Shown here: piece after piece, positions 1 to 64,000 of the stretch | Position numbering within the stretch: position 1 is the stretch's first letter | Layout: every line of letters begins with the position of its first letter | Assembly (NCBI RefSeq): GCF_000189775.2 | Contig: NC_015555.1 | Span: 2,305,001 to 2,369,000 of the forward strand | DNA length: 64,000 nucleotides | Direction of reading: 5' to 3' | From: Thermoanaerobacterium xylanolyticum LX-11 | GTDB lineage: Bacteria > Bacillota > Thermoanaerobacteria > Thermoanaerobacterales > Thermoanaerobacteraceae | Notes under the pieces: generated by a model | Database searches by the model: none | Told to the model about the DNA's origin: nothing | Seen by the model: only the letters and a program-made list of their open reading frames with translations | Made by a program: the position numbers and the translations under genes

Positions 1-1557
1 ATCTATGTTAGATGTGGCTTCATCTAAAATCAATATTCGCGGGTTTGCTAGAAGTGCCCTTGCAAATGATATTAACTGTCTTTGCCCTACAGAAAGCCTT
101 GATCCTCTCTCGTTTACCTCTGTATCATAGCCTTTTTCCATTTTCATTATGAATTCATGGGCATTTACCGCTTTTGCCGCTGCTATGATTTCATCATCTG
201 TGGCATCAAGTTTTCCGTACCTTATGTTTTCCTTTATTGTATCCGAAAACAAAAACGTATCCTGCAGCATTATGCCCATCTGGCTTCTCAGAGACTCCAG
301 CTCCACATGCTTTATGTCTTTTCCATCTATCAAGACAGCTCCTTTAGACGGATCGTAAAAACGGCTTATGAGATTTACAATCGTAGTCTTTCCTGCACCG
401 GTAGGACCAACAAGTGCGATAGTTTCGCCAGCATTAACTTTAAAACTTACATTATCTAAAACAACATTGCCATCGTCATAACCAAACGTTACATTTTTAA
501 ACTCCACATTTCCTTTTATCTTAGGCATTTTAATAGCATTTTTCATGTCTACAATATCTGGCTCAATGTCCATTATCTCAAATATTCTCTCTGCAGATGC
601 AAACGACATGACCAAACTGTTGTAAAAATTGCTTATGTCGAGAATTGGCCTCCAAAACATGCCTATATACATGGTAAATGCTATTATTGTCCCGATTGTA
701 ATACCGTATCCCATAAACTTTGCGCTAAAATAATAAAGTATGACAGCTCCAATCCCATAAGACGCATCAACCATAGGCCAAAAAAGGTCATTCAATCTCA
801 CAGCTTTAATAAAACTGTCCATCATATCTTTGACAAGTTTAAAGAACACTGAAGAAGTCTTGTCTTCATTCGCAAATTCCTGTACAACTTTTATCCCTGA
901 AAAATCTTCATGTGTATACGCATTAAATGTAGACCTCTTTCTTCTAAATTCCTGCCATCTTCTTCTCGATAAAGTCTCCACCGAAAAAAGACCAATCACA
1001 AGCATCGGCAGCAAAATCATGGAAGCCATAGCCAATTTGCTATTTAAATAAAACATCATAGCGCCAACACATATTACCGTCAATATCTGCGGTATAAAAT
1101 TTGTAACGCTGTTATTAAATAAATCCTGTAGTGAATTCACATCACCTATAACCCTTGCTAAAATTTTCCCTACTGGCCTTGAGTCAAAAAAAGAAAACGA
1201 AAGCTTCTGTATGTGGCTATATAATTCATGCCTTATATTTAAAAGTATATCATTTGTGACAGAAGCCATCTTTACTATCCTGGTTCTTGATGCCATCATC
1301 GCTAAGAAATTTAATGACACCATCAAAATTCCGATGATAAATAGCCCATTTATATCGCCATTTCGTATGTTTTTATCAATGGCCGTCTTCATAAGAACCG
1401 GGTTTATCAAACTTACAGTCATCTCAAATATCAAAAACATTATCACAACAAATACCTTAAACTTGTATCTGCCAAGGTAGCTGAAAAGCCTTTTTAATAT
1501 GACAAAATTCGACATTCGCCTTAAATCTTCATCTTGCTTTACCATATTTTTAGCCAT
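1..1557 (-). CDS. ABC exporter half-transporter, catalytic partner (3' end beyond window)
   Basis: Membrane ABC exporter subunit: an N-terminal six-helix transmembrane domain followed by a nucleotide-binding domain. The reading frame is open to base 1, so about 519 codons are present and the C-terminus is missing. Visible motifs are Walker A GPTGAGKTT, signature LSVGQ (not LSGGQ) and Walker B ending LDEATSNID with the normal catalytic Glu. The ATG at 1557 follows a GGAGGGAGG ribosome site. It lies 33 bp after the stop of the next ABC gene, so the two form one operon and probably a heterodimer. The variant signature here pairs with the Asp-type Walker B of the partner, as in TM287/288-like exporters. 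Substrate unknown (drug, lipid or peptide). Confidence 0.9.
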   Translation of the reverse strand, partial: MAKNMVKQDEDLRRMSNFVILKRLFSYLGRYKFKVFVVIMFLIFEMTVSLINPVLMKTAIDKNIRNGDINGLFIIGILMVSLNFLAMMASRTRIVKMASVTNDILLNIRHELYSHIQKLSFSFFDSRPVGKILARVIGDVNSLQDLFNNSVTNFIPQILTVICVGAMMFYLNSKLAMASMILLPMLVIGLFSVETLSRRRWQEFRRKRSTFNAYTHEDFSGIKVVQEFANEDKTSSVFFKLVKDMMDSFIKAVRLNDLFWPMVDASYGIGAVILYYFSAKFMGYGITIGTIIAFTMYIGMFWRPILDISNFYNSLVMSFASAERIFEIMDIEPDIVDMKNAIKMPKIKGNVEFKNVTFGYDDGNVVLDNVSFKVNAGETIALVGPTGAGKTTIVNLISRFYDPSKGAVLIDGKDIKHVELESLRSQMGIMLQDTFLFSDTIKENIRYGKLDATDDEIIAAAKAVNAHEFIMKMEKGYDTEVNERGSRLSVGQRQLISFARALLANPRILILDEATSNID

Positions 1558-1590
1558 CTTCGTGCCTCCCTCCATCGTTTGACGAACATT

Positions 1591-3339
1591 TTAGCTGCAA
1601 GCATCCGGAATGCTGTACTCTTCATCGCTAAAATCTTTAAACTGCTCGAGATAAATCTCGTAATACCTACCTCTCTTTTTAAGAAGCTCATCATGGGTTC
1701 CCTTCTCAACGATACGTCCATCTTCCATGTAAAGGATCATGTCTGCATTTTTAACAGCCGATATTCTATGAGCAATGATAAACGTCGTAGCGTTTTTCCG
1801 CCTTTCACTTAAATTTTTTAAAAGTCTAAATTCTGTATCCATGTCAAGTGCAGATGTCGCATCATCAAGTATCAATATCTTCGCATCCCTTATAAGGGCT
1901 CTCGCAATGGCTATCCTTTGCTTTTGACCACCTGATAAGCCGATACCTCTTTCACCTACTATCGTATCGTACTTGTCGTCAAACTCCTCAACAAAATCAT
2001 CTGCACAAGCCAGCCTTAATGCTTCTTTCACCTCTTCAAATGATGCATCTTCTTTCCCAAATTTTACATTCTCCTCGATGCTTTCAGAAAACAAAAATGT
2101 ATCCTGCTGCACCACCGCCATCTGACTTCTCAAATCGTGAAGATTTATGCGCCTTACGTCGTAGCCGTCAATGTATACAGCACCATCAGAGACATCGTAA
2201 TACCTGCCAATAAGATTTACTAAAGACGACTTTCCGGAACCAGTTGTACCCATTATTGCTACAGTTTGACCCGACGAAACCTTGAAATTTATATCTTTTA
2301 AGACCATATCATCATTGTACTTAAAAAACACATGCTTAAACTCCACATCACCTTTTAATTCTTTTATCCTTACAGAATCTTCACTGTCTTTGATAGATGG
2401 AACGATGTCCATGATCCTCATTATCTTTTTAGCTGACGCATCTGACTGTGCAATCAGATTCGTCAAAAATCCCAGCATTCTCATAGGCCATATAAGCATG
2501 TATATATATCCGCTAAAAGCCACCAATTCTCCAATAGATAGAGAGCTTCTGATTACCAACATGCCGCCAAAGACTACCAATATGACTATAGAGAAGTTCG
2601 TCAAAAAATCTATAGGCGGAAAATACTTAGCCACTATCCTGTTTTGCTCCATGCTAAGCTCAAAATTTTCATTATTTAAGTTTAAAAATTTCATGATTTC
2701 ATACTTTTCTCTCGCAAATGCCTTCACAAGCCTCACACCTGCTATATTCTCCTGTGCCGCCGTATTCATAAGCACACCTTGATCGCTTAGTTTCCCATAA
2801 GATATGCCAATCTTCTTTTCAAACTGAAGTGCAAGATATCCAATGATAGGCATTCCTAAAAGACTTACTAAAGTAAGCTTCCAGTTTATAAAAAAGAGTA
2901 TTGTGGATGCAGTAATAAAATATATCATGTTTTCAATAAAAAGCCTTATGCCAAATGATATACTCCTCCACACATTGTCAACATCTTCACCTATCCTGGA
3001 CATAAGCTCACCTGTATTCATTCCGTCAAAGAAGCTAAAAGGAAGGCTTTGAATGTGGTCAAAAAGGTCCTTTTTTATGTCTACGCTTATCTTTGCTGAA
3101 AGTACATCAAATATATACTCTCTTAAATATCCTAATACAGCCCTCACTGCTGTGATGGCAATGAAAGCCCACAAAATTGGCCAAAGAAGGCTCTTATCGC
3201 CACCTATAAATACCTTGTCGGTAATTACCTCCTGTAGATATGGATTAAACATATCAAGTGCGATTGCCAGTACCATAGCAATAGATGGCACTATCACGTA
3301 TAACTTGTACCTTAAGACGTATTTTAAGACTCTCCTCAA
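1591..3339 (-). CDS. ABC exporter half-transporter, degenerate-site partner
   Basis: 582-residue ABC exporter subunit with transmembrane helices in about residues 1-310 and a nucleotide-binding domain in about 340-570. It has Walker A GTTGSGKSS, canonical signature LSGGQKQR, and Walker B ILDDATSALD in which Asp replaces the usual catalytic Glu. The switch His is kept (IIAHRIS). With the downstream gene this predicts a heterodimer with one consensus and one degenerate ATP site, a well-known asymmetric exporter class. It is the first gene of the operon. Function beyond export is not visible. Confidence 0.92.
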   Translation of the reverse strand: MRRVLKYVLRYKLYVIVPSIAMVLAIALDMFNPYLQEVITDKVFIGGDKSLLWPILWAFIAITAVRAVLGYLREYIFDVLSAKISVDIKKDLFDHIQSLPFSFFDGMNTGELMSRIGEDVDNVWRSISFGIRLFIENMIYFITASTILFFINWKLTLVSLLGMPIIGYLALQFEKKIGISYGKLSDQGVLMNTAAQENIAGVRLVKAFAREKYEIMKFLNLNNENFELSMEQNRIVAKYFPPIDFLTNFSIVILVVFGGMLVIRSSLSIGELVAFSGYIYMLIWPMRMLGFLTNLIAQSDASAKKIMRIMDIVPSIKDSEDSVRIKELKGDVEFKHVFFKYNDDMVLKDINFKVSSGQTVAIMGTTGSGKSSLVNLIGRYYDVSDGAVYIDGYDVRRINLHDLRSQMAVVQQDTFLFSESIEENVKFGKEDASFEEVKEALRLACADDFVEEFDDKYDTIVGERGIGLSGGQKQRIAIARALIRDAKILILDDATSALDMDTEFRLLKNLSERRKNATTFIIAHRISAVKNADMILYMEDGRIVEKGTHDELLKKRGRYYEIYLEQFKDFSDEEYSIPDACS

Positions 3340-3764
3340 AAAAATCCCCCCTAAAAATAAAAACTGTACAAGAACATAGTCTTATACAGTCTTTTTAAGC
3401 AAACTTTGATGCACAATAATTATATGTGCAATTATTGCGTATAAAGGCAAAGATCGTGTTGGACTGTGTTCTTAAACAATTTAAAGTATAGCAAACAAAG
3501 CCAATAAATTGCCAGAAATTTACGGCTTCAAAATAAAATGCCATACTTATCATGCCATTTTCAGTCTAATGGCTTATTTAAGAACACCCTTAATCATCAC
3601 AATCTTTCCTTTCAAAGAGAAACTACAAATATTATACCACTGGGGACAAAACGATTGCAACAAATTTTAGTAAAAAAACCCTTAATGACCAGAAGCTTAA
3701 CAAGCAGTGAACCTACTCCATCCTATAGAGGATGGGAAGCCTTAGTTAAACAAATACCATTAGT
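3340..3764. other. Intergenic region with possible operator dyads for the ABC exporter operon
   Basis: This 425-bp gap holds the promoter region of the exporter operon (minus) and the 3' flank of the GH81 gene (minus). Visible dyads are ACTGTA...TACAGT (3363-3390) and CAATAATT-N8-AATTATTG (3414-3437), both upstream of the exporter and plausible repressor sites. A 7-bp hairpin with a 4-nt loop (CCATCCT/AGGATGG, 3718-3735) sits just after the GH81 stop, but no T-tract follows it on the minus strand, so it is only a weak terminator candidate. No convincing gene was seen. Confidence 0.4.
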
Positions 3765-6101
3765 TTAAGGTAAATACGAACTACTGCTTGTCGAACTTGA
3801 ACTTCCATTGTCAATCGTTAAGCTGTTTGCAGAGGCATTTACTACTTTACCATCAGAGAATGTAACAGTTAATTGATTATTCGTAGGATTATATACAACA
3901 TATGTCTTAGCACCATTTTTATTAAATACTTGATACAATGGAGTATTTGCAGTCACTGTCATGTCAGGAACTCCCAAAGTATTTAATGCATTTAACCACG
4001 CATAAGTAAAAGACTTTGATTGCCCTGGTTCATTTGCTATAGAACTATTCCACTTGCTCAATGCTGTAGAAGGATCAGAAAGTGCTAAATACATATACCA
4101 TATATCCTGCCAGGACGAAGGTTCTGTAGTTCCCCCTTGAGTTAACATTTCATCATAATAGTTCTTGACGTAATTTTTGTCCTTTGCAAGATAAAATGAA
4201 CCACCGGTTATAGGCAAAAGTTCAATTCCTCTGCCTTGTGCCGCAAAGTTAGCTGTTGAACCTGGATCCCACCAAATCTCTGCGCAATATTTTCCACCCC
4301 AAATCATAGATGAATAGTTCCAATTGTATACTCCACTATGATCAATAACGTCATGGTACAAGTCAAATACATAGTTATACATAGATTCTGCTTCAGTTGT
4401 ATACATGTATATCCCTAAATCTCTAATTGCTGTTTGACCAGTTGCAGTTCCCCATAAAATCATTGCTTGCCATGCATTCATCGCTTCGGAAAATGACTCT
4501 TGATTATTTCCATCTGTAAAGAGAGCATTACCACTTGCCCATGAATGCCCCGCATACGGATCAAAATTTCTTAAAAATGGAAATCTGGTATCTGTCCGAT
4601 CCCAATTTGCAATATCTTTTATAAGTAAATTTACCATACTACCCCATTTGCTCTGATCTGCCCAATTTTTATCTACTAAGGCTATTTGTGCAGCAGCATT
4701 TATGAAATACCCATAATGAAAATGGTGATCATTAAGTTGATCATTTGAACCATAACTTGCCGGATAACCAATCAATGTTCCCCATGTTGGGTCATAATAA
4801 AAACATTTAGAATCTGAAGAACCACTGTAAGTAAACCAATCCTCTAAATTACTCTCCAAATTAGATAGTGCATTATTGAAAACTGTTGTATTATTATTCA
4901 TCTTAGCAAGCTGAAGAATAGAAGAAACTCTATTTTGATCTTTTCCGTTCCAATAGGTATCCGTCGATGAAATACCAATTGATTCGCTATTCAATAGAGA
5001 GTTCAATGTAGATGGATCAGAACCATTTAGCGGAATAGTGGGTAATATGCCATAATATTTATATGTCGTTGTAAAACTTGTACCCGATATTGTCTTCATC
5101 AATCCTCTTACTGTGTTGTAAGTATATGGTAAATATGATAATGAATTATCTCTCCATTGATGAGGATAAAGACCAATTATAGTATCTAAATTTGTACCTT
5201 CTTTCGCTGTTGTTGAAATCGTAAATGTCGTTATAACTTGGCTATTATTTCCATCATACGACCATGAAACTTTTGTATCTGTAATAAATGCATAAGCTCT
5301 GTCTTTGAAATAATTTAATGTAGAAGTTGTATTATCAGGTAAACCTGCTATTGAAAAATATGTTTTACCACTTGGCAAATTACATGTCAATACCGATGTG
5401 CCAATACCGCTCCAAGTTGCCCCTGCCGGCGCAAATAAACCATAACTTATTCCATTTATTGTTATACCTAAATATTGACTATTGCTATCCCCATAAAATA
5501 CTGTGGGAATAGTATTAAATACTATTTGGGGATTCCCAGTTGGAAAGTCAAAGTAGATATATGGACTTCCTTCCGTTATAGTTGCTTTTAAAACATTTGT
5601 AGAACCAGATGTCAACACTCCATCGAATGACCAATCAGTTATCTTATCGGCACGTGCATCTGTATAACCACCATAGTTAGAATTTTTTATTGTCATATCC
5701 GGTGTATTAGCATTGTGCTCCCATAGCACATATCGCCCAGTATAGGAACTTTCACCTTCTCCACTTTTTTGTGGTTTGCATACTTGCAATCCATTTCCCG
5801 TAAATTTAACTGATAATGGAATTGGATACATTGCTTCTGAATACTGTGTCCATAAAATAGAACTTTCCCAGCTATTTGTTGGAATAGCACCGGTTAAATT
5901 AGATGTCTTATACACTGCTGATTGTGGGCCCACTTGTCCTGCAGGAAGAATATCGGTATAACTCCCAGCTCCTGCACTTATAGTGTTTCCATGTGCATTT
6001 TTAGAGTAAAATTTAGAGTAGAAGATATAAGAACCGATGACTATTATTATAATCAATAATACTACTAAAAACTTCATATTAAACTTCATATTAAACTTCA
6101 T
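3765..6101 (-). CDS. GH81 endo-1,3-beta-glucanase, membrane-anchored
   Basis: 778-residue glycoside hydrolase family 81 protein predicted to cut beta-1,3-glucan (laminarin, curdlan) internally. Diagnostic motifs are NDHHFHYGYF and QESFSEAMNAW, the latter carrying the catalytic Glu region. The N-terminus has a strong hydrophobic segment (about residues 11-27) without a clear cleavage site, so it may stay membrane-tethered outside the cell. The C-terminus ends in a Ser-rich tail. It is the last gene of the beta-glucan operon and overlaps the GH116 stop by 11 bp; its GGAGG site lies inside the GH116 coding sequence, implying translational coupling. A 12-bp tandem repeat gives three successive in-frame ATGs (MKFNMKFNMKF); the first is best spaced from the ribosome site. 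Confidence 0.9.
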   Translation of the reverse strand: MKFNMKFNMKFLVVLLIIIIVIGSYIFYSKFYSKNAHGNTISAGAGSYTDILPAGQVGPQSAVYKTSNLTGAIPTNSWESSILWTQYSEAMYPIPLSVKFTGNGLQVCKPQKSGEGESSYTGRYVLWEHNANTPDMTIKNSNYGGYTDARADKITDWSFDGVLTSGSTNVLKATITEGSPYIYFDFPTGNPQIVFNTIPTVFYGDSNSQYLGITINGISYGLFAPAGATWSGIGTSVLTCNLPSGKTYFSIAGLPDNTTSTLNYFKDRAYAFITDTKVSWSYDGNNSQVITTFTISTTAKEGTNLDTIIGLYPHQWRDNSLSYLPYTYNTVRGLMKTISGTSFTTTYKYYGILPTIPLNGSDPSTLNSLLNSESIGISSTDTYWNGKDQNRVSSILQLAKMNNNTTVFNNALSNLESNLEDWFTYSGSSDSKCFYYDPTWGTLIGYPASYGSNDQLNDHHFHYGYFINAAAQIALVDKNWADQSKWGSMVNLLIKDIANWDRTDTRFPFLRNFDPYAGHSWASGNALFTDGNNQESFSEAMNAWQAMILWGTATGQTAIRDLGIYMYTTEAESMYNYVFDLYHDVIDHSGVYNWNYSSMIWGGKYCAEIWWDPGSTANFAAQGRGIELLPITGGSFYLAKDKNYVKNYYDEMLTQGGTTEPSSWQDIWYMYLALSDPSTALSKWNSSIANEPGQSKSFTYAWLNALNTLGVPDMTVTANTPLYQVFNKNGAKTYVVYNPTNNQLTVTFSDGKVVNASANSLTIDNGSSSSTSSSSYLP

Positions 6102-8511
6102 TATAATTTACCTCCATAGACCATATAGAAAGCGGCCTCATATACATTGAAGCTCTATAATTTCCGTCCTTGGTCCATGCTTCAGGAGTCCTGAACCAAT
6201 AGCCCTTTCCACTTTTATCATAAGTCATTTTATATACTCCATATGCTGTGTTATACGCTTCTTCTGTCATACCTCTGTATTTCATAAAAGATGCTAAAGC
6301 ATATGTCACACCTGTCCAAACTTCCTGTGCCTGTATATCGGACTCATCAACTATACCGTCCGGCCTCATACCATTTACTGCACCCATCTTACCATTTTCA
6401 AATTTCATAACATTAAATTCATATATTTTCTTTAAGGCTTTTTGCACATGATCTTTTGGCAATATATCTCCTAATCTTAATATATCCGCATACCACTGAC
6501 CAGCAAGTTGATCCGCCATAATACTATCTTTATGGTCGCTCTCTGTATCAAAATTGTAATACTCACCATTCCACAATTCTTTTTCAAAGTTTTGTTGAGC
6601 AATTTTATACCATTCATTGTATTTTATATATGCTTCATTATCTTTTAAAACTTTTCCTATTTCCTGCGCTGCCTTTAAAGCAGCAAGCCAGAGACTCCCA
6701 CAATATGCACTTGTTCCTTTCATTGACCAAGTATCATACGTCTGGTCAGGTATACCTTCATTATCTGGTATACCGTCGTTGTCTTTATCCATTTCTTTTA
6801 ATTTATCAAGAGCGGTCTTTACTGATTTCCATGTGTATTTCAAAAATTCTTTATCTGTTTTTCCAGTCAGGACATAATCTCTGTACACAAGAAGCACATA
6901 TTTAGAATTTAAATCTTTCCAGATATTTGGATTCTGCCAATCATATGCATTAATCTTTATCCAAGGCAGAGCATATGAAGAACCTAGATCATGCGGTATC
7001 ATGCCTTGAACCTTTTTTACTGCCATTGCTCCGTTCGAGCCAACTTTAAACTCTGAACTATCCTGCACATTTATAGTATCAGCAAACTGTCTCATAACCT
7101 GTTTTTCTATATCCGGCCACAACATTACAAGCGGAAACGAACCATAAAACCTTACATCAAGTGTCTCATAATAGTTATAGTCAAAACACTCCAAAAGGCC
7201 AAACATGTTGTTTGTTCTTTTATCTTTTTCCCCAACTTTACCATTTTCCCAAGCTGTCCCGCCATCAGCAAGATAATAAAGTTCATTAAACAAAGCAGTT
7301 TTATACCAGTCGGGTTTACTCTTATTTGATAATATTGGCTTTTGCCAGTCATCTATCATCTTTTCCCACTTTTGATAATTATTTAATGCCTCTTTTAAAA
7401 TTGCAAAAGAATTTTTCCCGTTTTTTCCAAAATACTTTGTATACATTTTATACCATTTATCGCCGCCACCAAATTTCATTATTGGCAAATCCCAACTTAA
7501 AGCAAATGGTACCTCAATTGTTTGTCCGGGTTGCAATTTAAAGTTAACTGCTATTGCACTGCCTATTCCATCCTGTTTTGTTGGGGTTTCGTCATCTTTA
7601 TTATCAAGAATCCCATTTTTCGAAAATTCATGCCATAAGTCGCTACCATCACCAGTAGTTACAAATTTAGCTTTATATGAAATATCAACGCCCGGAACTT
7701 TTTTAACACCAATTGAATATTCTCCATTCCATTCTTCATTATCGTTTGATATATTGCCCATAACAGCCGCAACAATCTCACTATCTTTAGATTTGTCTTT
7801 AATAATTTTATTGAAGTTGCCACTATTGACATTTACTTGTTTACCAAAAAAACCAATCATATTTTGCCATGTAAACATTATAGAAACGTCGACATTTTTA
7901 TTTGTTGGGTTATATGCAGTCCATTTAAAAACAGCAACAGGGTATGATGTTTCTTTATAATTATAAGGTATTATAGGAGAAAACTGCTTTACCGCAAGTT
8001 GTACAGGCAAATCTTTGTTAGTGTATGTATACCATGAATTAGGATATAACGCATAATACATTCCACTTTCCTTTGGATAATCCCATTTCCAGCTGCTAAG
8101 ATAGCCGTTTTCCGGTTCGCCCGCATATAGTACCTGTGCCACACCATCTTTATTTCCTTCAACCTTCTGAAATACGCTAAACTGATTAGCATAAACCGTA
8201 GTATATTTGTTTTTGCCTATTTCAAGGTGCCATCTTGAAAACCCACCGTTATATGTCCTTCCTATTGTGCCAGCCCCAAATCCACCAAGTGGAGCTCCTT
8301 GTACATATGAATCATCAATCATTGGGTATTTAACATTTGGATGACCTGCATTTTTAAATTTCTCACCTATGCCTATTGTCCACGCACTATCTGGTATATC
8401 TATTTTATGACTTATTTTGTCTTCATTTATGTTAATTTTTTCTGAACATCCTGTTAGTATTGCACTAATTGTAAATATAAAAATAAATAACAATATTATT
8501 ACTTTTCTCAT
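6091..8511 (-). CDS. GH116 beta-glucosidase, predicted lipoprotein (TxGH116-like)
   Basis: 806-residue family GH116 enzyme (GBA2-like fold) releasing glucose from beta-glucosides. A lipoprotein signal ends in LTGC (Cys22), so the enzyme is probably anchored on the outer face of the membrane. By my count Glu441 (ECFDYNYYET) and Asp593 (TYDTW) fall exactly where the nucleophile and acid/base of TxGH116 are reported, and His507 and Asp452 also match. Family knowledge plus these positions make this an ortholog or the same protein. Its GGAGG site (8515-8519 region) precedes the ATG. It sits between an IS remnant upstream and the GH81 gene downstream in the beta-glucan operon. Confidence 0.95.
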   Translation of the reverse strand: MRKVIILLFIFIFTISAILTGCSEKININEDKISHKIDIPDSAWTIGIGEKFKNAGHPNVKYPMIDDSYVQGAPLGGFGAGTIGRTYNGGFSRWHLEIGKNKYTTVYANQFSVFQKVEGNKDGVAQVLYAGEPENGYLSSWKWDYPKESGMYYALYPNSWYTYTNKDLPVQLAVKQFSPIIPYNYKETSYPVAVFKWTAYNPTNKNVDVSIMFTWQNMIGFFGKQVNVNSGNFNKIIKDKSKDSEIVAAVMGNISNDNEEWNGEYSIGVKKVPGVDISYKAKFVTTGDGSDLWHEFSKNGILDNKDDETPTKQDGIGSAIAVNFKLQPGQTIEVPFALSWDLPIMKFGGGDKWYKMYTKYFGKNGKNSFAILKEALNNYQKWEKMIDDWQKPILSNKSKPDWYKTALFNELYYLADGGTAWENGKVGEKDKRTNNMFGLLECFDYNYYETLDVRFYGSFPLVMLWPDIEKQVMRQFADTINVQDSSEFKVGSNGAMAVKKVQGMIPHDLGSSYALPWIKINAYDWQNPNIWKDLNSKYVLLVYRDYVLTGKTDKEFLKYTWKSVKTALDKLKEMDKDNDGIPDNEGIPDQTYDTWSMKGTSAYCGSLWLAALKAAQEIGKVLKDNEAYIKYNEWYKIAQQNFEKELWNGEYYNFDTESDHKDSIMADQLAGQWYADILRLGDILPKDHVQKALKKIYEFNVMKFENGKMGAVNGMRPDGIVDESDIQAQEVWTGVTYALASFMKYRGMTEEAYNTAYGVYKMTYDKSGKGYWFRTPEAWTKDGNYRASMYMRPLSIWSMEVNYNEV

Positions 8512-8536
8512 TTAGTTGTCCTCCAAAACTATTATT

Positions 8537-8584
8537 AAAGGCAGAACATCTCATTTCCTGCCAAGCCAAGGATGCTCTGCCTTT
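8537..8584. other. Stem-loop in the leader of the GH116 gene
   Basis: Arms AAAGGCAGAACAT and ATGCTCTGCCTTT pair over about 13 bp with one mismatch around a 22-nt loop. On the plus strand it is followed by six T, on the minus strand only by TTTAATAATAG. It lies 26 bp upstream of the GH116 start and beside the IS copy. It may be an intra-operon terminator, an mRNA processing or stabilising hairpin, or a terminator for antisense transcription from the IS. Confidence 0.5.
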
Positions 8585-8617
8585 TTTCAATTATTTGCAC
8601 AATTTATTAATATATTA

Positions 8618-9560
8618 CTATAGATGAGAAATTCACTAACATAAATTGCCATAATAAACTTACATGAAAAAATTTAATAAAAAATAGAGACAAATGCTCG
8701 CTTCTATGGTATTTAATATGTTGTTACACTATAACAATATTAATCATAGGAGTGGAGCAAATGTCTCATAATAAAAGAATAACAGAAAATTCATCAATAA
8801 TCCAGTACTTAATGAAATTAAATTTTGCATTATATTTTACTAAACCTGTTATTCGTCATATTGTAGAATTTATAATTGCTGCCACTCAAAAAGGTTATAG
8901 TGGTACTGTTACAGATATAGTTAATTTAAGCTTTGCTAATTGCCATAGAACTACATTTGGCAAATTCTTAAGCCAAGGTGTTTGGAATATAGAGTATGCA
9001 TGGAGAGCTATAAGGCGAGAAGTTATTCGCATTATATTTGAATTATCCCAAACTAGCAATAAGCCGATATTTGTGATTTTTGATGATACTATTGCTGAGA
9101 AGACAAAGCCTTCGTTACAGGCTAAACATACTATCCAGGCAACAGGATTCCATCAATCACATTTAAAAGGGAAGCAAGTTTGGGGACATCAACTTCTTAC
9201 CATGATGCTATCTTGCGGCAATGTGGTATTACCTTACTGCATTGAGCGCTATGAAAGCAGACAAAGAATAACCTTGGACTAAATACATATCAAGTACGCT
9301 CAACAAAATCAATAGATAGATTATTATGGCTTATATCATTGACATACCTGTATTGTACGACTTCAGGTGACGAATATTATAAATTTGGGCAAGGAATAAA
9401 AATAGTACGCAAAGAAGTACAAAAGCAGCGTGTTCAATGGCTGTATGAGCGAGCTAATAATAAAGTACCTATTGATGAAATTTTAGCAGAACTACAGTTA
9501 GCATAGGCGTAGTGTATATATTTGATGGTAATATTTGTTATCATTTTTTCTCATCTATAG
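8618..9560 (+). mobile_element. Internally deleted IS copy (derivative of the 29 kb element)
   Basis: 943-bp element nearly identical to the intact 1394-bp IS at 29013-30406 but lacking about 451 bp of the transposase interior. Both ends are present and begin and end with the same inverted repeat (CTATAGATGAGAAA...). Flanking heptamers TATATTA and TACATTA differ at one base, consistent with an old 7-bp target duplication. It is inserted between the GH1 and GH116 genes of the beta-glucan operon in the opposite orientation. It cannot make transposase but could be mobilised in trans. Confidence 0.9.
8761..9282 (+). pseudogene. Transposase remnant with internal deletion (IS4 superfamily)
   Basis: Starts at the ATG 8 nt after AGGAG and matches the first ~165 residues of the intact transposase at 29156-30352, including the first catalytic Asp (FDDTIAEK). 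After GCTATGAAA the sequence jumps to the codons around the RQTKNN region. The deletion length is not a multiple of three, so the frame is lost and translation stops at 9282. The remaining 3' part (to about 9506) still matches the C-terminus in another frame. Confidence 0.9.
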
Positions 9561-9589
9561 TACATTACTTATCATCACGCAATTATGCT

Positions 9590-10930
9590 TTATATATTGT
9601 CAATTAAGTTTTTATTTATTACTTCTTTGTACCATATAGCACTATCTTTCAAAATTCTTTTTTGCGTTTCAAAATCCACATAAACAATACCGAACCTTTT
9701 AGAATATCCATAAGCCCATTCAAAATTGTCCAAAAGAGACCATAAAAAGTACCCTTTTAGATTTCCTCCATCCTCTATAAATTTAATAGCATATTTTAAA
9801 TGTTCCTTTACATATTCTATCCGTTCTTGATCATGAACCTCGTCTTTATTTACTATATCTTTAAATGCTGCTCCATTTTCAGTTATATAAATTGGCATAT
9901 TTGTATACTCTTTATCAATCCTTTTCAAAAGATCATACAGTGATTCAGGACTTATCTCCCAACCCATATCCGTCTTTTTCCCAGGCCCTTCTACTGCTTC
10001 TCCTTTTATCAGAGAATTTTCATCATATTTTACTATCGATCTGCTATAAAAATTAATCCCTAAAAAGTCTATTGGTTGACTTATAATACCTAAATCTTCG
10101 TTTTTTATGAAATCAAATTCTCCAATTTCTTTTTTGTATAACTCTATCATATCTACAGGATATTTCCCTTTAAAAATTGGATCTAAAAACCATCTGTTAG
10201 AAAAACCATCGGCATACTTAGCTGCCAAATAATCTTCTTCTTTTTCTGTTGCTGGATACGCTGGCGTCAAATTTAATGTTATTCCAATTTGACTTTCTTT
10301 TATATTCATATCTCTAAAAATCTTTACTGCTTCTCCATGAGATAGTAATATATGATGTGCAGCAATTAATGCCTCTCTGTAGTCTTTATGTCCCGGTGCA
10401 TGCTCACCAATTCCGTAACTTAATATTGATGCACACCATGGTTCATTATGGGTTATCCACATTGGAACAACATCACCAATTTCTTTAAACAATTTTTGAG
10501 AGTATTCTGAATACCAATATATTGAGTCTCTATTTAACCATCCTCCTAAATCCCCAGCCCATTGTGGTAAATCCCAATGATATATTGTCGCAACAGGTTT
10601 TATATTATTTTTTAATAATTCATCTATCAACTTCTTATAGAAATCCATTCCCTTTTGATTAAACTTTCCTTTTTCCGGATAAATTCTCGGCCATGCTATA
10701 GAAAATCTATAAGCTTTTACACCAATTTCTTTCAATATTCCTATATCTTCCTTATATCTGTGATAATGATCACAAGCTATGTCTCCTGTGTCACCATTAT
10801 ATGTCTTACCCTTAATTTTTGAAAATGTATCCCATATAGAAGGCGTTCTACCATCTTCATTCACTGCTCCTTCTATTTGATATGATGATGTTGCTACACC
10901 AAACAAAAAATCTTTTGGAAAATTAGCCAT
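9590..10930 (-). CDS. GH1 beta-glucosidase, cytoplasmic
   Basis: 446-residue family GH1 enzyme without a signal peptide, expected to hydrolyse imported laminari- or cello-oligosaccharides. It shows the acid/base motif THNEPW and the nucleophile motif ITENG, plus the usual GH1 N-terminus (FPKDFLFGVATSSYQIEGA). The ATG at 10930 lies 8 nt after AGGAG and is preferred to an upstream GTG at 10939. It follows the second permease by 29 bp in the transporter operon. Whether the IS copy downstream blocks transcription into GH116 and GH81 cannot be told from sequence. Confidence 0.95.
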   Translation of the reverse strand: MANFPKDFLFGVATSSYQIEGAVNEDGRTPSIWDTFSKIKGKTYNGDTGDIACDHYHRYKEDIGILKEIGVKAYRFSIAWPRIYPEKGKFNQKGMDFYKKLIDELLKNNIKPVATIYHWDLPQWAGDLGGWLNRDSIYWYSEYSQKLFKEIGDVVPMWITHNEPWCASILSYGIGEHAPGHKDYREALIAAHHILLSHGEAVKIFRDMNIKESQIGITLNLTPAYPATEKEEDYLAAKYADGFSNRWFLDPIFKGKYPVDMIELYKKEIGEFDFIKNEDLGIISQPIDFLGINFYSRSIVKYDENSLIKGEAVEGPGKKTDMGWEISPESLYDLLKRIDKEYTNMPIYITENGAAFKDIVNKDEVHDQERIEYVKEHLKYAIKFIEDGGNLKGYFLWSLLDNFEWAYGYSKRFGIVYVDFETQKRILKDSAIWYKEVINKNLIDNI

Positions 10931-10959
10931 TATATTCACTCCTGTCTTTTATAATAAAT

Positions 10960-11859
10960 TTAACCTTTTACAGCTCCTGCTGTCATTCCACTAATAAAAT
11001 ACTTCTGCAACAAGAAAAACATTAAAGCGACTGGTATTGTAACAACTGTAGCCGCTGCCATAAGTAAATCATATCTGTTTTGATAATTGCCTACAAAAAG
11101 CCTTATACCGACAGGTATAGTCTGTACATCAGCTGATGTTGTAAGTACCCATGCAAACAACAACTCATCCCATGCCATCAAGAAAATATAAATAGCAGCT
11201 GCAATTATACCTGGTATAGCTAACGGCAAAATCACACGTATAAATGCACTAAACTGCGTGCATCCATCTATTCTTGCCGCTTCCTCTATTTCCAAAGGTA
11301 TAGATGCAAAAAAACCTCTTAAAATCCAGATACTAAATGGAATATAAAACGCAGAATACGTAATAATTATTCCCTGATAAGTATTCACCATTTTTATTCC
11401 AAAAGTCTGTTGGATTTGAAGAAATATCAAATATAGTGGAAGTAAAAACAATATACCTGGAATCATTTGTGTACCAAGTGTCGCTATCCCAAATAAATTT
11501 GATCCTATAAATTTAAACCTGGCTAATGCATAACCAGCTAAAACTGCAATCGATAAAGCTATAACTGTTGTTGATGCATCAATAATAAGACTATTTTTGA
11601 AATATAATCCAAAATTTATGTTTGTCCACATATCATGGTAATTTACTAAAATATTCTTTAACTGTGGTTGTATCTTCCCTGTTAGTAATCCTTCTTGATC
11701 ACTCATTGATGATATTACCATCCATATCAAAGGAAATATTGTAATACCAATAAATATCCACAACATTGTAAGCGAAATATATCTCTTTATTTTTTTCTTT
11801 TGTCTATAACTTAAATGTTTTTTTGATGTATTTTGTATGTTCACTTTGTTTGCAATCAA
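10960..11859 (-). CDS. Carbohydrate ABC importer permease (MalG type)
   Basis: 299-residue inner-membrane permease of the CUT1 family with six predicted helices and the EAA loop (EIEEAARIDGCTQFSAF) that docks on the ATPase. It pairs with the preceding MalF-type permease and the binding lipoprotein. No dedicated ATPase is present in the locus, so a shared MsmK/UgpC-type ATPase elsewhere is expected. The start is TTG at 11859, 8 nt after an AAAGGGGG site, with only 14 bp to the upstream stop. Confidence 0.93.
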   Translation of the reverse strand: MIANKVNIQNTSKKHLSYRQKKKIKRYISLTMLWIFIGITIFPLIWMVISSMSDQEGLLTGKIQPQLKNILVNYHDMWTNINFGLYFKNSLIIDASTTVIALSIAVLAGYALARFKFIGSNLFGIATLGTQMIPGILFLLPLYLIFLQIQQTFGIKMVNTYQGIIITYSAFYIPFSIWILRGFFASIPLEIEEAARIDGCTQFSAFIRVILPLAIPGIIAAAIYIFLMAWDELLFAWVLTTSADVQTIPVGIRLFVGNYQNRYDLLMAAATVVTIPVALMFFLLQKYFISGMTAGAVKG

Positions 11860-11873
11860 AATAATAACCCCCT

Positions 11874-12806
11874 TTATTGCATTGTTAATGAATCTTTAAA
11901 TACTTTATACCAAATGCCTGTTAAAGCCAAAACACCTATCATCAACATTACAGAGGCAGCAGCGCCAGTACCAAATTGCCACATATTAAATGAGTTTCTT
12001 GAAATGTTTGTCATGACTAAATCACCCCAATCGCCCGGGTATCCAGCACCATTTCCAAACATCATTGCCACTATATTGTAAGAATAAATGCTTCCTATCA
12101 TACCGAAAAGTATTAGAGTACCTATAACTGGCTTCAAAAATGGCAATGTAATATATATAAGCTTTTGCCAACCTGTAGCACCATCAATTTCAGCCGCTTC
12201 ATAATAATCATCTGATATTGTTTGTAATGCAGCTAACAACATTATCATAGTCATAGGGAATGATCTCCATATTGTTGGAATAATTATTGCTATTAGAACA
12301 TTGGGACCAATAAGCCAAAACGGTTTATGATGTAAAATGTGTAGATAATCAACGAGAATCTTGTCTATAATGCCGCTATCCTGTCTCCACATAAATCCCC
12401 AAAGTAAACCTACAACATATGAAGGTACAACCCAAGGTAGCAAAAGCAGTGTACGTGCTATACCTCTCCCTTTAAATTCTTGCTTTAAAACATGAGCAAG
12501 CCATAATCCAATAATTAAAACTAATAAATTAGTAACTATAGTATAAATAATCGTATTCCTAACTGCATCCATGAAACCAATTCTTAATGTACTAGACGGA
12601 TCAAATAATATTGTATAAAAATTTTTTAATCCAATAAAAGGAGCATGTAAAAATTTTAATAGTGTATACTGATTTAAGTTTAGCAAAGAAATATATAATC
12701 CTTCTACCATCGGAATAAAATGTATCATAAGCATAGCGATAATAGCAGGTAAAATTAGTAAATAAGCCAGTTTATTCTTTTTGAAATTTTGTTTAATATA
12801 CTCCAA
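11874..12806 (-). CDS. Carbohydrate ABC importer permease (MalF type)
   Basis: Roughly 310-residue CUT1-family permease with six predicted membrane segments and an EAA loop (YYEAAEIDGATGWQKL). Two TTG codons are possible starts. The first (12815) directly abuts the AAAGGAG site, while the second at 12806 has a 9-nt spacer and is chosen here. It is separated from the binding-protein gene by a perfect stem-loop, a layout that usually keeps permease expression below binding-protein expression. Sugar specificity is inferred only from the neighbouring beta-glucanases. Confidence 0.92.
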   Translation of the reverse strand: MEYIKQNFKKNKLAYLLILPAIIAMLMIHFIPMVEGLYISLLNLNQYTLLKFLHAPFIGLKNFYTILFDPSSTLRIGFMDAVRNTIIYTIVTNLLVLIIGLWLAHVLKQEFKGRGIARTLLLLPWVVPSYVVGLLWGFMWRQDSGIIDKILVDYLHILHHKPFWLIGPNVLIAIIIPTIWRSFPMTMIMLLAALQTISDDYYEAAEIDGATGWQKLIYITLPFLKPVIGTLILFGMIGSIYSYNIVAMMFGNGAGYPGDWGDLVMTNISRNSFNMWQFGTGAAASVMLMIGVLALTGIWYKVFKDSLTMQ

Positions 12807-12828
12807 ATTATTCAACTCCTTTACAACA

Positions 12829-12859
12829 GGAGTATTATTGCAATCAGCAATAATACTCC
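12829..12859. other. Perfect 12-bp stem-loop between binding protein and permease genes
   Basis: GGAGTATTATTG and CAATAATACTCC form a perfect 12-bp stem with a 7-nt loop. No T-tract follows on the minus strand, so it is more likely an mRNA 3'-end stabiliser or processing site for the binding-protein cistron than a full terminator. Confidence 0.75.
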
Positions 12860-12872
12860 CTAAAAATTTTTA

Positions 12873-14252
12873 TTATTTTGCTTGTTGCAATACTCCGTCT
12901 ACCTCTTCAGCAGCTTTATTCATTTCATCAGCTATCATATTCTGATTAAATGGTCCCTTTACACCAGCTACATCGTCCCACACATTGCCTAAATGTGTTA
13001 GTAAAATATTTTCTATTTGTCCCCATGCAGGTACTGCAGGATAAGAACGACCATATTGAGCAATCTCTTTAAATACCGCCATATTAGGATCTGATGTTAT
13101 ATAAGGATCATCAAGCGCTTCTTTCAAAGCAGGAAGCATACCTGTTACTTTTGCATAATTTACTTGTGCATCTTTTGTTACAAGATATTTAACCAAATCG
13201 TAAGCTTCTTTTTTATGTGTCGATGCTTTAAATATTGCCAGATCGCTACCGCCAAAGAAAGAATATCTCCCAGCAGGCCCTTCTGGCAAATTAGCAACTG
13301 CATAATTTTTAGCTGCTATAGTATCTGCTAATCCACCTTTATCAGCCGGCGTTGAAAAATTCTTAACTAACCAAGGACCTGAAAAGGTTATTGCAAATTG
13401 TCCTTTTGCAAAAAGGCTTTCAACATCAGCACTATTTTTCTCAAGTACAGCTTTAGGCACTAATCCTTGTAGCGCAAGACCTGTGTAAAAATCTATTCCC
13501 TTCAAAGCTGCTTGGCTATTAAACACAGCATGTTTATTGTCAGGCGATAAATAATCCCCACCTGCGCCCCATATCCATGCAGCAAAATTATGCACTACAT
13601 TCCAGTCATTTTTACCAGGTATACCTATAGCAGCTATCTTTTGACCATTAATGTCCATATTGTTAATCTTTTTAGCAGCATCTAAAAAAGAATCCCATGT
13701 TGCAAAAGCTTGTTTCGGATCTATTCCAGCTTTTTCAAATACATCTGTCCTATAAAATATCCCCCTCGTATCGACGAACCAAGGTACTGCAGACGTTTTA
13801 CCAGAATCTTTAATACCCGTTGAACTCCACGCTGCAGGTAAAAAAGCACTTGCTCCGCCTAAATCAGAAACTTTATCTGTCAAATCTTCAAGTGCACCCA
13901 TTGAAGCGATAGCAGGAACCCACGTCGTACCAAGCTGCAAAACATCAGGCCCTATGCCACTTGTTGCTGCCGTAGTAATTTTTGTCCATGCGGATCCCCA
14001 ATCTATAACTGTCACTTTTATGTTGATATTAGGATGAGCATCTGTAAATGGTTTTACGACGTTTAAAAAGTCACTAGCACTTTGAGCACTATTAGGCATA
14101 ATCCATACTTGTAAAGTAACTTTTTCAGATGATGTGCTTTTAGATTGATCATTATTGCTGCTGGTGGTTTTTGTTGATGAATTACCACAGCCAGCTAAAC
14201 TTCCTAATGCCAGCATTAATACTAGCAACATAGCAATAACTTTTTTGTTCAT
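12873..14252 (-). CDS. Sugar-binding lipoprotein of ABC importer
   Basis: 459-residue family 1 extracellular solute-binding protein. The signal peptide ends in a lipobox (SLAGC) followed by a Ser/Thr/Asn-rich linker, so it is tethered to the outer membrane face. It should capture oligosaccharides, probably beta-1,3-gluco-oligosaccharides given the GH16, GH81, GH116 and GH1 neighbours. The ATG at 14252 follows GAGGGGG by 8 nt. It is the first gene of the operon, driven by the promoter at 14483-14511 and controlled by two LacI-type operators. Confidence 0.94.
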   Translation of the reverse strand: MNKKVIAMLLVLMLALGSLAGCGNSSTKTTSSNNDQSKSTSSEKVTLQVWIMPNSAQSASDFLNVVKPFTDAHPNINIKVTVIDWGSAWTKITTAATSGIGPDVLQLGTTWVPAIASMGALEDLTDKVSDLGGASAFLPAAWSSTGIKDSGKTSAVPWFVDTRGIFYRTDVFEKAGIDPKQAFATWDSFLDAAKKINNMDINGQKIAAIGIPGKNDWNVVHNFAAWIWGAGGDYLSPDNKHAVFNSQAALKGIDFYTGLALQGLVPKAVLEKNSADVESLFAKGQFAITFSGPWLVKNFSTPADKGGLADTIAAKNYAVANLPEGPAGRYSFFGGSDLAIFKASTHKKEAYDLVKYLVTKDAQVNYAKVTGMLPALKEALDDPYITSDPNMAVFKEIAQYGRSYPAVPAWGQIENILLTHLGNVWDDVAGVKGPFNQNMIADEMNKAAEEVDGVLQQAK

Positions 14253-14274
14253 GCAAATAACCCCCTCAAAATAT

Positions 14275-14290
14275 ATTAACACGTGTTAAT
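14275..14290. promoter_or_regulatory. LacI-family operator O2 (transporter operon)
   Basis: Perfect 16-bp palindrome ATTAACACGTGTTAAT immediately upstream of the ribosome site of the binding-protein gene. It shares the core AACACGTGTT with the sites at 14440, 24872 and 25390 and is close to the one before the repressor gene. Its centre is 164 bp from that of O1, so looping or a roadblock is possible. Confidence 0.85.
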
Positions 14291-14439
14291 AATTATTTAT
14301 AATAAAGGTAATACCTTTATTATGCATATTTAGACAAAAATCTGCTTAAAATTAGTTTAAAATCACTTAAAGCCATTAATAATTATATGTATTAACAATA
14401 TATAATAATACGCAACATTCGATTTATTTTTATTGTTTG

Positions 14440-14453
14440 TAAACACGTGTTTA
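14440..14453. promoter_or_regulatory. LacI-family operator O1 (transporter operon)
   Basis: Perfect palindrome TAAACACGTGTTTA about 30 bp downstream of the -10 box of the operon promoter. It lies in the transcribed leader, suited to blocking RNA polymerase escape or elongation. An extra half-site-like TGTTTACAAAC lies at 14461-14471. Confidence 0.85.
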
Positions 14454-14482
14454 TTTTAAATGTTTACAAACTTTTCACTTTT

Positions 14483-14511
14483 ATTATACAATATATTTTT
14501 TGCATTGTCAA
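14483..14511 (-). promoter_or_regulatory. Sigma-A promoter of beta-glucan transporter operon
   Basis: Reading the minus strand, TTGACA (14511-14506), a 17-bp spacer and TATAAT (14488-14483) give a perfect consensus promoter. It points at the binding-protein gene and lies just upstream of operator O1. Confidence 0.88.
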
Positions 14512-14531
14512 TAGTAAACATCAAACCCAAA

Positions 14532-15572
14532 CTAATCAATAATTTTTTTGCACGAATCTCTTTCTATCAATTTTGCTGATACAAGAAATTTTGCCACAAT
14601 GCTTGATTCACCTTCAATCGATTTAACTAAATTCTCTACACATAACTCTGCCATTTGCAATAGTGAAACACTCATTGTTGTTAATGATGGCTTTACATAT
14701 CGAGATATAGTAATATCATCAAACCCAATAATCGAAACATCTTCAGGTACAGCATATTCTAATTCTTGAAGTGCTTGCATAGCACCTATTGCCATTTGGT
14801 CATTTGCCGCAAAAATTGCAGTTGGTTTTACTTTTTTAAACAATTTATGTATTGCGTTATATCCACTTTCTTCAACAAAATTACCTTTCACAATATAGTG
14901 TGCATCGTAAGTAATATCAGCTTCTTTTAATGCTTTTTTATATCCTTCTAATCGTGCAAAGCCTGACAGTTTATCCAAATCGCCTGTTATATGAGCAATT
15001 TCTTTATGTCCTAAGTTTATGAGATATTTGGTCGCTTCATAAGATCCATTTAAGTTGTCCATATTTACAATAATACTTTTATTGAATACTTCATCTTCTT
15101 CTTTTATTTCTTGATCTACAATTGCTATCTTGAATCCTTCCTCGATAAGACTTTTTATTTCAGGATCACTATTTCTCACACCAACAAATATAGCACCACT
15201 GATAGTTTTGTTATAAAAAATCTCCTTTACTTTTTTATAATCCTTAACTTTAAAAACCGTTGTTATAAGAACATTATAGCCAATTCTATTTGCAAAATCT
15301 ACTACTGCAGTAGTAAACGGTCCAAAATATACGTTATCGTATATTCTATGTATTTCTGAATCTTTTTTTATATCAACTATGACAAGGCCTATTGTTTTAG
15401 ATGTTTTGCCCCTCAACATTCTTGCTGATGCGTGTGGAACATAATTGTATTCTTTAATAACTTTTAATACTTTTTCTCTTGTATCAGGAGGTACATTTGG
15501 GTAATTATTTATTACTCTTGAAACAGTACTGCGTGAAACACCTGCAATTTTTGCTATTTCTTTGCTATTCAT
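14532..15572 (-). CDS. LacI-family transcriptional repressor of the beta-glucan locus
   Basis: 346-residue LacI/GalR regulator with an N-terminal helix-turn-helix (IAKIAGVSRSTVSRVIN, about residues 5-21), a hinge helix (ASARMLRGK) and a periplasmic-binding-protein-like effector domain. The ATG at 15572 lies 8 nt after GGAG. It is encoded directly upstream of the transporter operon, and palindromes of LacI type lie at both promoters, so it most likely represses the operon and itself. The inducer is inferred to be a beta-glucan oligosaccharide; nothing in the sequence proves which. Confidence 0.93.
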   Translation of the reverse strand: MNSKEIAKIAGVSRSTVSRVINNYPNVPPDTREKVLKVIKEYNYVPHASARMLRGKTSKTIGLVIVDIKKDSEIHRIYDNVYFGPFTTAVVDFANRIGYNVLITTVFKVKDYKKVKEIFYNKTISGAIFVGVRNSDPEIKSLIEEGFKIAIVDQEIKEEDEVFNKSIIVNMDNLNGSYEATKYLINLGHKEIAHITGDLDKLSGFARLEGYKKALKEADITYDAHYIVKGNFVEESGYNAIHKLFKKVKPTAIFAANDQMAIGAMQALQELEYAVPEDVSIIGFDDITISRYVKPSLTTMSVSLLQMAELCVENLVKSIEGESSIVAKFLVSAKLIERDSCKKIID

Positions 15573-15604
15573 ATTTATTTCTCCTCTAAAAATCAATAAA
15601 ATTA

Positions 15605-15618
15605 TAAACTCGTGTTTA
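15605..15618. promoter_or_regulatory. Autoregulatory LacI-type operator
   Basis: TAAACTCGTGTTTA differs from the O1 palindrome by one base. It lies 33 bp upstream of the repressor ATG, just downstream of a TATAAT (minus strand, 15630-15625), the position expected for autorepression. Confidence 0.75.
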
Positions 15619-15690
15619 TATTTTATTATAACACAAATTCTATTTAATAAAAAGCATCTCCATTATTATCTATTAAGAATGTATAAATAG

Positions 15691-15727
15691 CAACTGCCAA
15701 CAGCTTCTTACGAAGTGTTGGCAGTTG
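15691..15727 (-). terminator. Terminator-like hairpin after the GH16 gene
   Basis: A perfect 12-bp stem (CAACTGCCAACA/TGTTGGCAGTTG) extended by an inner CTTC/GAAG pairing lies 7 bp after the stop of the GH16 gene. The minus-strand tail CTATTTATACATTC is T-rich rather than a clean T-run. Confidence 0.65.
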
Positions 15728-15733
15728 AAATGA

Positions 15734-18700
15734 TTATATGTTTCCGCTTTTCTCTAATAAGCCGTATATGATAGCTGCTGCTTCTGCTCTCGTAGCTACA
15801 CCTTTAGGTGCAAATACATTGTTAGGTTCTCCATTTACTATTCCTAATTTCGCTGCATTTGCTACTACATTCCTTGCCCAGTCGCTTATGGATTTGTCAT
15901 CGCTAAATGATGTAGCACCTATGTTTTCTTCTTTGTACTGTGTCAGCATCTCGTATGCTCTCATTGCTATTGCTGTCATCTCTTCTCTTGTTATATTGTC
16001 ATTGGGCCTTGCGTTCTTTCCGTCACCTTCTATTATTCCTGCTTTGTATGCTGCTTCTATTGCGTTTGCATACCAGTCTCCGCTCTTAACATCACTAAAT
16101 TCTCCATTGTATGTTTCTTCTTTTATGTTTAAAAGCCTCAGTATCATTGCTGTGAATTCTGCTCTCGTCACTGTCTTATTGGGTTCATACTGAGTGTCTG
16201 TCATTCCTTCTACTATATGCCTTGATGCTAATACTTCTATTACGTCTTTCGCCCAATTGTCTTTTATGTCATTAAACGTCTTGTCGTACTCAAATGCTGC
16301 ATATTGCGAGAAGTGCGTCGCATTGAATGTTATTGTTCTAGATGACACGTCTACTTTTCCACCCACGTATTCCCATTGATTTGTCGTTGGGTTGTAGTAG
16401 TAAACTGCTACTTTTCTTGGATCGTTAGCTTTTGATATATTTAATGTTACTTCTACTGGTTTTGCCAATGCTACATTTCCACTGCTATTACCTATTGTTA
16501 TGTCTACTACATTAGAAAGCGGCATATAGTTTGTTACATTAGGCTTTCCATTGTCTTTTATAGATACATTGACGCCGTTTTGTATCTGGTTTTGGTTAAG
16601 TGCATCTTTTGTAAGTGCTATTGATGCGTTATCTGATTTTATGACGATGTCTTTGCCGTTAGCAGCACTTGTATCTAAAATGTCTTTGGAAATCTGCACG
16701 ACTTTTTGCTGTCCTTGGCCTATTGTAGTTATGTCAAATACTACTTTCTTGTCTTTTGAATTTATTATCAGGTCTTTAGCTTTTCCTGCATCAAGCGTCA
16801 ATGTAATAATGTTACCATTCTTATTGACTGCTCCAATTGTATTGTTTGTATTGTTTGTATTGTTTGTATTGTTTGTATTGCTGCTATTGACGCTTGTAGT
16901 ACTTGTTGTGCTTGTACTTGTGCTTTCAGTGTTATTATTCCCTGCACTGCTTGAATTACTTCCACTACCATCACTATTATTTTCTGGTTTTGTTTCTGCA
17001 TTTGGATCAACCACTTCAATTTGTATTTCATCAAAATATAAATCAGAAGGCACTATATTATATCCATCTACTTTCCCAATCTCAAATACAAGTTTTGCAT
17101 TTGTATCTGTAGAATTATCCATTTTAAAGGTTACTTCATACTCTTTTGTATCTTTTGTTATGTCAAAGGTCTTTTTAGGCATATATTCTATAAACCATGG
17201 ATCCGAATTAAGTGGTTTACCTATCACAACATTTATCTTTCTATCTTCATTCGCTCTTCCTTTAAAGGAAATTTTATAAGTTTTCCCATCTATAAGGGTA
17301 ATTCCTTCCCTGTATATCTGAGGATCCCAAGAGTCATTTCCTATAGATGTAACATGAACCTTTAATTCTCCGTTTTCTATTGTCATTTGTGCATTGTTCC
17401 CTGCTGATGCTGAAGACCAGTATTTCCAATAATTTAATGCAGAATTGTCATTAAATTGTCCTTCAGGTAGCAATTTGTCACCTATTTTTTGTGCTGGTGT
17501 CTCTGTCTCTGATTGAATTTCATTAGAAATTTCCTCAGGCACATCGCTCTCAAAATAACCGTTATTCTCCGAAACCTCAGCTATCGATATATTGTCCATT
17601 GTAACAACATGACTCATATTAGTTGGATTTTTGCCACCTGGCTCCATGTTGCCTAAACCTATAACTAAGTCTATGTCTGACCTCGTAGAATCCATCTCAA
17701 AATCAAATGTGTAATTTTTCATTGTTGTAGTTAAAGGAATATATTTTTCTAAATGTCCGAAATATCCACTGTCTTCAATTTTTATAAATATATCACGAGG
17801 CTCTGTAGATTTAGCATCAAAAGATACTCTGTAAATTTTACCACTTTCTAATTCCATAGGTGCCTGTTTTATTTGAATGCTCCAAAACTGATTTCCGATA
17901 TTATTAATCTCTGCCTTTAATTGGCCTGATGATGTTGTTATATTCCCCGTTCCACCTTCACCAATCCAATTTGTCCATTCATTTAAATCATCAGAAAAAT
18001 CTCCATTTTTTATTAAATTAGGCGATATTTCAATATAAGCTAATTCTATATTTTCAGCATTTATTTCAATATTATTATTACCTTCATTTAAATACACTTG
18101 TTTTGTCACTATGGCAGCTTTATCGTTAGTAATATATGTGGGAATTTCATAAGTTTTATCAGATACAATAAGTTTAAGACTGCTATTTTCTTGTGCTTTC
18201 ATTAACTTAAATGAAACTACATAGTTGCTGTTTTTTGGTATATTTACATCAAATTTTGCTTTACCATTCTGTGTAAAACCAACCATTTCGTTTCCAATTT
18301 GCGCATTTTCAAGATCATAAAATTGATCTGGAAAAACAGTCACAAAGCTTGAAGGTGATACTTCTTTCATAGAAATATTATCAAGTCCTATGTTGACATT
18401 GGATCCTCCAAATTCAATTACAAACTTAGGTTTACAACCATTAGAAAAACTTTTATTAGTTGTAAGGTTAATCCTATAATCATCCCAGTCAGATGAAAGT
18501 TTTAAAACTTTTACATCTGATATTGGATTATAATCTTGGTCAGACAAATATACTTTTATTTCTCTCGGTGAATCAAAAGCTTTTGCTTTTAAATCTAAAA
18601 GGTAAGTAGAGCTACTTTTTACTTTTAAGTTTGATTGTACTAATTTTATATCTGCAAAGTCTTTACCACCATCTGTAATTACTGATTTGAAGTACCTATC

Positions 18701-20275
18701 ATCAGGTAATGAACCTATTTCATAAGAAGCACCAGTATTTTCTAAATTTATAAATTCCCAGGCTGCAAACCTGTCATCTCCTTGATCAAAAGTTCCATTA
18801 TATATTAGATTTCCATTAGGAAGTGGTTCTTTAATAGCATTAGGATCCAAGAAATTATACTCTTCTAATCTCACATTATTTATATAAACAGGTAACGTAC
18901 TCAAACCTACATTAAATTCTAATCGCGAATTTACATAGGTATCATTTTGCATTGTAAACAAATAAGAATAATTCTTCCAATTGCTATCTAATGTGAAAGT
19001 TTGTAGAGCATAGTCTATCCATGTATTACCATCATCCCCACCTCCACTTGATAGTTTGGTTTCAATCGTACGCTGTCCATCACTTTTTGCATCAAACGAA
19101 AGCTTATATGTCTTACCCCTTATTAGACAAATAGGTCTTTGCATAAGCTGAACAGAATAAGTCTGACTACCACCATTTGTAATATTTATTTTTACACCTT
19201 GCCCTGTATTTTCAATAGTCCCATTACCACCAAATTGATCTAAATGTACAAACTGCCAATAGCTTGTATTAGGAACACTAGGTATTCCATATACATTATC
19301 AACAGTGGTGTTAAAACTCCCATTATAAATGAGGTTGCCATCATTTAATGGAGGTCGTGCATTCTCTGGATATGTTGCACTTGTATCAGATACTGGCTTT
19401 ACAGCCTCTTTATACGCATCTTTTTGGTATACTTTTACATATTCAACTTCCATTTTTTGAGGAAAATAGTTAGCATCATTTGGAGGGTATCCCGGCCAAT
19501 TACCTCCAACTGCCGCATTCAGTATTAAATAAAAATTTCTATCAAACGGAGCAGGATACGTATAGTCAAAAGCCTCATTCATTGAACGCGAAAACCAATC
19601 ACTCGTTTGATAATACAAAACATCGTCAACATACCATCTAATTTCTCCTGGTTCCCATTCAAGTGCAAAAACATGGAAATCATCAGAAAATTTTTTACCA
19701 TCTGGCAATGCATAATTTCCTCCACGATAAGTATGTGGATCACCATAATGAATAGTTCCGTATACTTTATTAGGTTCGTTTCCTAACAATTCCATTATAT
19801 CTATTTCACCACAAGCAGGCCATCCCCCATATAGGTTCATGTCTTCTGGCATCATCCAAATAGCTGGCCACATGCCCTGCCCTTCAGGAAGTTTCGCCTT
19901 TACTTCTACTCTTCCATAAGTAAATGAAAACTTTCCTTGCGTCGTAAGTTTTGCCGAAGTATAAGGACTACCATTATAATTTTCTTTTCTTGCTTCAATA
20001 ACTAATTTACCATTCTCAATTCTTGCATTATCAGGTCTATCAGTGTAATACTGCAATTCGTTATTTCCATATCCACCAGCGCCAATTGTAAAATTCCACT
20101 TGCTAGTATCTATGCTAGTATCTTTGCTAAAATCATCTTCCCATATAAGCTTCCATGTATCCTCTGTATTTTGATTATTAGGTATAGTATCAGCCATAGC
20201 AATTCTCGGCAAAAATGATATTATTAATACAAATACCATAAACACAGAGAACACTTTTTCTATACTTAATTTCAT
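15734..20275 (-). CDS. S-layer-anchored GH16 laminarinase with multiple CBM4-like modules
   Basis: 1513-residue secreted enzyme. A signal peptide (cut near residue 28, AMA) is followed by a GH16 domain (about 40-285) with the active-site strand EIDIMELLG, giving Glu157, Asp159 and Glu162. Two CBM4-like modules (about 313-475, 485-640), an unassigned beta-sandwich (about 650-750), two more CBM4-like modules (about 755-905, 930-1090) and an Asn/Thr/Ser linker follow. Next come a conserved beta-rich region and three SLH repeats (about 1334-1513) that bind the cell-wall polymer. It should cut beta-1,3(4)-glucan at the cell surface and feed oligosaccharides to the importer. Its ribosome site (AAAGGGG) is clear. 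No LacI palindrome was seen directly upstream, and an IS110 relic lies there. Confidence 0.94.
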   Translation of the reverse strand: MKLSIEKVFSVFMVFVLIISFLPRIAMADTIPNNQNTEDTWKLIWEDDFSKDTSIDTSKWNFTIGAGGYGNNELQYYTDRPDNARIENGKLVIEARKENYNGSPYTSAKLTTQGKFSFTYGRVEVKAKLPEGQGMWPAIWMMPEDMNLYGGWPACGEIDIMELLGNEPNKVYGTIHYGDPHTYRGGNYALPDGKKFSDDFHVFALEWEPGEIRWYVDDVLYYQTSDWFSRSMNEAFDYTYPAPFDRNFYLILNAAVGGNWPGYPPNDANYFPQKMEVEYVKVYQKDAYKEAVKPVSDTSATYPENARPPLNDGNLIYNGSFNTTVDNVYGIPSVPNTSYWQFVHLDQFGGNGTIENTGQGVKINITNGGSQTYSVQLMQRPICLIRGKTYKLSFDAKSDGQRTIETKLSSGGGDDGNTWIDYALQTFTLDSNWKNYSYLFTMQNDTYVNSRLEFNVGLSTLPVYINNVRLEEYNFLDPNAIKEPLPNGNLIYNGTFDQGDDRFAAWEFINLENTGASYEIGSLPDDRYFKSVITDGGKDFADIKLVQSNLKVKSSSTYLLDLKAKAFDSPREIKVYLSDQDYNPISDVKVLKLSSDWDDYRINLTTNKSFSNGCKPKFVIEFGGSNVNIGLDNISMKEVSPSSFVTVFPDQFYDLENAQIGNEMVGFTQNGKAKFDVNIPKNSNYVVSFKLMKAQENSSLKLIVSDKTYEIPTYITNDKAAIVTKQVYLNEGNNNIEINAENIELAYIEISPNLIKNGDFSDDLNEWTNWIGEGGTGNITTSSGQLKAEINNIGNQFWSIQIKQAPMELESGKIYRVSFDAKSTEPRDIFIKIEDSGYFGHLEKYIPLTTTMKNYTFDFEMDSTRSDIDLVIGLGNMEPGGKNPTNMSHVVTMDNISIAEVSENNGYFESDVPEEISNEIQSETETPAQKIGDKLLPEGQFNDNSALNYWKYWSSASAGNNAQMTIENGELKVHVTSIGNDSWDPQIYREGITLIDGKTYKISFKGRANEDRKINVVIGKPLNSDPWFIEYMPKKTFDITKDTKEYEVTFKMDNSTDTNAKLVFEIGKVDGYNIVPSDLYFDEIQIEVVDPNAETKPENNSDGSGSNSSSAGNNNTESTSTSTTSTTSVNSSNTNNTNNTNNTNNTIGAVNKNGNIITLTLDAGKAKDLIINSKDKKVVFDITTIGQGQQKVVQISKDILDTSAANGKDIVIKSDNASIALTKDALNQNQIQNGVNVSIKDNGKPNVTNYMPLSNVVDITIGNSSGNVALAKPVEVTLNISKANDPRKVAVYYYNPTTNQWEYVGGKVDVSSRTITFNATHFSQYAAFEYDKTFNDIKDNWAKDVIEVLASRHIVEGMTDTQYEPNKTVTRAEFTAMILRLLNIKEETYNGEFSDVKSGDWYANAIEAAYKAGIIEGDGKNARPNDNITREEMTAIAMRAYEMLTQYKEENIGATSFSDDKSISDWARNVVANAAKLGIVNGEPNNVFAPKGVATRAEAAAIIYGLLEKSGNI
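16836..16880. repeat. 9-bp tandem repeat in the linker of the GH16 protein
   Basis: Four perfect copies of ATTGTTTGT (plus-strand reading), with partial copies at both ends, encode an Asn-Asn-Thr repeat in the flexible linker before the SLH region. Such coding repeats can change length by slippage without breaking the frame. Confidence 0.9.
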
Positions 20276-20354
20276 TTCTCAAATCCCCTTTTCTAAAATT
20301 ATTTATCTTAATGATATTATTAAAAATAATTTATGACACTTTATTCATCTTCCT

Positions 20355-21110
20355 AAAACAGACTCCATTGATGCAGCTGTTATCACCGAATGTGCTAGGT
20401 TTGGGCAGTCAAGCCAACTCATCTACCAGGCTTGAGGTACACTGCATTTCAAAGATTAACTCGCATGCGATCATATTGTCTGCGGTTTGATCCGTGAAAA
20501 AATCGCACCATAAGCCTTATTATACGAGTTCTTAACCTATCCTTTATATTTTTTTCTCTTAATAACGTGCTTGGTAAAATTTTCTTAGCTATCATTGAAT
20601 TTTTACTCCTGCTGATATTGCTTCCATGCCTCTTGTTGACCTCATAAACTTTAATGTGAAAATTGGCAATAGCGGACTCTCAAATACCATTTAATCGCCA
20701 AGACTTTAAAAGCGTTCTAACTAAGCTTACAGACTTCATCCTGATTTCGTTGAAGCAAACCATTTAGCCCTATTATCCTCGGCATTGGGGATTTTATTGC
20801 TGCTGGTATCATCGCTGAAATTGGAGATATCAAAAAGTTTAATATTGAAGCCGCTATTGCCAAATATGCCGACCTCATCTGGATATAAATATTAGTCTGG
20901 TAATTCCGATGCACTGTATACTTCTTTAGTTAAATGTTGTGATAAATACCTACAATACTATCTTATTGAAGCCACTAACTGTATTATGAGCAGGCAGTGA
21001 GATTTAAAGAGTACTACAACAAGAAGCATTGCCAGATACCTAAACACCACATAAACGTGCCCTATCGTAACTGTTAGAAAATTAATCCCTGTGATATTTA
21101 CAATAGTATA
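20355..21110 (+). pseudogene. IS110-family transposase relic
   Basis: Translating the plus strand in shifting frames gives recognisable IS110 pieces. DSIDAAVITECARFGQ near 20361 is from the DEDD N-terminal domain. GIGDFIAAGIIAEIGDIKKF at about 20780-20840 is the Transposase_20 core, and KYLQYYLIEATN near 20950 and FKEYYNKKH near 21003 come from the C-terminus. Many frameshifts and stops make it a decayed copy. It lies between the second binding-protein pseudogene and the GH16 gene and may have separated them. Confidence 0.75.
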
Positions 21111-21152
21111 TAGGAGGAAGAAAACCCATCTTGACATTTTTGAATACTTATA

Positions 21153-22817
21153 TTATTGCCCTAACTTTTTCAGTTTTTCTTCATATTTCATTTGCTGATA
21201 TTTAAGAACCTTTTCATACCCATATTCCTCACGTTTTTTGAGAAAATTATTAAAAATTTTATCAAATTCTTCATCAGATCTTGCTAACAATAATTTAGGT
21301 AAAGTTTGACCCCACAATTGCGCAATTTTATTTGCTGCGACTCCTTCATCTGAGCTTCCAGTTGGACTTATTCGTCAAATGCAGCAAAGCTTACGGTCTT
21401 ACCTTTTGTCCAATCTTCAAGTTGTTTAAAAGGCTCAGCTGTAGGTGGAACCCATTGCAGCATCATATTTGTATCCATTAGCATCCAATATTTAAAAGCT
21501 GCACCATATTTTTGATCGAATTGAGCACGATCTTTATTTAATAAATTAAGCACTTCTGGTTTAAACTGATCCTTTCCGTCAATAGTATCCCATGTTTGTC
21601 CTTTTATACCAAGGTAAAGATCTCTTTGTCCTTCTTCACTGACTAAATAACTTAAGAATCTAATTGCTCTAGCAGGATCTTTAACATTTTTCGAAATTAA
21701 TGTTACTGTCCATCCAGATATTGAATCACCAGCTAATGTTGGAGGATCTAACTTAGAATTTGCTGGCCCATCAACTGCAATATAAATTTTATTTGGATCT
21801 TTGCTATACAGCGCTTGTTCCTGTTGAGTAAAATCACTTCTTTGATAAAGCATAGCAAAATAGCGTCCTTGAGCTATTTTTTCTTTTATCTGAGGATCTT
21901 TATCGATAAAGATATCTTTTGAGAGAAGACCCATTTCACTAGCCTTTCTTAATGTCTTTAACCATCTTATATATTCTGGATCAGTATAGCGATCATATAA
22001 TTTCCCATCTTTAACCATAGGAATCGCTAAAAAGTTTTGTAAATAGCTTTCTAATGAATAATTACCTGTATCAGTAAATTCATGCAATCCCAGAGGAATT
22101 AAAGGTTGGCCATCAAACGTAGGAAACTTCTCCTTAGCTGCTTTCAACGCATTAAGAAATCCTTCCGGTGTACGCATATCTGGGCTTCCAATTGCTTCAT
22201 AAATATCTTTTCTAACCACAAAAGTTTGGTTAGATGGTTTTAAATCTTTGTATTTGGCAAAATCCTTAGGTGAAGAAGAAGCATTAGGATATTTACAAAC
22301 ATTTCTATCGTCCTGTTTATACCATGCTAATTTTTCTGGATCTGCTACCTTAAAAAAATATATATCATATTTTTCAGCTAGCTTATTTAATGGTAAAACT
22401 AATTGTCCTTCTATCATCTTCTTTACAGCATCTTCCCACCAACCTAAAGTGATAAAATCTGGTAATTGTCCAGAAGCAATCATTGTATTCAATTTTTCTT
22501 GTTCATTACCTGCCGGAACTATAAAATTAATGTTTACACCTGTTTTCTTAGTTACATATTTTGAAACAGCATCTTCACCCCATTTTGCATTAAACCACGA
22601 AAAATTTACATACCAATCGAAAGTAATAGGTGAAGTATCCAATTTCCAGCCAGGCTCATCCTTAATTGCAGTTTTTTGGTCCGTTTTTTGAGTTTCAGTA
22701 GCTTTATTGGATTGTTCATTTGTAGATACACTTCTGCTGCTACACCCGGTAAATGAAGTCAATAAAAGCGAAAAAAGTATCAGAAACACTAAAATTTTGA
22801 CTGAATTTTTTTGCCAT
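21153..22817 (-). pseudogene. LplA-type sugar-binding lipoprotein, two frameshifts
   Basis: Large solute-binding protein of the LplA/YtcQ type, about 550 residues if repaired. The main frame (22789-21368) covers most of the protein including the lipobox FTGC. A good start (ATG 22817 after AAGGAGG) is joined to it only by correcting a seven-A tract at 22806-22812, giving MAKKNSVKILVFLILF. At the 3' end the frame stops at 21368, but the next frame continues with SPTGSSDEGVAANKIAQ up to a stop at 21153, the usual C-terminus of this family. So two single-base changes, at least one in a homopolymer, break it. No partner permeases are nearby. Sequencing error is possible. Confidence 0.8.
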
Positions 22818-23100
22818 TATCTCTTCCTCCTTCTTAATAATGAATATTCTCGGCAACTTCTGTTGCCTGATATATCTGAATTTCAGGAGACATATTTTAA
22901 ATTTATCCCCCAAAATTTCATTCTGAAATCCTTTTCCGATTTCCAATTCATTTACATCTTTATTTACATTGTAAAATTTTTTCTTTATATTTCCCTTTAT
23001 TTAACATATATGGTTACATTCTATCTTGACTTTTTTAAATCGCCCCAATAATCGAAATGGATGGTGTTTTTACCATACTACTTGTTATTGAGGTGATTTT
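22818..23100. other. Leader of binding-protein relic and left flank of an IS
   Basis: This stretch carries the ribosome site of the binding-protein relic, a small hairpin (GGCAAC-TTCT-GTTGCC, 22852-22867) and the upstream flank of the transposase gene at 23101. The left end of that IS must lie here, but I could not define its inverted repeat. Confidence 0.35.
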
Positions 23101-24613
23101 ATGTTGGGCGCATGGCGTTCGCATCCTGATTATAAGTCTTTCCTTGTCGAAAATATTCAACCCATTTATGCTTCAGATAAAAATCGTGTCATTCAATTTT
23201 CTGAAGCTTTATCTAAACTCTATAATTTAGATCTTGATGTTCTTAAACCTGTACTGGAACCTTATTACTCTAATACTGGTTCTCCAGCCAAAAATCAGCC
23301 TGAAGTTTTTCGGTCTTTTGTACTTATGTCTCTTCTTAAATGTCACAGTATTACTAAATGGGTTTACATGCTTCATCATGATTACCTTTTGTGTTACATG
23401 ATTGGCGTGTCTCCTGATAATATTCCTGGTGTCGGTACTCATTATGACTTGATTAACAGGTTATGGCTTGAGGATCCTGATATTGAAAAAGACCGACAGG
23501 ATTCTCTCCATCCTTTTAAACGCAAACCACGTAAAAAACTTGCTAAAAATCAGAAGCTTCCACCACGCCACCCTGGTATTATACAGAAATTTGTTGATTT
23601 GGCTTTACAGGGTAAAATTTTTGAGTCAAGACCTGAGAAAGCTTCTTCAACAAATTTTTGCCGATGTTGCTGTTAGGCCTTCCGCCAATGATGGCATCCT
23701 CGGTGATATTGAAAAACTTACTATCTCCGGTGACGGTACTTGCATTAAAACCGGCGGAAGTCCTTTCGGTATTAGAACTTGTGATTGTGCTAATAAGGGT
23801 ATATTTAATTGTGACTGCCATCGCAAGTTCTCTGACCCCGATGCTCGCTATGGTTGGGATAGTTATCATGAGACATGGTTTTATGGTTATTCTGGTTATT
23901 TTTTAGTGACATACAACGAAGAGCTTAAATCTGATATTCCGATTTATCTTCGCTTGGTTGAGGCTCCTCGTTATGATGGTGTTACTGCTATTATTGCTTT
24001 GTCTGAAGCAAGGGCTTTGTATCCTGATTTCGTTTTTGATAAATTTATTGGTGATTGTGCTCATGATAATTACCCTACTTATCATCTTCTTAATAAGTGG
24101 AATATTAAACCTGTAATTCCGCTTAATAAGAAGAATAAAAACAACAGCAAGTACCAAGGTACTATTAAAATCAATGAAAATGGTATTCCTGTCTGTATGG
24201 CAGGATTATCTATGGTTTACAATGGTTTTATGAAAGACCGTAACAGAATTAAATGGCGCTGTCCTTTTGCGACTGGTAAAGTTGATTCATGTAATTGTAA
24301 AGATAAGTGCTCCTCTTCTGATTATGGTAGAACCGTTTATACGAAGCCTTCATCTGATCCTCGCTTGTTTACCGTCATTCCACGTGGTTCTGATGAATGG
24401 AAAAGCGAGATGAAAAAGCGAACTTCTTCTGAGCGTGTTAACAAAAGGCTTCTTAATGACTATGAGTTGGAGCTATCTAAAACCAGAGGCAAAAAGCGTT
24501 GGTCTTTCTGGATTATGATACATTCTATTAATATCCATCTTGATGCTAGATTGAAAAAATCTAAGTTTGATTTTATTTCTATGCTTGATGGATTATTAGG
24601 TAGAGCAGCATAA
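23101..24613 (+). pseudogene. DDE transposase with CxC motifs, single frameshift
   Basis: Two overlapping frames (23101-23676 and on to 24613) encode one transposase of about 500 residues. The join is at 23636-23641, where removing one A (GAGAAAG to GAGAAG) restores the frame. The N-terminal part resembles DUF772-type transposase starts. The second part has the Asp motifs SGDGTCIKTG and FIGDCAHDNYPTYH and paired CxC clusters (CDCANKGIFNCDCHRKF, DSCNCKDKC) suggesting metal binding. ATG 23101 follows GAGGTGATTTT. I cannot name the IS family with confidence. It lies between the stranded promoter at 25.4 kb and the binding-protein relic. Confidence 0.8.
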
Positions 24614-24860
24614 ATATTGAGATTCCATATACTGTTAATTTTTAAACCTATTTTATTAGGCTTTATTTCTTATACTCTTTTTTAAAATTGATTTTCATTA
24701 TTTTACATTTTCTTTCCTCTTTTCAGTATTTTATCGCAAAGGCTTTGTTATTTTCTGTATCTAATTTCTAATTTATGCCATAGTATGACGCTGGAAATTA
24801 GTTTCCGAAATCACTCAAAAAATGAAATGTAATTCTTATTACATCCTTGTCTATTATATT
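24614..24860. other. 3' flank of the transposase relic
   Basis: AT-rich stretch after the transposase stop. It should contain the right end of the IS, but no inverted repeat matching the left flank could be assigned. No gene is visible. Confidence 0.3.
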
Positions 24861-24892
24861 ATCGTTTTATGAACACGTGTTTACAAAACGAT
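24861..24892. promoter_or_regulatory. Stranded LacI-type operator with extended dyad
   Basis: The core AACACGTGTT (24872-24881) lies in a larger dyad whose outer arms are ATCGTTTT and AAAACGAT, separated from the core by a 3-bp asymmetric step on each side. The core is identical to O1. No intact gene starts nearby; the next minus-strand gene is the binding-protein relic 2 kb away, beyond an IS. Confidence 0.75.
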
Positions 24893-25017
24893 AACATAAT
24901 GTTGCCTTTGCATAAGTCGACAAGTTTTTAATTATTTTTATGTTTTTTTAAATCGTCAGACATATTATAAATAAAATCAAGTAGCAGTTTAATAATTATT
25001 ATTCATCGTTCTTTTAC

Positions 25018-25382
25018 ACAACCGTATGTACCGTTGCTAACTTCTCAAGGTTCAGCAATACATCGTTGTATGCGTTGTCATTTCAGAGTTCACTTTTAAT
25101 GACTTGTCCTTGAGACCTTCCCGTGTAAGAACGATAACCTTCATAATCATATATCTTAAAGTTGACTGTATAGGGTTCGGATAGTGTTTGACTCCGTTTT
25201 GTATTGCAAATTCATCAGCCACAATTAGGCCTCTTATATGTTTCGTATTTTTCAGACTGAGATTTTGTCAACCGCTTCTTTCAGATTCCACCTCACGATT
25301 GAACACCCTTGCGGTTCAGCTAGCGGTTCATGTAGCCTTGCACGCATCGGACTTTTATGCCAAGTTATCTTCCATACCACGA
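25018..25382 (-). mobile_element. Truncated group II intron, 5' RNA domains only
   Basis: The minus strand carries signature stretches of a bacterial group II intron 5' region: AACCGCAAGGGTG, GTGGAATCTGAA, GATGAATTTGCAATACAAAA, GAAGGTTATCGTTCTTAC and TTGCTGAACCTTGAGAAG. A second similar copy lies at 30522-30857. No reverse transcriptase frame and no domain V follow, so it is a dead fragment. It sits between two LacI-type operators, splitting an old promoter region. Confidence 0.75.
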
Positions 25383-25386
25383 GTAT

Positions 25387-25402
25387 AATAAACACGTGTT
25401 TA
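25387..25402. promoter_or_regulatory. LacI-type operator at stranded promoter
   Basis: Perfect 16-bp palindrome ATAAACACGTGTTTAT about 20 bp downstream of the -10 box at 25428-25423. Same sequence type and same placement as O1 of the transporter operon. A degenerate copy (TACTCGTGTA) lies at 25471-25480. Confidence 0.82.
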
Positions 25403-25422
25403 TATTTAACTAGCTTAATTTA

Positions 25423-25452
25423 GATTATATAATATATTTTTTTTATTGTCAA
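25423..25452 (-). promoter_or_regulatory. Stranded sigma-A promoter, twin of the transporter promoter
   Basis: Minus strand TTGACA (25452-25447), 18-bp spacer and TATAAT (25428-25423). The surrounding sequence is clearly similar to the 14483-14511 promoter, including the shared run ATATATTTTT. It points toward the group II fragment, the IS and the binding-protein relic, so it probably once drove that gene. Confidence 0.78.
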
Positions 25453-25466
25453 TAATATTTTTTTAT

Positions 25467-26423
25467 TATATACTCGTGTAATATAATTTCGAAATTACCA
25501 ACATAACCATTTTAATAATGGCTGATTTATTCTTAGAAATAGTATCCATAAATCGTTTTATAACATTACTAATTTCCTTTCTAATTTTATAAAAAGTATT
25601 ATATATGACAGTTTCCTTCAACCATTGTCCAAAATCATCTTTATTTTCTTGCCAGGATAGGCTTCCACAACCTTTCTTAAAAAGTCCAAAAATGATTGTG
25701 CATCCAACGTCTCAGTTTCGGAATATATAATATCCCCTGTAAAATAGTCAATGACTCCAAATATTCCGACTCCTATGTGATGCCCATATGTCTTAACAAT
25801 TCTCTGACGCCCTTTTAAAAACCAAGTAGCTGTAATGGCTTGATAATCCCTGATTTTACATTCATCTTCGAAAAGAATTACTTCATCTCTTTTAATGTTT
25901 TTTTTATATCTTCAAACTTTTCCTCAAATTTTTTCTGCTCTTCTTCGTCTGCTTTCATCAAAACATATGTGGGCCTGGTATAGGTAAAACCCATCCGCTT
26001 CATCAATCGTCTAATGCTTGAGGCTTCAATATTAATATTATAAACATCTTTTACATATTGAGCGATAATTCTTGAATTCCAGTTTACATTCACAGCATAC
26101 CCGATTTCACTTGGTGTCTTTAAAATTACTTCCTTTAACTCCTCCTGAATATCAGGAGTGATTTTCGGAATACGTCCAGGTGCCTTCCCTATGGTCAGCA
26201 ATTCCTCCAAGCCGCCTTCATTGTATTTTTTCACATATTCTCCAACGGTTTGATTGTTAAATCCAAGTATTTTTGCTATCTCCAGCCGATTCTTCCCTCG
26301 AAATGCAAGAATAATAACATTAATACGGTCTATTTTCCTTGAATCTTTAAGTCCTCTTTTGAATTTCTTTAAACTCTTTATGGTCTGCCCATGTTCATTT
26401 TTAATAATACTTTTCTTTTTCAT
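25467..26423 (-). pseudogene. IS630-family transposase relic
   Basis: The first 181 residues (26423-25878) hold the helix-turn-helix part of an IS630 transposase (NRLEIAKILGFNNQTVGEYVKK). After an eight-A tract (25898-25905) the frame shifts and continues as VILFEDECKIRDYQA with the first catalytic acid, then KKIKMILDNG. There it jumps near 25620 straight to WLKETVIYNTFYKIRKEI, a C-terminal segment. The final catalytic region is therefore deleted. The A8 shift could be the programmed frameshift used by some IS630 elements, but the deletion makes this copy inactive. Confidence 0.8.
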
Positions 26424-26478
26424 TTGTAAATACGCCCCCGATATATTTTTTCTCTTATATATATCGAATATTTCGGAA

Positions 26479-26628
26479 TTATTCTACACTCATATATAGT
26501 AACATATCATCTATTTCCATAAGGATTTGAGCCATTATTTTGCAAGCTTCTTCGCAGACTAATTTGTAAATTTTTACTTCTAAATCCTTGAAATTTATTT
26601 CATTTTCGTTTAAACTTAATTTGAACAT
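26479..26628 (-). pseudogene. ISLre2 (UPF0236)-type transposase N-terminal fragment
   Basis: A 49-codon frame with a good ribosome site (AGAGGTGATTAC before ATG 26628) encodes FKLSLNENEINFKDLEVK and VCEEACKIMAQILMEIDD. This matches the characteristic N-terminus of ISLre2/UPF0236 transposases as I remember it. It stops at 26479, with only the IS630 relic beyond, so it is a truncated remnant. Confidence 0.6.
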
Positions 26629-26948
26629 GTAATCACCTCTATAACGCTTTTTTGTTTTTTCTATTTAAACATTATAGCGGATGATTCATGTAAGTGGAAG
26701 GTATCTTTTGGATTCCTTCCTTTTTCTATTTTTTACCGCCTACTAAAATTATACACTAAGCCAGAGATTTCGTAACTGACAAAATATATAGAGTGAAGCC
26801 CTTTAATATATCAATTATTAAATGAATTGCGATTGAAATATGTAAACTCCAATTTTTACTAAAAAATTGAGGGTTTAAAAATAGAACCATTTTTTCTATA
26901 ATTAATCTCTATTTTTTAGGATGTGCTATCTCACTGTTTAACAAAAAC
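26629..26948. other. Gap between IS relic and chemotaxis receptor
   Basis: AT-rich stretch carrying the promoter-side flank of the ISLre2 fragment and the 3' flank of the receptor gene. I see no gene, clear repeat or known RNA in it. Confidence 0.3.
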
Positions 26949-26974
26949 ATAAGGTGGACTATATCCCACCTTAT
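26949..26974 (-). terminator. Terminator of the chemotaxis receptor gene
   Basis: ATAAGGTGG and CCACCTTAT form a 9-bp stem 22 bp after the stop codon. On the minus strand it is followed by GTTTTTG. Confidence 0.85.
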
Positions 26975-26996
26975 ATTTGTTCTTATTAAGTTTTAA

Positions 26997-28979
26997 CTAA
27001 TCTATTTTGAATTTTTCAACTTCTTTACTAAGGATATTTGAATATTCTTTTAATTGATTAGCTGTTGAAGCCATTTCTTCAACAATAGCCGATTGTTCTT
27101 CTGAAGATGCTGATACTTCTTGTGTTGATGCCGCAGTTTCTTCAGAAACAGCAGCAATATTTTCAATAGAATTTACAATTTTATTTTTATGAGATTCTAA
27201 TTCTTTTAAAGAATTATTTAAGTTGTTTATTTTTTCTACAATAACACTCACAGTAGAAATAATTCCTTCAAAAGCACTTCTCGTCATATCAACAGCATTG
27301 TTTTGTTCTTCTATTGAATTAATAGAATTTTCAACTGTCTTATAAGTATCAGAAATAGTATCTTTTATGGCTTTTATTAAGTTCGTTATATTATTTGTAG
27401 CTTCAGATGATTTTTCGGCTAATTTTCTTATTTCTGTAGCTACAACTGCAAAACCTCTTCCAGCGTCGCCAGCTCTTGCTGCTTCTATAGCAGCATTAAG
27501 AGATAATAATTTAGTTTGATCTGAAATTTCTGTTATCAGGTCTATTATCTTGCTGATTTCTTCTGATTTTTCCATTAAATAATCCGTCGATTTCTTTAGA
27601 TCATTGTTCGTTTCTATTGTTGTATTTGTTTTTTCAACTAAATTATTTATTGTTGTTAATCCTTCATTAGATACAGTATTGACATTTTTTATTTCATTAT
27701 TCATTACTTCAGCGTCACCGACAGACTTATCAATAAGTCTAGCAAGCATAACAGCTTCATTTGCACTCTCCTCTGCATCCTTTGCTTGGCTTGATGCACC
27801 TTGTGCAACTTGTTCTATAGCCTTAGCTATATCTTGTGTAGCCTGTGCAGCTTGTTCAGATGAGCTAGACATATTTGTAGCTGACTCTGATAAGGAATTA
27901 GAAACATTTTTTATATTTAATATCATATTTTTAATTTGCTCAATCATATTATTGAAACTTTCAGCTAATACACTTGTTTCATCTTTAGATTTCAGAGCAA
28001 TTTTTACTGATATATTTCCCTTAGATGCTAATGACATCGCATTAACAATCTTTTTTATTCCAGAAGTTATTAAATTTGCAAATAGATATGCTATAAAGAA
28101 ACCAATTAATAGCACAATTATACTAACAACAATCAAAGTATCACGGATTTTTGAAAGGTCTCCAGTTAATTCACTATTGCTCATTTCAACTATTGCTTTC
28201 CAGTTAAAATCGCTAAGATTTCTTATGCTTGCATATTTATAATCATTATTCGATATGTAATTAATTATTGAATTATTTGTTGAAAGTAATCTATTCCCAT
28301 AATTATACTTTTTTATAGAAGTAAATAACCGCTTTTGGTCAGGATCTGAAACTATTGTGCCATCTTTTGTTATAACATATATATGTCCCGATCGACCTAA
28401 TTTTATGCTTGATAAGTCTTTTGACAACTGAGATAAGCTTATATCAATACCAATTACTCCAAGCATTTTGCCATCCGAATTTATAACAGCTTTAGCAATA
28501 GTTATCATTGGCGTTTTTGTACCATAATCTTGATATGGTTCAGTCCAAATAATTTTACCATTTGATTTTAATGCTTCTATATACCAAGGTCGTTTTGTCG
28601 GATCATAATCTTTTAATGTTGGATCTGGTGGATATAGAATGTATTTTTTATCAGGAGTTCCAAAATATGCATATAATATATTTGGCATTGATTTTTTAGT
28701 TTCTTCTAATTTATTAAATATCAACTGTTCTGAAGCACTGCTTCCATCATAATCTACAAATGCATTAGACTCTGATACAGCATTTAACAATGATTCGGTA
28801 TCTACTTTAAAAGAATTTACATATTTATTAAACACCTCTAATGCAGCTTGATTGGATTCATTCACTTTTGTTTTTAATACACTTTCAGCAATACTTATAG
28901 AAAAATATCCAGTTACTATTAATGAAACAGAAATTAATAATGCTATGAACACAAGAAGTTTTGTTTTTATACTTTTCAT
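26997..28979 (-). CDS. Methyl-accepting chemotaxis protein with dCache sensor
   Basis: 660-residue membrane chemoreceptor. Membrane helix 1 lies at about residues 7-30, an extracellular double-Cache sensor at about 35-270 ([32 protein letters not shown]), helix 2 at about 280-305, then HAMP and a cytoplasmic signalling domain. The conserved hairpin tip [31 protein letters not shown] is represented by [20 protein letters not shown]. The start follows GGAGG by 7 nt. It is a single-gene unit with its own terminator among mobile-element debris. The ligand is not predictable; Cache sensors often bind amino or organic acids. Confidence 0.95.
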
Positions 28980-29012
28980 CTAAAAGCCTCCATTTATAAA
29001 TTAAGCTTAAAA

Positions 29013-30406
29013 CTATAGATGAGAAAATTCACTAACATAAATTACCATAATAAACTTACATGAAAAAATTTAATAAAAAATAGAGACAAATGCTCGCTTT
29101 TATGGTATTAATATGTTGTTACACTATAACAATATTAACCATAGGAGTGGAGCAAATGTCTCATAATAAAAGAATAACAGAAAATTCATCAATAATCCAG
29201 TACTTAATGAAATTAAATTTTGCATTATATTTTACTAAACCTGTTATTCGTCATGTTTTAGAATTTATAATTGCTGCCACTCAAAAAGGTTATAGTGGTA
29301 CTGTTACAGATATAGTTAATTTAAGCCTTGCTAATTGCCATAGAACTACCTTTGGCAAATTCTTAAGCCAAGGTGTTTGGAATATAGAGTATGCATGGAG
29401 AGCTATAAGGCGAGAAGTTATTCGCATTATATTTGAATTATTCCAAACTAGCAACAAGCCGATATTTGTGATTTTTGATGATACTATTGCTGAGAAGACA
29501 AAGCCTTCGTTACAGGCTAAACATACTATCCAGGCAACAGGATTCCATCAATCACATTTAAAAGGGAAGCAAGTTTGGGGACATCAACTTCTTACCATGA
29601 TGCTATCTTGCGGCAATGTGGTATTACCTTACTGTATTGAGCGCTATGAAAAAGGTGGCAAAAGCAAAATCGAAAGAATATGTGAAATGGTATCTATGCT
29701 TCCAATACCTAAAGGACCAGCATATGGACTATGTGATTCATGGTACATAAACAAAAAAGTAATAGAAGCACATTTCGAAAGAGGATACCATCTCATAGGA
29801 GCACTAAAAACTAACAGGATTATCTATCCACAAGGCATCAGAATTCAGATAAAAGATTTTGCCCAATATATCGAAAAGAACGAAGTTCACCTCGTTACAG
29901 TGAACGGTTCTAATTACTGGGTATATCGCTATGAAGGAGCCTTAAATGGCATAGATAATGCTGTAGTTCTAATGTGCTGGCCTGAGAAAGCTTTTAAAAA
30001 TGAAAATGCTCTACATGCATTTATCTGTACTGATACTGAATTAGATACTGAGACTATTCTAAAATACTATAGTCAGAGATGGCCTATAGAAATATTCTTT
30101 AGGCAGACAAAGAATAATCTTGGACTAAATACATATCAAGTACGCTCAACAAAATCAATAGATAGATTATTATGGCTTATATCATTGACATACATGTATT
30201 GTACGACTTCAGGCGACGAATATTGCAAATTTGGGCAAGGAATAAAAATAGTACGCAAAGAAGTACAAAAGCAGCGTGTTCAATGGCTATATGAGCAAGC
30301 TAATAATAAAGTACCTATTGATGAAATTTTAGCAGAACTACAGTTAGCATAGGTGTAGTGTATCTATTTGATGGTAATATTTGTTATCATTTTTTCTCAT
30401 CTATAG
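29013..30406 (+). mobile_element. Intact IS element, IS4 superfamily
   Basis: 1394-bp element bounded by inverted repeats beginning CTATAGATGAGAAAA and continuing imperfectly for about 35 bp. It is flanked by a perfect 7-bp direct repeat CTTAAAA (29006-29012 and 30407-30413), which marks target duplication and a fairly recent insertion. It carries one full transposase gene. A deleted derivative lies at 8618-9560. Confidence 0.93.
29156..30352 (+). CDS. IS4-superfamily DDE transposase
   Basis: 398-residue transposase starting at the ATG 8 nt after AGGAG; an upstream-extended frame without a ribosome site is not used. The catalytic triad is visible as FDDTIAEK (Asp), LCDSWY (Asp) and IEIFFRQTKNNLGL (Glu). 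The last matches the Y-(2)-R-(3)-E-(6)-K signature of IS4-related families (YSQRWPIEIFFRQTK). Close relatives may be classed as IS701 or another IS4-group family; I cannot decide which. The gene looks intact and could mobilise the deleted copy. Confidence 0.93.
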   Translation: MSHNKRITENSSIIQYLMKLNFALYFTKPVIRHVLEFIIAATQKGYSGTVTDIVNLSLANCHRTTFGKFLSQGVWNIEYAWRAIRREVIRIIFELFQTSNKPIFVIFDDTIAEKTKPSLQAKHTIQATGFHQSHLKGKQVWGHQLLTMMLSCGNVVLPYCIERYEKGGKSKIERICEMVSMLPIPKGPAYGLCDSWYINKKVIEAHFERGYHLIGALKTNRIIYPQGIRIQIKDFAQYIEKNEVHLVTVNGSNYWVYRYEGALNGIDNAVVLMCWPEKAFKNENALHAFICTDTELDTETILKYYSQRWPIEIFFRQTKNNLGLNTYQVRSTKSIDRLLWLISLTYMYCTTSGDEYCKFGQGIKIVRKEVQKQRVQWLYEQANNKVPIDEILAELQLA

Positions 30407-30521
30407 CTTAAAAATTAAATTTAAATCTTAAAATTAATTTACCTACAGTATATAATTTCGGCTTTTATAATTAAAAATTGATACTTTTTAAATATTTTTT
30501 TAGCATAATATATAAGACAGA

Positions 30522-30857
30522 TTACCGTACCATGATCTCTACTGCTTTCTCAAGGTTCAGCCATACATCACTGTATTGGTTGTCATTTCAGAGTTCACTT
30601 TAATGACTTATCCTTGAGAACTCCCCGGGTAAGAACGATAACCTTCATCTCATATATCTGCCAGATTTACTGTATGGGGTTCGGGTAGTGTTAGACTTCA
30701 TTTTGTATCGCAAACTCGTCACCCAAATTCAGCCGCTCATCTAATTTTTTCTATAATGTCAAGATTTTACCTATCGCTTCCTTCAGATTTCACTCACGAT
30801 AGGCACCCTTGCGGTTCGGGTAGTGATTTCCGTAATCTCGCCCACACCGGACACACT
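30522..30857 (-). mobile_element. Truncated group II intron fragment next to the fru terminator
   Basis: Minus-strand stretches GTGTGTCCGGTG (5' end, fitting GUGYG), AACCGCAAGGGTGCC, TGACGAGTTTGCGATACAAAA and GAAGGTTATCGTTCTTACCC identify group II intron domains I-III/IV, homologous to the copy at 25018-25382. There is no reverse transcriptase and no domain V. The intron begins 4 bp after the T-run of the fru operon terminator, the usual target context of class C group II introns. Confidence 0.78.
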
Positions 30858-30860
30858 ACA

Positions 30861-30893
30861 AAAAAATCGCCCCATATTCTGGAGCGATTTTTG
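30861..30893 (-). terminator. Terminator of the fructose PTS operon
   Basis: On the minus strand AAAAATCGCTCC pairs with GGGGCGATTTTT, leaving a T-run just after the fruA stop. A group II intron fragment begins immediately beyond it. Confidence 0.85.
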
Positions 30894-30899
30894 TATCAA

Positions 30900-32258
30900 T
30901 CACGATACTTTCTTTTTCAAAAGTCCTATCATGAAAGCTGTCACAACCATGCCGACAAGTATGGCAAGAATATACAAGAGCGGATTTGATACAGCGATTG
31001 GTATTACGAATATCCCGCCGTGGGGCGCTCTAAGTTCTATATGGAACAACATGGAAAGCGCGCCTGTAACTGCAGATCCTACCATTATAGATGGTATTAC
31101 TCTAAATGGATCTGCTGCAGCAAATGGTATAGCACCTTCTGTTATAAATGATGCACCTAAAACCCATGCCGCTTTACCTGCTTCTCTTTCTTCTTTAGTA
31201 AATCTATTTTTAAATATGACTGTGGCAAGTGCCAAGCCTAAAGGTGGTGTCATTCCTGCAGCCATTACTGCTGCCATAGGCATAAATACATTTGATGCCA
31301 AAAGACCTGTTGCAAATGTGTATGCTGTCTTGTTAACTGGACCACCCATATCAAATGCCATCATAAGTCCTAATAGTGCACCAAATATGACTGCATTTGT
31401 AGAGCTCATACCTTTAAGCCAATTTGTAAGTCCTGTCATTATGGTCTTCATAGGTGTTCCTACTACATATATCATGAGAAGACCTACAATAAGCGTCGAT
31501 AATACAGGCAGTATAAGGACAGGCATGAGGCCTTCCATCGTCTTAGGCAATTTTATGGTCTTTTTCAGATAGTAGACTGTATAACCAGCAAGAAAACCAG
31601 ATATAATACCGCCTAAAAATCCTGCACCAGTTGATACTGCTAACATACCGCCTACCATACCTGGTACAAGTCCAGGTCTATCTGCTATAGAATAAGCCAA
31701 AAATCCCGAAAGTATTGGAACCATAAGTGCGAATGCAGAGCCACCACCGATTTGCATCAGTGCAGCAGGCAAAGTCCCTGGCACCTGAAATGCCTTGTAT
31801 CCCCATAGGAATGAAAGTGCTATTGATATACCTCCTGCTACTACGAAAGGTATCATATATGATACACCTGTCATCAAGTGCTTGTAGGCACCTGTTCTTT
31901 GGCTGGACCTTTCTTCGTGAATCTTTTCCACTTTTTCTACGTAATTCTTTGGTTTTTCCATCTTCAATGCTTTTTCAATCAATTCTTTTGGATTTTTTAT
32001 AGCTTCCTCTACTGGAACTTCCAGTATAGGTTTACCTTCGAAACGTGACTTGTCGACTTTTGTCGCAGCAGCAATTATGACTGCATCTGCTTCATTTATG
32101 TCACTTTCTGTCAATTGATTTTCTGCCCCTATAGACCCTTGTGTCTCAACTTTTATAGCTACATTAAGCTCTTTACCTGCCATTTCTAAGTTTTCTGCAG
32201 CCATATAGGTATGTGCTATACCTGTAGGGCATGCAGTGATGGCAACAATCTTTTTCAT
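30900..32258 (-). CDS. fruA: PTS fructose transporter, EIIBC component
   Basis: About 452-residue fused IIB-IIC fructose permease that imports fructose and phosphorylates it at C1. The IIB domain at the N-terminus shows the phospho-Cys motif [15 protein letters not shown] linker of about residues 100-130 leads to a IIC membrane domain ([42 protein letters not shown]). Unlike many fused FruA proteins the IIA domain is separate, encoded just upstream. The ATG at 32258 follows GGGGG by 7 nt. It is the last gene of the operon. Confidence 0.95.
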
Positions 32259-32270
32259 CAAAAATCCCCC

Positions 32271-32720
32271 TTACTCATATTTTTTGAAAGCATTTATGAC
32301 ATCCTCGTAAGTCTCAGCCCTATTTAGTTCATCTCTCACCTCCTCATGCATTAATGACCTTGAAAGTTTAGCTAAAATCTTAAGATGTAAATTGTCAGAA
32401 TCCTCAGGAGCCGCTATCAAGAAAAACAGATAAGCTGGTTTTCCATCCATGGAGTTATAGTCTATGCCATATTTCGACTTTCCAAAAACCAATGACGCCT
32501 TTTTCACTAAACTGCTTTTTCCATGTGGTATTGCAACACCCATTCCAATGCCTGTGGAAAACTCCTCTTCTCTTTTTAGCACCACTTCCAAAAACTTGCC
32601 TTCATCGTCAATGGCTCCTTTTGCTGCCAATGGCTTTATAAGCTCTTTTAATACAGATAATTTGTCTTTTGATTTTAAATCAAATATCATCATGTCTTTA
32701 TCAAGTATCTCTTCAATCAT
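32271..32720 (-). CDS. PTS fructose EIIA component
   Basis: About 149-residue PTS IIA domain of the mannitol/fructose type that passes phosphate from HPr to the IIB domain of FruA. The active His is in GVAIPHGKS. The ATG at 32720 follows AGGTGATAACT and is preferred to the GTG at 32729. Its ribosome site overlaps the end of fruK, so translation is coupled. Downstream spacing to fruA is 12 bp. Confidence 0.92.
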   Translation of the reverse strand: MIEEILDKDMMIFDLKSKDKLSVLKELIKPLAAKGAIDDEGKFLEVVLKREEEFSTGIGMGVAIPHGKSSLVKKASLVFGKSKYGIDYNSMDGKPAYLFFLIAAPEDSDNLHLKILAKLSRSLMHEEVRDELNRAETYEDVINAFKKYE

Positions 32721-32725
32721 AGTTA

Positions 32726-33658
32726 TCACCTTTCTATTACTTCAATCTCAACTTTTTCTTTAAGTTCTTCCACATCTTTTAAAGAACACGCCTTAGTGCC
32801 TTCCCTCATGATAACTGATGTAGATGCAGATGATGCCATCTTTATAGCTTCTTCTATGGGAAGGTCTTTACTTAAGCCATAGGCAAAACCTGCCACATAG
32901 GCATCTCCAGCTCCTACTGTCCCTTTCACCTGAACTTTTATTGGGTTTACTTTGTAAGCCTTCTCTTTCGTCACCACGATGCTTCCGCTGCCACCCATCG
33001 ATACTGCCACAATTGAAATCCCACTTTCAATTATCCTCATGCCTTCTTCAATAATCTCATCAACACTTTCAAGATTTTTCCCCGTCATCCTTCTAAGCTC
33101 GTGAATATTTGGCTTTATCATATAAGGCTTTCCTTCTACGCCAAGCTTTAAAGCATCTCCATCAGCATCCAATATGACTTTTACGCCTTTACCGCTGACT
33201 TTCTCAATTATCTGTCTGTAAAAATCTTTATCCATGTTAGGTAGTAGACTCCCTGACAAAACAATCACATCCGATAAATCAGCATGCTCATTTATGCTCA
33301 AAATCAGCTTTTCTATTTCACCTCGAGAAACATCTGGACCAGCTTCGTTTATATCTGTATAAGTGTGTCTAATCTCATCAACTATCTTTATATTTGTCCT
33401 TATATCATTTTTTATTTGTACAAAGTTAAACTTTATCCCTAATTCACTTAAGACATTTTCGATGTACTTGCCGTTTGGCCCCATAAAGCCTAAACACTTA
33501 ACGTCGCAGCCTAAATTTTTCAAGTTTTTTGCGACATTTACGCCTTTACCGCCTGCATCGATTATGGTTCTTGACACCCTGTTTACTGCTCCTAATCTAA
33601 AATCATTTACTATTAGCGTCCTGTCTATCGCCGGATTTACCGTCACCGTCGTAACCAT
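32726..33658 (-). CDS. fruK: 1-phosphofructokinase
   Basis: 310-residue PfkB-family sugar kinase that converts fructose 1-phosphate to fructose 1,6-bisphosphate in the cytoplasm. N-terminal VTVNPAIDRT and DAGGKGVNVAKNL and the C-terminal GTVGAGDAYVAGF catalytic motif (Asp base in GAGD) are typical of FruK and related enzymes. It overlaps the 3' end of the regulator gene by 56 bp and the EIIA region by a few bases. It is the second gene of the operon. Confidence 0.95.
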   Translation of the reverse strand: MVTTVTVNPAIDRTLIVNDFRLGAVNRVSRTIIDAGGKGVNVAKNLKNLGCDVKCLGFMGPNGKYIENVLSELGIKFNFVQIKNDIRTNIKIVDEIRHTYTDINEAGPDVSRGEIEKLILSINEHADLSDVIVLSGSLLPNMDKDFYRQIIEKVSGKGVKVILDADGDALKLGVEGKPYMIKPNIHELRRMTGKNLESVDEIIEEGMRIIESGISIVAVSMGGSGSIVVTKEKAYKVNPIKVQVKGTVGAGDAYVAGFAYGLSKDLPIEEAIKMASSASTSVIMREGTKACSLKDVEELKEKVEIEVIER

Positions 33659-34430
33659 CTAATACATCCTTTCCAAAGTTTAGTACATCCACATTGGCCT
33701 GCTCATACTTCTTCACTATCTCGTAGTCCAGCTCGTCATCGGTTATAATGGCAGTTATATCGCTTATGTCCGCAAATTTTACGAAAGACTTCTTCCCAAA
33801 CTTGGTGTGGTCTACAACTGCATAAACTTCATTAGAGACATCTATCATTGCTTTTTTCGTATTCGCCTCTATGATGTCTGGTGTCATAAGCCCGTTTTCA
33901 TACGATATGGCATTTGCACCGATGAAAGCCTTGTCGACTTTAAAATTCCTTATCACCATCTCAGCTATAGGACCTACAAGTGCCTTTGTGTTTAACCTCT
34001 CTATACCGCCTGTAACTATAAGCTCAATATTATTGCGGTTTGAAAGCTCTATGGCGATGATAGGAGAATTTGTGACAACTGTAAGATGTATATCTTGAAG
34101 GGATTTTGCGATCATCAGCGTAGTAGTGCCAGCATCAAGGATTACAGAATCACCTTCTTCTATGAGTGAAGCCGCTATCTTGCCGATCTGCATCTTTGAC
34201 GGAAGCTCATAGTCCTCTTTCTCAACAAACGATGGCTCATAGTGTGTATGCGTATTCAATATAGCACCGCCATGTGTCCTCTGTATAAACCCATCTATCT
34301 CCAACATCTTTAGATCTCTTCTTATGGTGGACTCCGATACGCCTAAAATCTCGCTAAGCTCAGACACCGTAATGCTTTTATCCTTGCTTAGTATCTCAGC
34401 TATCTTCATCCTGCGCTCTTCCCCAAACAT
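33603..34430 (-). CDS. fruR: DeoR-family regulator of the fructose operon
   Basis: About 275-residue DeoR-type repressor with an N-terminal winged helix (SVSESTIRRDLKMLE-like stretch LGVSESTIRRDLKML) and a sugar-phosphate-sensing domain (GDSVILDAGTTT, VDKAFIGANA). The start MFGEERR at 34430 is chosen because DeoR proteins usually begin this way; an upstream ATG at 34448 adds six residues. Being first in the operon it is probably autoregulated and responds to fructose 1-phosphate, by analogy with FruR of other Firmicutes. Confidence 0.9.
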   Translation of the reverse strand: MFGEERRMKIAEILSKDKSITVSELSEILGVSESTIRRDLKMLEIDGFIQRTHGGAILNTHTHYEPSFVEKEDYELPSKMQIGKIAASLIEEGDSVILDAGTTTLMIAKSLQDIHLTVVTNSPIIAIELSNRNNIELIVTGGIERLNTKALVGPIAEMVIRNFKVDKAFIGANAISYENGLMTPDIIEANTKKAMIDVSNEVYAVVDHTKFGKKSFVKFADISDITAIITDDELDYEIVKKYEQANVDVLNFGKDVLDGYDGDGKSGDRQDANSK

Positions 34431-34486
34431 CCAATCACATCCATTCAAAATAGATGATAATTATTGATTGATTATGCTCAATTATG

Positions 34487-34515
34487 ATTATACATTGAAA
34501 ATGTTTTTTTGTCAA
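34487..34515 (-). promoter_or_regulatory. Sigma-A promoter of the fru operon
   Basis: Minus strand TTGACA (34515-34510), 17-bp spacer, TATAAT (34492-34487). Between it and the regulator start are repeated GATTAT/AATTAT motifs (34460-34490) that may be the regulator's binding site. Confidence 0.85.
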
Positions 34516-34637
34516 TCGCTTATATATAAGATTTTCACTTTTTTACTATATTATAAATGTAAAGCTTCATTAATTGTTCGCTTATAATAATATTTTCAAA
34601 CAGCATCTATTTAAAAATGAAAATGGGGGAATAAAAA

Positions 34638-35570
34638 ATGATAAATAGTTTTGAGAGAGAATACAGGATAGTACCAAAGAATTTTTTTGAAAGTCTATCT
34701 TCAATATCCGGTTCACAGTTAAAAATCATAATGTACATAGCAAAGCATACAATAAAGAATGGACGTATTGAACCAGTAAAGCTTACTATAAATGAAATTC
34801 AGAAGGGAAAATTTGAAAATGGCAAAAGGATAGACAGTGGCACAGGTCTATCTACAGGCATCATAAGTAAAAGCTTGAAAAATGCCATAAAAGACGGATT
34901 TTTGGTGTGCTACGTCGACAACGAGGACAAATTGCGGCAGAAAAAATACTACACATTAAGACAAAATACATCCATCGAAGGCATCACGTACAAATATGAC
35001 GAAAACGGTAGAATAACCGAATTTGGTGATTGGCAAAATATGACAACAAGTGATTCTGCTCATATACCATACATCGACAAAAATGAATACGCAGATAAAG
35101 AAAGTGAAAACCGTATTTCAGATAGCGAAAAGGTAGATGATGTTAAAAACATTGAAAACATTCCATTTTCAAAAAATGAAGACAATATGATCATATCAGA
35201 TATGAATGATATGATAGATATTAATTCTGATAGTATATCTATCAATCATATCAATGATATGATGCATCAAAAAAGTGAAAACACACCTAAGTACATAGAC
35301 AAAAGTATGCTTAAAAATAGGTACCATCTTACAGATGACGAGATGAATTTGTGCATATCTCGCATGAAGGGTAAGGACATAAAATATCCAGCAAAATTTT
35401 TAGAGAAAGTGATACAAAACTACTTAAAAGACAAATCAATACTAAAAGATGCCGCATCGTCAAATACGGCACCAAGAAACTACTTTAATTCATACCCACA
35501 AAGAAAGTACGACGTAGATGAGCTGGAGAAAAAGCTATTGGAAGTGTCAAGAAAGAGGACTAGACAATAA
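34638..35570 (+). CDS. Replication-initiator-like winged-helix protein
   Basis: 310-residue soluble protein I cannot assign to a named family with certainty. The first ~120 residues look like a winged helix-turn-helix (SGSQLKIIMYIAKHTI, GTGLSTGIISKSLKNAI, GFLVCYVD). The middle (about 130-230) is polar and rich in Asp, Asn, Ile and Met. The C-terminus (APRNYFNSYPQRKYDVDELE) resembles tails of plasmid and phage replication proteins. It stands alone on the plus strand between minus-strand operons, with a GGGGGAATAAAAA ribosome site. It may be a domesticated plasmid or phage gene. Function unknown. Confidence 0.75.
   Translation: MINSFEREYRIVPKNFFESLSSISGSQLKIIMYIAKHTIKNGRIEPVKLTINEIQKGKFENGKRIDSGTGLSTGIISKSLKNAIKDGFLVCYVDNEDKLRQKKYYTLRQNTSIEGITYKYDENGRITEFGDWQNMTTSDSAHIPYIDKNEYADKESENRISDSEKVDDVKNIENIPFSKNEDNMIISDMNDMIDINSDSISINHINDMMHQKSENTPKYIDKSMLKNRYHLTDDEMNLCISRMKGKDIKYPAKFLEKVIQNYLKDKSILKDAASSNTAPRNYFNSYPQRKYDVDELEKKLLEVSRKRTRQ
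35190..35263. repeat. Two dyads with the same half-site inside the initiator-like gene
   Basis: ATCATATCA and TGATATGAT occur as a dyad with an 8-bp gap (35190-35215) and again with a 1-bp gap (35245-35263, a perfect 19-bp palindrome). They lie in the low-complexity middle of the coding region. They could be a binding site or origin-like element, or only a product of repeated Asn/Asp/Met/Ile codons. Confidence 0.6.
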
Positions 35571-36755
35571 TCAAATGCTTTTTTCAAATAGCAGCTTATC
35601 AATCACATAAGATGCGAGAATTATGAGAAGCGGCATGATTGAAAACGCATATCTATTAGTCGGTATAAACATAAGCTGAATAAGCGTCAAAAGAATAGCA
35701 TATAAACCGATAAAGCGTATTTCATATTTTCTAAGGGAATAAAATGCTCCAAGCCAACCTATAGCCATTACAAAGCTGTGAAGAAGATATATATTTCGCA
35801 AGTATTGATATTTTGAGTCAAGATCATACCACATGCTTCCGAAGATTATATTGAACTTGCCTATGGTATACCATTTAAAATAATAGATGGGGCTTTTCTC
35901 AAAGCCTTTTATGATGAACTTGATGACATCCGTGGTGGAGCGAATGTTCTGTGGAACATGCTCTATTCCATTGAAGAAAGGGAAGGCGCCTCCTAACATT
36001 GGATTCCAAGTTTGAGTTGCAAATAAAATAAGCTTGTGAAGTGTGACAATGTTCCTAATCCACCAAGGTATCATGGTAACTATGAATCCGATTAAAACCT
36101 GCAAAAAATTCCTTACAGTGTAATTTAGATCCCTATTTTCGATGTACATTAAAATGTAAGGTATCACTATAAGCGGTGCTGCAGCAGGTCTTACTAAGAT
36201 TGCCAGTCCAAATAAGATACCTGTTAAAACATTTATATACGCCTTAGGTCTTTTAAGCGCAATAACCTGCAAATACAAATACACCATGAAAACAAAAGTG
36301 TACACTGTCTCTGTAAGGATTAGCGTAGATGCCCATATAAATGTAGGATAAATAGCTGATATTAAAGCCGCCATAATCCCTACTTTGCTATTTTTGATTT
36401 CTTTGCCTATGAGGAAAATAAATAAAACCGTCAACACGCTTAATACACTTTGCACGATCCTTACAGCTTGAAGCGGACTACCATTAGAAAAGCCAAAAAT
36501 CTTGTAGATTAAAGCGAGAAATAAAGGATACCCCGGTGTCACATAAGCATTTGGAGAATTTGACATATAACCTAAGAAGCCTTTTGTCAAAAACTGTTTC
36601 ACCATTATGTCGTAATTCTTGGCATCACCTGAAAGGGGTGGCTGCATTACTTTGTAGACAAATAGGAATCTCAAATACAAAGCAATAGCCAAAACAACAA
36701 TCAATGAAACAGCGACAAAAAACTTCTTCAAGCTAAGTTTTTGTTTGATAACCAT
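35571..36755 (-). CDS. GT-C membrane glycosyltransferase (PMT_2/ArnT-like)
   Basis: 394-residue integral membrane protein with about 10 hydrophobic helices. The first external loop has the GT-C pattern (LSGDAKNYDIMV, then YVTPGYPLFLALIYKIFG), typical of family 39/83-like enzymes that use polyprenyl-phosphate sugars. The start follows AGGAGGTAATC. It is the promoter-distal gene of a glycosyltransfer cluster (GT2, DUF2304, SMR-like, GT-C), convergent with the initiator-like gene and touching it with no gap. Donor and acceptor are unknown; protein or wall-polymer glycosylation is inferred. Confidence 0.85.
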   Translation of the reverse strand: MVIKQKLSLKKFFVAVSLIVVLAIALYLRFLFVYKVMQPPLSGDAKNYDIMVKQFLTKGFLGYMSNSPNAYVTPGYPLFLALIYKIFGFSNGSPLQAVRIVQSVLSVLTVLFIFLIGKEIKNSKVGIMAALISAIYPTFIWASTLILTETVYTFVFMVYLYLQVIALKRPKAYINVLTGILFGLAILVRPAAAPLIVIPYILMYIENRDLNYTVRNFLQVLIGFIVTMIPWWIRNIVTLHKLILFATQTWNPMLGGAFPFFNGIEHVPQNIRSTTDVIKFIIKGFEKSPIYYFKWYTIGKFNIIFGSMWYDLDSKYQYLRNIYLLHSFVMAIGWLGAFYSLRKYEIRFIGLYAILLTLIQLMFIPTNRYAFSIMPLLIILASYVIDKLLFEKSI

Positions 36756-36764
36756 GATTACCTC

Positions 36765-37103
36765 CTATCTTAACGCAATTAACGATGCACCTGCAAAGAT
36801 TAGAACTACGCCAATCCATCTTGTCAATGGTATAGTCTCTTTAAATATGAGCCATGCTACAAATACTCCTAAAGCATAAGCAGTACTCTGCAAAGGATAG
36901 ACGATGCTGAATTTTCCTTTTGCAAGAATGTATAGCCACAAGACAGTAGCTAATGCGTATACTATTATCCCACTTATGACGTACGGCGACATGAGTGACA
37001 TCAGTACGCCTTTAAAACTGCTGGCACTTCCAATGCCTACTTTCCACAGCACTTGTCCTGTCACCAAAAGCAGGACATTTACTGCAACAAGTACGTATAT
37101 CAA
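36765..37103 (-). CDS. SMR/EamA-like four-helix membrane protein
   Basis: 112-residue protein with four predicted membrane helices resembling small multidrug-resistance or ArnE/ArnF-type flippase subunits (YPLQSTAYALGVFVAWLIFKE). The start is TTG at 37103, overlapping the DUF2304 stop, with AGGAGG inside the upstream coding sequence. In this cluster it is more likely to flip a polyprenyl-linked sugar than to export drugs, but that is inference from context. Confidence 0.8.
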   Translation of the reverse strand: MIYVLVAVNVLLLVTGQVLWKVGIGSASSFKGVLMSLMSPYVISGIIVYALATVLWLYILAKGKFSIVYPLQSTAYALGVFVAWLIFKETIPLTRWIGVVLIFAGASLIALR

Positions 37104-37471
37104 TTGTCTTTGCCTCCTTCTATATCTCTGCTGCTTTTTTCTACCATATTCTTTAATATGGCCACTTCCTGCGTCAGTTTCACAATGCTTTCTGTTTGTT
37201 TAGATATTATCAATGTAAGGTGAAAACAGTATGAGATGATAAACAAAAGTCCTAACAAGAATAGGACAGATGGAGCGTAGTATATGTGAAGCGCTCGGCT
37301 TAAAAGATTTAAAAATCTCAAATTTGCCGATATGACAATCATCACTATGGAGAAAAATATCCAAAATAAGCTGTACTTCTCTAACAGATTGCCTTTTTTT
37401 ATCTCAACTATGATTATAATTAAGAACAGTATGCTAAAAATTAAAGAAAAACTGTAGACATTAAAAAACAC
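37100..37471 (-). CDS. DUF2304 membrane protein
   Basis: 123-residue protein with three predicted hydrophobic helices (about 5-25, 33-55, 66-90) and a charged C-terminal helix. It fits the DUF2304 family, which commonly sits beside GT2 glycosyltransferases. The start is GTG at 37471 after AGGAGG, 13 bp behind the GT2 stop. Role unknown; probably an accessory to the neighbouring glycosyltransferase. Confidence 0.78.
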   Translation of the reverse strand: MFFNVYSFSLIFSILFLIIIIVEIKKGNLLEKYSLFWIFFSIVMIVISANLRFLNLLSRALHIYYAPSVLFLLGLLFIISYCFHLTLIISKQTESIVKLTQEVAILKNMVEKSSRDIEGGKDN

Positions 37472-37484
37472 AAAAAGAAACCTC

Positions 37485-38195
37485 CTATGCTTTTTGTTGT
37501 TCTTTGGTTTTGATGCAGTTTATAAGTATAGCCAGCGTCACCTTTACCATGTAATAAATTGAGCGCCTAAAATTGATAGAAGAACGTCCGCCTAATCTCT
37601 CATACATCTCAACAGGTATCTCCATGATTTTAAATCCGCTTTTGCTAAGCTTTGCTACAACTTCAACTTCCGGATAATCTTGAGGATAGCTTTCGCTAAA
37701 GTATTTGATGACTTTCCTGTTAGCTGCCCTAAAGCCTGATGTGGTATCATATATGGCTTTTCCCGTTAAAGCTTTTAATAAAAACGTAAAGAAGTATGAA
37801 CCTGTTCTCCTTAAATACGATCCTTTGTAATTGGTCTTCGAAACATACCTGGACCCTATAACAAGATCAGCCTTATCTTCTAATATAGGCTTTATAAGCT
37901 TATCTATGAATCTTGCATCGTGCTGCCCATCTGCATCAATCTGTATTGCTATATCATATCCATACTTGTAAGCGTACTTATACCCTGTCTGCATACATCC
38001 ACCGATCCCAAGGTTAAAAGGAAGATCTATGACTGTGACACCATTGTTTTTAGCGATAAAAGACGTCTTATCGCTGGAACCGTCATTGACAACGAGTATA
38101 TCTACATCTTTATTTGTTAACTTTATGTTATTAATGACGCTATCGATAGTCTTTTCCTCGTTGTAAGCCGGAATGATGACAATGACATTTGGCAA
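37485..38195 (-). CDS. GT2 glycosyltransferase (polyprenyl-phosphate sugar synthase-like)
   Basis: About 236-residue GT-A fold transferase with the N-terminal motif IIPAYNEEKTI, VVNDGSSD and the metal motif DADGQHD. It resembles dolichol-phosphate mannose synthases without C-terminal membrane helices. The first TTG (38204) abuts GGGAG, so the TTG at 38195 with a 9-nt spacer is chosen, giving MPNVIVIIPAYNEE. It is probably the first gene of the 4-gene cluster with DUF2304, SMR-like and GT-C genes. Confidence 0.88.
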   Translation of the reverse strand: MPNVIVIIPAYNEEKTIDSVINNIKLTNKDVDILVVNDGSSDKTSFIAKNNGVTVIDLPFNLGIGGCMQTGYKYAYKYGYDIAIQIDADGQHDARFIDKLIKPILEDKADLVIGSRYVSKTNYKGSYLRRTGSYFFTFLLKALTGKAIYDTTSGFRAANRKVIKYFSESYPQDYPEVEVVAKLSKSGFKIMEIPVEMYERLGGRSSINFRRSIYYMVKVTLAILINCIKTKEQQKA

Positions 38196-38289
38196 TTTAT
38201 TCAACTCCCATCACATTAATACACATTTCATTATATCATAAATTTATCACATAACTAAATTTTGCCTTATTTTTACATCAAAATTTGCG

Positions 38290-38697
38290 TTAAGCCTTCT
38301 TAAATACCCAAAGCTTGCTGCCTACAAAATTTATCATCATTGAAAACAATGTGGCAATAATCTTAGCGGAAAGTACGCCTAAAACGGGTTTTATTGGATA
38401 CAGGATGGAAAGAGATACAGCTAATGATACACCATTGACAGCAATAAACTTGAATATTTCATAACCATGTGGAGTTGATTTATCGCCAAATGTCCAGTAT
38501 TTATTCATCATAAAGCTGTTTACAACACCACAGCTATAAGATATCACCTGCGCCGCCATGTAGTACATTCCAAAAAACGTAAGAACAGTGAAAACCGAAA
38601 AATCCACCAAAGTATTTACTATGCCTACAAGATTAAACTTTATAAACTGTATAATCCCTGCTTTGCTATTATCTTGTTTCTCCTGTCTTTCCATCAT
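38290..38697 (-). CDS. GtrA-family membrane protein
   Basis: About 135-residue GtrA-like protein with four predicted helices (FIKFNLVGIVNTLVDFSVF, SYSCGVVNSFMMNKYWTF). GtrA proteins are thought to move polyprenyl-phosphate sugars across the membrane. Its start overlaps the 3' end of the GT2 gene by 29 bp, so the pair is translated together, a common GtrB-GtrA arrangement. Confidence 0.88.
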   Translation of the reverse strand: MMERQEKQDNSKAGIIQFIKFNLVGIVNTLVDFSVFTVLTFFGMYYMAAQVISYSCGVVNSFMMNKYWTFGDKSTPHGYEIFKFIAVNGVSLAVSLSILYPIKPVLGVLSAKIIATLFSMMINFVGSKLWVFKKA

Positions 38698-39634
38698 CAA
38701 ACCCCACCTTTCTCGCTATGATGTACAATGGTCTATCCCTTACTTCATCGTATATCCTTCCGATGTACTCACCAAATGCTCCTAAGACTGAAAAGTTTAG
38801 ACCAAATAAGATCATATTTATAGCTATGACTGTATTTTCTATCGATACATCAACGCCTGCAATCCTTAAAACAAGCTCTACAATCAAATACGCAAATCCT
38901 GTAACTAACAGAAAAACGCCCAAATTCAAAGGCAATTTAAGCGGTGCATACGAAAACGACGTAATACCATCCATGGCAAGCTTAAGCATCTTTTTAAGTG
39001 TGTATTTCGTTTCACCTGCAAGCCTTGGATCTCTTACGTATTCTACACCTGTTTGCTTAAAACCTACCCAGCTTACAAGCCCTCTTATATACCTGTTTTT
39101 TTCTTTTATTGATGTCATAGAATTCATTACATCACATACTTTTCTATCTATCAAGCGAAAATCACCTGTATCGACTGGTATATCTACATTTGTAAGACTT
39201 TTTAGCAATCTGTAGAATACTCTTGCTGTAAAGAGCTTAAAGAATGACTCACCTTTTCTTTCTGCCCTTTTGCCATACACAACGTCGTATCCTTCTTTCC
39301 ACTTCTCAATCATCTTCAATATCACTTCAGGTGGATCCTGCAGATCTGCATCGATGACAACAACAGCATCACCTTTCGCATTATCCATGCCAGCGGTTAT
39401 AGCTGTCTGATGCCCAAAATTTCTCGAAAAGCTTATAAGTTTCACATTTCTATCATTCATGCTTATCCCACTTAGAATCTCTGCTGACTTGTCATGGCTG
39501 CCGTCATCTACAAATATAAGCTCGTAAGTCTCATCAGTTGAGTCCATGACTTTTTTAAGTCGCCTGTACGATTCTTCAATAAGAAGTTCTTCGTTGTACA
39601 CAGGTATGACAACAGAATACTTTATATGAGACAT
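38669..39634 (-). CDS. GT2 glycosyltransferase with membrane anchor (GtrB-like)
   Basis: 321-residue transferase with catalytic motifs VVIPVYNEEL, FVDDGSHD and DADLQDPPE, then RFIDRK-like RLIDRKVCDVMN, and two C-terminal membrane helices (about 225-250, 265-285). It should load a sugar onto undecaprenyl phosphate for the GT-C enzymes next to it. The ATG at 39634 follows AAGGG and is preferred to an 11-residue upstream extension. Neighbours: GT-C gene upstream (43 bp), gtrA downstream. Confidence 0.9.
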   Translation of the reverse strand: MSHIKYSVVIPVYNEELLIEESYRRLKKVMDSTDETYELIFVDDGSHDKSAEILSGISMNDRNVKLISFSRNFGHQTAITAGMDNAKGDAVVVIDADLQDPPEVILKMIEKWKEGYDVVYGKRAERKGESFFKLFTARVFYRLLKSLTNVDIPVDTGDFRLIDRKVCDVMNSMTSIKEKNRYIRGLVSWVGFKQTGVEYVRDPRLAGETKYTLKKMLKLAMDGITSFSYAPLKLPLNLGVFLLVTGFAYLIVELVLRIAGVDVSIENTVIAINMILFGLNFSVLGAFGEYIGRIYDEVRDRPLYIIARKVGFDDGKTGETR

Positions 39635-39667
39635 ATCTATCCCTTCTTTCAAAATATTTATGTTCAA

Positions 39668-39693
39668 GTGTCAATGTCAGTTGACATTGACAC
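39668..39693. repeat. Perfect inverted repeat at the 3' end of a GT-C gene
   Basis: GTGTCAATGTCA and TGACATTGACAC form 12-bp arms with a 2-nt loop spanning the stop of the GT-C gene. The minus-strand 3' flank lacks a T-run, so it may modulate expression between the GT-C and GtrB-like genes rather than end transcription. Confidence 0.6.
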
Positions 39694-41734
39694 CTTTAAG
39701 ATCATAAAGTTCCCCAAAATCTCTGCCAAATCCTCCGAAGCCATTACCGCTTTGAGTAGAATTTGTGCTGCTCCATTCGCTTGTTGGCACAAGCTTTCCA
39801 TTTTCTCTTACCCAGTTCATTATCTCACTATTAGAGCCTCTATCCATGCCGCCAGTCATCACATACCTTACTTCGCCTTTTTTCACAAGCTCTTTAAATT
39901 GACTTAAGGTCAAAATATTGTCTGAGCCTGAGAAACCTCCTAATGCCATCACAGGTTCGCCTGTCTTTATAATTATGCTATCGGCGCTTTGTGATGATGA
40001 TACGACTAAAAGATACTTTGCGCTACCTTTGTTTTTCTCAAGGAAACTTATAAGCTTAGAATCTGCACTGCTATTTATATTTCCGCCACCGAAATCAAAC
40101 CTATTTCTACCTGTCATAAGCTCTAATCCTGCTGATGGCATGGTACCGTTCATAGGATAAAATAGCGTCGTAGCTGACCAGATAGTAGGCGCTATCAAAA
40201 GCCCTATTACACCTACTGTAAGCATCGCCTTTTTGACTTTAAATCCGCCATTCTTAGCAAAAGTCATCAATGACAAAACTACTGCCGATCCGATAGAAAA
40301 CACTGCAACAGACAACATGATGTACTTTGTAATGTTAGATGTATTGTAGTGGTAGTACAATATGAGAAGTTCGACTAAGCCGTCAGCCACAAATGATAAA
40401 GGCAAAAGCCACGACTTTGTACCACCTTCTTTATACATCTCCCACATTGAAACGATGCCTATGCCTGTAAGTGTCGCTATAGGAGGTGCCATCATCGTCA
40501 AATAGTACGGATGGAACATGCCTGTTGTAAAGCTAAAGTATATAAACACAGGCACAAGCCATGAAATCCACAATATCAGAGAAAGCTTCCTACCATCATC
40601 AAATGGCCTTTTAAGCCTTTTTCTTAAAAGTTCTGCTAAAAATCCAAAGATCGCCATAGGGAAAAGCCATATTATCTGATCAGACAAGCTGTTGTTTGAA
40701 AAAAGCCTCAATATGCTGGCTTTTTCATCTCCGCCGAACATACCGCCCATTCCGCCTCTATTGCCATTTGGCCTTCCAAAATTGCCGCCTGCGAAATTTG
40801 GATTTGCACCATTTTGCCCATTAAACCTTGGAAAATTGCCTTGGTTAACCTGAGCATTGAAATTGCCAAAGTTTCTCCTAAATTCTCCACCATTGAAATT
40901 TCCTATGCGACCGCCGCCAAATCCACCGCCAAAACCTGTGTTTCTGCCAAGCCCAAGCCTCTCAAGCCCATTGTGCCCTATAATAAGCTCTAATTCTGAA
41001 TTGTCTGTGCTGCTACCTACATAAGGTCTCATGCTTTGAGGAGTCATGTCAACAATGATTGCCCACGAAAGGGATACAATAAGTAACACAACAGTAGCTA
41101 ATGACAAATAGCCGATCCTTTTCTTAAAACTTATCTTTGATGCTAAGATGTACGTTATATACACTGCTGGAATTATCATGTATGCCTCCAGCATCTTTAC
41201 ATTAAAGCCAACGCCTACTAAAAATAAGCTTAACAGCAAATACTTAAGTTTGCCTGTGTCCAAGGCTTTCATAAAAGCTAAAACTGCAAACAAAAGGGTC
41301 ATAAGGAGCATATTGTCTATTGTATTGTTTCTGCTGTCTGCCACAAATACAGGTGTTGTGGCCAAAACCAATGCTGATATAAGCCCCGCTGTCTTGCCAA
41401 AATACCTTTTAACGAGGACGTATATTAAGGCTACTGATATGACACCTGCTATGGCCTGCGGCAGCAATATGCTTATGCCGCTAAATCCAAATATTTTAGC
41501 AAAAATAGTCTGTATCCAAAAGCCCAGCGGCGGCTTGTCTATCGTGACAAATCCAGCCGGATCGTAAGATACAAAGAAAAAATTCTTAAGGCTCATGCTC
41601 ATGCTTTTTACGCCTGCAGCGTAATACTGGTTTGCATATCCTTCAATACTTAAATTAGTAAAATTCAATATTGCTGATAATAGTAAGATTAAATATAATC
41701 CGATATTGTCTTTATTAAACTTCAATCTTTTCAT
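39677..41734 (-). CDS. GT-C mannosyltransferase-like protein with Gly/Asn-rich insert
   Basis: 685-residue membrane glycosyltransferase of the PMT_2/ArnT-like type (YkcB/YycA-like). The first loop has YDPAGFVTIDKPPLGFW with the Asp/Lys pattern expected at the active site. An extracellular insert at about residues 265-335 is extremely rich in Gly, Asn, Phe and Arg (GGGFGGGRIGNFNGG). The C-terminal soluble domain binds the acceptor in related enzymes. The ATG at 41734 lies 6 nt after GGAGG. A promoter with a response-regulator-type box lies about 270 bp upstream, beyond a structured element. Confidence 0.85.
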   Translation of the reverse strand: MKRLKFNKDNIGLYLILLLSAILNFTNLSIEGYANQYYAAGVKSMSMSLKNFFFVSYDPAGFVTIDKPPLGFWIQTIFAKIFGFSGISILLPQAIAGVISVALIYVLVKRYFGKTAGLISALVLATTPVFVADSRNNTIDNMLLMTLLFAVLAFMKALDTGKLKYLLLSLFLVGVGFNVKMLEAYMIIPAVYITYILASKISFKKRIGYLSLATVVLLIVSLSWAIIVDMTPQSMRPYVGSSTDNSELELIIGHNGLERLGLGRNTGFGGGFGGGRIGNFNGGEFRRNFGNFNAQVNQGNFPRFNGQNGANPNFAGGNFGRPNGNRGGMGGMFGGDEKASILRLFSNNSLSDQIIWLFPMAIFGFLAELLRKRLKRPFDDGRKLSLILWISWLVPVFIYFSFTTGMFHPYYLTMMAPPIATLTGIGIVSMWEMYKEGGTKSWLLPLSFVADGLVELLILYYHYNTSNITKYIMLSVAVFSIGSAVVLSLMTFAKNGGFKVKKAMLTVGVIGLLIAPTIWSATTLFYPMNGTMPSAGLELMTGRNRFDFGGGNINSSADSKLISFLEKNKGSAKYLLVVSSSQSADSIIIKTGEPVMALGGFSGSDNILTLSQFKELVKKGEVRYVMTGGMDRGSNSEIMNWVRENGKLVPTSEWSSTNSTQSGNGFGGFGRDFGELYDLKGVNVN

Positions 41735-41768
41735 AGTCATCCTCCAATCCTTTTTGCTGTAAGATTAT

Positions 41769-41953
41769 TGTAATAATTTTGTCGCTCATATAAGCTTCGT
41801 GTTCTATGTATCTTCGATTCACTTCCCTCGTTTTGCTAACGCCGTCTATGCGTTGTGACGGCTTTCGCTAACGCTCATACACAAAACTTCGCTACGTTCA
41901 TCGGATACATTAACGAACACTACGCAATATATTCGCTCATAAAATTATTACAA
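41769..41953. repeat. Cruciform-like structured element A
   Basis: Outer arms TTGTAATAATTTT (41769-41781) and AAAATTATTACAA (41941-41953) are perfect inverted repeats enclosing further nested pairings, e.g. GCCGTC/GACGGC and CGTTTTG/CAAAAC, with many TTCGCT-like motifs. It is more GC-rich than its surroundings. It lies in the predicted leader of the GT-C gene that starts at 41734. A segment TCATATAAGCTT recurs at 41980. Confidence 0.7.
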
Positions 41954-42006
41954 ATTAAGTACTTGCTTGAATTCTATCGTTCATATAAGCTTATTCCACA
42001 TATCTC

Positions 42007-42061
42007 AATATAACCTCAGAATGTCTTATAAGTTTCAAATAGTTGTGTGAATTTCGTGTGA
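42007..42061 (-). promoter_or_regulatory. Predicted response-regulator box and -10, site 3
   Basis: The plus-strand direct repeat TGTGTGA-ATTT-CGTGTGA (42044-42061) lies exactly 32 bp from a minus-strand -10 hexamer TATATT (42012-42007). Repeat spacing and distance match sites at 43716 and 46749. It overlaps the end of the upstream GT gene and would drive the GT-C gene at 39677-41734. Confidence 0.65.
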
Positions 42062-43642
42062 TTCTAAATCTAAATCAAAAGTACATACCCTATTTAATAC
42101 AGCCACATCGTAAGATACTTTTACAAGGTAAATTGCCATCACAACATTTGCCAATGAAACCATCATAGGTATAAAACCAAAAGAATTCCTTAAACTTCCA
42201 AACAAAACATAGTACATATTTAAAAAGCTTGTTATGCTGAAACCGGCAAAAAAACCAAATAGCCTCATGTCTTTTACATACAAAAATGCTATTATCGCCA
42301 ATGTTACAGCAGGGAAAAGGTACCTCTCATGCATCCCTGTAGAAAATGTAAATACACCTGCAATCTGAATTAAAGCTGCTAAAAATGACAATTTGCTGTT
42401 TTTCCCTTTAATGTATATAAACCATGAAAATGCAGTCGTTAGAACTATGAATAAAAATCCCCATGTGCTGTAGCTAAATACAAACAATTTTGTACCAGAA
42501 TTGACATAGTTTGCTCCCAGCAATCCGTATAAATTAAAGCCATTTACAGATGCGTATGGATACTCTGAAATGGTCTTTTCATACAGCTTAAATATCCACA
42601 AAGGATCTTGACCTATGGCAAACGGCACTAATACTATAACTGCCGTAACCAGTGACACCACAAAAGCCTTTAAGAAATTTTTAAAGCTTCTCTCATTTAC
42701 AATCTCAAAAAACAAGACTGGTGCAAATATGATTCCCTGTGGCTTCATAAGCACTGCTGCGGTGAAAAACACTGACGAAAGTCCCAGCTTTTTCTCTGAC
42801 AAAAAGTACACCGCTACTATTACAAGCATCGTGAAAAACGAATCAACCTGTCCCCACGCAGATGAATTTATGAATACAGCCGGATTGAAAATGTACAAAG
42901 CCGACATAAATGCACTTATGTTTTTTGCAAAATGCTTATTTGCTATTTTGTATATGATGTAAGATGATGCAATATCAGCTAAAATCGATGGAAGCTTTAA
43001 AATCACATTGTAGTAATGTGATAGATTTCCGATTGATGCTATCTTGCCTATTAAGTAAAGCACGTAGATGTAAAGCGGTGGATAATCACAGCTTGGAGTA
43101 TTTTTATAAAAGTTTAAGATGTCCTGCGATGCAGACTGTGCCCAGCTTCTAAAAAGCCCTATATCGCCTGAAAAACCTTCAATAGTTGCAGCTATGTAAA
43201 GACGCATGAAAAATCCTATCAAAAATAGTAAAGCTATGATAAATGCGTCACTTTGGAAGTCAAGCTTAAACTTTTTATTCTTCAAAGCATAATAGCTTAA
43301 AACAAACAGTAAAAACACTACCGCCGCGTATGCCATTATATACACGCCGTGCTTTGATGATGTCCCCCTAAATCCTCTAAAATCTGCTCTGCTGCGGGGC
43401 ATTTGCCATTGTGATTGGCCATTTTGTCCATTCCCTTGAGAAAAGTTGCCTCTTTGCCAGACGCCTTGATTTGTGCTTCCACTTCCCCAACTTCTATTTG
43501 TGCTGCCCTGTGTGAAACTGTGCTGAAAATTCCCTATAAACCCCTCTGTGCTTCCACTGTAATGGTACAGTGAGTATACACTTAGAATCACTAGCAAAAC
43601 CAAAACAAATGACAAGCTGTACTTTAGCATCTTTTTACCCAT
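42035..43642 (-). CDS. GT-C family membrane glycosyltransferase (Gpi18-like)
   Basis: 535-residue multi-pass membrane protein. After the first helix an extracellular stretch of about residues 32-95 is rich in Gly, Asn, Gln and Ser (GSTNQGVWQRGNFSQGNGQ), then about 10 helices follow with GT-C-like loops (GFSGDIGLFRSWAQ, CDYPPLYIYVLYLIG, NPAVFINSSAWGQVDSFF). The pattern is that of Gpi18/DUF2029-like mannosyltransferases. The start follows AGGAG. It shares the odd low-complexity external insert with the neighbouring GT-C gene, and both have the same regulatory box upstream. Confidence 0.83.
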   Translation of the reverse strand: MGKKMLKYSLSFVLVLLVILSVYSLYHYSGSTEGFIGNFQHSFTQGSTNRSWGSGSTNQGVWQRGNFSQGNGQNGQSQWQMPRSRADFRGFRGTSSKHGVYIMAYAAVVFLLFVLSYYALKNKKFKLDFQSDAFIIALLFLIGFFMRLYIAATIEGFSGDIGLFRSWAQSASQDILNFYKNTPSCDYPPLYIYVLYLIGKIASIGNLSHYYNVILKLPSILADIASSYIIYKIANKHFAKNISAFMSALYIFNPAVFINSSAWGQVDSFFTMLVIVAVYFLSEKKLGLSSVFFTAAVLMKPQGIIFAPVLFFEIVNERSFKNFLKAFVVSLVTAVIVLVPFAIGQDPLWIFKLYEKTISEYPYASVNGFNLYGLLGANYVNSGTKLFVFSYSTWGFLFIVLTTAFSWFIYIKGKNSKLSFLAALIQIAGVFTFSTGMHERYLFPAVTLAIIAFLYVKDMRLFGFFAGFSITSFLNMYYVLFGSLRNSFGFIPMMVSLANVVMAIYLVKVSYDVAVLNRVCTFDLDLESHEIHTTI

Positions 43643-43678
43643 CGCCTTATCTCCTTTTCTTTTATTCTACCTATAGAA

Positions 43679-43733
43679 ATTATAAGACTTAAATGTTGCA
43701 AAAAAATTAAAAAAATGTGTGATTTCTGTGTGA
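43679..43733 (-). promoter_or_regulatory. Predicted response-regulator box and -10, site 2
   Basis: Direct repeat TGTGTGA-TTTC-TGTGTGA (43716-43733, 11-bp period) lies 32 bp from a minus-strand TATAAT (43684-43679) with no -35 match between. This fits an activator-dependent promoter for the GT-C gene at 42035-43642. Confidence 0.7.
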
Positions 43734-43762
43734 AAAAAAAGCAACCAGCATACGCTGATTGC
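43733..43762. terminator. Bidirectional terminator between Uma2 region and GT-C gene
   Basis: GCAACCAGC-ATAC-GCTGATTGC forms a 9-bp stem with one mismatch, flanked by eight A on the left and six T on the right, so it can work on either strand. It would end the minus-strand Uma2 transcript just before the GT-C promoter. Confidence 0.85.
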
Positions 43763-43801
43763 CTTTTTTCAATGAAATATAAATCATAATTTCAACAAGC
43801 A

Positions 43802-43924
43802 TCAATTAACTTTTTTCTTGACGTATTCGTACATGGCTTCAATAAAATCAACAGCATTTTGAAATCATCCATAGACTCTTATGCCTTCTTTCTGAACATT
43901 TTTGTAGAATGGAAGCATCTTCAC
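43802..43924 (-). pseudogene. Short interrupted frame after the Uma2 gene
   Basis: A minus-strand frame of 41 codons opens at GTG 43924, 20 bp after the Uma2 stop, encodes KMLPFYKNVQKEGIRVYG, hits TGA at 43867-43865 and continues in frame with FQNAVDFIEAMYEYVKKKVN to a stop at 43804. It looks like the decayed end of a small gene. I do not recognise the family. Confidence 0.3.
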
Positions 43925-43943
43925 AAAAATCACACCTTGCCAT

Positions 43944-44525
43944 TTAATTTTGAAAGATATCCTTCAATTCAATTTCAAATGATTCAAAAATCCTAAACTT
44001 TATATTGTCTTCTTCTGAATACACTTCAGGTCTTTTGTATTTGCCATCTTCACCTAAATAGTAAGACAATACAGTTTTTTCATCAGGAAATACGATCCAA
44101 TACTCTTTTACCCCCGCTTTTTCGTACAAATAGAATTTTTCCTTTAAGTCTCTCTTTAATGTTGAAGGAGAAACTACCTCTATAATCATATCTGGACTTC
44201 CTTTACAGCCTTTATCATCCAGCTTACTTGGATCACACACTATCACTATGTCAGGCTGAACTACATTTGTCACATCATCATCGCTAACATTTTCAGCAAA
44301 CAATCTTACATCAAATGGAGCGCTGTAAACTTCACAAGCCTTTCCTTTTAGATAATTATGGATAGAGGCAAATAATTCTCCTACAACTTTCTGATGTTTC
44401 CGCGTCGGTGATGGACTCATATTATATGGAACTCCTTCTATAAGCTCCCATCTCTCATCATTAGTCCAGCTCAAATAATCTTTATATGTGTATTTTATAT
44501 GTTCATCTTTATCTGCAACTGCCAT
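43944..44525 (-). CDS. Uma2-family (DUF820) restriction-like endonuclease
   Basis: 193-residue protein with the Uma2 fold: DERWELIEGVPYNMSPSP, VQPDIVIVCDPSKL and MIIEVVSPSTLKRDLKEKFYLYEKAGVKEYW. These give the Asp...Glu-X-Val/Lys layout of PD-(D/E)XK nucleases. Members are frequent in cyanobacteria and Firmicutes, often near mobile DNA; their biological role is not settled. The ATG follows AGAGGTGAAATAAT. It is a single gene ended by the hairpin at 43741. Confidence 0.9.
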   Translation of the reverse strand: MAVADKDEHIKYTYKDYLSWTNDERWELIEGVPYNMSPSPTRKHQKVVGELFASIHNYLKGKACEVYSAPFDVRLFAENVSDDDVTNVVQPDIVIVCDPSKLDDKGCKGSPDMIIEVVSPSTLKRDLKEKFYLYEKAGVKEYWIVFPDEKTVLSYYLGEDGKYKRPEVYSEEDNIKFRIFESFEIELKDIFQN

Positions 44526-44608
44526 ATTATTTCACCTCTTTTAATAACAAAACTATCCGAATATACTTTATAATAATTATACCACTAATTGTAAATTTAA
44601 AACTATTC

Positions 44609-45997
44609 TTAATCATGACTACAGTTTAAAGGATATTTTATTATGAAGCTTACGCCTTTTTCTCTATTTACAGCTTTTATCTCACCTTTATAAAAGTCTA
44701 TGATTTTTTTCGATATGGCAAGTCCTAAACCGAAATTTCCCGTCTTATCCTTGTACATCCTATCAAATATATGTTTCATGTGCTTTTCATCTATCTTTGG
44801 TCCATCATTATATATTTCAAGATATGCATACTGGCCATCTTTTTTTAGTGTCACTTTTATCACTTCATTGGCATACCTTAGGGCATTGTCAAGGATGTTT
44901 TCTATGCTGACTTCTATCTTGTCCCTGTCGCCCTTTATTATCACCTCATCTAAGCTTAAGTCCCATTCAATACTGCTTTTTATGATTTCAAACCTGCTTA
45001 TTATGTTGCTCACAAGATCTTTTAAATTTATATAGTCAGTTTTGGTGTCGTTCTCCAGTACATAATCAAGGGTGTTCAAATACAGCATCTGGTTTATTTT
45101 CTTTTGAAGCCTTATGGCTTCGTCCTTTATTATGCCGGCAGTCTTTTCCAATGAATCGATGTACACACCGTCTATTATGGCATCTGCATGGCTCATTATC
45201 ACCATGACAGGTGTCTTTAGATCGTGTGATATGCTTTGCAAAAACATTTTTTCCTCTTCGTCAGCCCTTTTTAGCTCTTTCTGCATAATATTCATGGAAT
45301 TTGCCAGCATACCTATCTCATCTTCTCTATCTAAGTTTATAGGTTCTTTCCAGTCTTTATGAGCTATCCTCATTGTGTACTCTTCTAATTTTTTTAGGGG
45401 CTTTGAGATGTATCCTGCGATGATTATAGACGTAAAAAATCCAATGATGATGAATATTATTCCTACAGCAATGACCAGATAAAGAATGGTATTGTCCACG
45501 ATATTTGGCACATACGATATAAGATAAGCTTTATTAGACGAATCGTAATTTACTGTGCTTATTATGAAGAAGTACTCCATGTTGTCATAAACTTCTCTAT
45601 AAAGCTTCTCATTCATGTTTCCGCCTTTTATAAAACTGGACATCCAAAGCTTAACGCCAAGTGAATCAAAGGATGGAGTATGAACGTCTGGTGGAGGTTC
45701 TCTATGGTTTATATCTATGATTAAAGGTCTATTGGCTGTATCGAAATCAACAATGAAATTGTCTCCGCCTCTTAGATTTCTCAATCTGGAAAAATTGTTG
45801 TAGTTGCCGCTGAAATTATCATTTTTGAGAAGCATCTCATGGGAAACCTTTAAATCCTGTATCTTGTTGTTTTCTTCAACTCTCCTGTAAGCAAAGATAT
45901 AAAGCATCGACAGGCTGCACACTATGATAAGTATAACAGCAGTAAATGTCATCCATATTCTCATTGCAAGTGATCTAAATTTAAATATCTTCTTCAT
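44609..45997 (-). CDS. Sensor histidine kinase
   Basis: 462-residue membrane kinase. Helix 1 lies at about 12-35, an extracellular domain at about 36-165 with a Pro-rich stretch (REPPPDVHTPSF), helix 2 at about 170-195, then HAMP, a dimerisation/phosphoacceptor domain with SHDLKTP (His) and a catalytic domain with N box (ILDNALRYA) and G box (GNFGLGLAI). It overlaps the response regulator by 4 bp (ATGA). The signal is unknown. Likely output is through the regulator next door. Confidence 0.94.
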   Translation of the reverse strand: MKKIFKFRSLAMRIWMTFTAVILIIVCSLSMLYIFAYRRVEENNKIQDLKVSHEMLLKNDNFSGNYNNFSRLRNLRGGDNFIVDFDTANRPLIIDINHREPPPDVHTPSFDSLGVKLWMSSFIKGGNMNEKLYREVYDNMEYFFIISTVNYDSSNKAYLISYVPNIVDNTILYLVIAVGIIFIIIGFFTSIIIAGYISKPLKKLEEYTMRIAHKDWKEPINLDREDEIGMLANSMNIMQKELKRADEEEKMFLQSISHDLKTPVMVIMSHADAIIDGVYIDSLEKTAGIIKDEAIRLQKKINQMLYLNTLDYVLENDTKTDYINLKDLVSNIISRFEIIKSSIEWDLSLDEVIIKGDRDKIEVSIENILDNALRYANEVIKVTLKKDGQYAYLEIYNDGPKIDEKHMKHIFDRMYKDKTGNFGLGLAISKKIIDFYKGEIKAVNREKGVSFIIKYPLNCSHD

Positions 45998-46677
45998 GAT
46001 TTACACACCAATTTATAACCGTATCCGTATACGGTCTCTATATTCAATCTATCTACTTTCTTCCTGAGCCTTCTTATGGTGTCGTCAACAACCCTGTCTG
46101 AGCCAAAGTAGTCTTCACCCCAGACATTATTCAATATCTGGTCTCTTGACACGACGATATTTTTATTTTTCACAAGATAACAAAAAAGCTCATACTCCTT
46201 ATTTGTAAGCTGTATCTCATCTTCACCTAAAAAAACAGTCCTTTGCTTCTCACTCAATGTATAATCGCCTACTTGCATAATGTCATCGCTGCCATCCTCT
46301 TCTTTTCCGTATATCCTCTCCATAAGCTTATTTGTCCTAATGACAAGCTCACGCGGCAAAAAAGGCTTAGGAAGATAATCGTCACTACCAAGCTCTAAGC
46401 CTACCACCCTGTCAAGCTCCTCATTTCTGGCAGACATGAAGATGACAGGTGTGAACTTGCTGTGCTCCTTTATGGCTTTTATAAGCTCATAGCCATCTAC
46501 ATCAGGAAGCATTATGTCAAGTATCCATAAATCTGGCATATCATTTATTCTCTCCATTGCAGTACTACCATCAAAAAATGTAGTGACATTATAACCTTCC
46601 CTCTCAAGGTACTTCTGCAAAAGTAGATTAAGGCTCTTCTCATCTTCTACCAGATATATCTTTCTGGACAATCTCAT
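45994..46677 (-). CDS. OmpR-family response regulator
   Basis: 227-residue two-domain regulator. The receiver domain (about 5-118) has the acidic pair VEDE, phospho-Asp in WILDIMLPD and Lys in YLPKPF. The winged helix (about 135-227) has the usual tail RRLRKKVDRLNIETVYGYGYKL. It starts at ATG 46677 (GTG 46680 also possible). Upstream lies a direct-repeat box with a -10 at fixed distance, so autoregulation is likely. The same box is found before two GT-C genes downstream. Confidence 0.94.
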   Translation of the reverse strand: MRLSRKIYLVEDEKSLNLLLQKYLEREGYNVTTFFDGSTAMERINDMPDLWILDIMLPDVDGYELIKAIKEHSKFTPVIFMSARNEELDRVVGLELGSDDYLPKPFLPRELVIRTNKLMERIYGKEEDGSDDIMQVGDYTLSEKQRTVFLGEDEIQLTNKEYELFCYLVKNKNIVVSRDQILNNVWGEDYFGSDRVVDDTIRRLRKKVDRLNIETVYGYGYKLVCKS

Positions 46678-46711
46678 CACCAGCTTTTACACTATACTTA
46701 CTTCGTCTATT

Positions 46712-46766
46712 ATTTTATCATATAAAAATAACAAATGTTTAAAGAAATTGTGTGAAATGTGTGTGA
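46712..46766 (-). promoter_or_regulatory. Predicted response-regulator box and -10, site 1 (autoregulation)
   Basis: Direct repeat TGTGTGA-AATG-TGTGTGA (46749-46766) lies 32 bp from a minus-strand TAAAAT (46717-46712). Same repeat, same 11-bp period and same distance as the two sites at the GT-C genes. Confidence 0.7.
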
Positions 46767-46770
46767 AAAT

Positions 46771-46805
46771 AAAAAAGCATGGCGAATAGATAAAAGTTCG
46801 CCATG
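46771..46805 (-). terminator. Second tandem terminator of the S-layer-like gene
   Basis: CATGGCGAA and TTCGCCATG form a 9-bp stem. Six T follow on the minus strand. It backs up the hairpin at 46836-46867. Confidence 0.75.
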
Positions 46806-46835
46806 TTTCGGTAAAAATGATTCTTTTTTAGGCAT

Positions 46836-46867
46836 AAAAAAGTCCTCCAAAGGAGGAGGACTTTTTT
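46836..46867. terminator. Strong bidirectional terminator of the S-layer-like gene
   Basis: AAAAAAGTCCTCC pairs perfectly with GGAGGACTTTTTT around a 6-nt loop, immediately after the stop of the S-layer-like gene. Confidence 0.92.
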
Positions 46868-46870
46868 ATT

Positions 46871-49219
46871 TTATTGAAGAACTATGAGCACTACTCTGCC
46901 AGAAGCATCTTCATAAATCTTTGCGTTCTGAGTACCACTCAATCCATTCAAACCAACAAGCTGATAAGCAGAATTTACTGTGTCATACTTAACAACTGTT
47001 ACATTGCTGCTTAATGCTAAATTACCATGAGCAGTTGTTGTTATACCACTTGAGCTATGTCCAGTAATAGTATCAGTAATTGGAGTTCCTGAGAATGGTG
47101 ATACACCAATCACAACATTATTGCTGTCCAACGACAATACGTACGGAGTTGTATTGCTTGAATTATCATTAACAACTGGTTTTGTAGCTATGCTTGTATT
47201 TGTTGTATATGTCTGCTGTGAACCATTAGCAAGCACTGTTAATGTATATGTTGTTCCATTACTTGTAGTCGTTGATGTTACACCAGTAACAATCGCATAT
47301 AATGTTGAATTAGTTGAACTTGTTGATAATGATGAATTATCAACAACTAATGCACTCAAGTTGCCATAGCTATCAGCAATATAGCCCTTTACATTTAATG
47401 ATGTCACATTGATGTCAGATGGCTTAACAACATTATCACTATTGTTATATACATTTATAACAACAGTAGATGGATTCATATAATATGTGCCACCATTCAC
47501 TGTTAACTTAGTATTTGTTGTATCATAATTAGATGCAACCTCTGGTATCCTAGTTGCTGTTAGGCTTACAATGTTATTATTTGAATCTAAGCTATAACTT
47601 ACTAGATCTCCTATTCTTACATCAGTAGATGTTGAAACTTTAGTTGTATCTATTGTATATGTCTTTGTACTACCATCTGATGTAAATAACTTGATTTGTG
47701 GATTAACTGCATTTAAGCTATCAACAGCTAATACAACCGCATAGTTAGTAGAAGCTGATGTGCCTATGAAAGCAGCAATCTTACCATCTTTGTCAAGTGC
47801 AAATGTTCCGTTGTCATTAACATTTGGTGTGTAATTACCTGATACAGTGTAATTTGTACCATTGATTGTTACTGTGTAAGTACCATCACTTGCCTGAGAA
47901 ACTTGTGTTACTGTACCTTGTACACTATTTCTTACATCAAGAAGCGTAACTTTTGTTCCATCTGCACTTACAGCATAATACAATACATCATTTGCTTTAA
48001 TATCAGCTAAGTTAGAAACAGAACCAGTTACATTTACTGTCTTTATTGAACCACCAGCTACCTGCCAGCTACCTGCAGATGTGCTAATATAACTATCACC
48101 TGATTTTACATCTGTAGAAACTGTTGCAGGACCATATTTAAATGCATTTGTTACAACAACATAATCGTAACTTCCATCATTATTGTTATCAACTAATTTT
48201 ACGTTTGAACCATTGTATATTACTACACCTGATGCTCCCAACGTTGTCTTAACACCATTATATACTACCGGTGTTGTTGATGGCAAACTAATAACATTAC
48301 CATTTTGGTCATACACTACATTTGCAACATTATTTGCATTGTCGGATGTAAATGTATTATCGTTTGAAACAACATCCACACTTACAGGATTTCCAGATTT
48401 ATCCGAATATACATTTACTAAGTCCCCTAAATATTTGTTAAAATCAACACTACCAGCATTTATTGTAGTAGGTGTCTTGAAAGAAATCACACCTGTTGAA
48501 CTTGTACCAGCAATTGCTTGTACTTTTACTTGCCCAGCTGGTACCGAGCTATCTACATCTGGTGTTGCAACTACTAAATATTCTGTCACATTAGTAGCTT
48601 TTGATATCAACTTTGTACCCGAATCAACTTCATTGCCATTGCTGTCATATTTATTGATATCGAGATCTAATGCATTGTTTATAAGCATAGCCATTTGGCC
48701 ACGATTTATTGTTGCATTAGCCGCAAGTGTAACACCATTTGTGATACCTACATTTGTAGCTTTAGCTATTACGCCATACGGCCATGAATAATCTGCTGTA
48801 TACCCTAATGCTCTCAATATCAAAGCAAGAGCTTCTGGATATGTTACAGCATTGTCTGGCTTAAATGTTCCATCTGGATAGCCACTTGGATCAGCAATAT
48901 TTATATCGCCTGATGCCCAATAGCTTGCTGGAACATCTTTAAACTTTGTTGGACCTACTGCTAATTGAGCAGCTTGTTGTAAACCTTCTGCTGCATTAAC
49001 AAAAGCGATCATCTGTGCTCTTGTCACAACACCGTTAGGTTGATATGTGCCATCTGGCATGCCAGATACTAAACCTAACGATTGCAGACGAGCAACTGCA
49101 CTCGCATACGGTGCACTACTGCTCACATCGGAGAATGTTCCTGCAAAGCCTACTGCCATTGCACTGAACACCAATGTGAACGTGAGAACCACTGCTATTA
49201 ACTTTTTAAGGTTCTTCAT
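46871..49219 (-). CDS. S-layer-like protein with N-terminal SLH domains
   Basis: 782-residue secreted protein. The signal peptide ends near residue 26 (GFAG). SLH repeats follow at about 30-90 (FSDVSSSAPYASAVARLQSLG), 92-150 and a third weaker one to about 205. The remaining ~570 residues are Thr/Ser/Asn/Val-rich beta-type repeats, as in bacterial S-layer subunits. It anchors to pyruvylated wall polymer, as does the GH16 enzyme. The ATG at 49219 follows GGAGGAGG; a 21-codon upstream extension has no ribosome site. It has a strong promoter with a long leader and two terminators, suggesting high expression. Confidence 0.9.
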   Translation of the reverse strand: MKNLKKLIAVVLTFTLVFSAMAVGFAGTFSDVSSSAPYASAVARLQSLGLVSGMPDGTYQPNGVVTRAQMIAFVNAAEGLQQAAQLAVGPTKFKDVPASYWASGDINIADPSGYPDGTFKPDNAVTYPEALALILRALGYTADYSWPYGVIAKATNVGITNGVTLAANATINRGQMAMLINNALDLDINKYDSNGNEVDSGTKLISKATNVTEYLVVATPDVDSSVPAGQVKVQAIAGTSSTGVISFKTPTTINAGSVDFNKYLGDLVNVYSDKSGNPVSVDVVSNDNTFTSDNANNVANVVYDQNGNVISLPSTTPVVYNGVKTTLGASGVVIYNGSNVKLVDNNNDGSYDYVVVTNAFKYGPATVSTDVKSGDSYISTSAGSWQVAGGSIKTVNVTGSVSNLADIKANDVLYYAVSADGTKVTLLDVRNSVQGTVTQVSQASDGTYTVTINGTNYTVSGNYTPNVNDNGTFALDKDGKIAAFIGTSASTNYAVVLAVDSLNAVNPQIKLFTSDGSTKTYTIDTTKVSTSTDVRIGDLVSYSLDSNNNIVSLTATRIPEVASNYDTTNTKLTVNGGTYYMNPSTVVINVYNNSDNVVKPSDINVTSLNVKGYIADSYGNLSALVVDNSSLSTSSTNSTLYAIVTGVTSTTTSNGTTYTLTVLANGSQQTYTTNTSIATKPVVNDNSSNTTPYVLSLDSNNVVIGVSPFSGTPITDTITGHSSSGITTTAHGNLALSSNVTVVKYDTVNSAYQLVGLNGLSGTQNAKIYEDASGRVVLIVLQ

Positions 49220-49326
49220 GGAATAAATCCTCCTCCTTAATATATAGTGTATATTTTTCTTTTGAAAGGTGGTACCTTCCAAAAAGCTTTTGACTATGTA
49301 AGCTGGCTCTTTGCCAACCTGAGTTA

Positions 49327-49356
49327 ATTATATCATCGTGTCAATCATGAAGTCAA
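49327..49356 (-). promoter_or_regulatory. Promoter and long leader of the S-layer-like gene
   Basis: Minus strand TTGACT (49356-49351), 18-bp spacer, TATAAT (49332-49327). The leader of about 100 nt holds a hairpin (TTTTGGAAGGT/ACCTTTCAAAA with one mismatch, about 49258-49285) that may stabilise the mRNA. Confidence 0.75.
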
Positions 49357-49491
49357 TAAATGTTACCATTTTGTAATAAATCTGTAATAATCGATTAACA
49401 ATGCTTATGCCGCCAAATAGTGCATTAATTAGATATATACGACAAACTTTTAAAATATCCTTCTTAAATTTAACATAAAATTATTAACAAA

Positions 49492-51036
49492 TTACTCCAA
49501 AATTGGTGCAACTTTTATTTCGAACATCCTGCTCCATGGATATTCTACATCTGCGCCTTTTATCTTGACCCCGCAATCATCGTATATAGACATAAGCGTA
49601 TCAAGATACGGTTTCATCTTTTCTCTTAGCACTGCGTCTGCTTCACTTTTGTTTGTCAATTTGTCTGGGTTTAACCCATTTGATTTTGCCCAATTTTGCA
49701 TCGCATCTCTCACTATGCTCTGGTATATGTAGTCGTCAGCATATCTTATGAATGTAAATGCATAGTAGTATTTCTGCATATCTTCGAAATCTTTTTTATC
49801 CTTTGTCGTACCAATATATGATTTTATGCTTAACTCTGATACTACTGTCCCTATAGTGTTGCTGGGGGTATTCCACCCAGAATATGCATCAATAAGCTTT
49901 ATAAGTTTATCTTTAAGTATTTCTTCTACAAGATCTTTGTCACCTCCGTTTGTTTTGGCTACGTCTGCTACACCAAAATTTTGTCCACTAATTTTATATT
50001 TGCTTACTACATTTTTTATTCCTGTTTTATAATTTTTGTGCATGTGAATGTAGATGATATTTTTCGCGTCTTGCGACACCACTCCACCTATGTATCCTAT
50101 TTTCTCCTCTGTTATCTCTTTTACTGTCCCACCTTCAAAAGGCAGATAACTATTTTCATCGCCGCTTTCCTCGTACACTATCTTGTAAGATGGTTTTAAG
50201 CCATTTTCTTCATTCAATATTTTTGCGACAGTCATCATGCTTATTTCGTCTGCGCCATGAAGCATATAGACATTTTTATAGCCTTTTATAGCGGTTTTTA
50301 AGTCGTCGTAGGAATATTTAAGCATGCTCTTCATCGTGGTATCGTCAAGTCCGATTGTAAAAGTGACATTTGGCTTTAAATTTGACGCTATTTGTTCATT
50401 TATAATGACTTCTGATGCTATTACAGCTATGTAATTAAATAAATAAGAAGGTATGTTTGCTTTCAATCTCTTAAGTGTTTTTGTATCATTCTCTGATATG
50501 GCTTTCTTTATTTGATTATAATAACCTATATTAGCGCTATTCTGGACGTATATTGTGTCCTGCTGATAAAGAACTGGTGATACCTGCGGCATTATAGATA
50601 TTAAAAAAAGCCTTTTATCTCCTGACAAGCCTATTATCTCTTTTAATCTTTCAAGGCTTTCTTTGTAATTAATATCATTTACATAATTTCGCGACCCTAT
50701 AAGCCCACCTGATATAAATTGATTTGTAGATATTATTATAGCGCTTACGTCAGGTCTTTCTACAGATCCTTTAAGCCAATCATAAATCATATCTTGATTG
50801 CTTTTTTTCTTGTAATCATCAAGAGCATCCATAGGAGGCACTAATAGCTCTTTTCCGCCTGCCTTTGCCAATATCTCTACATTTTGAAGAGATACAGGCC
50901 TTGTATCAAGAGGTATAAAAACTATCTTGTCTTTTGACACATATTTCATACTGTCTTTATAAGATGTGTCAATGGAAACTATGCTTACTGTCATCATAAG
51001 TATCATTATGAATGCAAAAAATTTCTTCATTGTCAC
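49492..51036 (-). CDS. DUF4127 family exported protein
   Basis: 514-residue protein with an N-terminal hydrophobic segment (about 5-20) and conserved stretches KIVFIPLDTRPVS, ISTNQFISGGLIGSR and FTIGLDDTT typical of DUF4127. The family has no established activity that I know of. Possible starts are GTG 51036 (6 nt from GGAG) and ATG 51030 (12 nt). It is divergent from the polysaccharide deacetylase, sharing a 90-bp promoter region, which hints at envelope work. Confidence 0.85.
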   Translation of the reverse strand: MTMKKFFAFIMILMMTVSIVSIDTSYKDSMKYVSKDKIVFIPLDTRPVSLQNVEILAKAGGKELLVPPMDALDDYKKKSNQDMIYDWLKGSVERPDVSAIIISTNQFISGGLIGSRNYVNDINYKESLERLKEIIGLSGDKRLFLISIMPQVSPVLYQQDTIYVQNSANIGYYNQIKKAISENDTKTLKRLKANIPSYLFNYIAVIASEVIINEQIASNLKPNVTFTIGLDDTTMKSMLKYSYDDLKTAIKGYKNVYMLHGADEISMMTVAKILNEENGLKPSYKIVYEESGDENSYLPFEGGTVKEITEEKIGYIGGVVSQDAKNIIYIHMHKNYKTGIKNVVSKYKISGQNFGVADVAKTNGGDKDLVEEILKDKLIKLIDAYSGWNTPSNTIGTVVSELSIKSYIGTTKDKKDFEDMQKYYYAFTFIRYADDYIYQSIVRDAMQNWAKSNGLNPDKLTNKSEADAVLREKMKPYLDTLMSIYDDCGVKIKGADVEYPWSRMFEIKVAPILE

Positions 51037-51129
51037 TTATTTCTCCTTTTATCATTTATCAGCTATTATGTACGCTTCTATATTATTTTACAATATGTTG
51101 TGATATAATGCTATTGCGAGGTGAAATAA

Positions 51130-51990
51130 GTGAAAAAGTTCGTGATTGTATTTTCTCTAATAATGATAATTGCCGCATTCGGTTTTTATAGATATGAGAA
51201 AGCTGAAAATTTAAAAAAGTGCGTTCCTGTACTTATGTATCACAACATCTACGCTGGAAATATCCCTCCCAACAAAAGCGGCGTCCTTATCACTCCACAA
51301 AACTTTGAAAAGCAGATTTTGTACCTTAAAGGACATGGGTATGAAACTATAACCGTTGAGGACTTGTATAATTTTATGAAGTACGGCAAAATGCTTCCAA
51401 AGAAGCCTATACTTATAACATTTGACGACGGATATTTGGGGAACTATAAATATGCTTATCCATTGTTCAAAAAAATCGGTTATAAAGGTGTCATAAATGT
51501 CATAGTAAAAAATGTGCCATCTCCTACCAACAAAGTGGTGACTCCATATCCGCATTTTGACTGGATAGAAGCAAGGGAGATGTCTTCAAGCGGTGTAATG
51601 GAGATTGAAAGCCATACTTACGATTCCCACAGGTATGCCAAAAGCGGAAATCACGATATACCTATGCTATCAGGACCTATAGATATAGGCGGAAGGCTCG
51701 AAACTATGGATGAATACAGAGAAAGGATAAAGAATGATCTTTCAAAAGCAAAAATGGAAATAGAAAAAAATTTAGGGAAAGAAGTTATTGCTTTAGCATA
51801 CCCATATGGCGTCGGCAGCAATACGTCTAAAGATGTGGCTGCGTCATTAGGGTATAAAGTGATATTTACTATGGAAGAAGGCGTCAATGTGTATAAAGGC
51901 GACACATACGCTGTAAAGCGTATAACAGTGAGAAATACCGATACAGGTGAAGATATAGTGAAAAAGATAGAGGCGTATGAAGGAAAGTGA
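51130..51990 (+). CDS. Polysaccharide deacetylase (CE4), membrane-anchored
   Basis: 286-residue carbohydrate esterase family 4 protein. An N-terminal helix (about 4-18) anchors it outside the cell. The catalytic core shows VLMYHNI, the metal/base motif TFDDGY, the second metal motif ESHTYDSH and a downstream LAYPYG. Likely substrates are N-acetylated wall polysaccharides. The start is GTG at 51130 after GAGGTGAAATAA. It converges on the acyltransferase relic. Confidence 0.92.
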   Translation: MKKFVIVFSLIMIIAAFGFYRYEKAENLKKCVPVLMYHNIYAGNIPPNKSGVLITPQNFEKQILYLKGHGYETITVEDLYNFMKYGKMLPKKPILITFDDGYLGNYKYAYPLFKKIGYKGVINVIVKNVPSPTNKVVTPYPHFDWIEAREMSSSGVMEIESHTYDSHRYAKSGNHDIPMLSGPIDIGGRLETMDEYRERIKNDLSKAKMEIEKNLGKEVIALAYPYGVGSNTSKDVAASLGYKVIFTMEEGVNVYKGDTYAVKRITVRNTDTGEDIVKKIEAYEGK

Positions 51991-51997
51991 TGAAGCA

Positions 51998-53041
51998 TCA
52001 TTTGCCGACGACAACCGCGGCAAATTTGTGCTTTTTAATAGACATTGCAAAAATATATGACACTACATAAATTATAACAAATGTCATTATTATGTAAATA
52101 TCGTATAGATATTGATTGCCTGTATTTAAAAAGTGATTTAGCACATCTAAAAAGAGCGGATGGGACAGATATATGCCAAATGAAAGCTTGCCTGTATTTG
52201 ACAATAAGCCGCTTAAAGCATGGTAATTTAATATTTTCGTCGATAAAGCGAAAAAAAAACAACAATGCCACAAGCGTAAACGCATAATAATAAATATTGT
52301 ACAGATTAGAGTCTATCTGTTTATCTGCAAATACTTTTAATGATATATCAATAAAAAGATAGCCAAATACAATTACAGCAAAAAACGAATTAAGCAATTT
52401 TTTATGGTAATATTTTCCCCACTCACGTATGTTTTCACCGACATACATACCTGCGATTATAAACGATATGTAAGTTATAAAAAGATCGCCAGAATTTTGG
52501 TAATATCTACTTATGAAGTATTTGAACAGCAATATACTCCCTGCCTGAAATATTATAATAGATAACACTATCGTATGTATGTTTTTATTTATAAGTCTAT
52601 ATATATATAAAGCAGTACAGGAAACAAAACATATAGTTGCACTATTATGACTATGAAATAAAGATGGTAGAACATGCCACCAAACAAGATATTTTTAATT
52701 GTCAATATCGATCTTAATGGCACATGATGCGCTATGTACAAATATGCACCGTATATTATTGTCCAGACAGCATACAGCATCAATACGTTTTTAAGCCGTT
52801 TTTTATAAAATAACCTCCAATCACACCCATCGCCGTAATTGTACATGAGAAGCATGGCTGATGCGAATATAAAAGCTGGAACTGCAAACTGTGAAAGCCT
52901 GTTTATAATAGCAAATATGATATAAGATAAAGATAATTTGTTTAATTGAACAACTGCATTTGAAGTAGTATGTATCATCAAAACCGCTATTATAGATATA
53001 CCCTTCAATACATCAATCTCGTCTATCCGTGATTTTGTCAT
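51998..53041 (-). pseudogene. Acyltransferase family 3 (OafA-like), two slippage frameshifts
   Basis: Three minus-strand frames join into one membrane O-acyltransferase of about 345 residues. Frame one (53041-52589) has DVLKGISIIAVLMIH with the family His and ends just after a (TA)6 tract (about 52598-52609). Frame two runs from there through IIIFQAGSILLFKYFI to a nine-T tract near 52250. Frame three gives KLSFGIYLSHPLFLDVLN to a stop at 51998. Both breaks fall in simple repeats, so this is either a pseudogene, a phase-variable gene or a sequencing artefact. It would acetylate surface polysaccharide. Confidence 0.8.
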
Positions 53042-53073
53042 TAATCTCTCTCCTTGAAAATATCATGTGCAAC

Positions 53074-53511
53074 TCATATTAGTTTCTCACCTAAAAACAC
53101 GCCTATAGAATTTATGTATTTTTTAAAGTCAATTAAATTATTTTGTAGGATACTATAAATTTCTTCCTCATTAACATCATCATAAAAATGTACGATTCTA
53201 TTGCGAAATTTCGCCATTTGCTTATATGTATTTACCATATCAATAGGCAGAATATTGTATTTCCCTAAAATTTCAAAAGTATCAGCATAAGTCTTTGGGG
53301 AATCTAATCCCTTCCTTGATATGATATGATTCCCTATATCTATCATCGCCTCTATAGCTATTTGCAAATTATATTTAGCAGAATCATAATATATAAAATC
53401 TGATACAAATTCCTTTGGCTTTAAATTTGCTAGTTCTTCAAGATTCTTTATGCAATTTCTTATGATAGTTATTTTTTTTAGAATTTTTTCAATATCATAG
53501 GGCATTTTCAT
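53074..53511 (-). CDS. hepT: HepT-like HEPN ribonuclease toxin
   Basis: 145-residue all-helical DUF86/HEPN protein with the catalytic RX4HXY motif in RNRIVHFYDDV. In the studied HepT/MntA systems HEPN RNase activity is toxic and is silenced when MntA adds AMP to the Tyr of this motif, which is present here. It overlaps the mntA-like gene upstream by 17 bp, the usual operon order. Confidence 0.9.
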   Translation of the reverse strand: MKMPYDIEKILKKITIIRNCIKNLEELANLKPKEFVSDFIYYDSAKYNLQIAIEAMIDIGNHIISRKGLDSPKTYADTFEILGKYNILPIDMVNTYKQMAKFRNRIVHFYDDVNEEEIYSILQNNLIDFKKYINSIGVFLGEKLI

Positions 53512-53917
53512 TCAGTCCTTTCAAATAATCGTCGTAAAAAAATTTCATTGTTATTCCATAATCACCGTAAAATTTAAAAACATTTTCTTTAAAATCAGCT
53601 AATTGTAAATAATCCCTGCAATACAATAGATCTCCTGTATAGATTACCTTATGTTTAAACTCAAGAGATGCTTTGTTTAGATTTATTAAATCTATATCAT
53701 CTGTGCCTAATACTTCCGAAAATTTTACTTCTAAGGAAAGCTCATCATTAAGGCTTGGCATACGTTCATATAAAACGGCAAAATCAATGTCACTATTGTC
53801 ATTTTGATATTCCGTCCCATACGATCCAAAGATGTACAAAGCTAATATATTGGGATTTTGTTTTACATAATCCACAAGCAAATCAATCTGTTTTTTTATA
53901 TTTGTTAAATTTCTCAT
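53495..53917 (-). CDS. mntA: MntA-like nucleotidyltransferase antitoxin
   Basis: About 140-residue minimal nucleotidyltransferase with the motif GSYGTEYQNDNSDIDFAV (GS-X10-DXD metal site). As in known MntA, it should AMPylate and neutralise the HEPN partner. The ATG at 53917 is preferred to the GTG at 53926 because GGTGATAATT gives better spacing. First gene of the pair. Confidence 0.9.
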   Translation of the reverse strand: MRNLTNIKKQIDLLVDYVKQNPNILALYIFGSYGTEYQNDNSDIDFAVLYERMPSLNDELSLEVKFSEVLGTDDIDLINLNKASLEFKHKVIYTGDLLYCRDYLQLADFKENVFKFYGDYGITMKFFYDDYLKGLNENAL

Positions 53918-53973
53918 AATTATCACCGTTTATTAATTTTCATTGTCATTATATCACAAAAAAGGTACAAATC

Positions 53974-53999
53974 AAAAAAGGACCCAAAAGCGGATCCTT

Positions 54000-54001
<2 letters not shown>
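53974..54001 (-). terminator. Terminator of pyrG
   Basis: AAAAGGACC and GGATCCTTTT pair with one mismatch around a short loop at the pyrG stop. Six T follow on the minus strand. Confidence 0.82.
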
Positions 54002-55607
<1,606 letters not shown>

Positions 55608-55666
55608 TCATCTTTTATTTTATCTTATATCGAACGCAAAATGCATTTAATTAAGTGAAAGGCATT

Positions 55667-55695
55667 AAAAAAATCTCTATTCTTAAAAATAGAGA
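55667..55695 (-). terminator. Attenuator-like terminator in the pyrG leader
   Basis: TCTCTATT and AATAGAGA form an 8-bp stem with a 6-nt loop followed by seven T on the minus strand, 66 bp before the pyrG ATG. In B. subtilis pyrG is controlled by CTP-dependent attenuation. The 5' arm here is pyrimidine-rich, as that mechanism needs, but the predicted start region does not begin with GGGC. Confidence 0.75.
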
Positions 55696-55783
55696 CTCTT
55701 ATCCCTTTAATTTTTTGATGGTTTTTTAAATTTTCTTCGATAATGACTCATTCAAAACACCCCAATAATATAAATACTTTTAT

Positions 55784-55812
55784 ATTATATATAAGATTTT
55801 TTTGAATGTAAA
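55784..55812 (-). promoter_or_regulatory. Promoter of pyrG
   Basis: Minus strand TTTACA (55812-55807), 17-bp spacer, TATAAT (55789-55784). It lies back to back with the plus-strand promoter of the small RNA at 55818-55844. Confidence 0.75.
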
Positions 55813-55817
55813 GGGGG

Positions 55818-55844
55818 TTGAAAAATAAAATAATATGGTATAAT
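55818..55844 (+). promoter_or_regulatory. Promoter of the antisense small RNA
   Basis: Extended -10 TGGTATAAT (55836-55844) with a possible TTGAAA at 55818-55823 (15-bp spacer). It predicts a start near 55851, leading into a 65-nt RNA. Confidence 0.7.
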
Positions 55845-55851
55845 ATATATA

Positions 55852-55917
55852 GACAAATTTAAAGCCTGTGGACACTTTGCAAAGAAAAAGGTGAGGATGG
55901 TACCCTCACCTTTTTCT
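55852..55917 (+). ncRNA. Candidate antitoxin RNA of a par-like type I module
   Basis: Predicted plus-strand RNA of about 65 nt from the extended -10 promoter to the bidirectional terminator at 55885-55915. It contains CCTGTGGACACTTTGC (55865-55880). The same 16-mer with one change occurs at 56032-56047, so the RNA can pair with the start-codon region of the facing 36-codon gene over 16 nt (15 Watson-Crick pairs and one G-U). The shared terminator gives a second complementary region. This is the organisation of pAD1 RNA II. Confidence 0.6.
55885..55915. terminator. Shared bidirectional terminator
   Basis: AAAAAGGTGAGG and CCTCACCTTTTT form a perfect 12-bp stem with a 7-nt loop, with T-runs on both strands. 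It ends the small RNA (plus) and the 36-codon gene (minus). Confidence 0.9.
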
Positions 55918-55931
55918 CGACTATGTACATA

Positions 55932-56042
55932 TCACTTTGTGTACCACTTAATTATTATCTCTAATAACTTAAGCAGTATTTCTGTGATCCTGTACCAGTC
56001 TATTGGGCGGTTTTCTCTCCGCCCTTTGCCACCTGTAGACAC
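55932..56042 (-). CDS. Small protein, candidate type I toxin
   Basis: 36-residue frame starting at GTG 56042, 7 nt after AGGAGG, and ending 17 bp before the shared terminator. The N-terminus is basic and Gly/Arg-rich (STGGKGRRENRP). The rest is a short amphipathic helix rich in Leu/Ile with Trp and Lys (ITEILLKLLEIIIKWY), which could insert in membranes. The mRNA begins near 56067 with a hairpin that pairs CCTCC with the GGAGG ribosome site. A facing RNA is complementary to the start region. The layout matches Fst-type toxins, though the peptide is unlike Fst. It is not a family I recognise. Confidence 0.65.
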   Translation of the reverse strand: MSTGGKGRRENRPIDWYRITEILLKLLEIIIKWYTK

Positions 56043-56047
56043 TTTGC

Positions 56048-56079
56048 CACCTCCTTTCTTGGAGGCTATCATTATTATA
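56048..56079 (-). promoter_or_regulatory. Promoter and Shine-Dalgarno-hiding hairpin of the small protein gene
   Basis: Extended -10 TGATATAAT ends at 56074. The first transcribed bases fold as CCTCC-AAGAAA-GGAGG (56065-56050), pairing the ribosome site itself. In pAD1 par a comparable 5' hairpin limits toxin translation. Confidence 0.65.
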
Positions 56080-56157
56080 TCATACGTTTTCTTACGTTGT
56101 TGCAATGTTTTTGTTTTGATATTATAATTAGTTTATCAATGTAAAGGGGGAAAATAT

Positions 56158-56976
56158 ATGCCATCAGATTATCACGTACACATAGAAAGAGGACCGTACA
56201 CGATTGATTGGCTTAAAAAATTTGTAGATACGGCATTAGATAAAGGCCTTACAAAGATAGGTATATCAGAGCATGGATACAGATTTGATAAGGGATACGA
56301 CGCATTTGGAAGCGACGGCTTTAGAGGGGAATGGATTAAAAAGTACAATGGTCAAGACATCGATGAATATGTATCTCTTATAAATGAAGCAAAGTCTATG
56401 GGACTTCCTGTAAAATTAGGCATAGAAGCAGACTATATACCAGGCAAAGAAAAAGAGCTTATGGATTTCTTAAAGCCATATCCGTGGGATTATGTGATTG
56501 GCTCTATACACTGGATAGGTGACTGGGGTATAGATCTTGACGAGTGTCTTGATATCTGGGAGTCATGCGATGTGGACTCTGTATATTTAGAGTATTTTAA
56601 TATGGTTGAAAAGATGGCTGAAACGTGTATCTTTGACTTCATAGGCCATATCGATTTGGTTAAAATTTTTAAGTACAGACCAACACCAATGGTTTATGAT
56701 AAAATAGAAGAAAATATTAAGAATATAGCAAAAACCGGGATAGCTGTAGAAGTTTCAACAGCAGGTTGGAGAAAACCTGTAGGTGAAATATATCCCTCGA
56801 AAGAGATAATGTCCTTGATTAAAAAGTACAATATCCCTATTCTTGTAAACTCCGATGCACATACGCCAGAAGATATAGCAAGAGATTTTGACAAAGCATA
56901 TAATTATGTGAAATCATTTGGGATTGACACTCTTAATTATTTTGACAAGAGAAAGAGAATACCGTACAAGATATAA
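56158..56976 (+). CDS. PHP-domain histidinol-phosphatase-like hydrolase
   Basis: 272-residue PHP metallophosphoesterase. Metal-binding motifs are DYHVH near the N-terminus, GISEHG, the Glu in GIEADY, GSIHW, FIGHIDLV and the final NSDAHTPED. It resembles the HisK-type histidinol phosphatase, but no his genes are near, so the substrate is uncertain. The ATG follows AAGGGGG by 8 nt. It is a single gene with its own terminator. Confidence 0.88.
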   Translation: MPSDYHVHIERGPYTIDWLKKFVDTALDKGLTKIGISEHGYRFDKGYDAFGSDGFRGEWIKKYNGQDIDEYVSLINEAKSMGLPVKLGIEADYIPGKEKELMDFLKPYPWDYVIGSIHWIGDWGIDLDECLDIWESCDVDSVYLEYFNMVEKMAETCIFDFIGHIDLVKIFKYRPTPMVYDKIEENIKNIAKTGIAVEVSTAGWRKPVGEIYPSKEIMSLIKKYNIPILVNSDAHTPEDIARDFDKAYNYVKSFGIDTLNYFDKRKRIPYKI

Positions 56977-56980
56977 AAAT

Positions 56981-57012
56981 AAAGGCAGGGAGATTTTGTT
57001 TGCCCTGCTTTT
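56981..57012. terminator. Bidirectional terminator between PHP and HEPN genes
   Basis: AAAGGCAGGG and CCCTGCTTTT pair around a 12-nt loop between converging genes. Confidence 0.88.
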
Positions 57013-57412
57013 ATCTTATAATTTCTTTAATACGCTTCCTTATATTAGCAGCAACCTCTAATGCTTTTTTTGCATCATCCTCATTAGGCATACCATCAGG
57101 AAGGCTCCCTATAGGAGCATCTGGATACCTAGACGGTATATAATACATATCAACAGTTTTTACATCGTCTATAAATTCATCAAAAGCATCTGAAAATTTA
57201 TTAATAATTCTTATTAAAGTTATTAAATGATGTACCCTAGGCGGATTTATTCCGTTATATATTAGATATGCTTTTAAGTATTTTTCTATTGATTGCTGAG
57301 AATAAAAGCAAACAACATTGTATAACTTTGCTTTTAATAATTCATTGGCTGCTTTATAATCATCCTCTGCATAATTAAGCCATTGTTTATATTCATCATA
57401 ATTTTCTTTCAT
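57011..57412 (-). CDS. HEPN-domain protein, MNT partner
   Basis: 133-residue helical HEPN protein (PF05168 type) with YAEDDYKAANELL, CFYSQQSIEKYLKAYLI and YYIPSRYPDAP. It lacks the HepT RX4HXY motif, so it may be a substrate-binding or toxin partner of a different subtype. It overlaps the nucleotidyltransferase gene by 17 bp, the same overlap as the HepT/MntA pair 4 kb away, though the proteins differ. Confidence 0.87.
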   Translation of the reverse strand: MKENYDEYKQWLNYAEDDYKAANELLKAKLYNVVCFYSQQSIEKYLKAYLIYNGINPPRVHHLITLIRIINKFSDAFDEFIDDVKTVDMYYIPSRYPDAPIGSLPDGMPNEDDAKKALEVAANIRKRIKEIIR

Positions 57413-57740
57413 ATAAAACTTTACCTTTCTCTATTACTTCTTTCGTGTAGAATAAGTTATTAGTCTCTATAAAACGTCTTTCTTCCTCAGGCGTATATAC
57501 CAAAAAGTCAATAGGTAAATCAGATTTTATGGCTTTAGAAACATATAATAGCCTATCTATATACCTTAAATCTGTATCCATTATAATTACTAAATCTATA
57601 TCACTCCAGACATTTGACTTTCCATTGGCCATCGAACCAAATAAAATTATTTTTTCAGGATTGCACTTTTCTATAATTGCATCAACTATAATTTTTAATT
57701 CCTTTTCCAGTGAATAATCAATTAACTCCGCAGCTTGCAT
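57396..57740 (-). CDS. MNT-type minimal nucleotidyltransferase
   Basis: 114-residue nucleotidyltransferase with GSMANGKSNVWSDIDLVI (GS...DXD metal site). First gene of an MNT/HEPN pair, a common two-gene module of TA type. The ATG follows AGGTGAATTATT. Antitoxin role is inferred from family organisation. Confidence 0.88.
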   Translation of the reverse strand: MQAAELIDYSLEKELKIIVDAIIEKCNPEKIILFGSMANGKSNVWSDIDLVIIMDTDLRYIDRLLYVSKAIKSDLPIDFLVYTPEEERRFIETNNLFYTKEVIEKGKVLYERKL

Positions 57741-57812
57741 AATAATTCACCTCAAAATCAATCTTTAATTATATTATAGCATATATAAGCATATTTTTAT
57801 GCTATATGCGCT

Positions 57813-57840
57813 AAAAGGATAAGCTTAAGCTTATCCTTTT
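57813..57840. terminator. Perfect 28-bp palindrome, possible bidirectional terminator
   Basis: AAAAGGATAAGCTT followed directly by AAGCTTATCCTTTT. It lies between the MNT gene and the structured RNA candidate. It has four A and four T at its ends, so it could terminate weakly on either strand or act as a DNA-binding site. Confidence 0.55.
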
Positions 57841-57871
57841 GCCGTATATAAACCCCTATCCCCATAAGACG

Positions 57872-57965
57872 AAAAAACCGCAGTAAAAACTACGGCCGGT
57901 TGCACCACTATCTCCGCATAACCCAGGTGCCCAAATACAGGTTATGCTTCACAGAATCCTATATA
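57872..57965 (-). ncRNA. Candidate small structured RNA with intrinsic terminator
   Basis: On the minus strand a hairpin GCATAACC...GGTTATGC (57947-57916, 16-nt loop with GGGCACC) is followed by GGAGATAGTGGTGCAACC. A terminator stem CCGTAGT-TTTT-ACTGCGG and six T (57895-57872) then follow. It is more GC-rich than the AT-rich flanks and has no coding capacity. I do not recognise the RNA class. It could be a riboregulator, an IS200/IS605-type end remnant, or an orphan RNA. The 5' end is not defined. Confidence 0.5.
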
Positions 57966-58035
57966 TTTTGTTTATATTTTTAATATTCGACATAAAACAT
58001 AATTTTCCTTCTTTGATAAAAAATTTTTATATCAG

Positions 58036-58083
58036 ATGTATAAAATGTACATAGTGTACATAATATACATAATATGATATAAT
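58036..58083 (+). promoter_or_regulatory. Promoter and operator of the TA operon
   Basis: The perfect dyad ATGTACATAGTGTACAT (58045-58061) overlaps further TGTA/TACA half-sites (58037 to 58070) and lies just upstream of an extended -10 TGATATAAT (58075-58083). This is typical of antitoxin-mediated autorepression. Confidence 0.75.
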
Positions 58084-58110
58084 GGGAGGTGATAAGGGGG
58101 AATGAATAAG

Positions 58111-58536
58111 ATGTTTACAGTTAATGCTACAGATGTGCGCAAAGAATGGGCAGATTTCATCAATTCAGTTGTTCGGGAAAAACCTAAAATTATAAAACGC
58201 ACAAAAGATTACGTCTTTGTTTCTAATATAGACATGATTAAAGAAATGCTAACAGCTTATACATTTACAGCAAATATTCTAAATGAAGATGATGGTACTG
58301 TAACAATTTCTTTAAATGAAATCGACATTGTTGTCAATGGCAAAGACGAAAATGAAGCCTTAAATTTGCTTGTTGATGACATGATTGAATATGCAGAAGA
58401 TTTTTATAACGACTTTCAATATTGGTATTCGGCTCCCAACCGCAGAGAACATCTACCTTATGTCTTAAATATACTGCTTCAAGATAATCCTGAAGGAGTT
58501 AAAAAGCTTATTAAATGCCAACATGGAAAGAATTAA
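58111..58536 (+). CDS. Phd/YefM-like antitoxin
   Basis: About 141-residue protein whose N-terminus (FTVNATDVRKEWADFIN) resembles Phd/YefM DNA-binding antitoxins. It is followed by a longer C-terminal part with a strand pattern (TVTISLNEIDIVVNG) and an acidic helix. The ATG at 58111 has AAGGGGG at 10 nt; ATG 58102 is possible. It overlaps the downstream HicA-like gene by 22 bp. An operator dyad precedes it. Pairing of Phd-like and HicA-like partners is less common than HicB-HicA. Confidence 0.78.
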   Translation: MFTVNATDVRKEWADFINSVVREKPKIIKRTKDYVFVSNIDMIKEMLTAYTFTANILNEDDGTVTISLNEIDIVVNGKDENEALNLLVDDMIEYAEDFYNDFQYWYSAPNRREHLPYVLNILLQDNPEGVKKLIKCQHGKN

Positions 58537-58733
58537 AACGCTTTTTAGAAAGAGACGGTTGGGAATTGTATAAAAAAACAGATCATTACTTTTATATAAA
58601 GCGCGATAAAGATGGAAATATACGACGCACAAAGGTTTCAATGGGTAGCGGCGAAATAAAGAAGCATTTATGGCAAGAGATCCTAAAAAAGCAATTACAA
58701 GTTACGGAAGATTATTTTAACAGCAAGATATAA
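58515..58733 (+). CDS. HicA-like mRNA interferase toxin
   Basis: 72-residue protein with the HicA-type layout: WKELKRFLERDGWELYKKTDHYFYI contains the family Gly-Trp and the conserved catalytic His (KTDHY in place of the common GSH). A basic strand (RRTKVSMGSGEIKKH) and a C-terminal helix follow. It should cleave mRNA when the antitoxin is lost. Translationally coupled to the upstream antitoxin. Confidence 0.8.
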   Translation: MPTWKELKRFLERDGWELYKKTDHYFYIKRDKDGNIRRTKVSMGSGEIKKHLWQEILKKQLQVTEDYFNSKI

Positions 58734-58767
58734 ATAAATCTCCCATCTACATAGATGGGAGATTTAT
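58734..58767. terminator. Bidirectional terminator between TA operon and serA
   Basis: Perfect 16-bp arms ATAAATCTCCCATCTA and TAGATGGGAGATTTAT with a 2-nt loop, between two converging genes; the last base belongs to the serA stop. Confidence 0.88.
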
Positions 58768-60368
58768 CATATCAAATTTCTGACTGCCTTTGCCCTCAAT
58801 ATGCTGTTTAGTTTGTTTAATGATTCTACGGCCTCAATAGGGATTTCTCTATCTGTATTTACGATCATGAGAGCAGTCCCGTCGTTTTTATTGGGGCTTA
58901 CATGCATGGAAGATATGTTTATGCCAAAGTCCCCCAATACATTTCCGATGTGTCCAATTACCCCAGGCACATCTTTATTTTTAACAAAAAGCATGTACTC
59001 TGTAGGCTCAAAGTTAACCCTGTGCCCCAAGTATTCTACGATACGTATTTCATCGCCATAAGTTGTCCCTGAAAACTTATAAGCTTCCCCTTTTGTGTCA
59101 ATCACAGTTATGGTGACAAGGCTTGAATAGTGATCTATTTCTTCTATCTTGCCATCTATGACTTCTATACCCATTTCCTTTGCCCTTAGCCTTGCATTTA
59201 CAATGCTTATGCCTTCTTTTAAGGCAGGTTTTAAAAGTCCTTTCAATGCGTGAAGCGTGACGACTTCTGTATTTAGACTGGATATTTCTCCTCTGTATAT
59301 TATCTCTACCGTTTTTGCAGGCACATCGCTTATCTGATAGTAAAGTGAACCCATTGCTTCGCAAAGCTTCATGTATGGCTTCAATTCTCCAAATTCATCG
59401 GCCTTTACATCAGGGAGATTTACTATGTTGCCGTAAAGTTTCCCACTTAATGCCGTTATCACTTCTTTTGCGACAGATATGCCTACATTGTTTTGCGCTT
59501 CTATAGTTGAAGCACCTAAATGTGGAGTAACTACCACATTTGGAAGCTCTAAAAGTTTATTGTGAAAATCCTGCTTTTCCCTGTCATAAGACGGTTCAAC
59601 TTTGAATACGTCCAATGCAGCCGCAGCAACAATTCCTTCTTTGACTGCGTCGTACAAAGCTTCTTCATTTATAAGACCGCCTCTTGCGCAGTTTACAATT
59701 CTTACACCTTTTTTGACTTTTTTAAATTCCTCATGGCTTATTATGTCAATGGTCTCCTCCGTCTTTGGTGTATGGATAGTTATAAAGTCGGATTCTTGCA
59801 AAAGCTCGTCAAATGATACTTTTCTTGCGCCAAACTTTTCAAAGCGGCTGTCTGGTATATAAGGGTCATAAGCGATTACCTTCATGTCAAATGCTGCAAG
59901 CCTCGTTGCAACTAATGATCCTATCCTGCCAAGTCCAATTATGCCTACTGTTTTGCCGCTTAGCTCTACGCCTTTAAACTTGTTTCTCCTGAAGTCGCCA
60001 TTTTTTGCACCAATGTAAGCCTGCGGTATGTTTCTGGCAATAGATAGCATAAGCCCAATCGTATGCTCTGCAGCCGATATGATGTTGCCTTCAGGAGTAT
60101 TTACGACAATTATGCCTTTTTCCGTTGCTGCCAAAAGGTCTATATTATCGACGCCATTGCCTGCCCTTCCTATTACTTTTAGGTTTTTCCCTTTTGATAT
60201 AAGCTCTCTATCTACGTTTGTAACACTTCTTACGACTATTGCATCGTAATCGCCTATGATATTTAAGAGTTCTTCTCTTGATAGATCCAGTTTAAAATCC
60301 ACATCCGCATGATTTTTAAGGTACTCTATGCCGCTTTCGGCAATTCTCTCCGTCACCAATACTTTCAC
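58767..60368 (-). CDS. serA: D-3-phosphoglycerate dehydrogenase
   Basis: 533-residue long-form SerA, the first enzyme of serine synthesis (3-phosphoglycerate to phosphohydroxypyruvate with NAD). It has an NAD-binding motif GIIGLGRIGS, the catalytic Arg region NCARGGLINE, the His in VVTPHLGAST, an intervening domain, and a C-terminal ACT domain (about 460-533) for serine feedback. The start is GTG after AAGGGGG. It lies 22 bp downstream of the class V aminotransferase, forming a serine-pathway pair. Confidence 0.96.
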   Translation of the reverse strand: MKVLVTERIAESGIEYLKNHADVDFKLDLSREELLNIIGDYDAIVVRSVTNVDRELISKGKNLKVIGRAGNGVDNIDLLAATEKGIIVVNTPEGNIISAAEHTIGLMLSIARNIPQAYIGAKNGDFRRNKFKGVELSGKTVGIIGLGRIGSLVATRLAAFDMKVIAYDPYIPDSRFEKFGARKVSFDELLQESDFITIHTPKTEETIDIISHEEFKKVKKGVRIVNCARGGLINEEALYDAVKEGIVAAAALDVFKVEPSYDREKQDFHNKLLELPNVVVTPHLGASTIEAQNNVGISVAKEVITALSGKLYGNIVNLPDVKADEFGELKPYMKLCEAMGSLYYQISDVPAKTVEIIYRGEISSLNTEVVTLHALKGLLKPALKEGISIVNARLRAKEMGIEVIDGKIEEIDHYSSLVTITVIDTKGEAYKFSGTTYGDEIRIVEYLGHRVNFEPTEYMLFVKNKDVPGVIGHIGNVLGDFGINISSMHVSPNKNDGTALMIVNTDREIPIEAVESLNKLNSILRAKAVRNLI

Positions 60369-60390
60369 AATAAATCCCCCTTAAACAAAA

Positions 60391-61476
60391 TTAAGATAAA
60401 TCTAAAAGTGCACTTTTTAATGCATTAAATGTCAAATTAAGCATTTCATCTGTAACATATCCCATGTGGCCAATCCTGATTATTTTACCTTTTAAATGCC
60501 CTTGTCCACCTGTCACCAGTATACCTTTTTCTGACATATAGTTTATTATATCGCCTGCTTTATATCCTTCTGGCACTTGTACTGCCGTCAAAAGATCTGA
60601 CGATATGGCTTCATCTGGGAAAAGCTTAAGCCCCATGTCTTTTACGGTTTTCCTCACCTTTTCACCGATTGCATGTTGATTTTTGTATACTGTGTCCATA
60701 CCTATATTAAGAAGCATGTCTGTAGCCTTCTTTACGGCCATAATTGTGGAAACCGCTGGTGTATACGGATTTTCCGGCTTTTCGCTCTGCACGCCTTTTC
60801 TCGCCTTCTTAAGGTCAAAATAATACTTAGGAAGATCAGACTCCTCTGCCATCTGCCATGCTCTCTCGCTTAAAGCCACAAAGCTTAATCCCGGAGGAGA
60901 CATCAGGCACTTCTGTGAACAGGTAATAACTGCATCTAACCCCCACTCATCCATATTAAGTGGTATGCCGCCTAATGAGCTTACAGCGTCAACTACGATA
61001 AGCGTACCGTGCTTTTTGGCTACATCAGCTATTGATTTTACATCGTTTGTGACACCTGTTGACGTTTCATTCTGTGTCACAATCAAAGCCTTGTACTTAT
61101 CTTTTTTCAATGCATCATTTAAAATGTCAAGATGGACTGCATTGCCCCAACCAAAATCAATGATATCAGAATCAAGTCCGTAGGCTTTTGTTATGTCGTA
61201 AAACCTCTCTCCAAAATGGCCTATGCTGGCCACCAAGACTTTATCGCCTCTTTTAAAAAGATTTGCCACGACGGCCTCCATACCGCCTGTACCTGACGAT
61301 GTCAGCGTCAACACATCCATGTTTGTCTTAAATATCTTTTTAAGGTTTGAATTAAGATCTGAAAATAATTTAAAATATTCCGGCGTCCTATGGTGATACG
61401 GCTGAAGATGGCATACGTCCAACACTTCCTTTGGCACCATAGTAGGTCCCGGTGTCATGAGAATCCTATTTTTCAT
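60391..61476 (-). CDS. Class V aminotransferase (serine-glyoxylate/phosphoserine type)
   Basis: 361-residue PLP enzyme beginning RILMTPGPTMVP, with the PLP Asp in VVDAVSSLGG and the Schiff-base Lys in TCSQKCLMSPPG. Family members are alanine-glyoxylate or serine-pyruvate aminotransferases. Coupling to serA suggests that it transaminates phosphohydroxypyruvate or a related 3-carbon acid in place of SerC. The ATG at 61476 is better placed after AAAAGGTG than the GTG at 61485. Confidence 0.93.
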   Translation of the reverse strand: MKNRILMTPGPTMVPKEVLDVCHLQPYHHRTPEYFKLFSDLNSNLKKIFKTNMDVLTLTSSGTGGMEAVVANLFKRGDKVLVASIGHFGERFYDITKAYGLDSDIIDFGWGNAVHLDILNDALKKDKYKALIVTQNETSTGVTNDVKSIADVAKKHGTLIVVDAVSSLGGIPLNMDEWGLDAVITCSQKCLMSPPGLSFVALSERAWQMAEESDLPKYYFDLKKARKGVQSEKPENPYTPAVSTIMAVKKATDMLLNIGMDTVYKNQHAIGEKVRKTVKDMGLKLFPDEAISSDLLTAVQVPEGYKAGDIINYMSEKGILVTGGQGHLKGKIIRIGHMGYVTDEMLNLTFNALKSALLDLS

Positions 61477-61541
61477 AAGCTTCACACCTTTTTAAATATT
61501 TATTTAATATGATAAACTATTAAAGAAAAAAATGCAATAGT

Positions 61542-61572
61542 AAAAAACAAATGTCTACTATAAGTAGACATT
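61542..61572 (-). terminator. Terminator of the glycerate kinase gene
   Basis: AATGTCTACT and AGTAGACATT form a perfect 10-bp stem with a 3-nt loop. On the minus strand TTTTTT follows closely. Confidence 0.88.
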
Positions 61573-61603
61573 ATGGTATGTATTAGTTTACTTTATACAA
61601 AAA

Positions 61604-62722
61604 TCAGACAAATAAGCGGATTATGTCCTCCATCCTGTCAGATATAAGCCTTTTGGCATCATGTACGGCTTCATCTATCGTCATAGGTCTATCCACTATG
61701 CTAAACATTGCTGTAACACCTATTTTATAAAGCTCTTTGTATCCATAGCCTAAACCGCCTGAAAGGATTATGACTTTCTTGCCGTATCTTTGGGCGATTT
61801 TCGCTATACCTGCTGGCGCCTTGCCAAATGCAGTTTGAAAGTCTGTATTGCCTTCGCCTGTTATTACAATATCACATGACTTTATCTTTTCCTCCATATT
61901 TGCGGCATCCATAACTATTTCTATGCCAGATCTTACTTTGGCATTTAAAAACGCTATCAATGAAAAACCCAATCCTCCTGCCGCTCCAGCACCTTTTGTA
62001 TCTTTAAAATCTTTGCCTAATGTTTCTTTTACAACATTTGCATAATGATTTAAATTGTTATCAAGAATTTCTACCATTTCAGGTGTAGCGCCTTTCTGAG
62101 GACCGTAAATGTAAGATGCACCGTTTTTGCCACAAAGAGGATTTGTAACATCTGATGCTACCATGAAGCTGCTTTCGTATATCCTCTTATCCAAGCCATC
62201 TATGTCTATTTCCTTAAGCCTTGAAAGATTCCCCCCACCGTAAGGTATGTCTTTTCCGTCTTCATCCAAGAGCTTTGCTCCTAAAGCTTGAACCATGCCT
62301 GCACCGCCGTCATTTGTGGCGCTGCCGCCTAAGCCTACGATAAACCTGCGGCATCCTTCGTCAAGGGCTTTTTTTATAAGCTGCCCTACACCGTATGTAG
62401 TAGTGACTAAAGGATCTCTCATGTCATCTGGCACAAGGTTTAAACCAGATGATGCAGCCATCTCTATGACCGCTGTGCCATCATCTAAGATTCCAAAAAA
62501 GCTTTTTACAGTATTGCCAAGAGGGCCTATCCCTTCTGTCTCTACGATTTTCCCTCCTGATAAAGAAATCAATGCGTCTACTGTGCCTTCTCCGCCGTCA
62601 GCTATAGGCACTTTTATAATCTCAGCATCTACAACCCTTCTTATGCCTTCCGTCATGGCCTCTATGACTTCCTTTGATGACAAGCTTCCTTTGTAAGAGT
62701 CAGGTGCAACTAATATCCTCAC
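61604..62722 (-). CDS. glxK: Glycerate kinase (GlxK/GarK type)
   Basis: 372-residue type I glycerate kinase that phosphorylates D-glycerate to a phosphoglycerate. Typical motifs are APDSYKGSLSS, PIADGGEGTVDAL, GLGGSATNDGGAGM and GAGAAGGLGF. The start is GTG 62722 after AGGTGG. Its product could feed serA just downstream, though a terminator separates them. Confidence 0.95.
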   Translation of the reverse strand: MRILVAPDSYKGSLSSKEVIEAMTEGIRRVVDAEIIKVPIADGGEGTVDALISLSGGKIVETEGIGPLGNTVKSFFGILDDGTAVIEMAASSGLNLVPDDMRDPLVTTTYGVGQLIKKALDEGCRRFIVGLGGSATNDGGAGMVQALGAKLLDEDGKDIPYGGGNLSRLKEIDIDGLDKRIYESSFMVASDVTNPLCGKNGASYIYGPQKGATPEMVEILDNNLNHYANVVKETLGKDFKDTKGAGAAGGLGFSLIAFLNAKVRSGIEIVMDAANMEEKIKSCDIVITGEGNTDFQTAFGKAPAGIAKIAQRYGKKVIILSGGLGYGYKELYKIGVTAMFSIVDRPMTIDEAVHDAKRLISDRMEDIIRLFV

Positions 62723-62782
62723 TGTTTCACCACCTGTATTAAATAATGAAATATCTTTTCTATAATAGTAGGTAATTTTGAT

Positions 62783-63000
62783 AAAAAGACAATTTTGATT
62801 CGTTTGCTCTCAGAGTTGAAAAGCGACTAAACTAAAGCTCGATCTTGAACTTCAGCAGGGTTCCGGGCACATTCGGCGTCCATGCCTCAAGTGCCCGTCT
62901 CAGCCATCCATGGCTTCGACCCTGCTTTCGTTCATCGATCTCGCCAAGTTTAGTTATCGCTTTCCAACAAGTCGCTTCACTCATTCAAAATTGTCTTTTT
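62783..63000. repeat. Cruciform-like structured element B
   Basis: Perfect 16-bp outer arms AAAAAGACAATTTTGA (62783-62798) and TCAAAATTGTCTTTTT (62985-63000) enclose a second imperfect stem of about 45 bp. Inside, GCAGGGT/ACCCTGC, GGGCAC/GTGCCC and GCCAT/ATGGC make a branched tip. The interior is much more GC-rich than its surroundings. It fills the space between ctpA and the glycerate kinase gene. No coding frame is convincing. Confidence 0.75.
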
Positions 63001-63026
63001 CAATAATATCAATGAGTTATTATTCT

Positions 63027-64000
63027 CTATTGTTGATTTAAAAGCTCAATTGCCTTGTCAAGCTGTGCATCGTTTCTAAGTGTCAAACCGTAGAAGTATG
63101 AAAGTGCATCGACAGTTCCTCTATCCATGACACCTGTTGCTGGAATTCCTGCGTATTTTTGAAAGCTTATAAGTGCATCGTATGTGTCATTGCCAAAGTA
63201 CCCATTTGGCTCACCTTTGTAGTAGCCTAAAAGACTTAAGTACGACTGCAAAAGCTTCACATTGTAACCTGTATCGCCTTTTTTTACATCATTTATGTAT
63301 ATAAGCTGAGGCAAAAACACTCTGCTGTCATTGACTTCCACATCAGGTTTAAGCCCTACTCCGTTTATGGAGCGGCCAGATGGAAGCAAATACTTCGCGA
63401 TTGTAAGCTTCATGCCACTGCCATCAGAAAATGGAAATACCTCTTGCACTGTCCCTTTGCCATAGGAATTTTCCCCTACAAGAATTCCCGCCTTTGTGTC
63501 TTGTATTGCACCAGATAGTATTTCCGCAGCAGATGCAGTGTTTCCATTTATGAGAACTGCTATCTTGTACTTAGGGTTTTTTAAATATGAATAGTACGTT
63601 TCATTTCCGCTGTTCATGGCAACAGTTACAACAGGGCCTGCCGGCACGAAATAGCCAGCTACATCTACAGCCTCTTGAAGGTATCCGCCAGGATTATCCC
63701 TTAAATCTATGACAAGCTTCTTTATATTATTTTGGTCCATGTAATCAAGAGCCTTTGAAACATTGTCATAAGTGTTTCCATTAAACTCACTTATGCTTAT
63801 GTATCCAACACCGTTTATTATTTTATATGTGACAGGATTTATGCTTATTACATCCCTTACAAGCTTGTATTCAACGGTCTTTCCGTTTGCAAGAAAGTCG
63901 ATGGTGACAGTTGTGCCTTTATCACCTTTTATGAGGTTTGTGACATCTGCAATGTCCATGCCTTTTACGTCTTTGCCGTCGACAGACTCTACTATGTAAC
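63027..64000 (-). CDS. ctpA: Carboxy-terminal processing protease (5' end beyond window)
   Basis: The frame is open through base 64000, so the N-terminus is missing; about 324 codons are present. A PDZ domain end (VESVDGKDVKGMD) leads into an S41 peptidase domain with the catalytic Ser in GNTASAAEILSGA and Lys in SYGKGTVQ. A C-terminal peptidoglycan-binding-like domain (DTGYNVKLLQSYLSLLGYY) follows. It acts outside the membrane on protein C-termini. Confidence 0.94.
   Translation of the reverse strand, partial: YIVESVDGKDVKGMDIADVTNLIKGDKGTTVTIDFLANGKTVEYKLVRDVISINPVTYKIINGVGYISISEFNGNTYDNVSKALDYMDQNNIKKLVIDLRDNPGGYLQEAVDVAGYFVPAGPVVTVAMNSGNETYYSYLKNPKYKIAVLINGNTASAAEILSGAIQDTKAGILVGENSYGKGTVQEVFPFSDGSGMKLTIAKYLLPSGRSINGVGLKPDVEVNDSRVFLPQLIYINDVKKGDTGYNVKLLQSYLSLLGYYKGEPNGYFGNDTYDALISFQKYAGIPATGVMDRGTVDALSYFYGLTLRNDAQLDKAIELLNQQ

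Follow-up and report, generated by a model that had tools for sequence, protein, structure and literature searches.

In Bacillus subtilis, the two-component system YclJK has been reported to activate ykcBC together with yngABC, which include the genes for the GtrA-like protein YngA and the UGPase YngB, and a YkcC-YngA-YkcB glycosylation system with an unknown acceptor has been proposed in the same organism (PMC7961091). The ykcBC genes also belong to the regulon of YrkP (PMC5836110), and in C. difficile the HexRK system controls the glycolipid operon hexSDF, its kinase HexK resembling YrkQ and having two transmembrane helices and a sensor domain of ~120 aa (PMC10128005). The route formed by a UDP-glucose synthase, a C55-P-sugar synthase, a GtrA flippase and a GT-C transferase is likewise of a known type (PMC8035078). 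No report on the system described below was found in the literature searched, for either Thermoanaerobacterium or Clostridium.

The DNA analyzed here, referred to as the window, is a stretch of 64,000 nucleotides from Thermoanaerobacterium xylanolyticum LX-11 (G000:C1:2305001-2369000), in which a run of seven genes, all on the minus strand, includes a two-component system and a set of predicted glycosylation proteins (Table 1). The regulator combines a receiver with a winged-helix Trans_reg_C domain and adjoins a HisKA/HATPase kinase, as expected for the OmpR/PhoB family. The genes ykcB, GT2 (GtrB-like) and gtrA form one operon under box 3; the nearest solved structure to the GT2 is the GtrB-type sll0501, and its nearest NCBIfam family is PgfS. 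Sequence matches for GT-C1 are weak, and its assignment to the GT-C fold comes from a predicted model of only moderate confidence (pLDDT 62, pTM 0.69) that matches ALG6, PimE, GPI mannosyltransferase I and ALG3. The Uma2-family gene is probably not part of the system, since the loci inspected in G001, G007 and Clostridium yielded no Uma2 match. A search of Rfam with positions 34000-52000 returned no RNA family. Two further elements lie nearby. The leader of ykcB carries, between promoter and gene, a MITE-like element of ~195 bp (approximately 41768-41960) with 13-bp inverted ends (TTGTAATAATTTT), which is present in G000, G001, G002 and G004 and missing from G003, G006 and G007. Just upstream of the regulator, an SLH-domain-like surface protein (46871-49282) is unusually divergent, with 38-50% identity in four congeners and less in G007, compared with ~80-95% for its neighbors in most of the genomes compared; this protein could be a candidate acceptor for glycosylation.

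Table 1 Genes, boxes and -10 hexamers of the locus, in window coordinates (box sequences given on the coding strand)
Feature	Position	Strand	Sequence	Remarks
Response regulator, OmpR/PhoB-type	45994..46680	-		Pfam Response_reg + Trans_reg_C; translation possibly starts a few codons further on, at an internal TTG
Sensor histidine kinase	44609..45997	-		Two TM helices, ~140-residue extracytoplasmic domain, HAMP, HisKA, HATPase
Uma2-family gene	43944..44525	-		Between kinase and GT-C1
GT-C1, polytopic GT-C-fold glycosyltransferase	42035..43642	-		Weak Alg6_Alg8 match and predicted fold
YkcB-like GT-C glycosyltransferase	39677..41740	-		PMT_2 + YkcB_C
GT2 polyprenyl-phosphate-sugar synthase, GtrB/PgfS/ArnC type	38669..39667	-		E 1.7e-84 to sll0501; PgfS E 4e-86
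GtrA-type flippase	38290..38700	-		Pfam GtrA_DPMS_TM, E 4.6e-28
Regulator box 1	46749..46766	-	TCACACACATTTCACACA	Promoter of response-regulator gene (putative autoregulation)
Regulator box 2	43716..43733	-	TCACACAGAAATCACACA	Promoter of GT-C1
Regulator box 3	42044..42061	-	TCACACGAAATTCACACA	Overlaps 3' end of GT-C1; promoter of ykcB operon
-10 hexamer	46717-46712	-	TAAAAT	31 nt downstream of box 1; TG before the hexamer = extended -10
-10 hexamer	43684-43679	-	TATAAT	31 nt downstream of box 2
-10 hexamer	42012-42007	-	TATATT	31 nt downstream of box 3

The pattern TCACACR-N4-TCACACA (TGTGTGA-N4-YGTGTGA on the opposite strand) has exactly three matches in the 2.53-Mb genome, all inside a 4.7-kb stretch at this locus, and allowing up to one mismatch still returned the same number, all at the locus, with 0 matches for the reversed control over the complete genome. 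Within the 64-kb window, shuffled sequence gave a mean of 0.61 matches with two mismatches allowed, compared to the three exact matches observed. The gap from box to -10 is the same in 3/3 promoters, the flanks of the promoters are unlike one another, and a consensus scan at 16-18 bp found no recognizable -35 in the two glycosyltransferase promoters (boxes 2 and 3). An earlier note on this DNA, which had placed boxes at 46749, 43716 and 42044 before the regulator and two GT-C genes, was accurate as to their positions, the genes that follow and the minus-strand hexamers, each at a constant distance; its 32 bp corresponds to the 31 intervening nucleotides when counted position to position, and the 11-bp-period direct repeats that it compared to OmpR-family sites are indeed present. 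Its description of the boxes as identical was slightly overstated, as the repeats agree except for one A/G and the 4-nt spacers differ, and the second of its GT-C genes proved to be the first gene of the ykcB-GT2-gtrA operon. The genome scan against a control that it had proposed returned no stray matches anywhere.

Boxes of the same kind were tracked through 24 genomes of the order, including this one. The pattern TCACAYR-N4-TCACAYA, searched with no -10 constraint, has 33 copies (reversed control 0), and each of the 33 precedes one of four gene groups, namely the response regulator, GT-C1, the ykcB operon or galU. When a -10 was required, 29 matches were obtained in nine Thermoanaerobacterium genomes, with a control of 0 and a spacing of 31 in all; with one more outside that genus scan, TANNNT lies 31 nt downstream of 30 of the 33 boxes. 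The remaining three, with no -10 at that distance, precede galU in G000, G003 and G004, where a shared deletion eliminated the -10 along with the beginning of galU but spared the box, so that a pseudogene resulted. All eight sampled congeners contain boxes, and box 1 is kept in seven of them (up to two mismatches), the orthologous regulator promoters having TAAAAT or TAGAAT as the -10; spacer bases change between species and the repeats stay. The regulator gene of G007 closely follows another gene and has no box upstream, while the targets in that genome are boxed, which indicates that autoregulation is not universal. The ykcB box is missing in G008, where a deletion joined the flanking genes, and was not assembled in the fragmented G005. 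At the G008 locus (L063, 5493-6870), ykcB is deleted and a truncated GT-C1 is fused to a truncated GT2, with the GT-C1 box retained. The fourth target, galU, survives here only as a decayed remnant (G000:C1:818972, locus L069; also L104 and L105 for the other two genomes), its box intact upstream of the deletion. A scan for other targets within two mismatches gave mostly scattered sequences near the control rate, several of which recur at apparently orthologous coding positions. The only further convincing target is a gene for a 52-aa peptide that contains an internal repeat (QSSIAPAIVITQK ... QSSIAPGIIIAKK); in three species a one-mismatch box at the same spacing precedes this gene (L177, L178 and L179 in G002, G006 and G008); in G008, ~2.6 kb separates box and gene.

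The system extends beyond the order. Clostridium and related bins encode kinase orthologs of 58-64% identity, and at their loci the box recurs with its 31-nt spacing and its target classes, the regulator promoter carrying the variant ACACAYA-N4-TCACAYA. A scan for box plus -10 in ten clostridial-type genomes produced 22 matches in nine of them, of which a few may be chance, with a control of 0. These precede the regulator, GT-C1, GT2, ykcB and gtrA, among others, and in some Clostridium species also a MacAB/HlyD-type exporter, methyl-accepting chemotaxis proteins, a beta-lactamase-family protein and small secreted or unknown proteins. All that is left of the locus in C. bowmanii is a set of kinase fragments immediately following an intact box; no regulator was found there, and a strict box plus -10 was found nowhere in the 4.9 Mb of that genome; this natural loss is consistent with the neighboring regulator being the reader of the boxes. 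Conservation in related species, which the earlier note had suggested checking upstream of orthologous genes, is thus seen in congeners, one genome of a sister genus and Clostridium. The regulon that the note proposed is wider than its three genes, with galU added in relatives and GT2 and gtrA through the ykcB operon, and its link between a two-component system and surface glycosylation is supported; calling the pair uncharacterised was too strong, as B. subtilis YclJK and YrkPQ have been reported to act on corresponding genes.

These features compare closely with the B. subtilis systems. As in YclJK, an OmpR-family two-component system appears to stand over a YkcB-type GT-C, a GT2 C55-P-sugar synthase, a GtrA-type flippase and a UGPase (PMC7961091). 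Judged by the boxes, which cover ykcB-GT2-gtrA and galU, the putative targets here are of the YclJK type, and a GT2 predicted to make a C55-P-sugar, a GtrA flippase and a GT-C transferase complete the three-component glycosylation set. The arrangement differs from that of YclJK in that ykcB, GT2 and gtrA form one operon adjoining the system with galU separate, and in the additional GT-C1, the MCP and exporter targets in Clostridium, the TCACAYA core of the box and the anaerobic hosts. Control of small envelope-glycosylation or glycolipid regulons by two-component systems is shared with YrkPQ and HexRK, of which YrkP also reaches ykcBC; HexRK, unlike the system here, acts on the hexSDF glycolipid genes and not on GT-C genes, and no homologues of hexS, hexD or hexF were present among the box targets with gene context read. 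The combination of GT2, GtrA flippase and GT-C, encoded here in one operon, also occurs in CsbB-GtcA-YfhO, GtlA-GtcA-GtlB and GtrB-GtrA-GT-C, and differs here in having two GT-Cs under what would be one regulator. From this comparison, the system is best seen as the probable Thermoanaerobacterium/Clostridium counterpart of the B. subtilis YclJK arrangement. A narrower form of this view, that the system is a direct ortholog of YclJK (or YrkPQ), the known regulon as it occurs in Clostridia, and answers to oxygen limitation, envelope stress or a like cue, is possible and can be held only tentatively. The YclJ site is reportedly a similar direct repeat, with TTCATA-type units spaced 11 bp apart, and the GalU under a box in the sister genus (G018) has YngB as its nearest solved structure. 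The reported action of YclJ on ykcBC and yngABC (PMC7961091) and the inclusion of ykcBC in the YrkP regulon (PMC5836110) also favor it. Against it, an oxygen-limitation cue makes little sense in the organisms named here, which belong to anaerobic genera, and GT-C1, the MCP and the MacAB-type exporter are not among the YclJ targets named in the portion of that report available (PMC7961091).

The anatomy of the operator bears on the direction of control. Across 26 representative target promoters, the units TCACAYA, TCACAYA, YTTGATA and TGCNACA follow one another at an 11-bp period from about -61 to -22, with the first two strong (about -61 to -44) and the last two weak; the -10 starts nine bases after the fourth unit, and information is concentrated in the repeats and not in the spacers. 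Direct repeats ~10-11 bp apart upstream of the -35 are typical of OmpR/PhoB operators, binding by this regulator being putative. OmpR-family regulators may be either activators or repressors, and such geometry is shared by PhoP-type activators; in B. subtilis, PhoP box promoters have direct repeats of 11-bp period that reach over the -35 of activated promoters, with the consensus TTAACA. The promoters here resemble these in having 11-bp direct repeats over the -35 region, and differ in their TCACAYA consensus and their targets, with no link to phosphate genes found. Judged by the position of the box and the lack of a normally spaced -35 in the glycosyltransferase promoters, activation by the regulator is likelier than repression. 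Repression, to which the weak third and fourth repeats covering the -35 region would lend themselves, is quite improbable given that the strong repeats stand upstream of the -35, always in the same helical phase relative to the -10, and that promoters without a normally spaced -35 have the layout of activated promoters.

The distribution of the regulator follows that of the boxes. At a threshold of E <= 1e-60, orthologs of the regulator were found in 10 of the 20 genomes of the family, and boxes occur in exactly those ten among the order's 24, a correspondence that represents few independent events, as nine of the ten belong to one genus. The tenth, G018, is the only sampled genome of its genus (g3) with the regulator and the only one with a box, which precedes galU and then GT-C1, with GT2 and gtrA next along. 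In a maximum-likelihood tree, which has long branches and an uncertain deeper order, the 17 box-associated regulators fall on one side of a branch with support of 86/97 that is present in 84% of bootstrap trees. The nearest box-less regulators, taken from the phylum sample as outgroup, are 52-61% identical, and no boxes were found in the ~3-kb neighborhoods of these sisters; the recognition-helix segment reads DDTIRR (once DDTLRR) in the box clade versus DDL(V/I)RR in the box-less sisters. A search for the regulator in viral contigs found nothing, and one in plasmids found only a 46% relative. It could be argued that a different regulator, such as an htrA-linked paralog, reads the boxes and that the adjacent two-component system is merely another target, since htrA and a sigma-factor/HlyD/ABC/MacB operon also have TCACA repeats of 11-bp period in front of them and at least one other regulator may therefore recognize TCACA units. 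This is very improbable in view of the exact match between the boxes and this regulator clade, their absence around the sister regulators examined, their disappearance where the two-component system has degraded and the distinct form of the htrA-type boxes, which have three repeats with TCACAAA as the second unit. An origin of the boxes by chance or as a dispersed repeat, for which nothing speaks except AT-rich composition, is ruled out by the whole-genome counts with their reversed controls (33 boxes against 0), and is also contradicted by the differing promoter flanks, the retention of orthologous positions and the boxing of the same targets in Clostridium. The boxes are thus, very probably, conserved binding sites for the neighboring two-component regulator, as their distribution among genomes suggests. 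The three-repeat box (TCACAYAANTTTCACAAAATTTTCACA, 11-bp period) is found before htrA, with a response regulator adjoining, and separately before a sigma-70-family gene followed by the HlyD/ABC/MacB exporter (L180, G001:C1:42000-49000; L181; and G000:C1:2304673-2304727, just outside the window); it is possibly the operator of another two-component system.

Taken together, the comparative evidence argues, with a probability of roughly 0.86, that an OmpR-family two-component system, which also regulates itself, governs extracytoplasmic glycosylation through these boxes. In the mechanism that we infer, the ~140-residue extracytoplasmic domain of the kinase would detect a signal from the envelope or the environment, and the kinase would phosphorylate the regulator, which would bind head-to-tail as a dimer, possibly a tetramer, on the TCACAYA repeats 11 bp apart and recruit RNA polymerase to promoters whose -10 is good and whose -35 is poor, raising its own synthesis and that of the glycosylation pathway. 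In relatives, GalU would make UDP-glucose; the GtrB-like GT2 would charge undecaprenyl phosphate, GtrA would flip the charged carrier, and YkcB and GT-C1 would transfer the sugar to an acceptor outside the membrane. A more specific proposal is that the system forms a distinct clostridial two-component clade, not orthologous to YclJ/YrkP, that serves a single pathway (from UDP-glucose via C55-P-glucose to GT-C) through a nearly error-free operator, the four-repeat TCACAYA array at a fixed 31 nt from the -10, and has been extended in some Clostridium to exporters and chemoreceptors. We regard this as rather unlikely as it stands; if true, it would couple the sensing of an envelope threat to surface glycosylation. 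For autoregulated control of glycosylation through the boxes, the main reading, the consequence is that an orphan two-component system gains a concrete, testable role, with a sharply delimited regulon, such that the operators of a Thermoanaerobacterium genome can be listed without visible false positives. The YkcB/GtrB/GtrA/GalU set would then be conserved, and co-regulated as a unit, across Thermoanaerobacterium and Clostridium alike, and the inducing signal or the glycosylated acceptor, once identified in a single tractable thermophile, would shed light on all of these systems.
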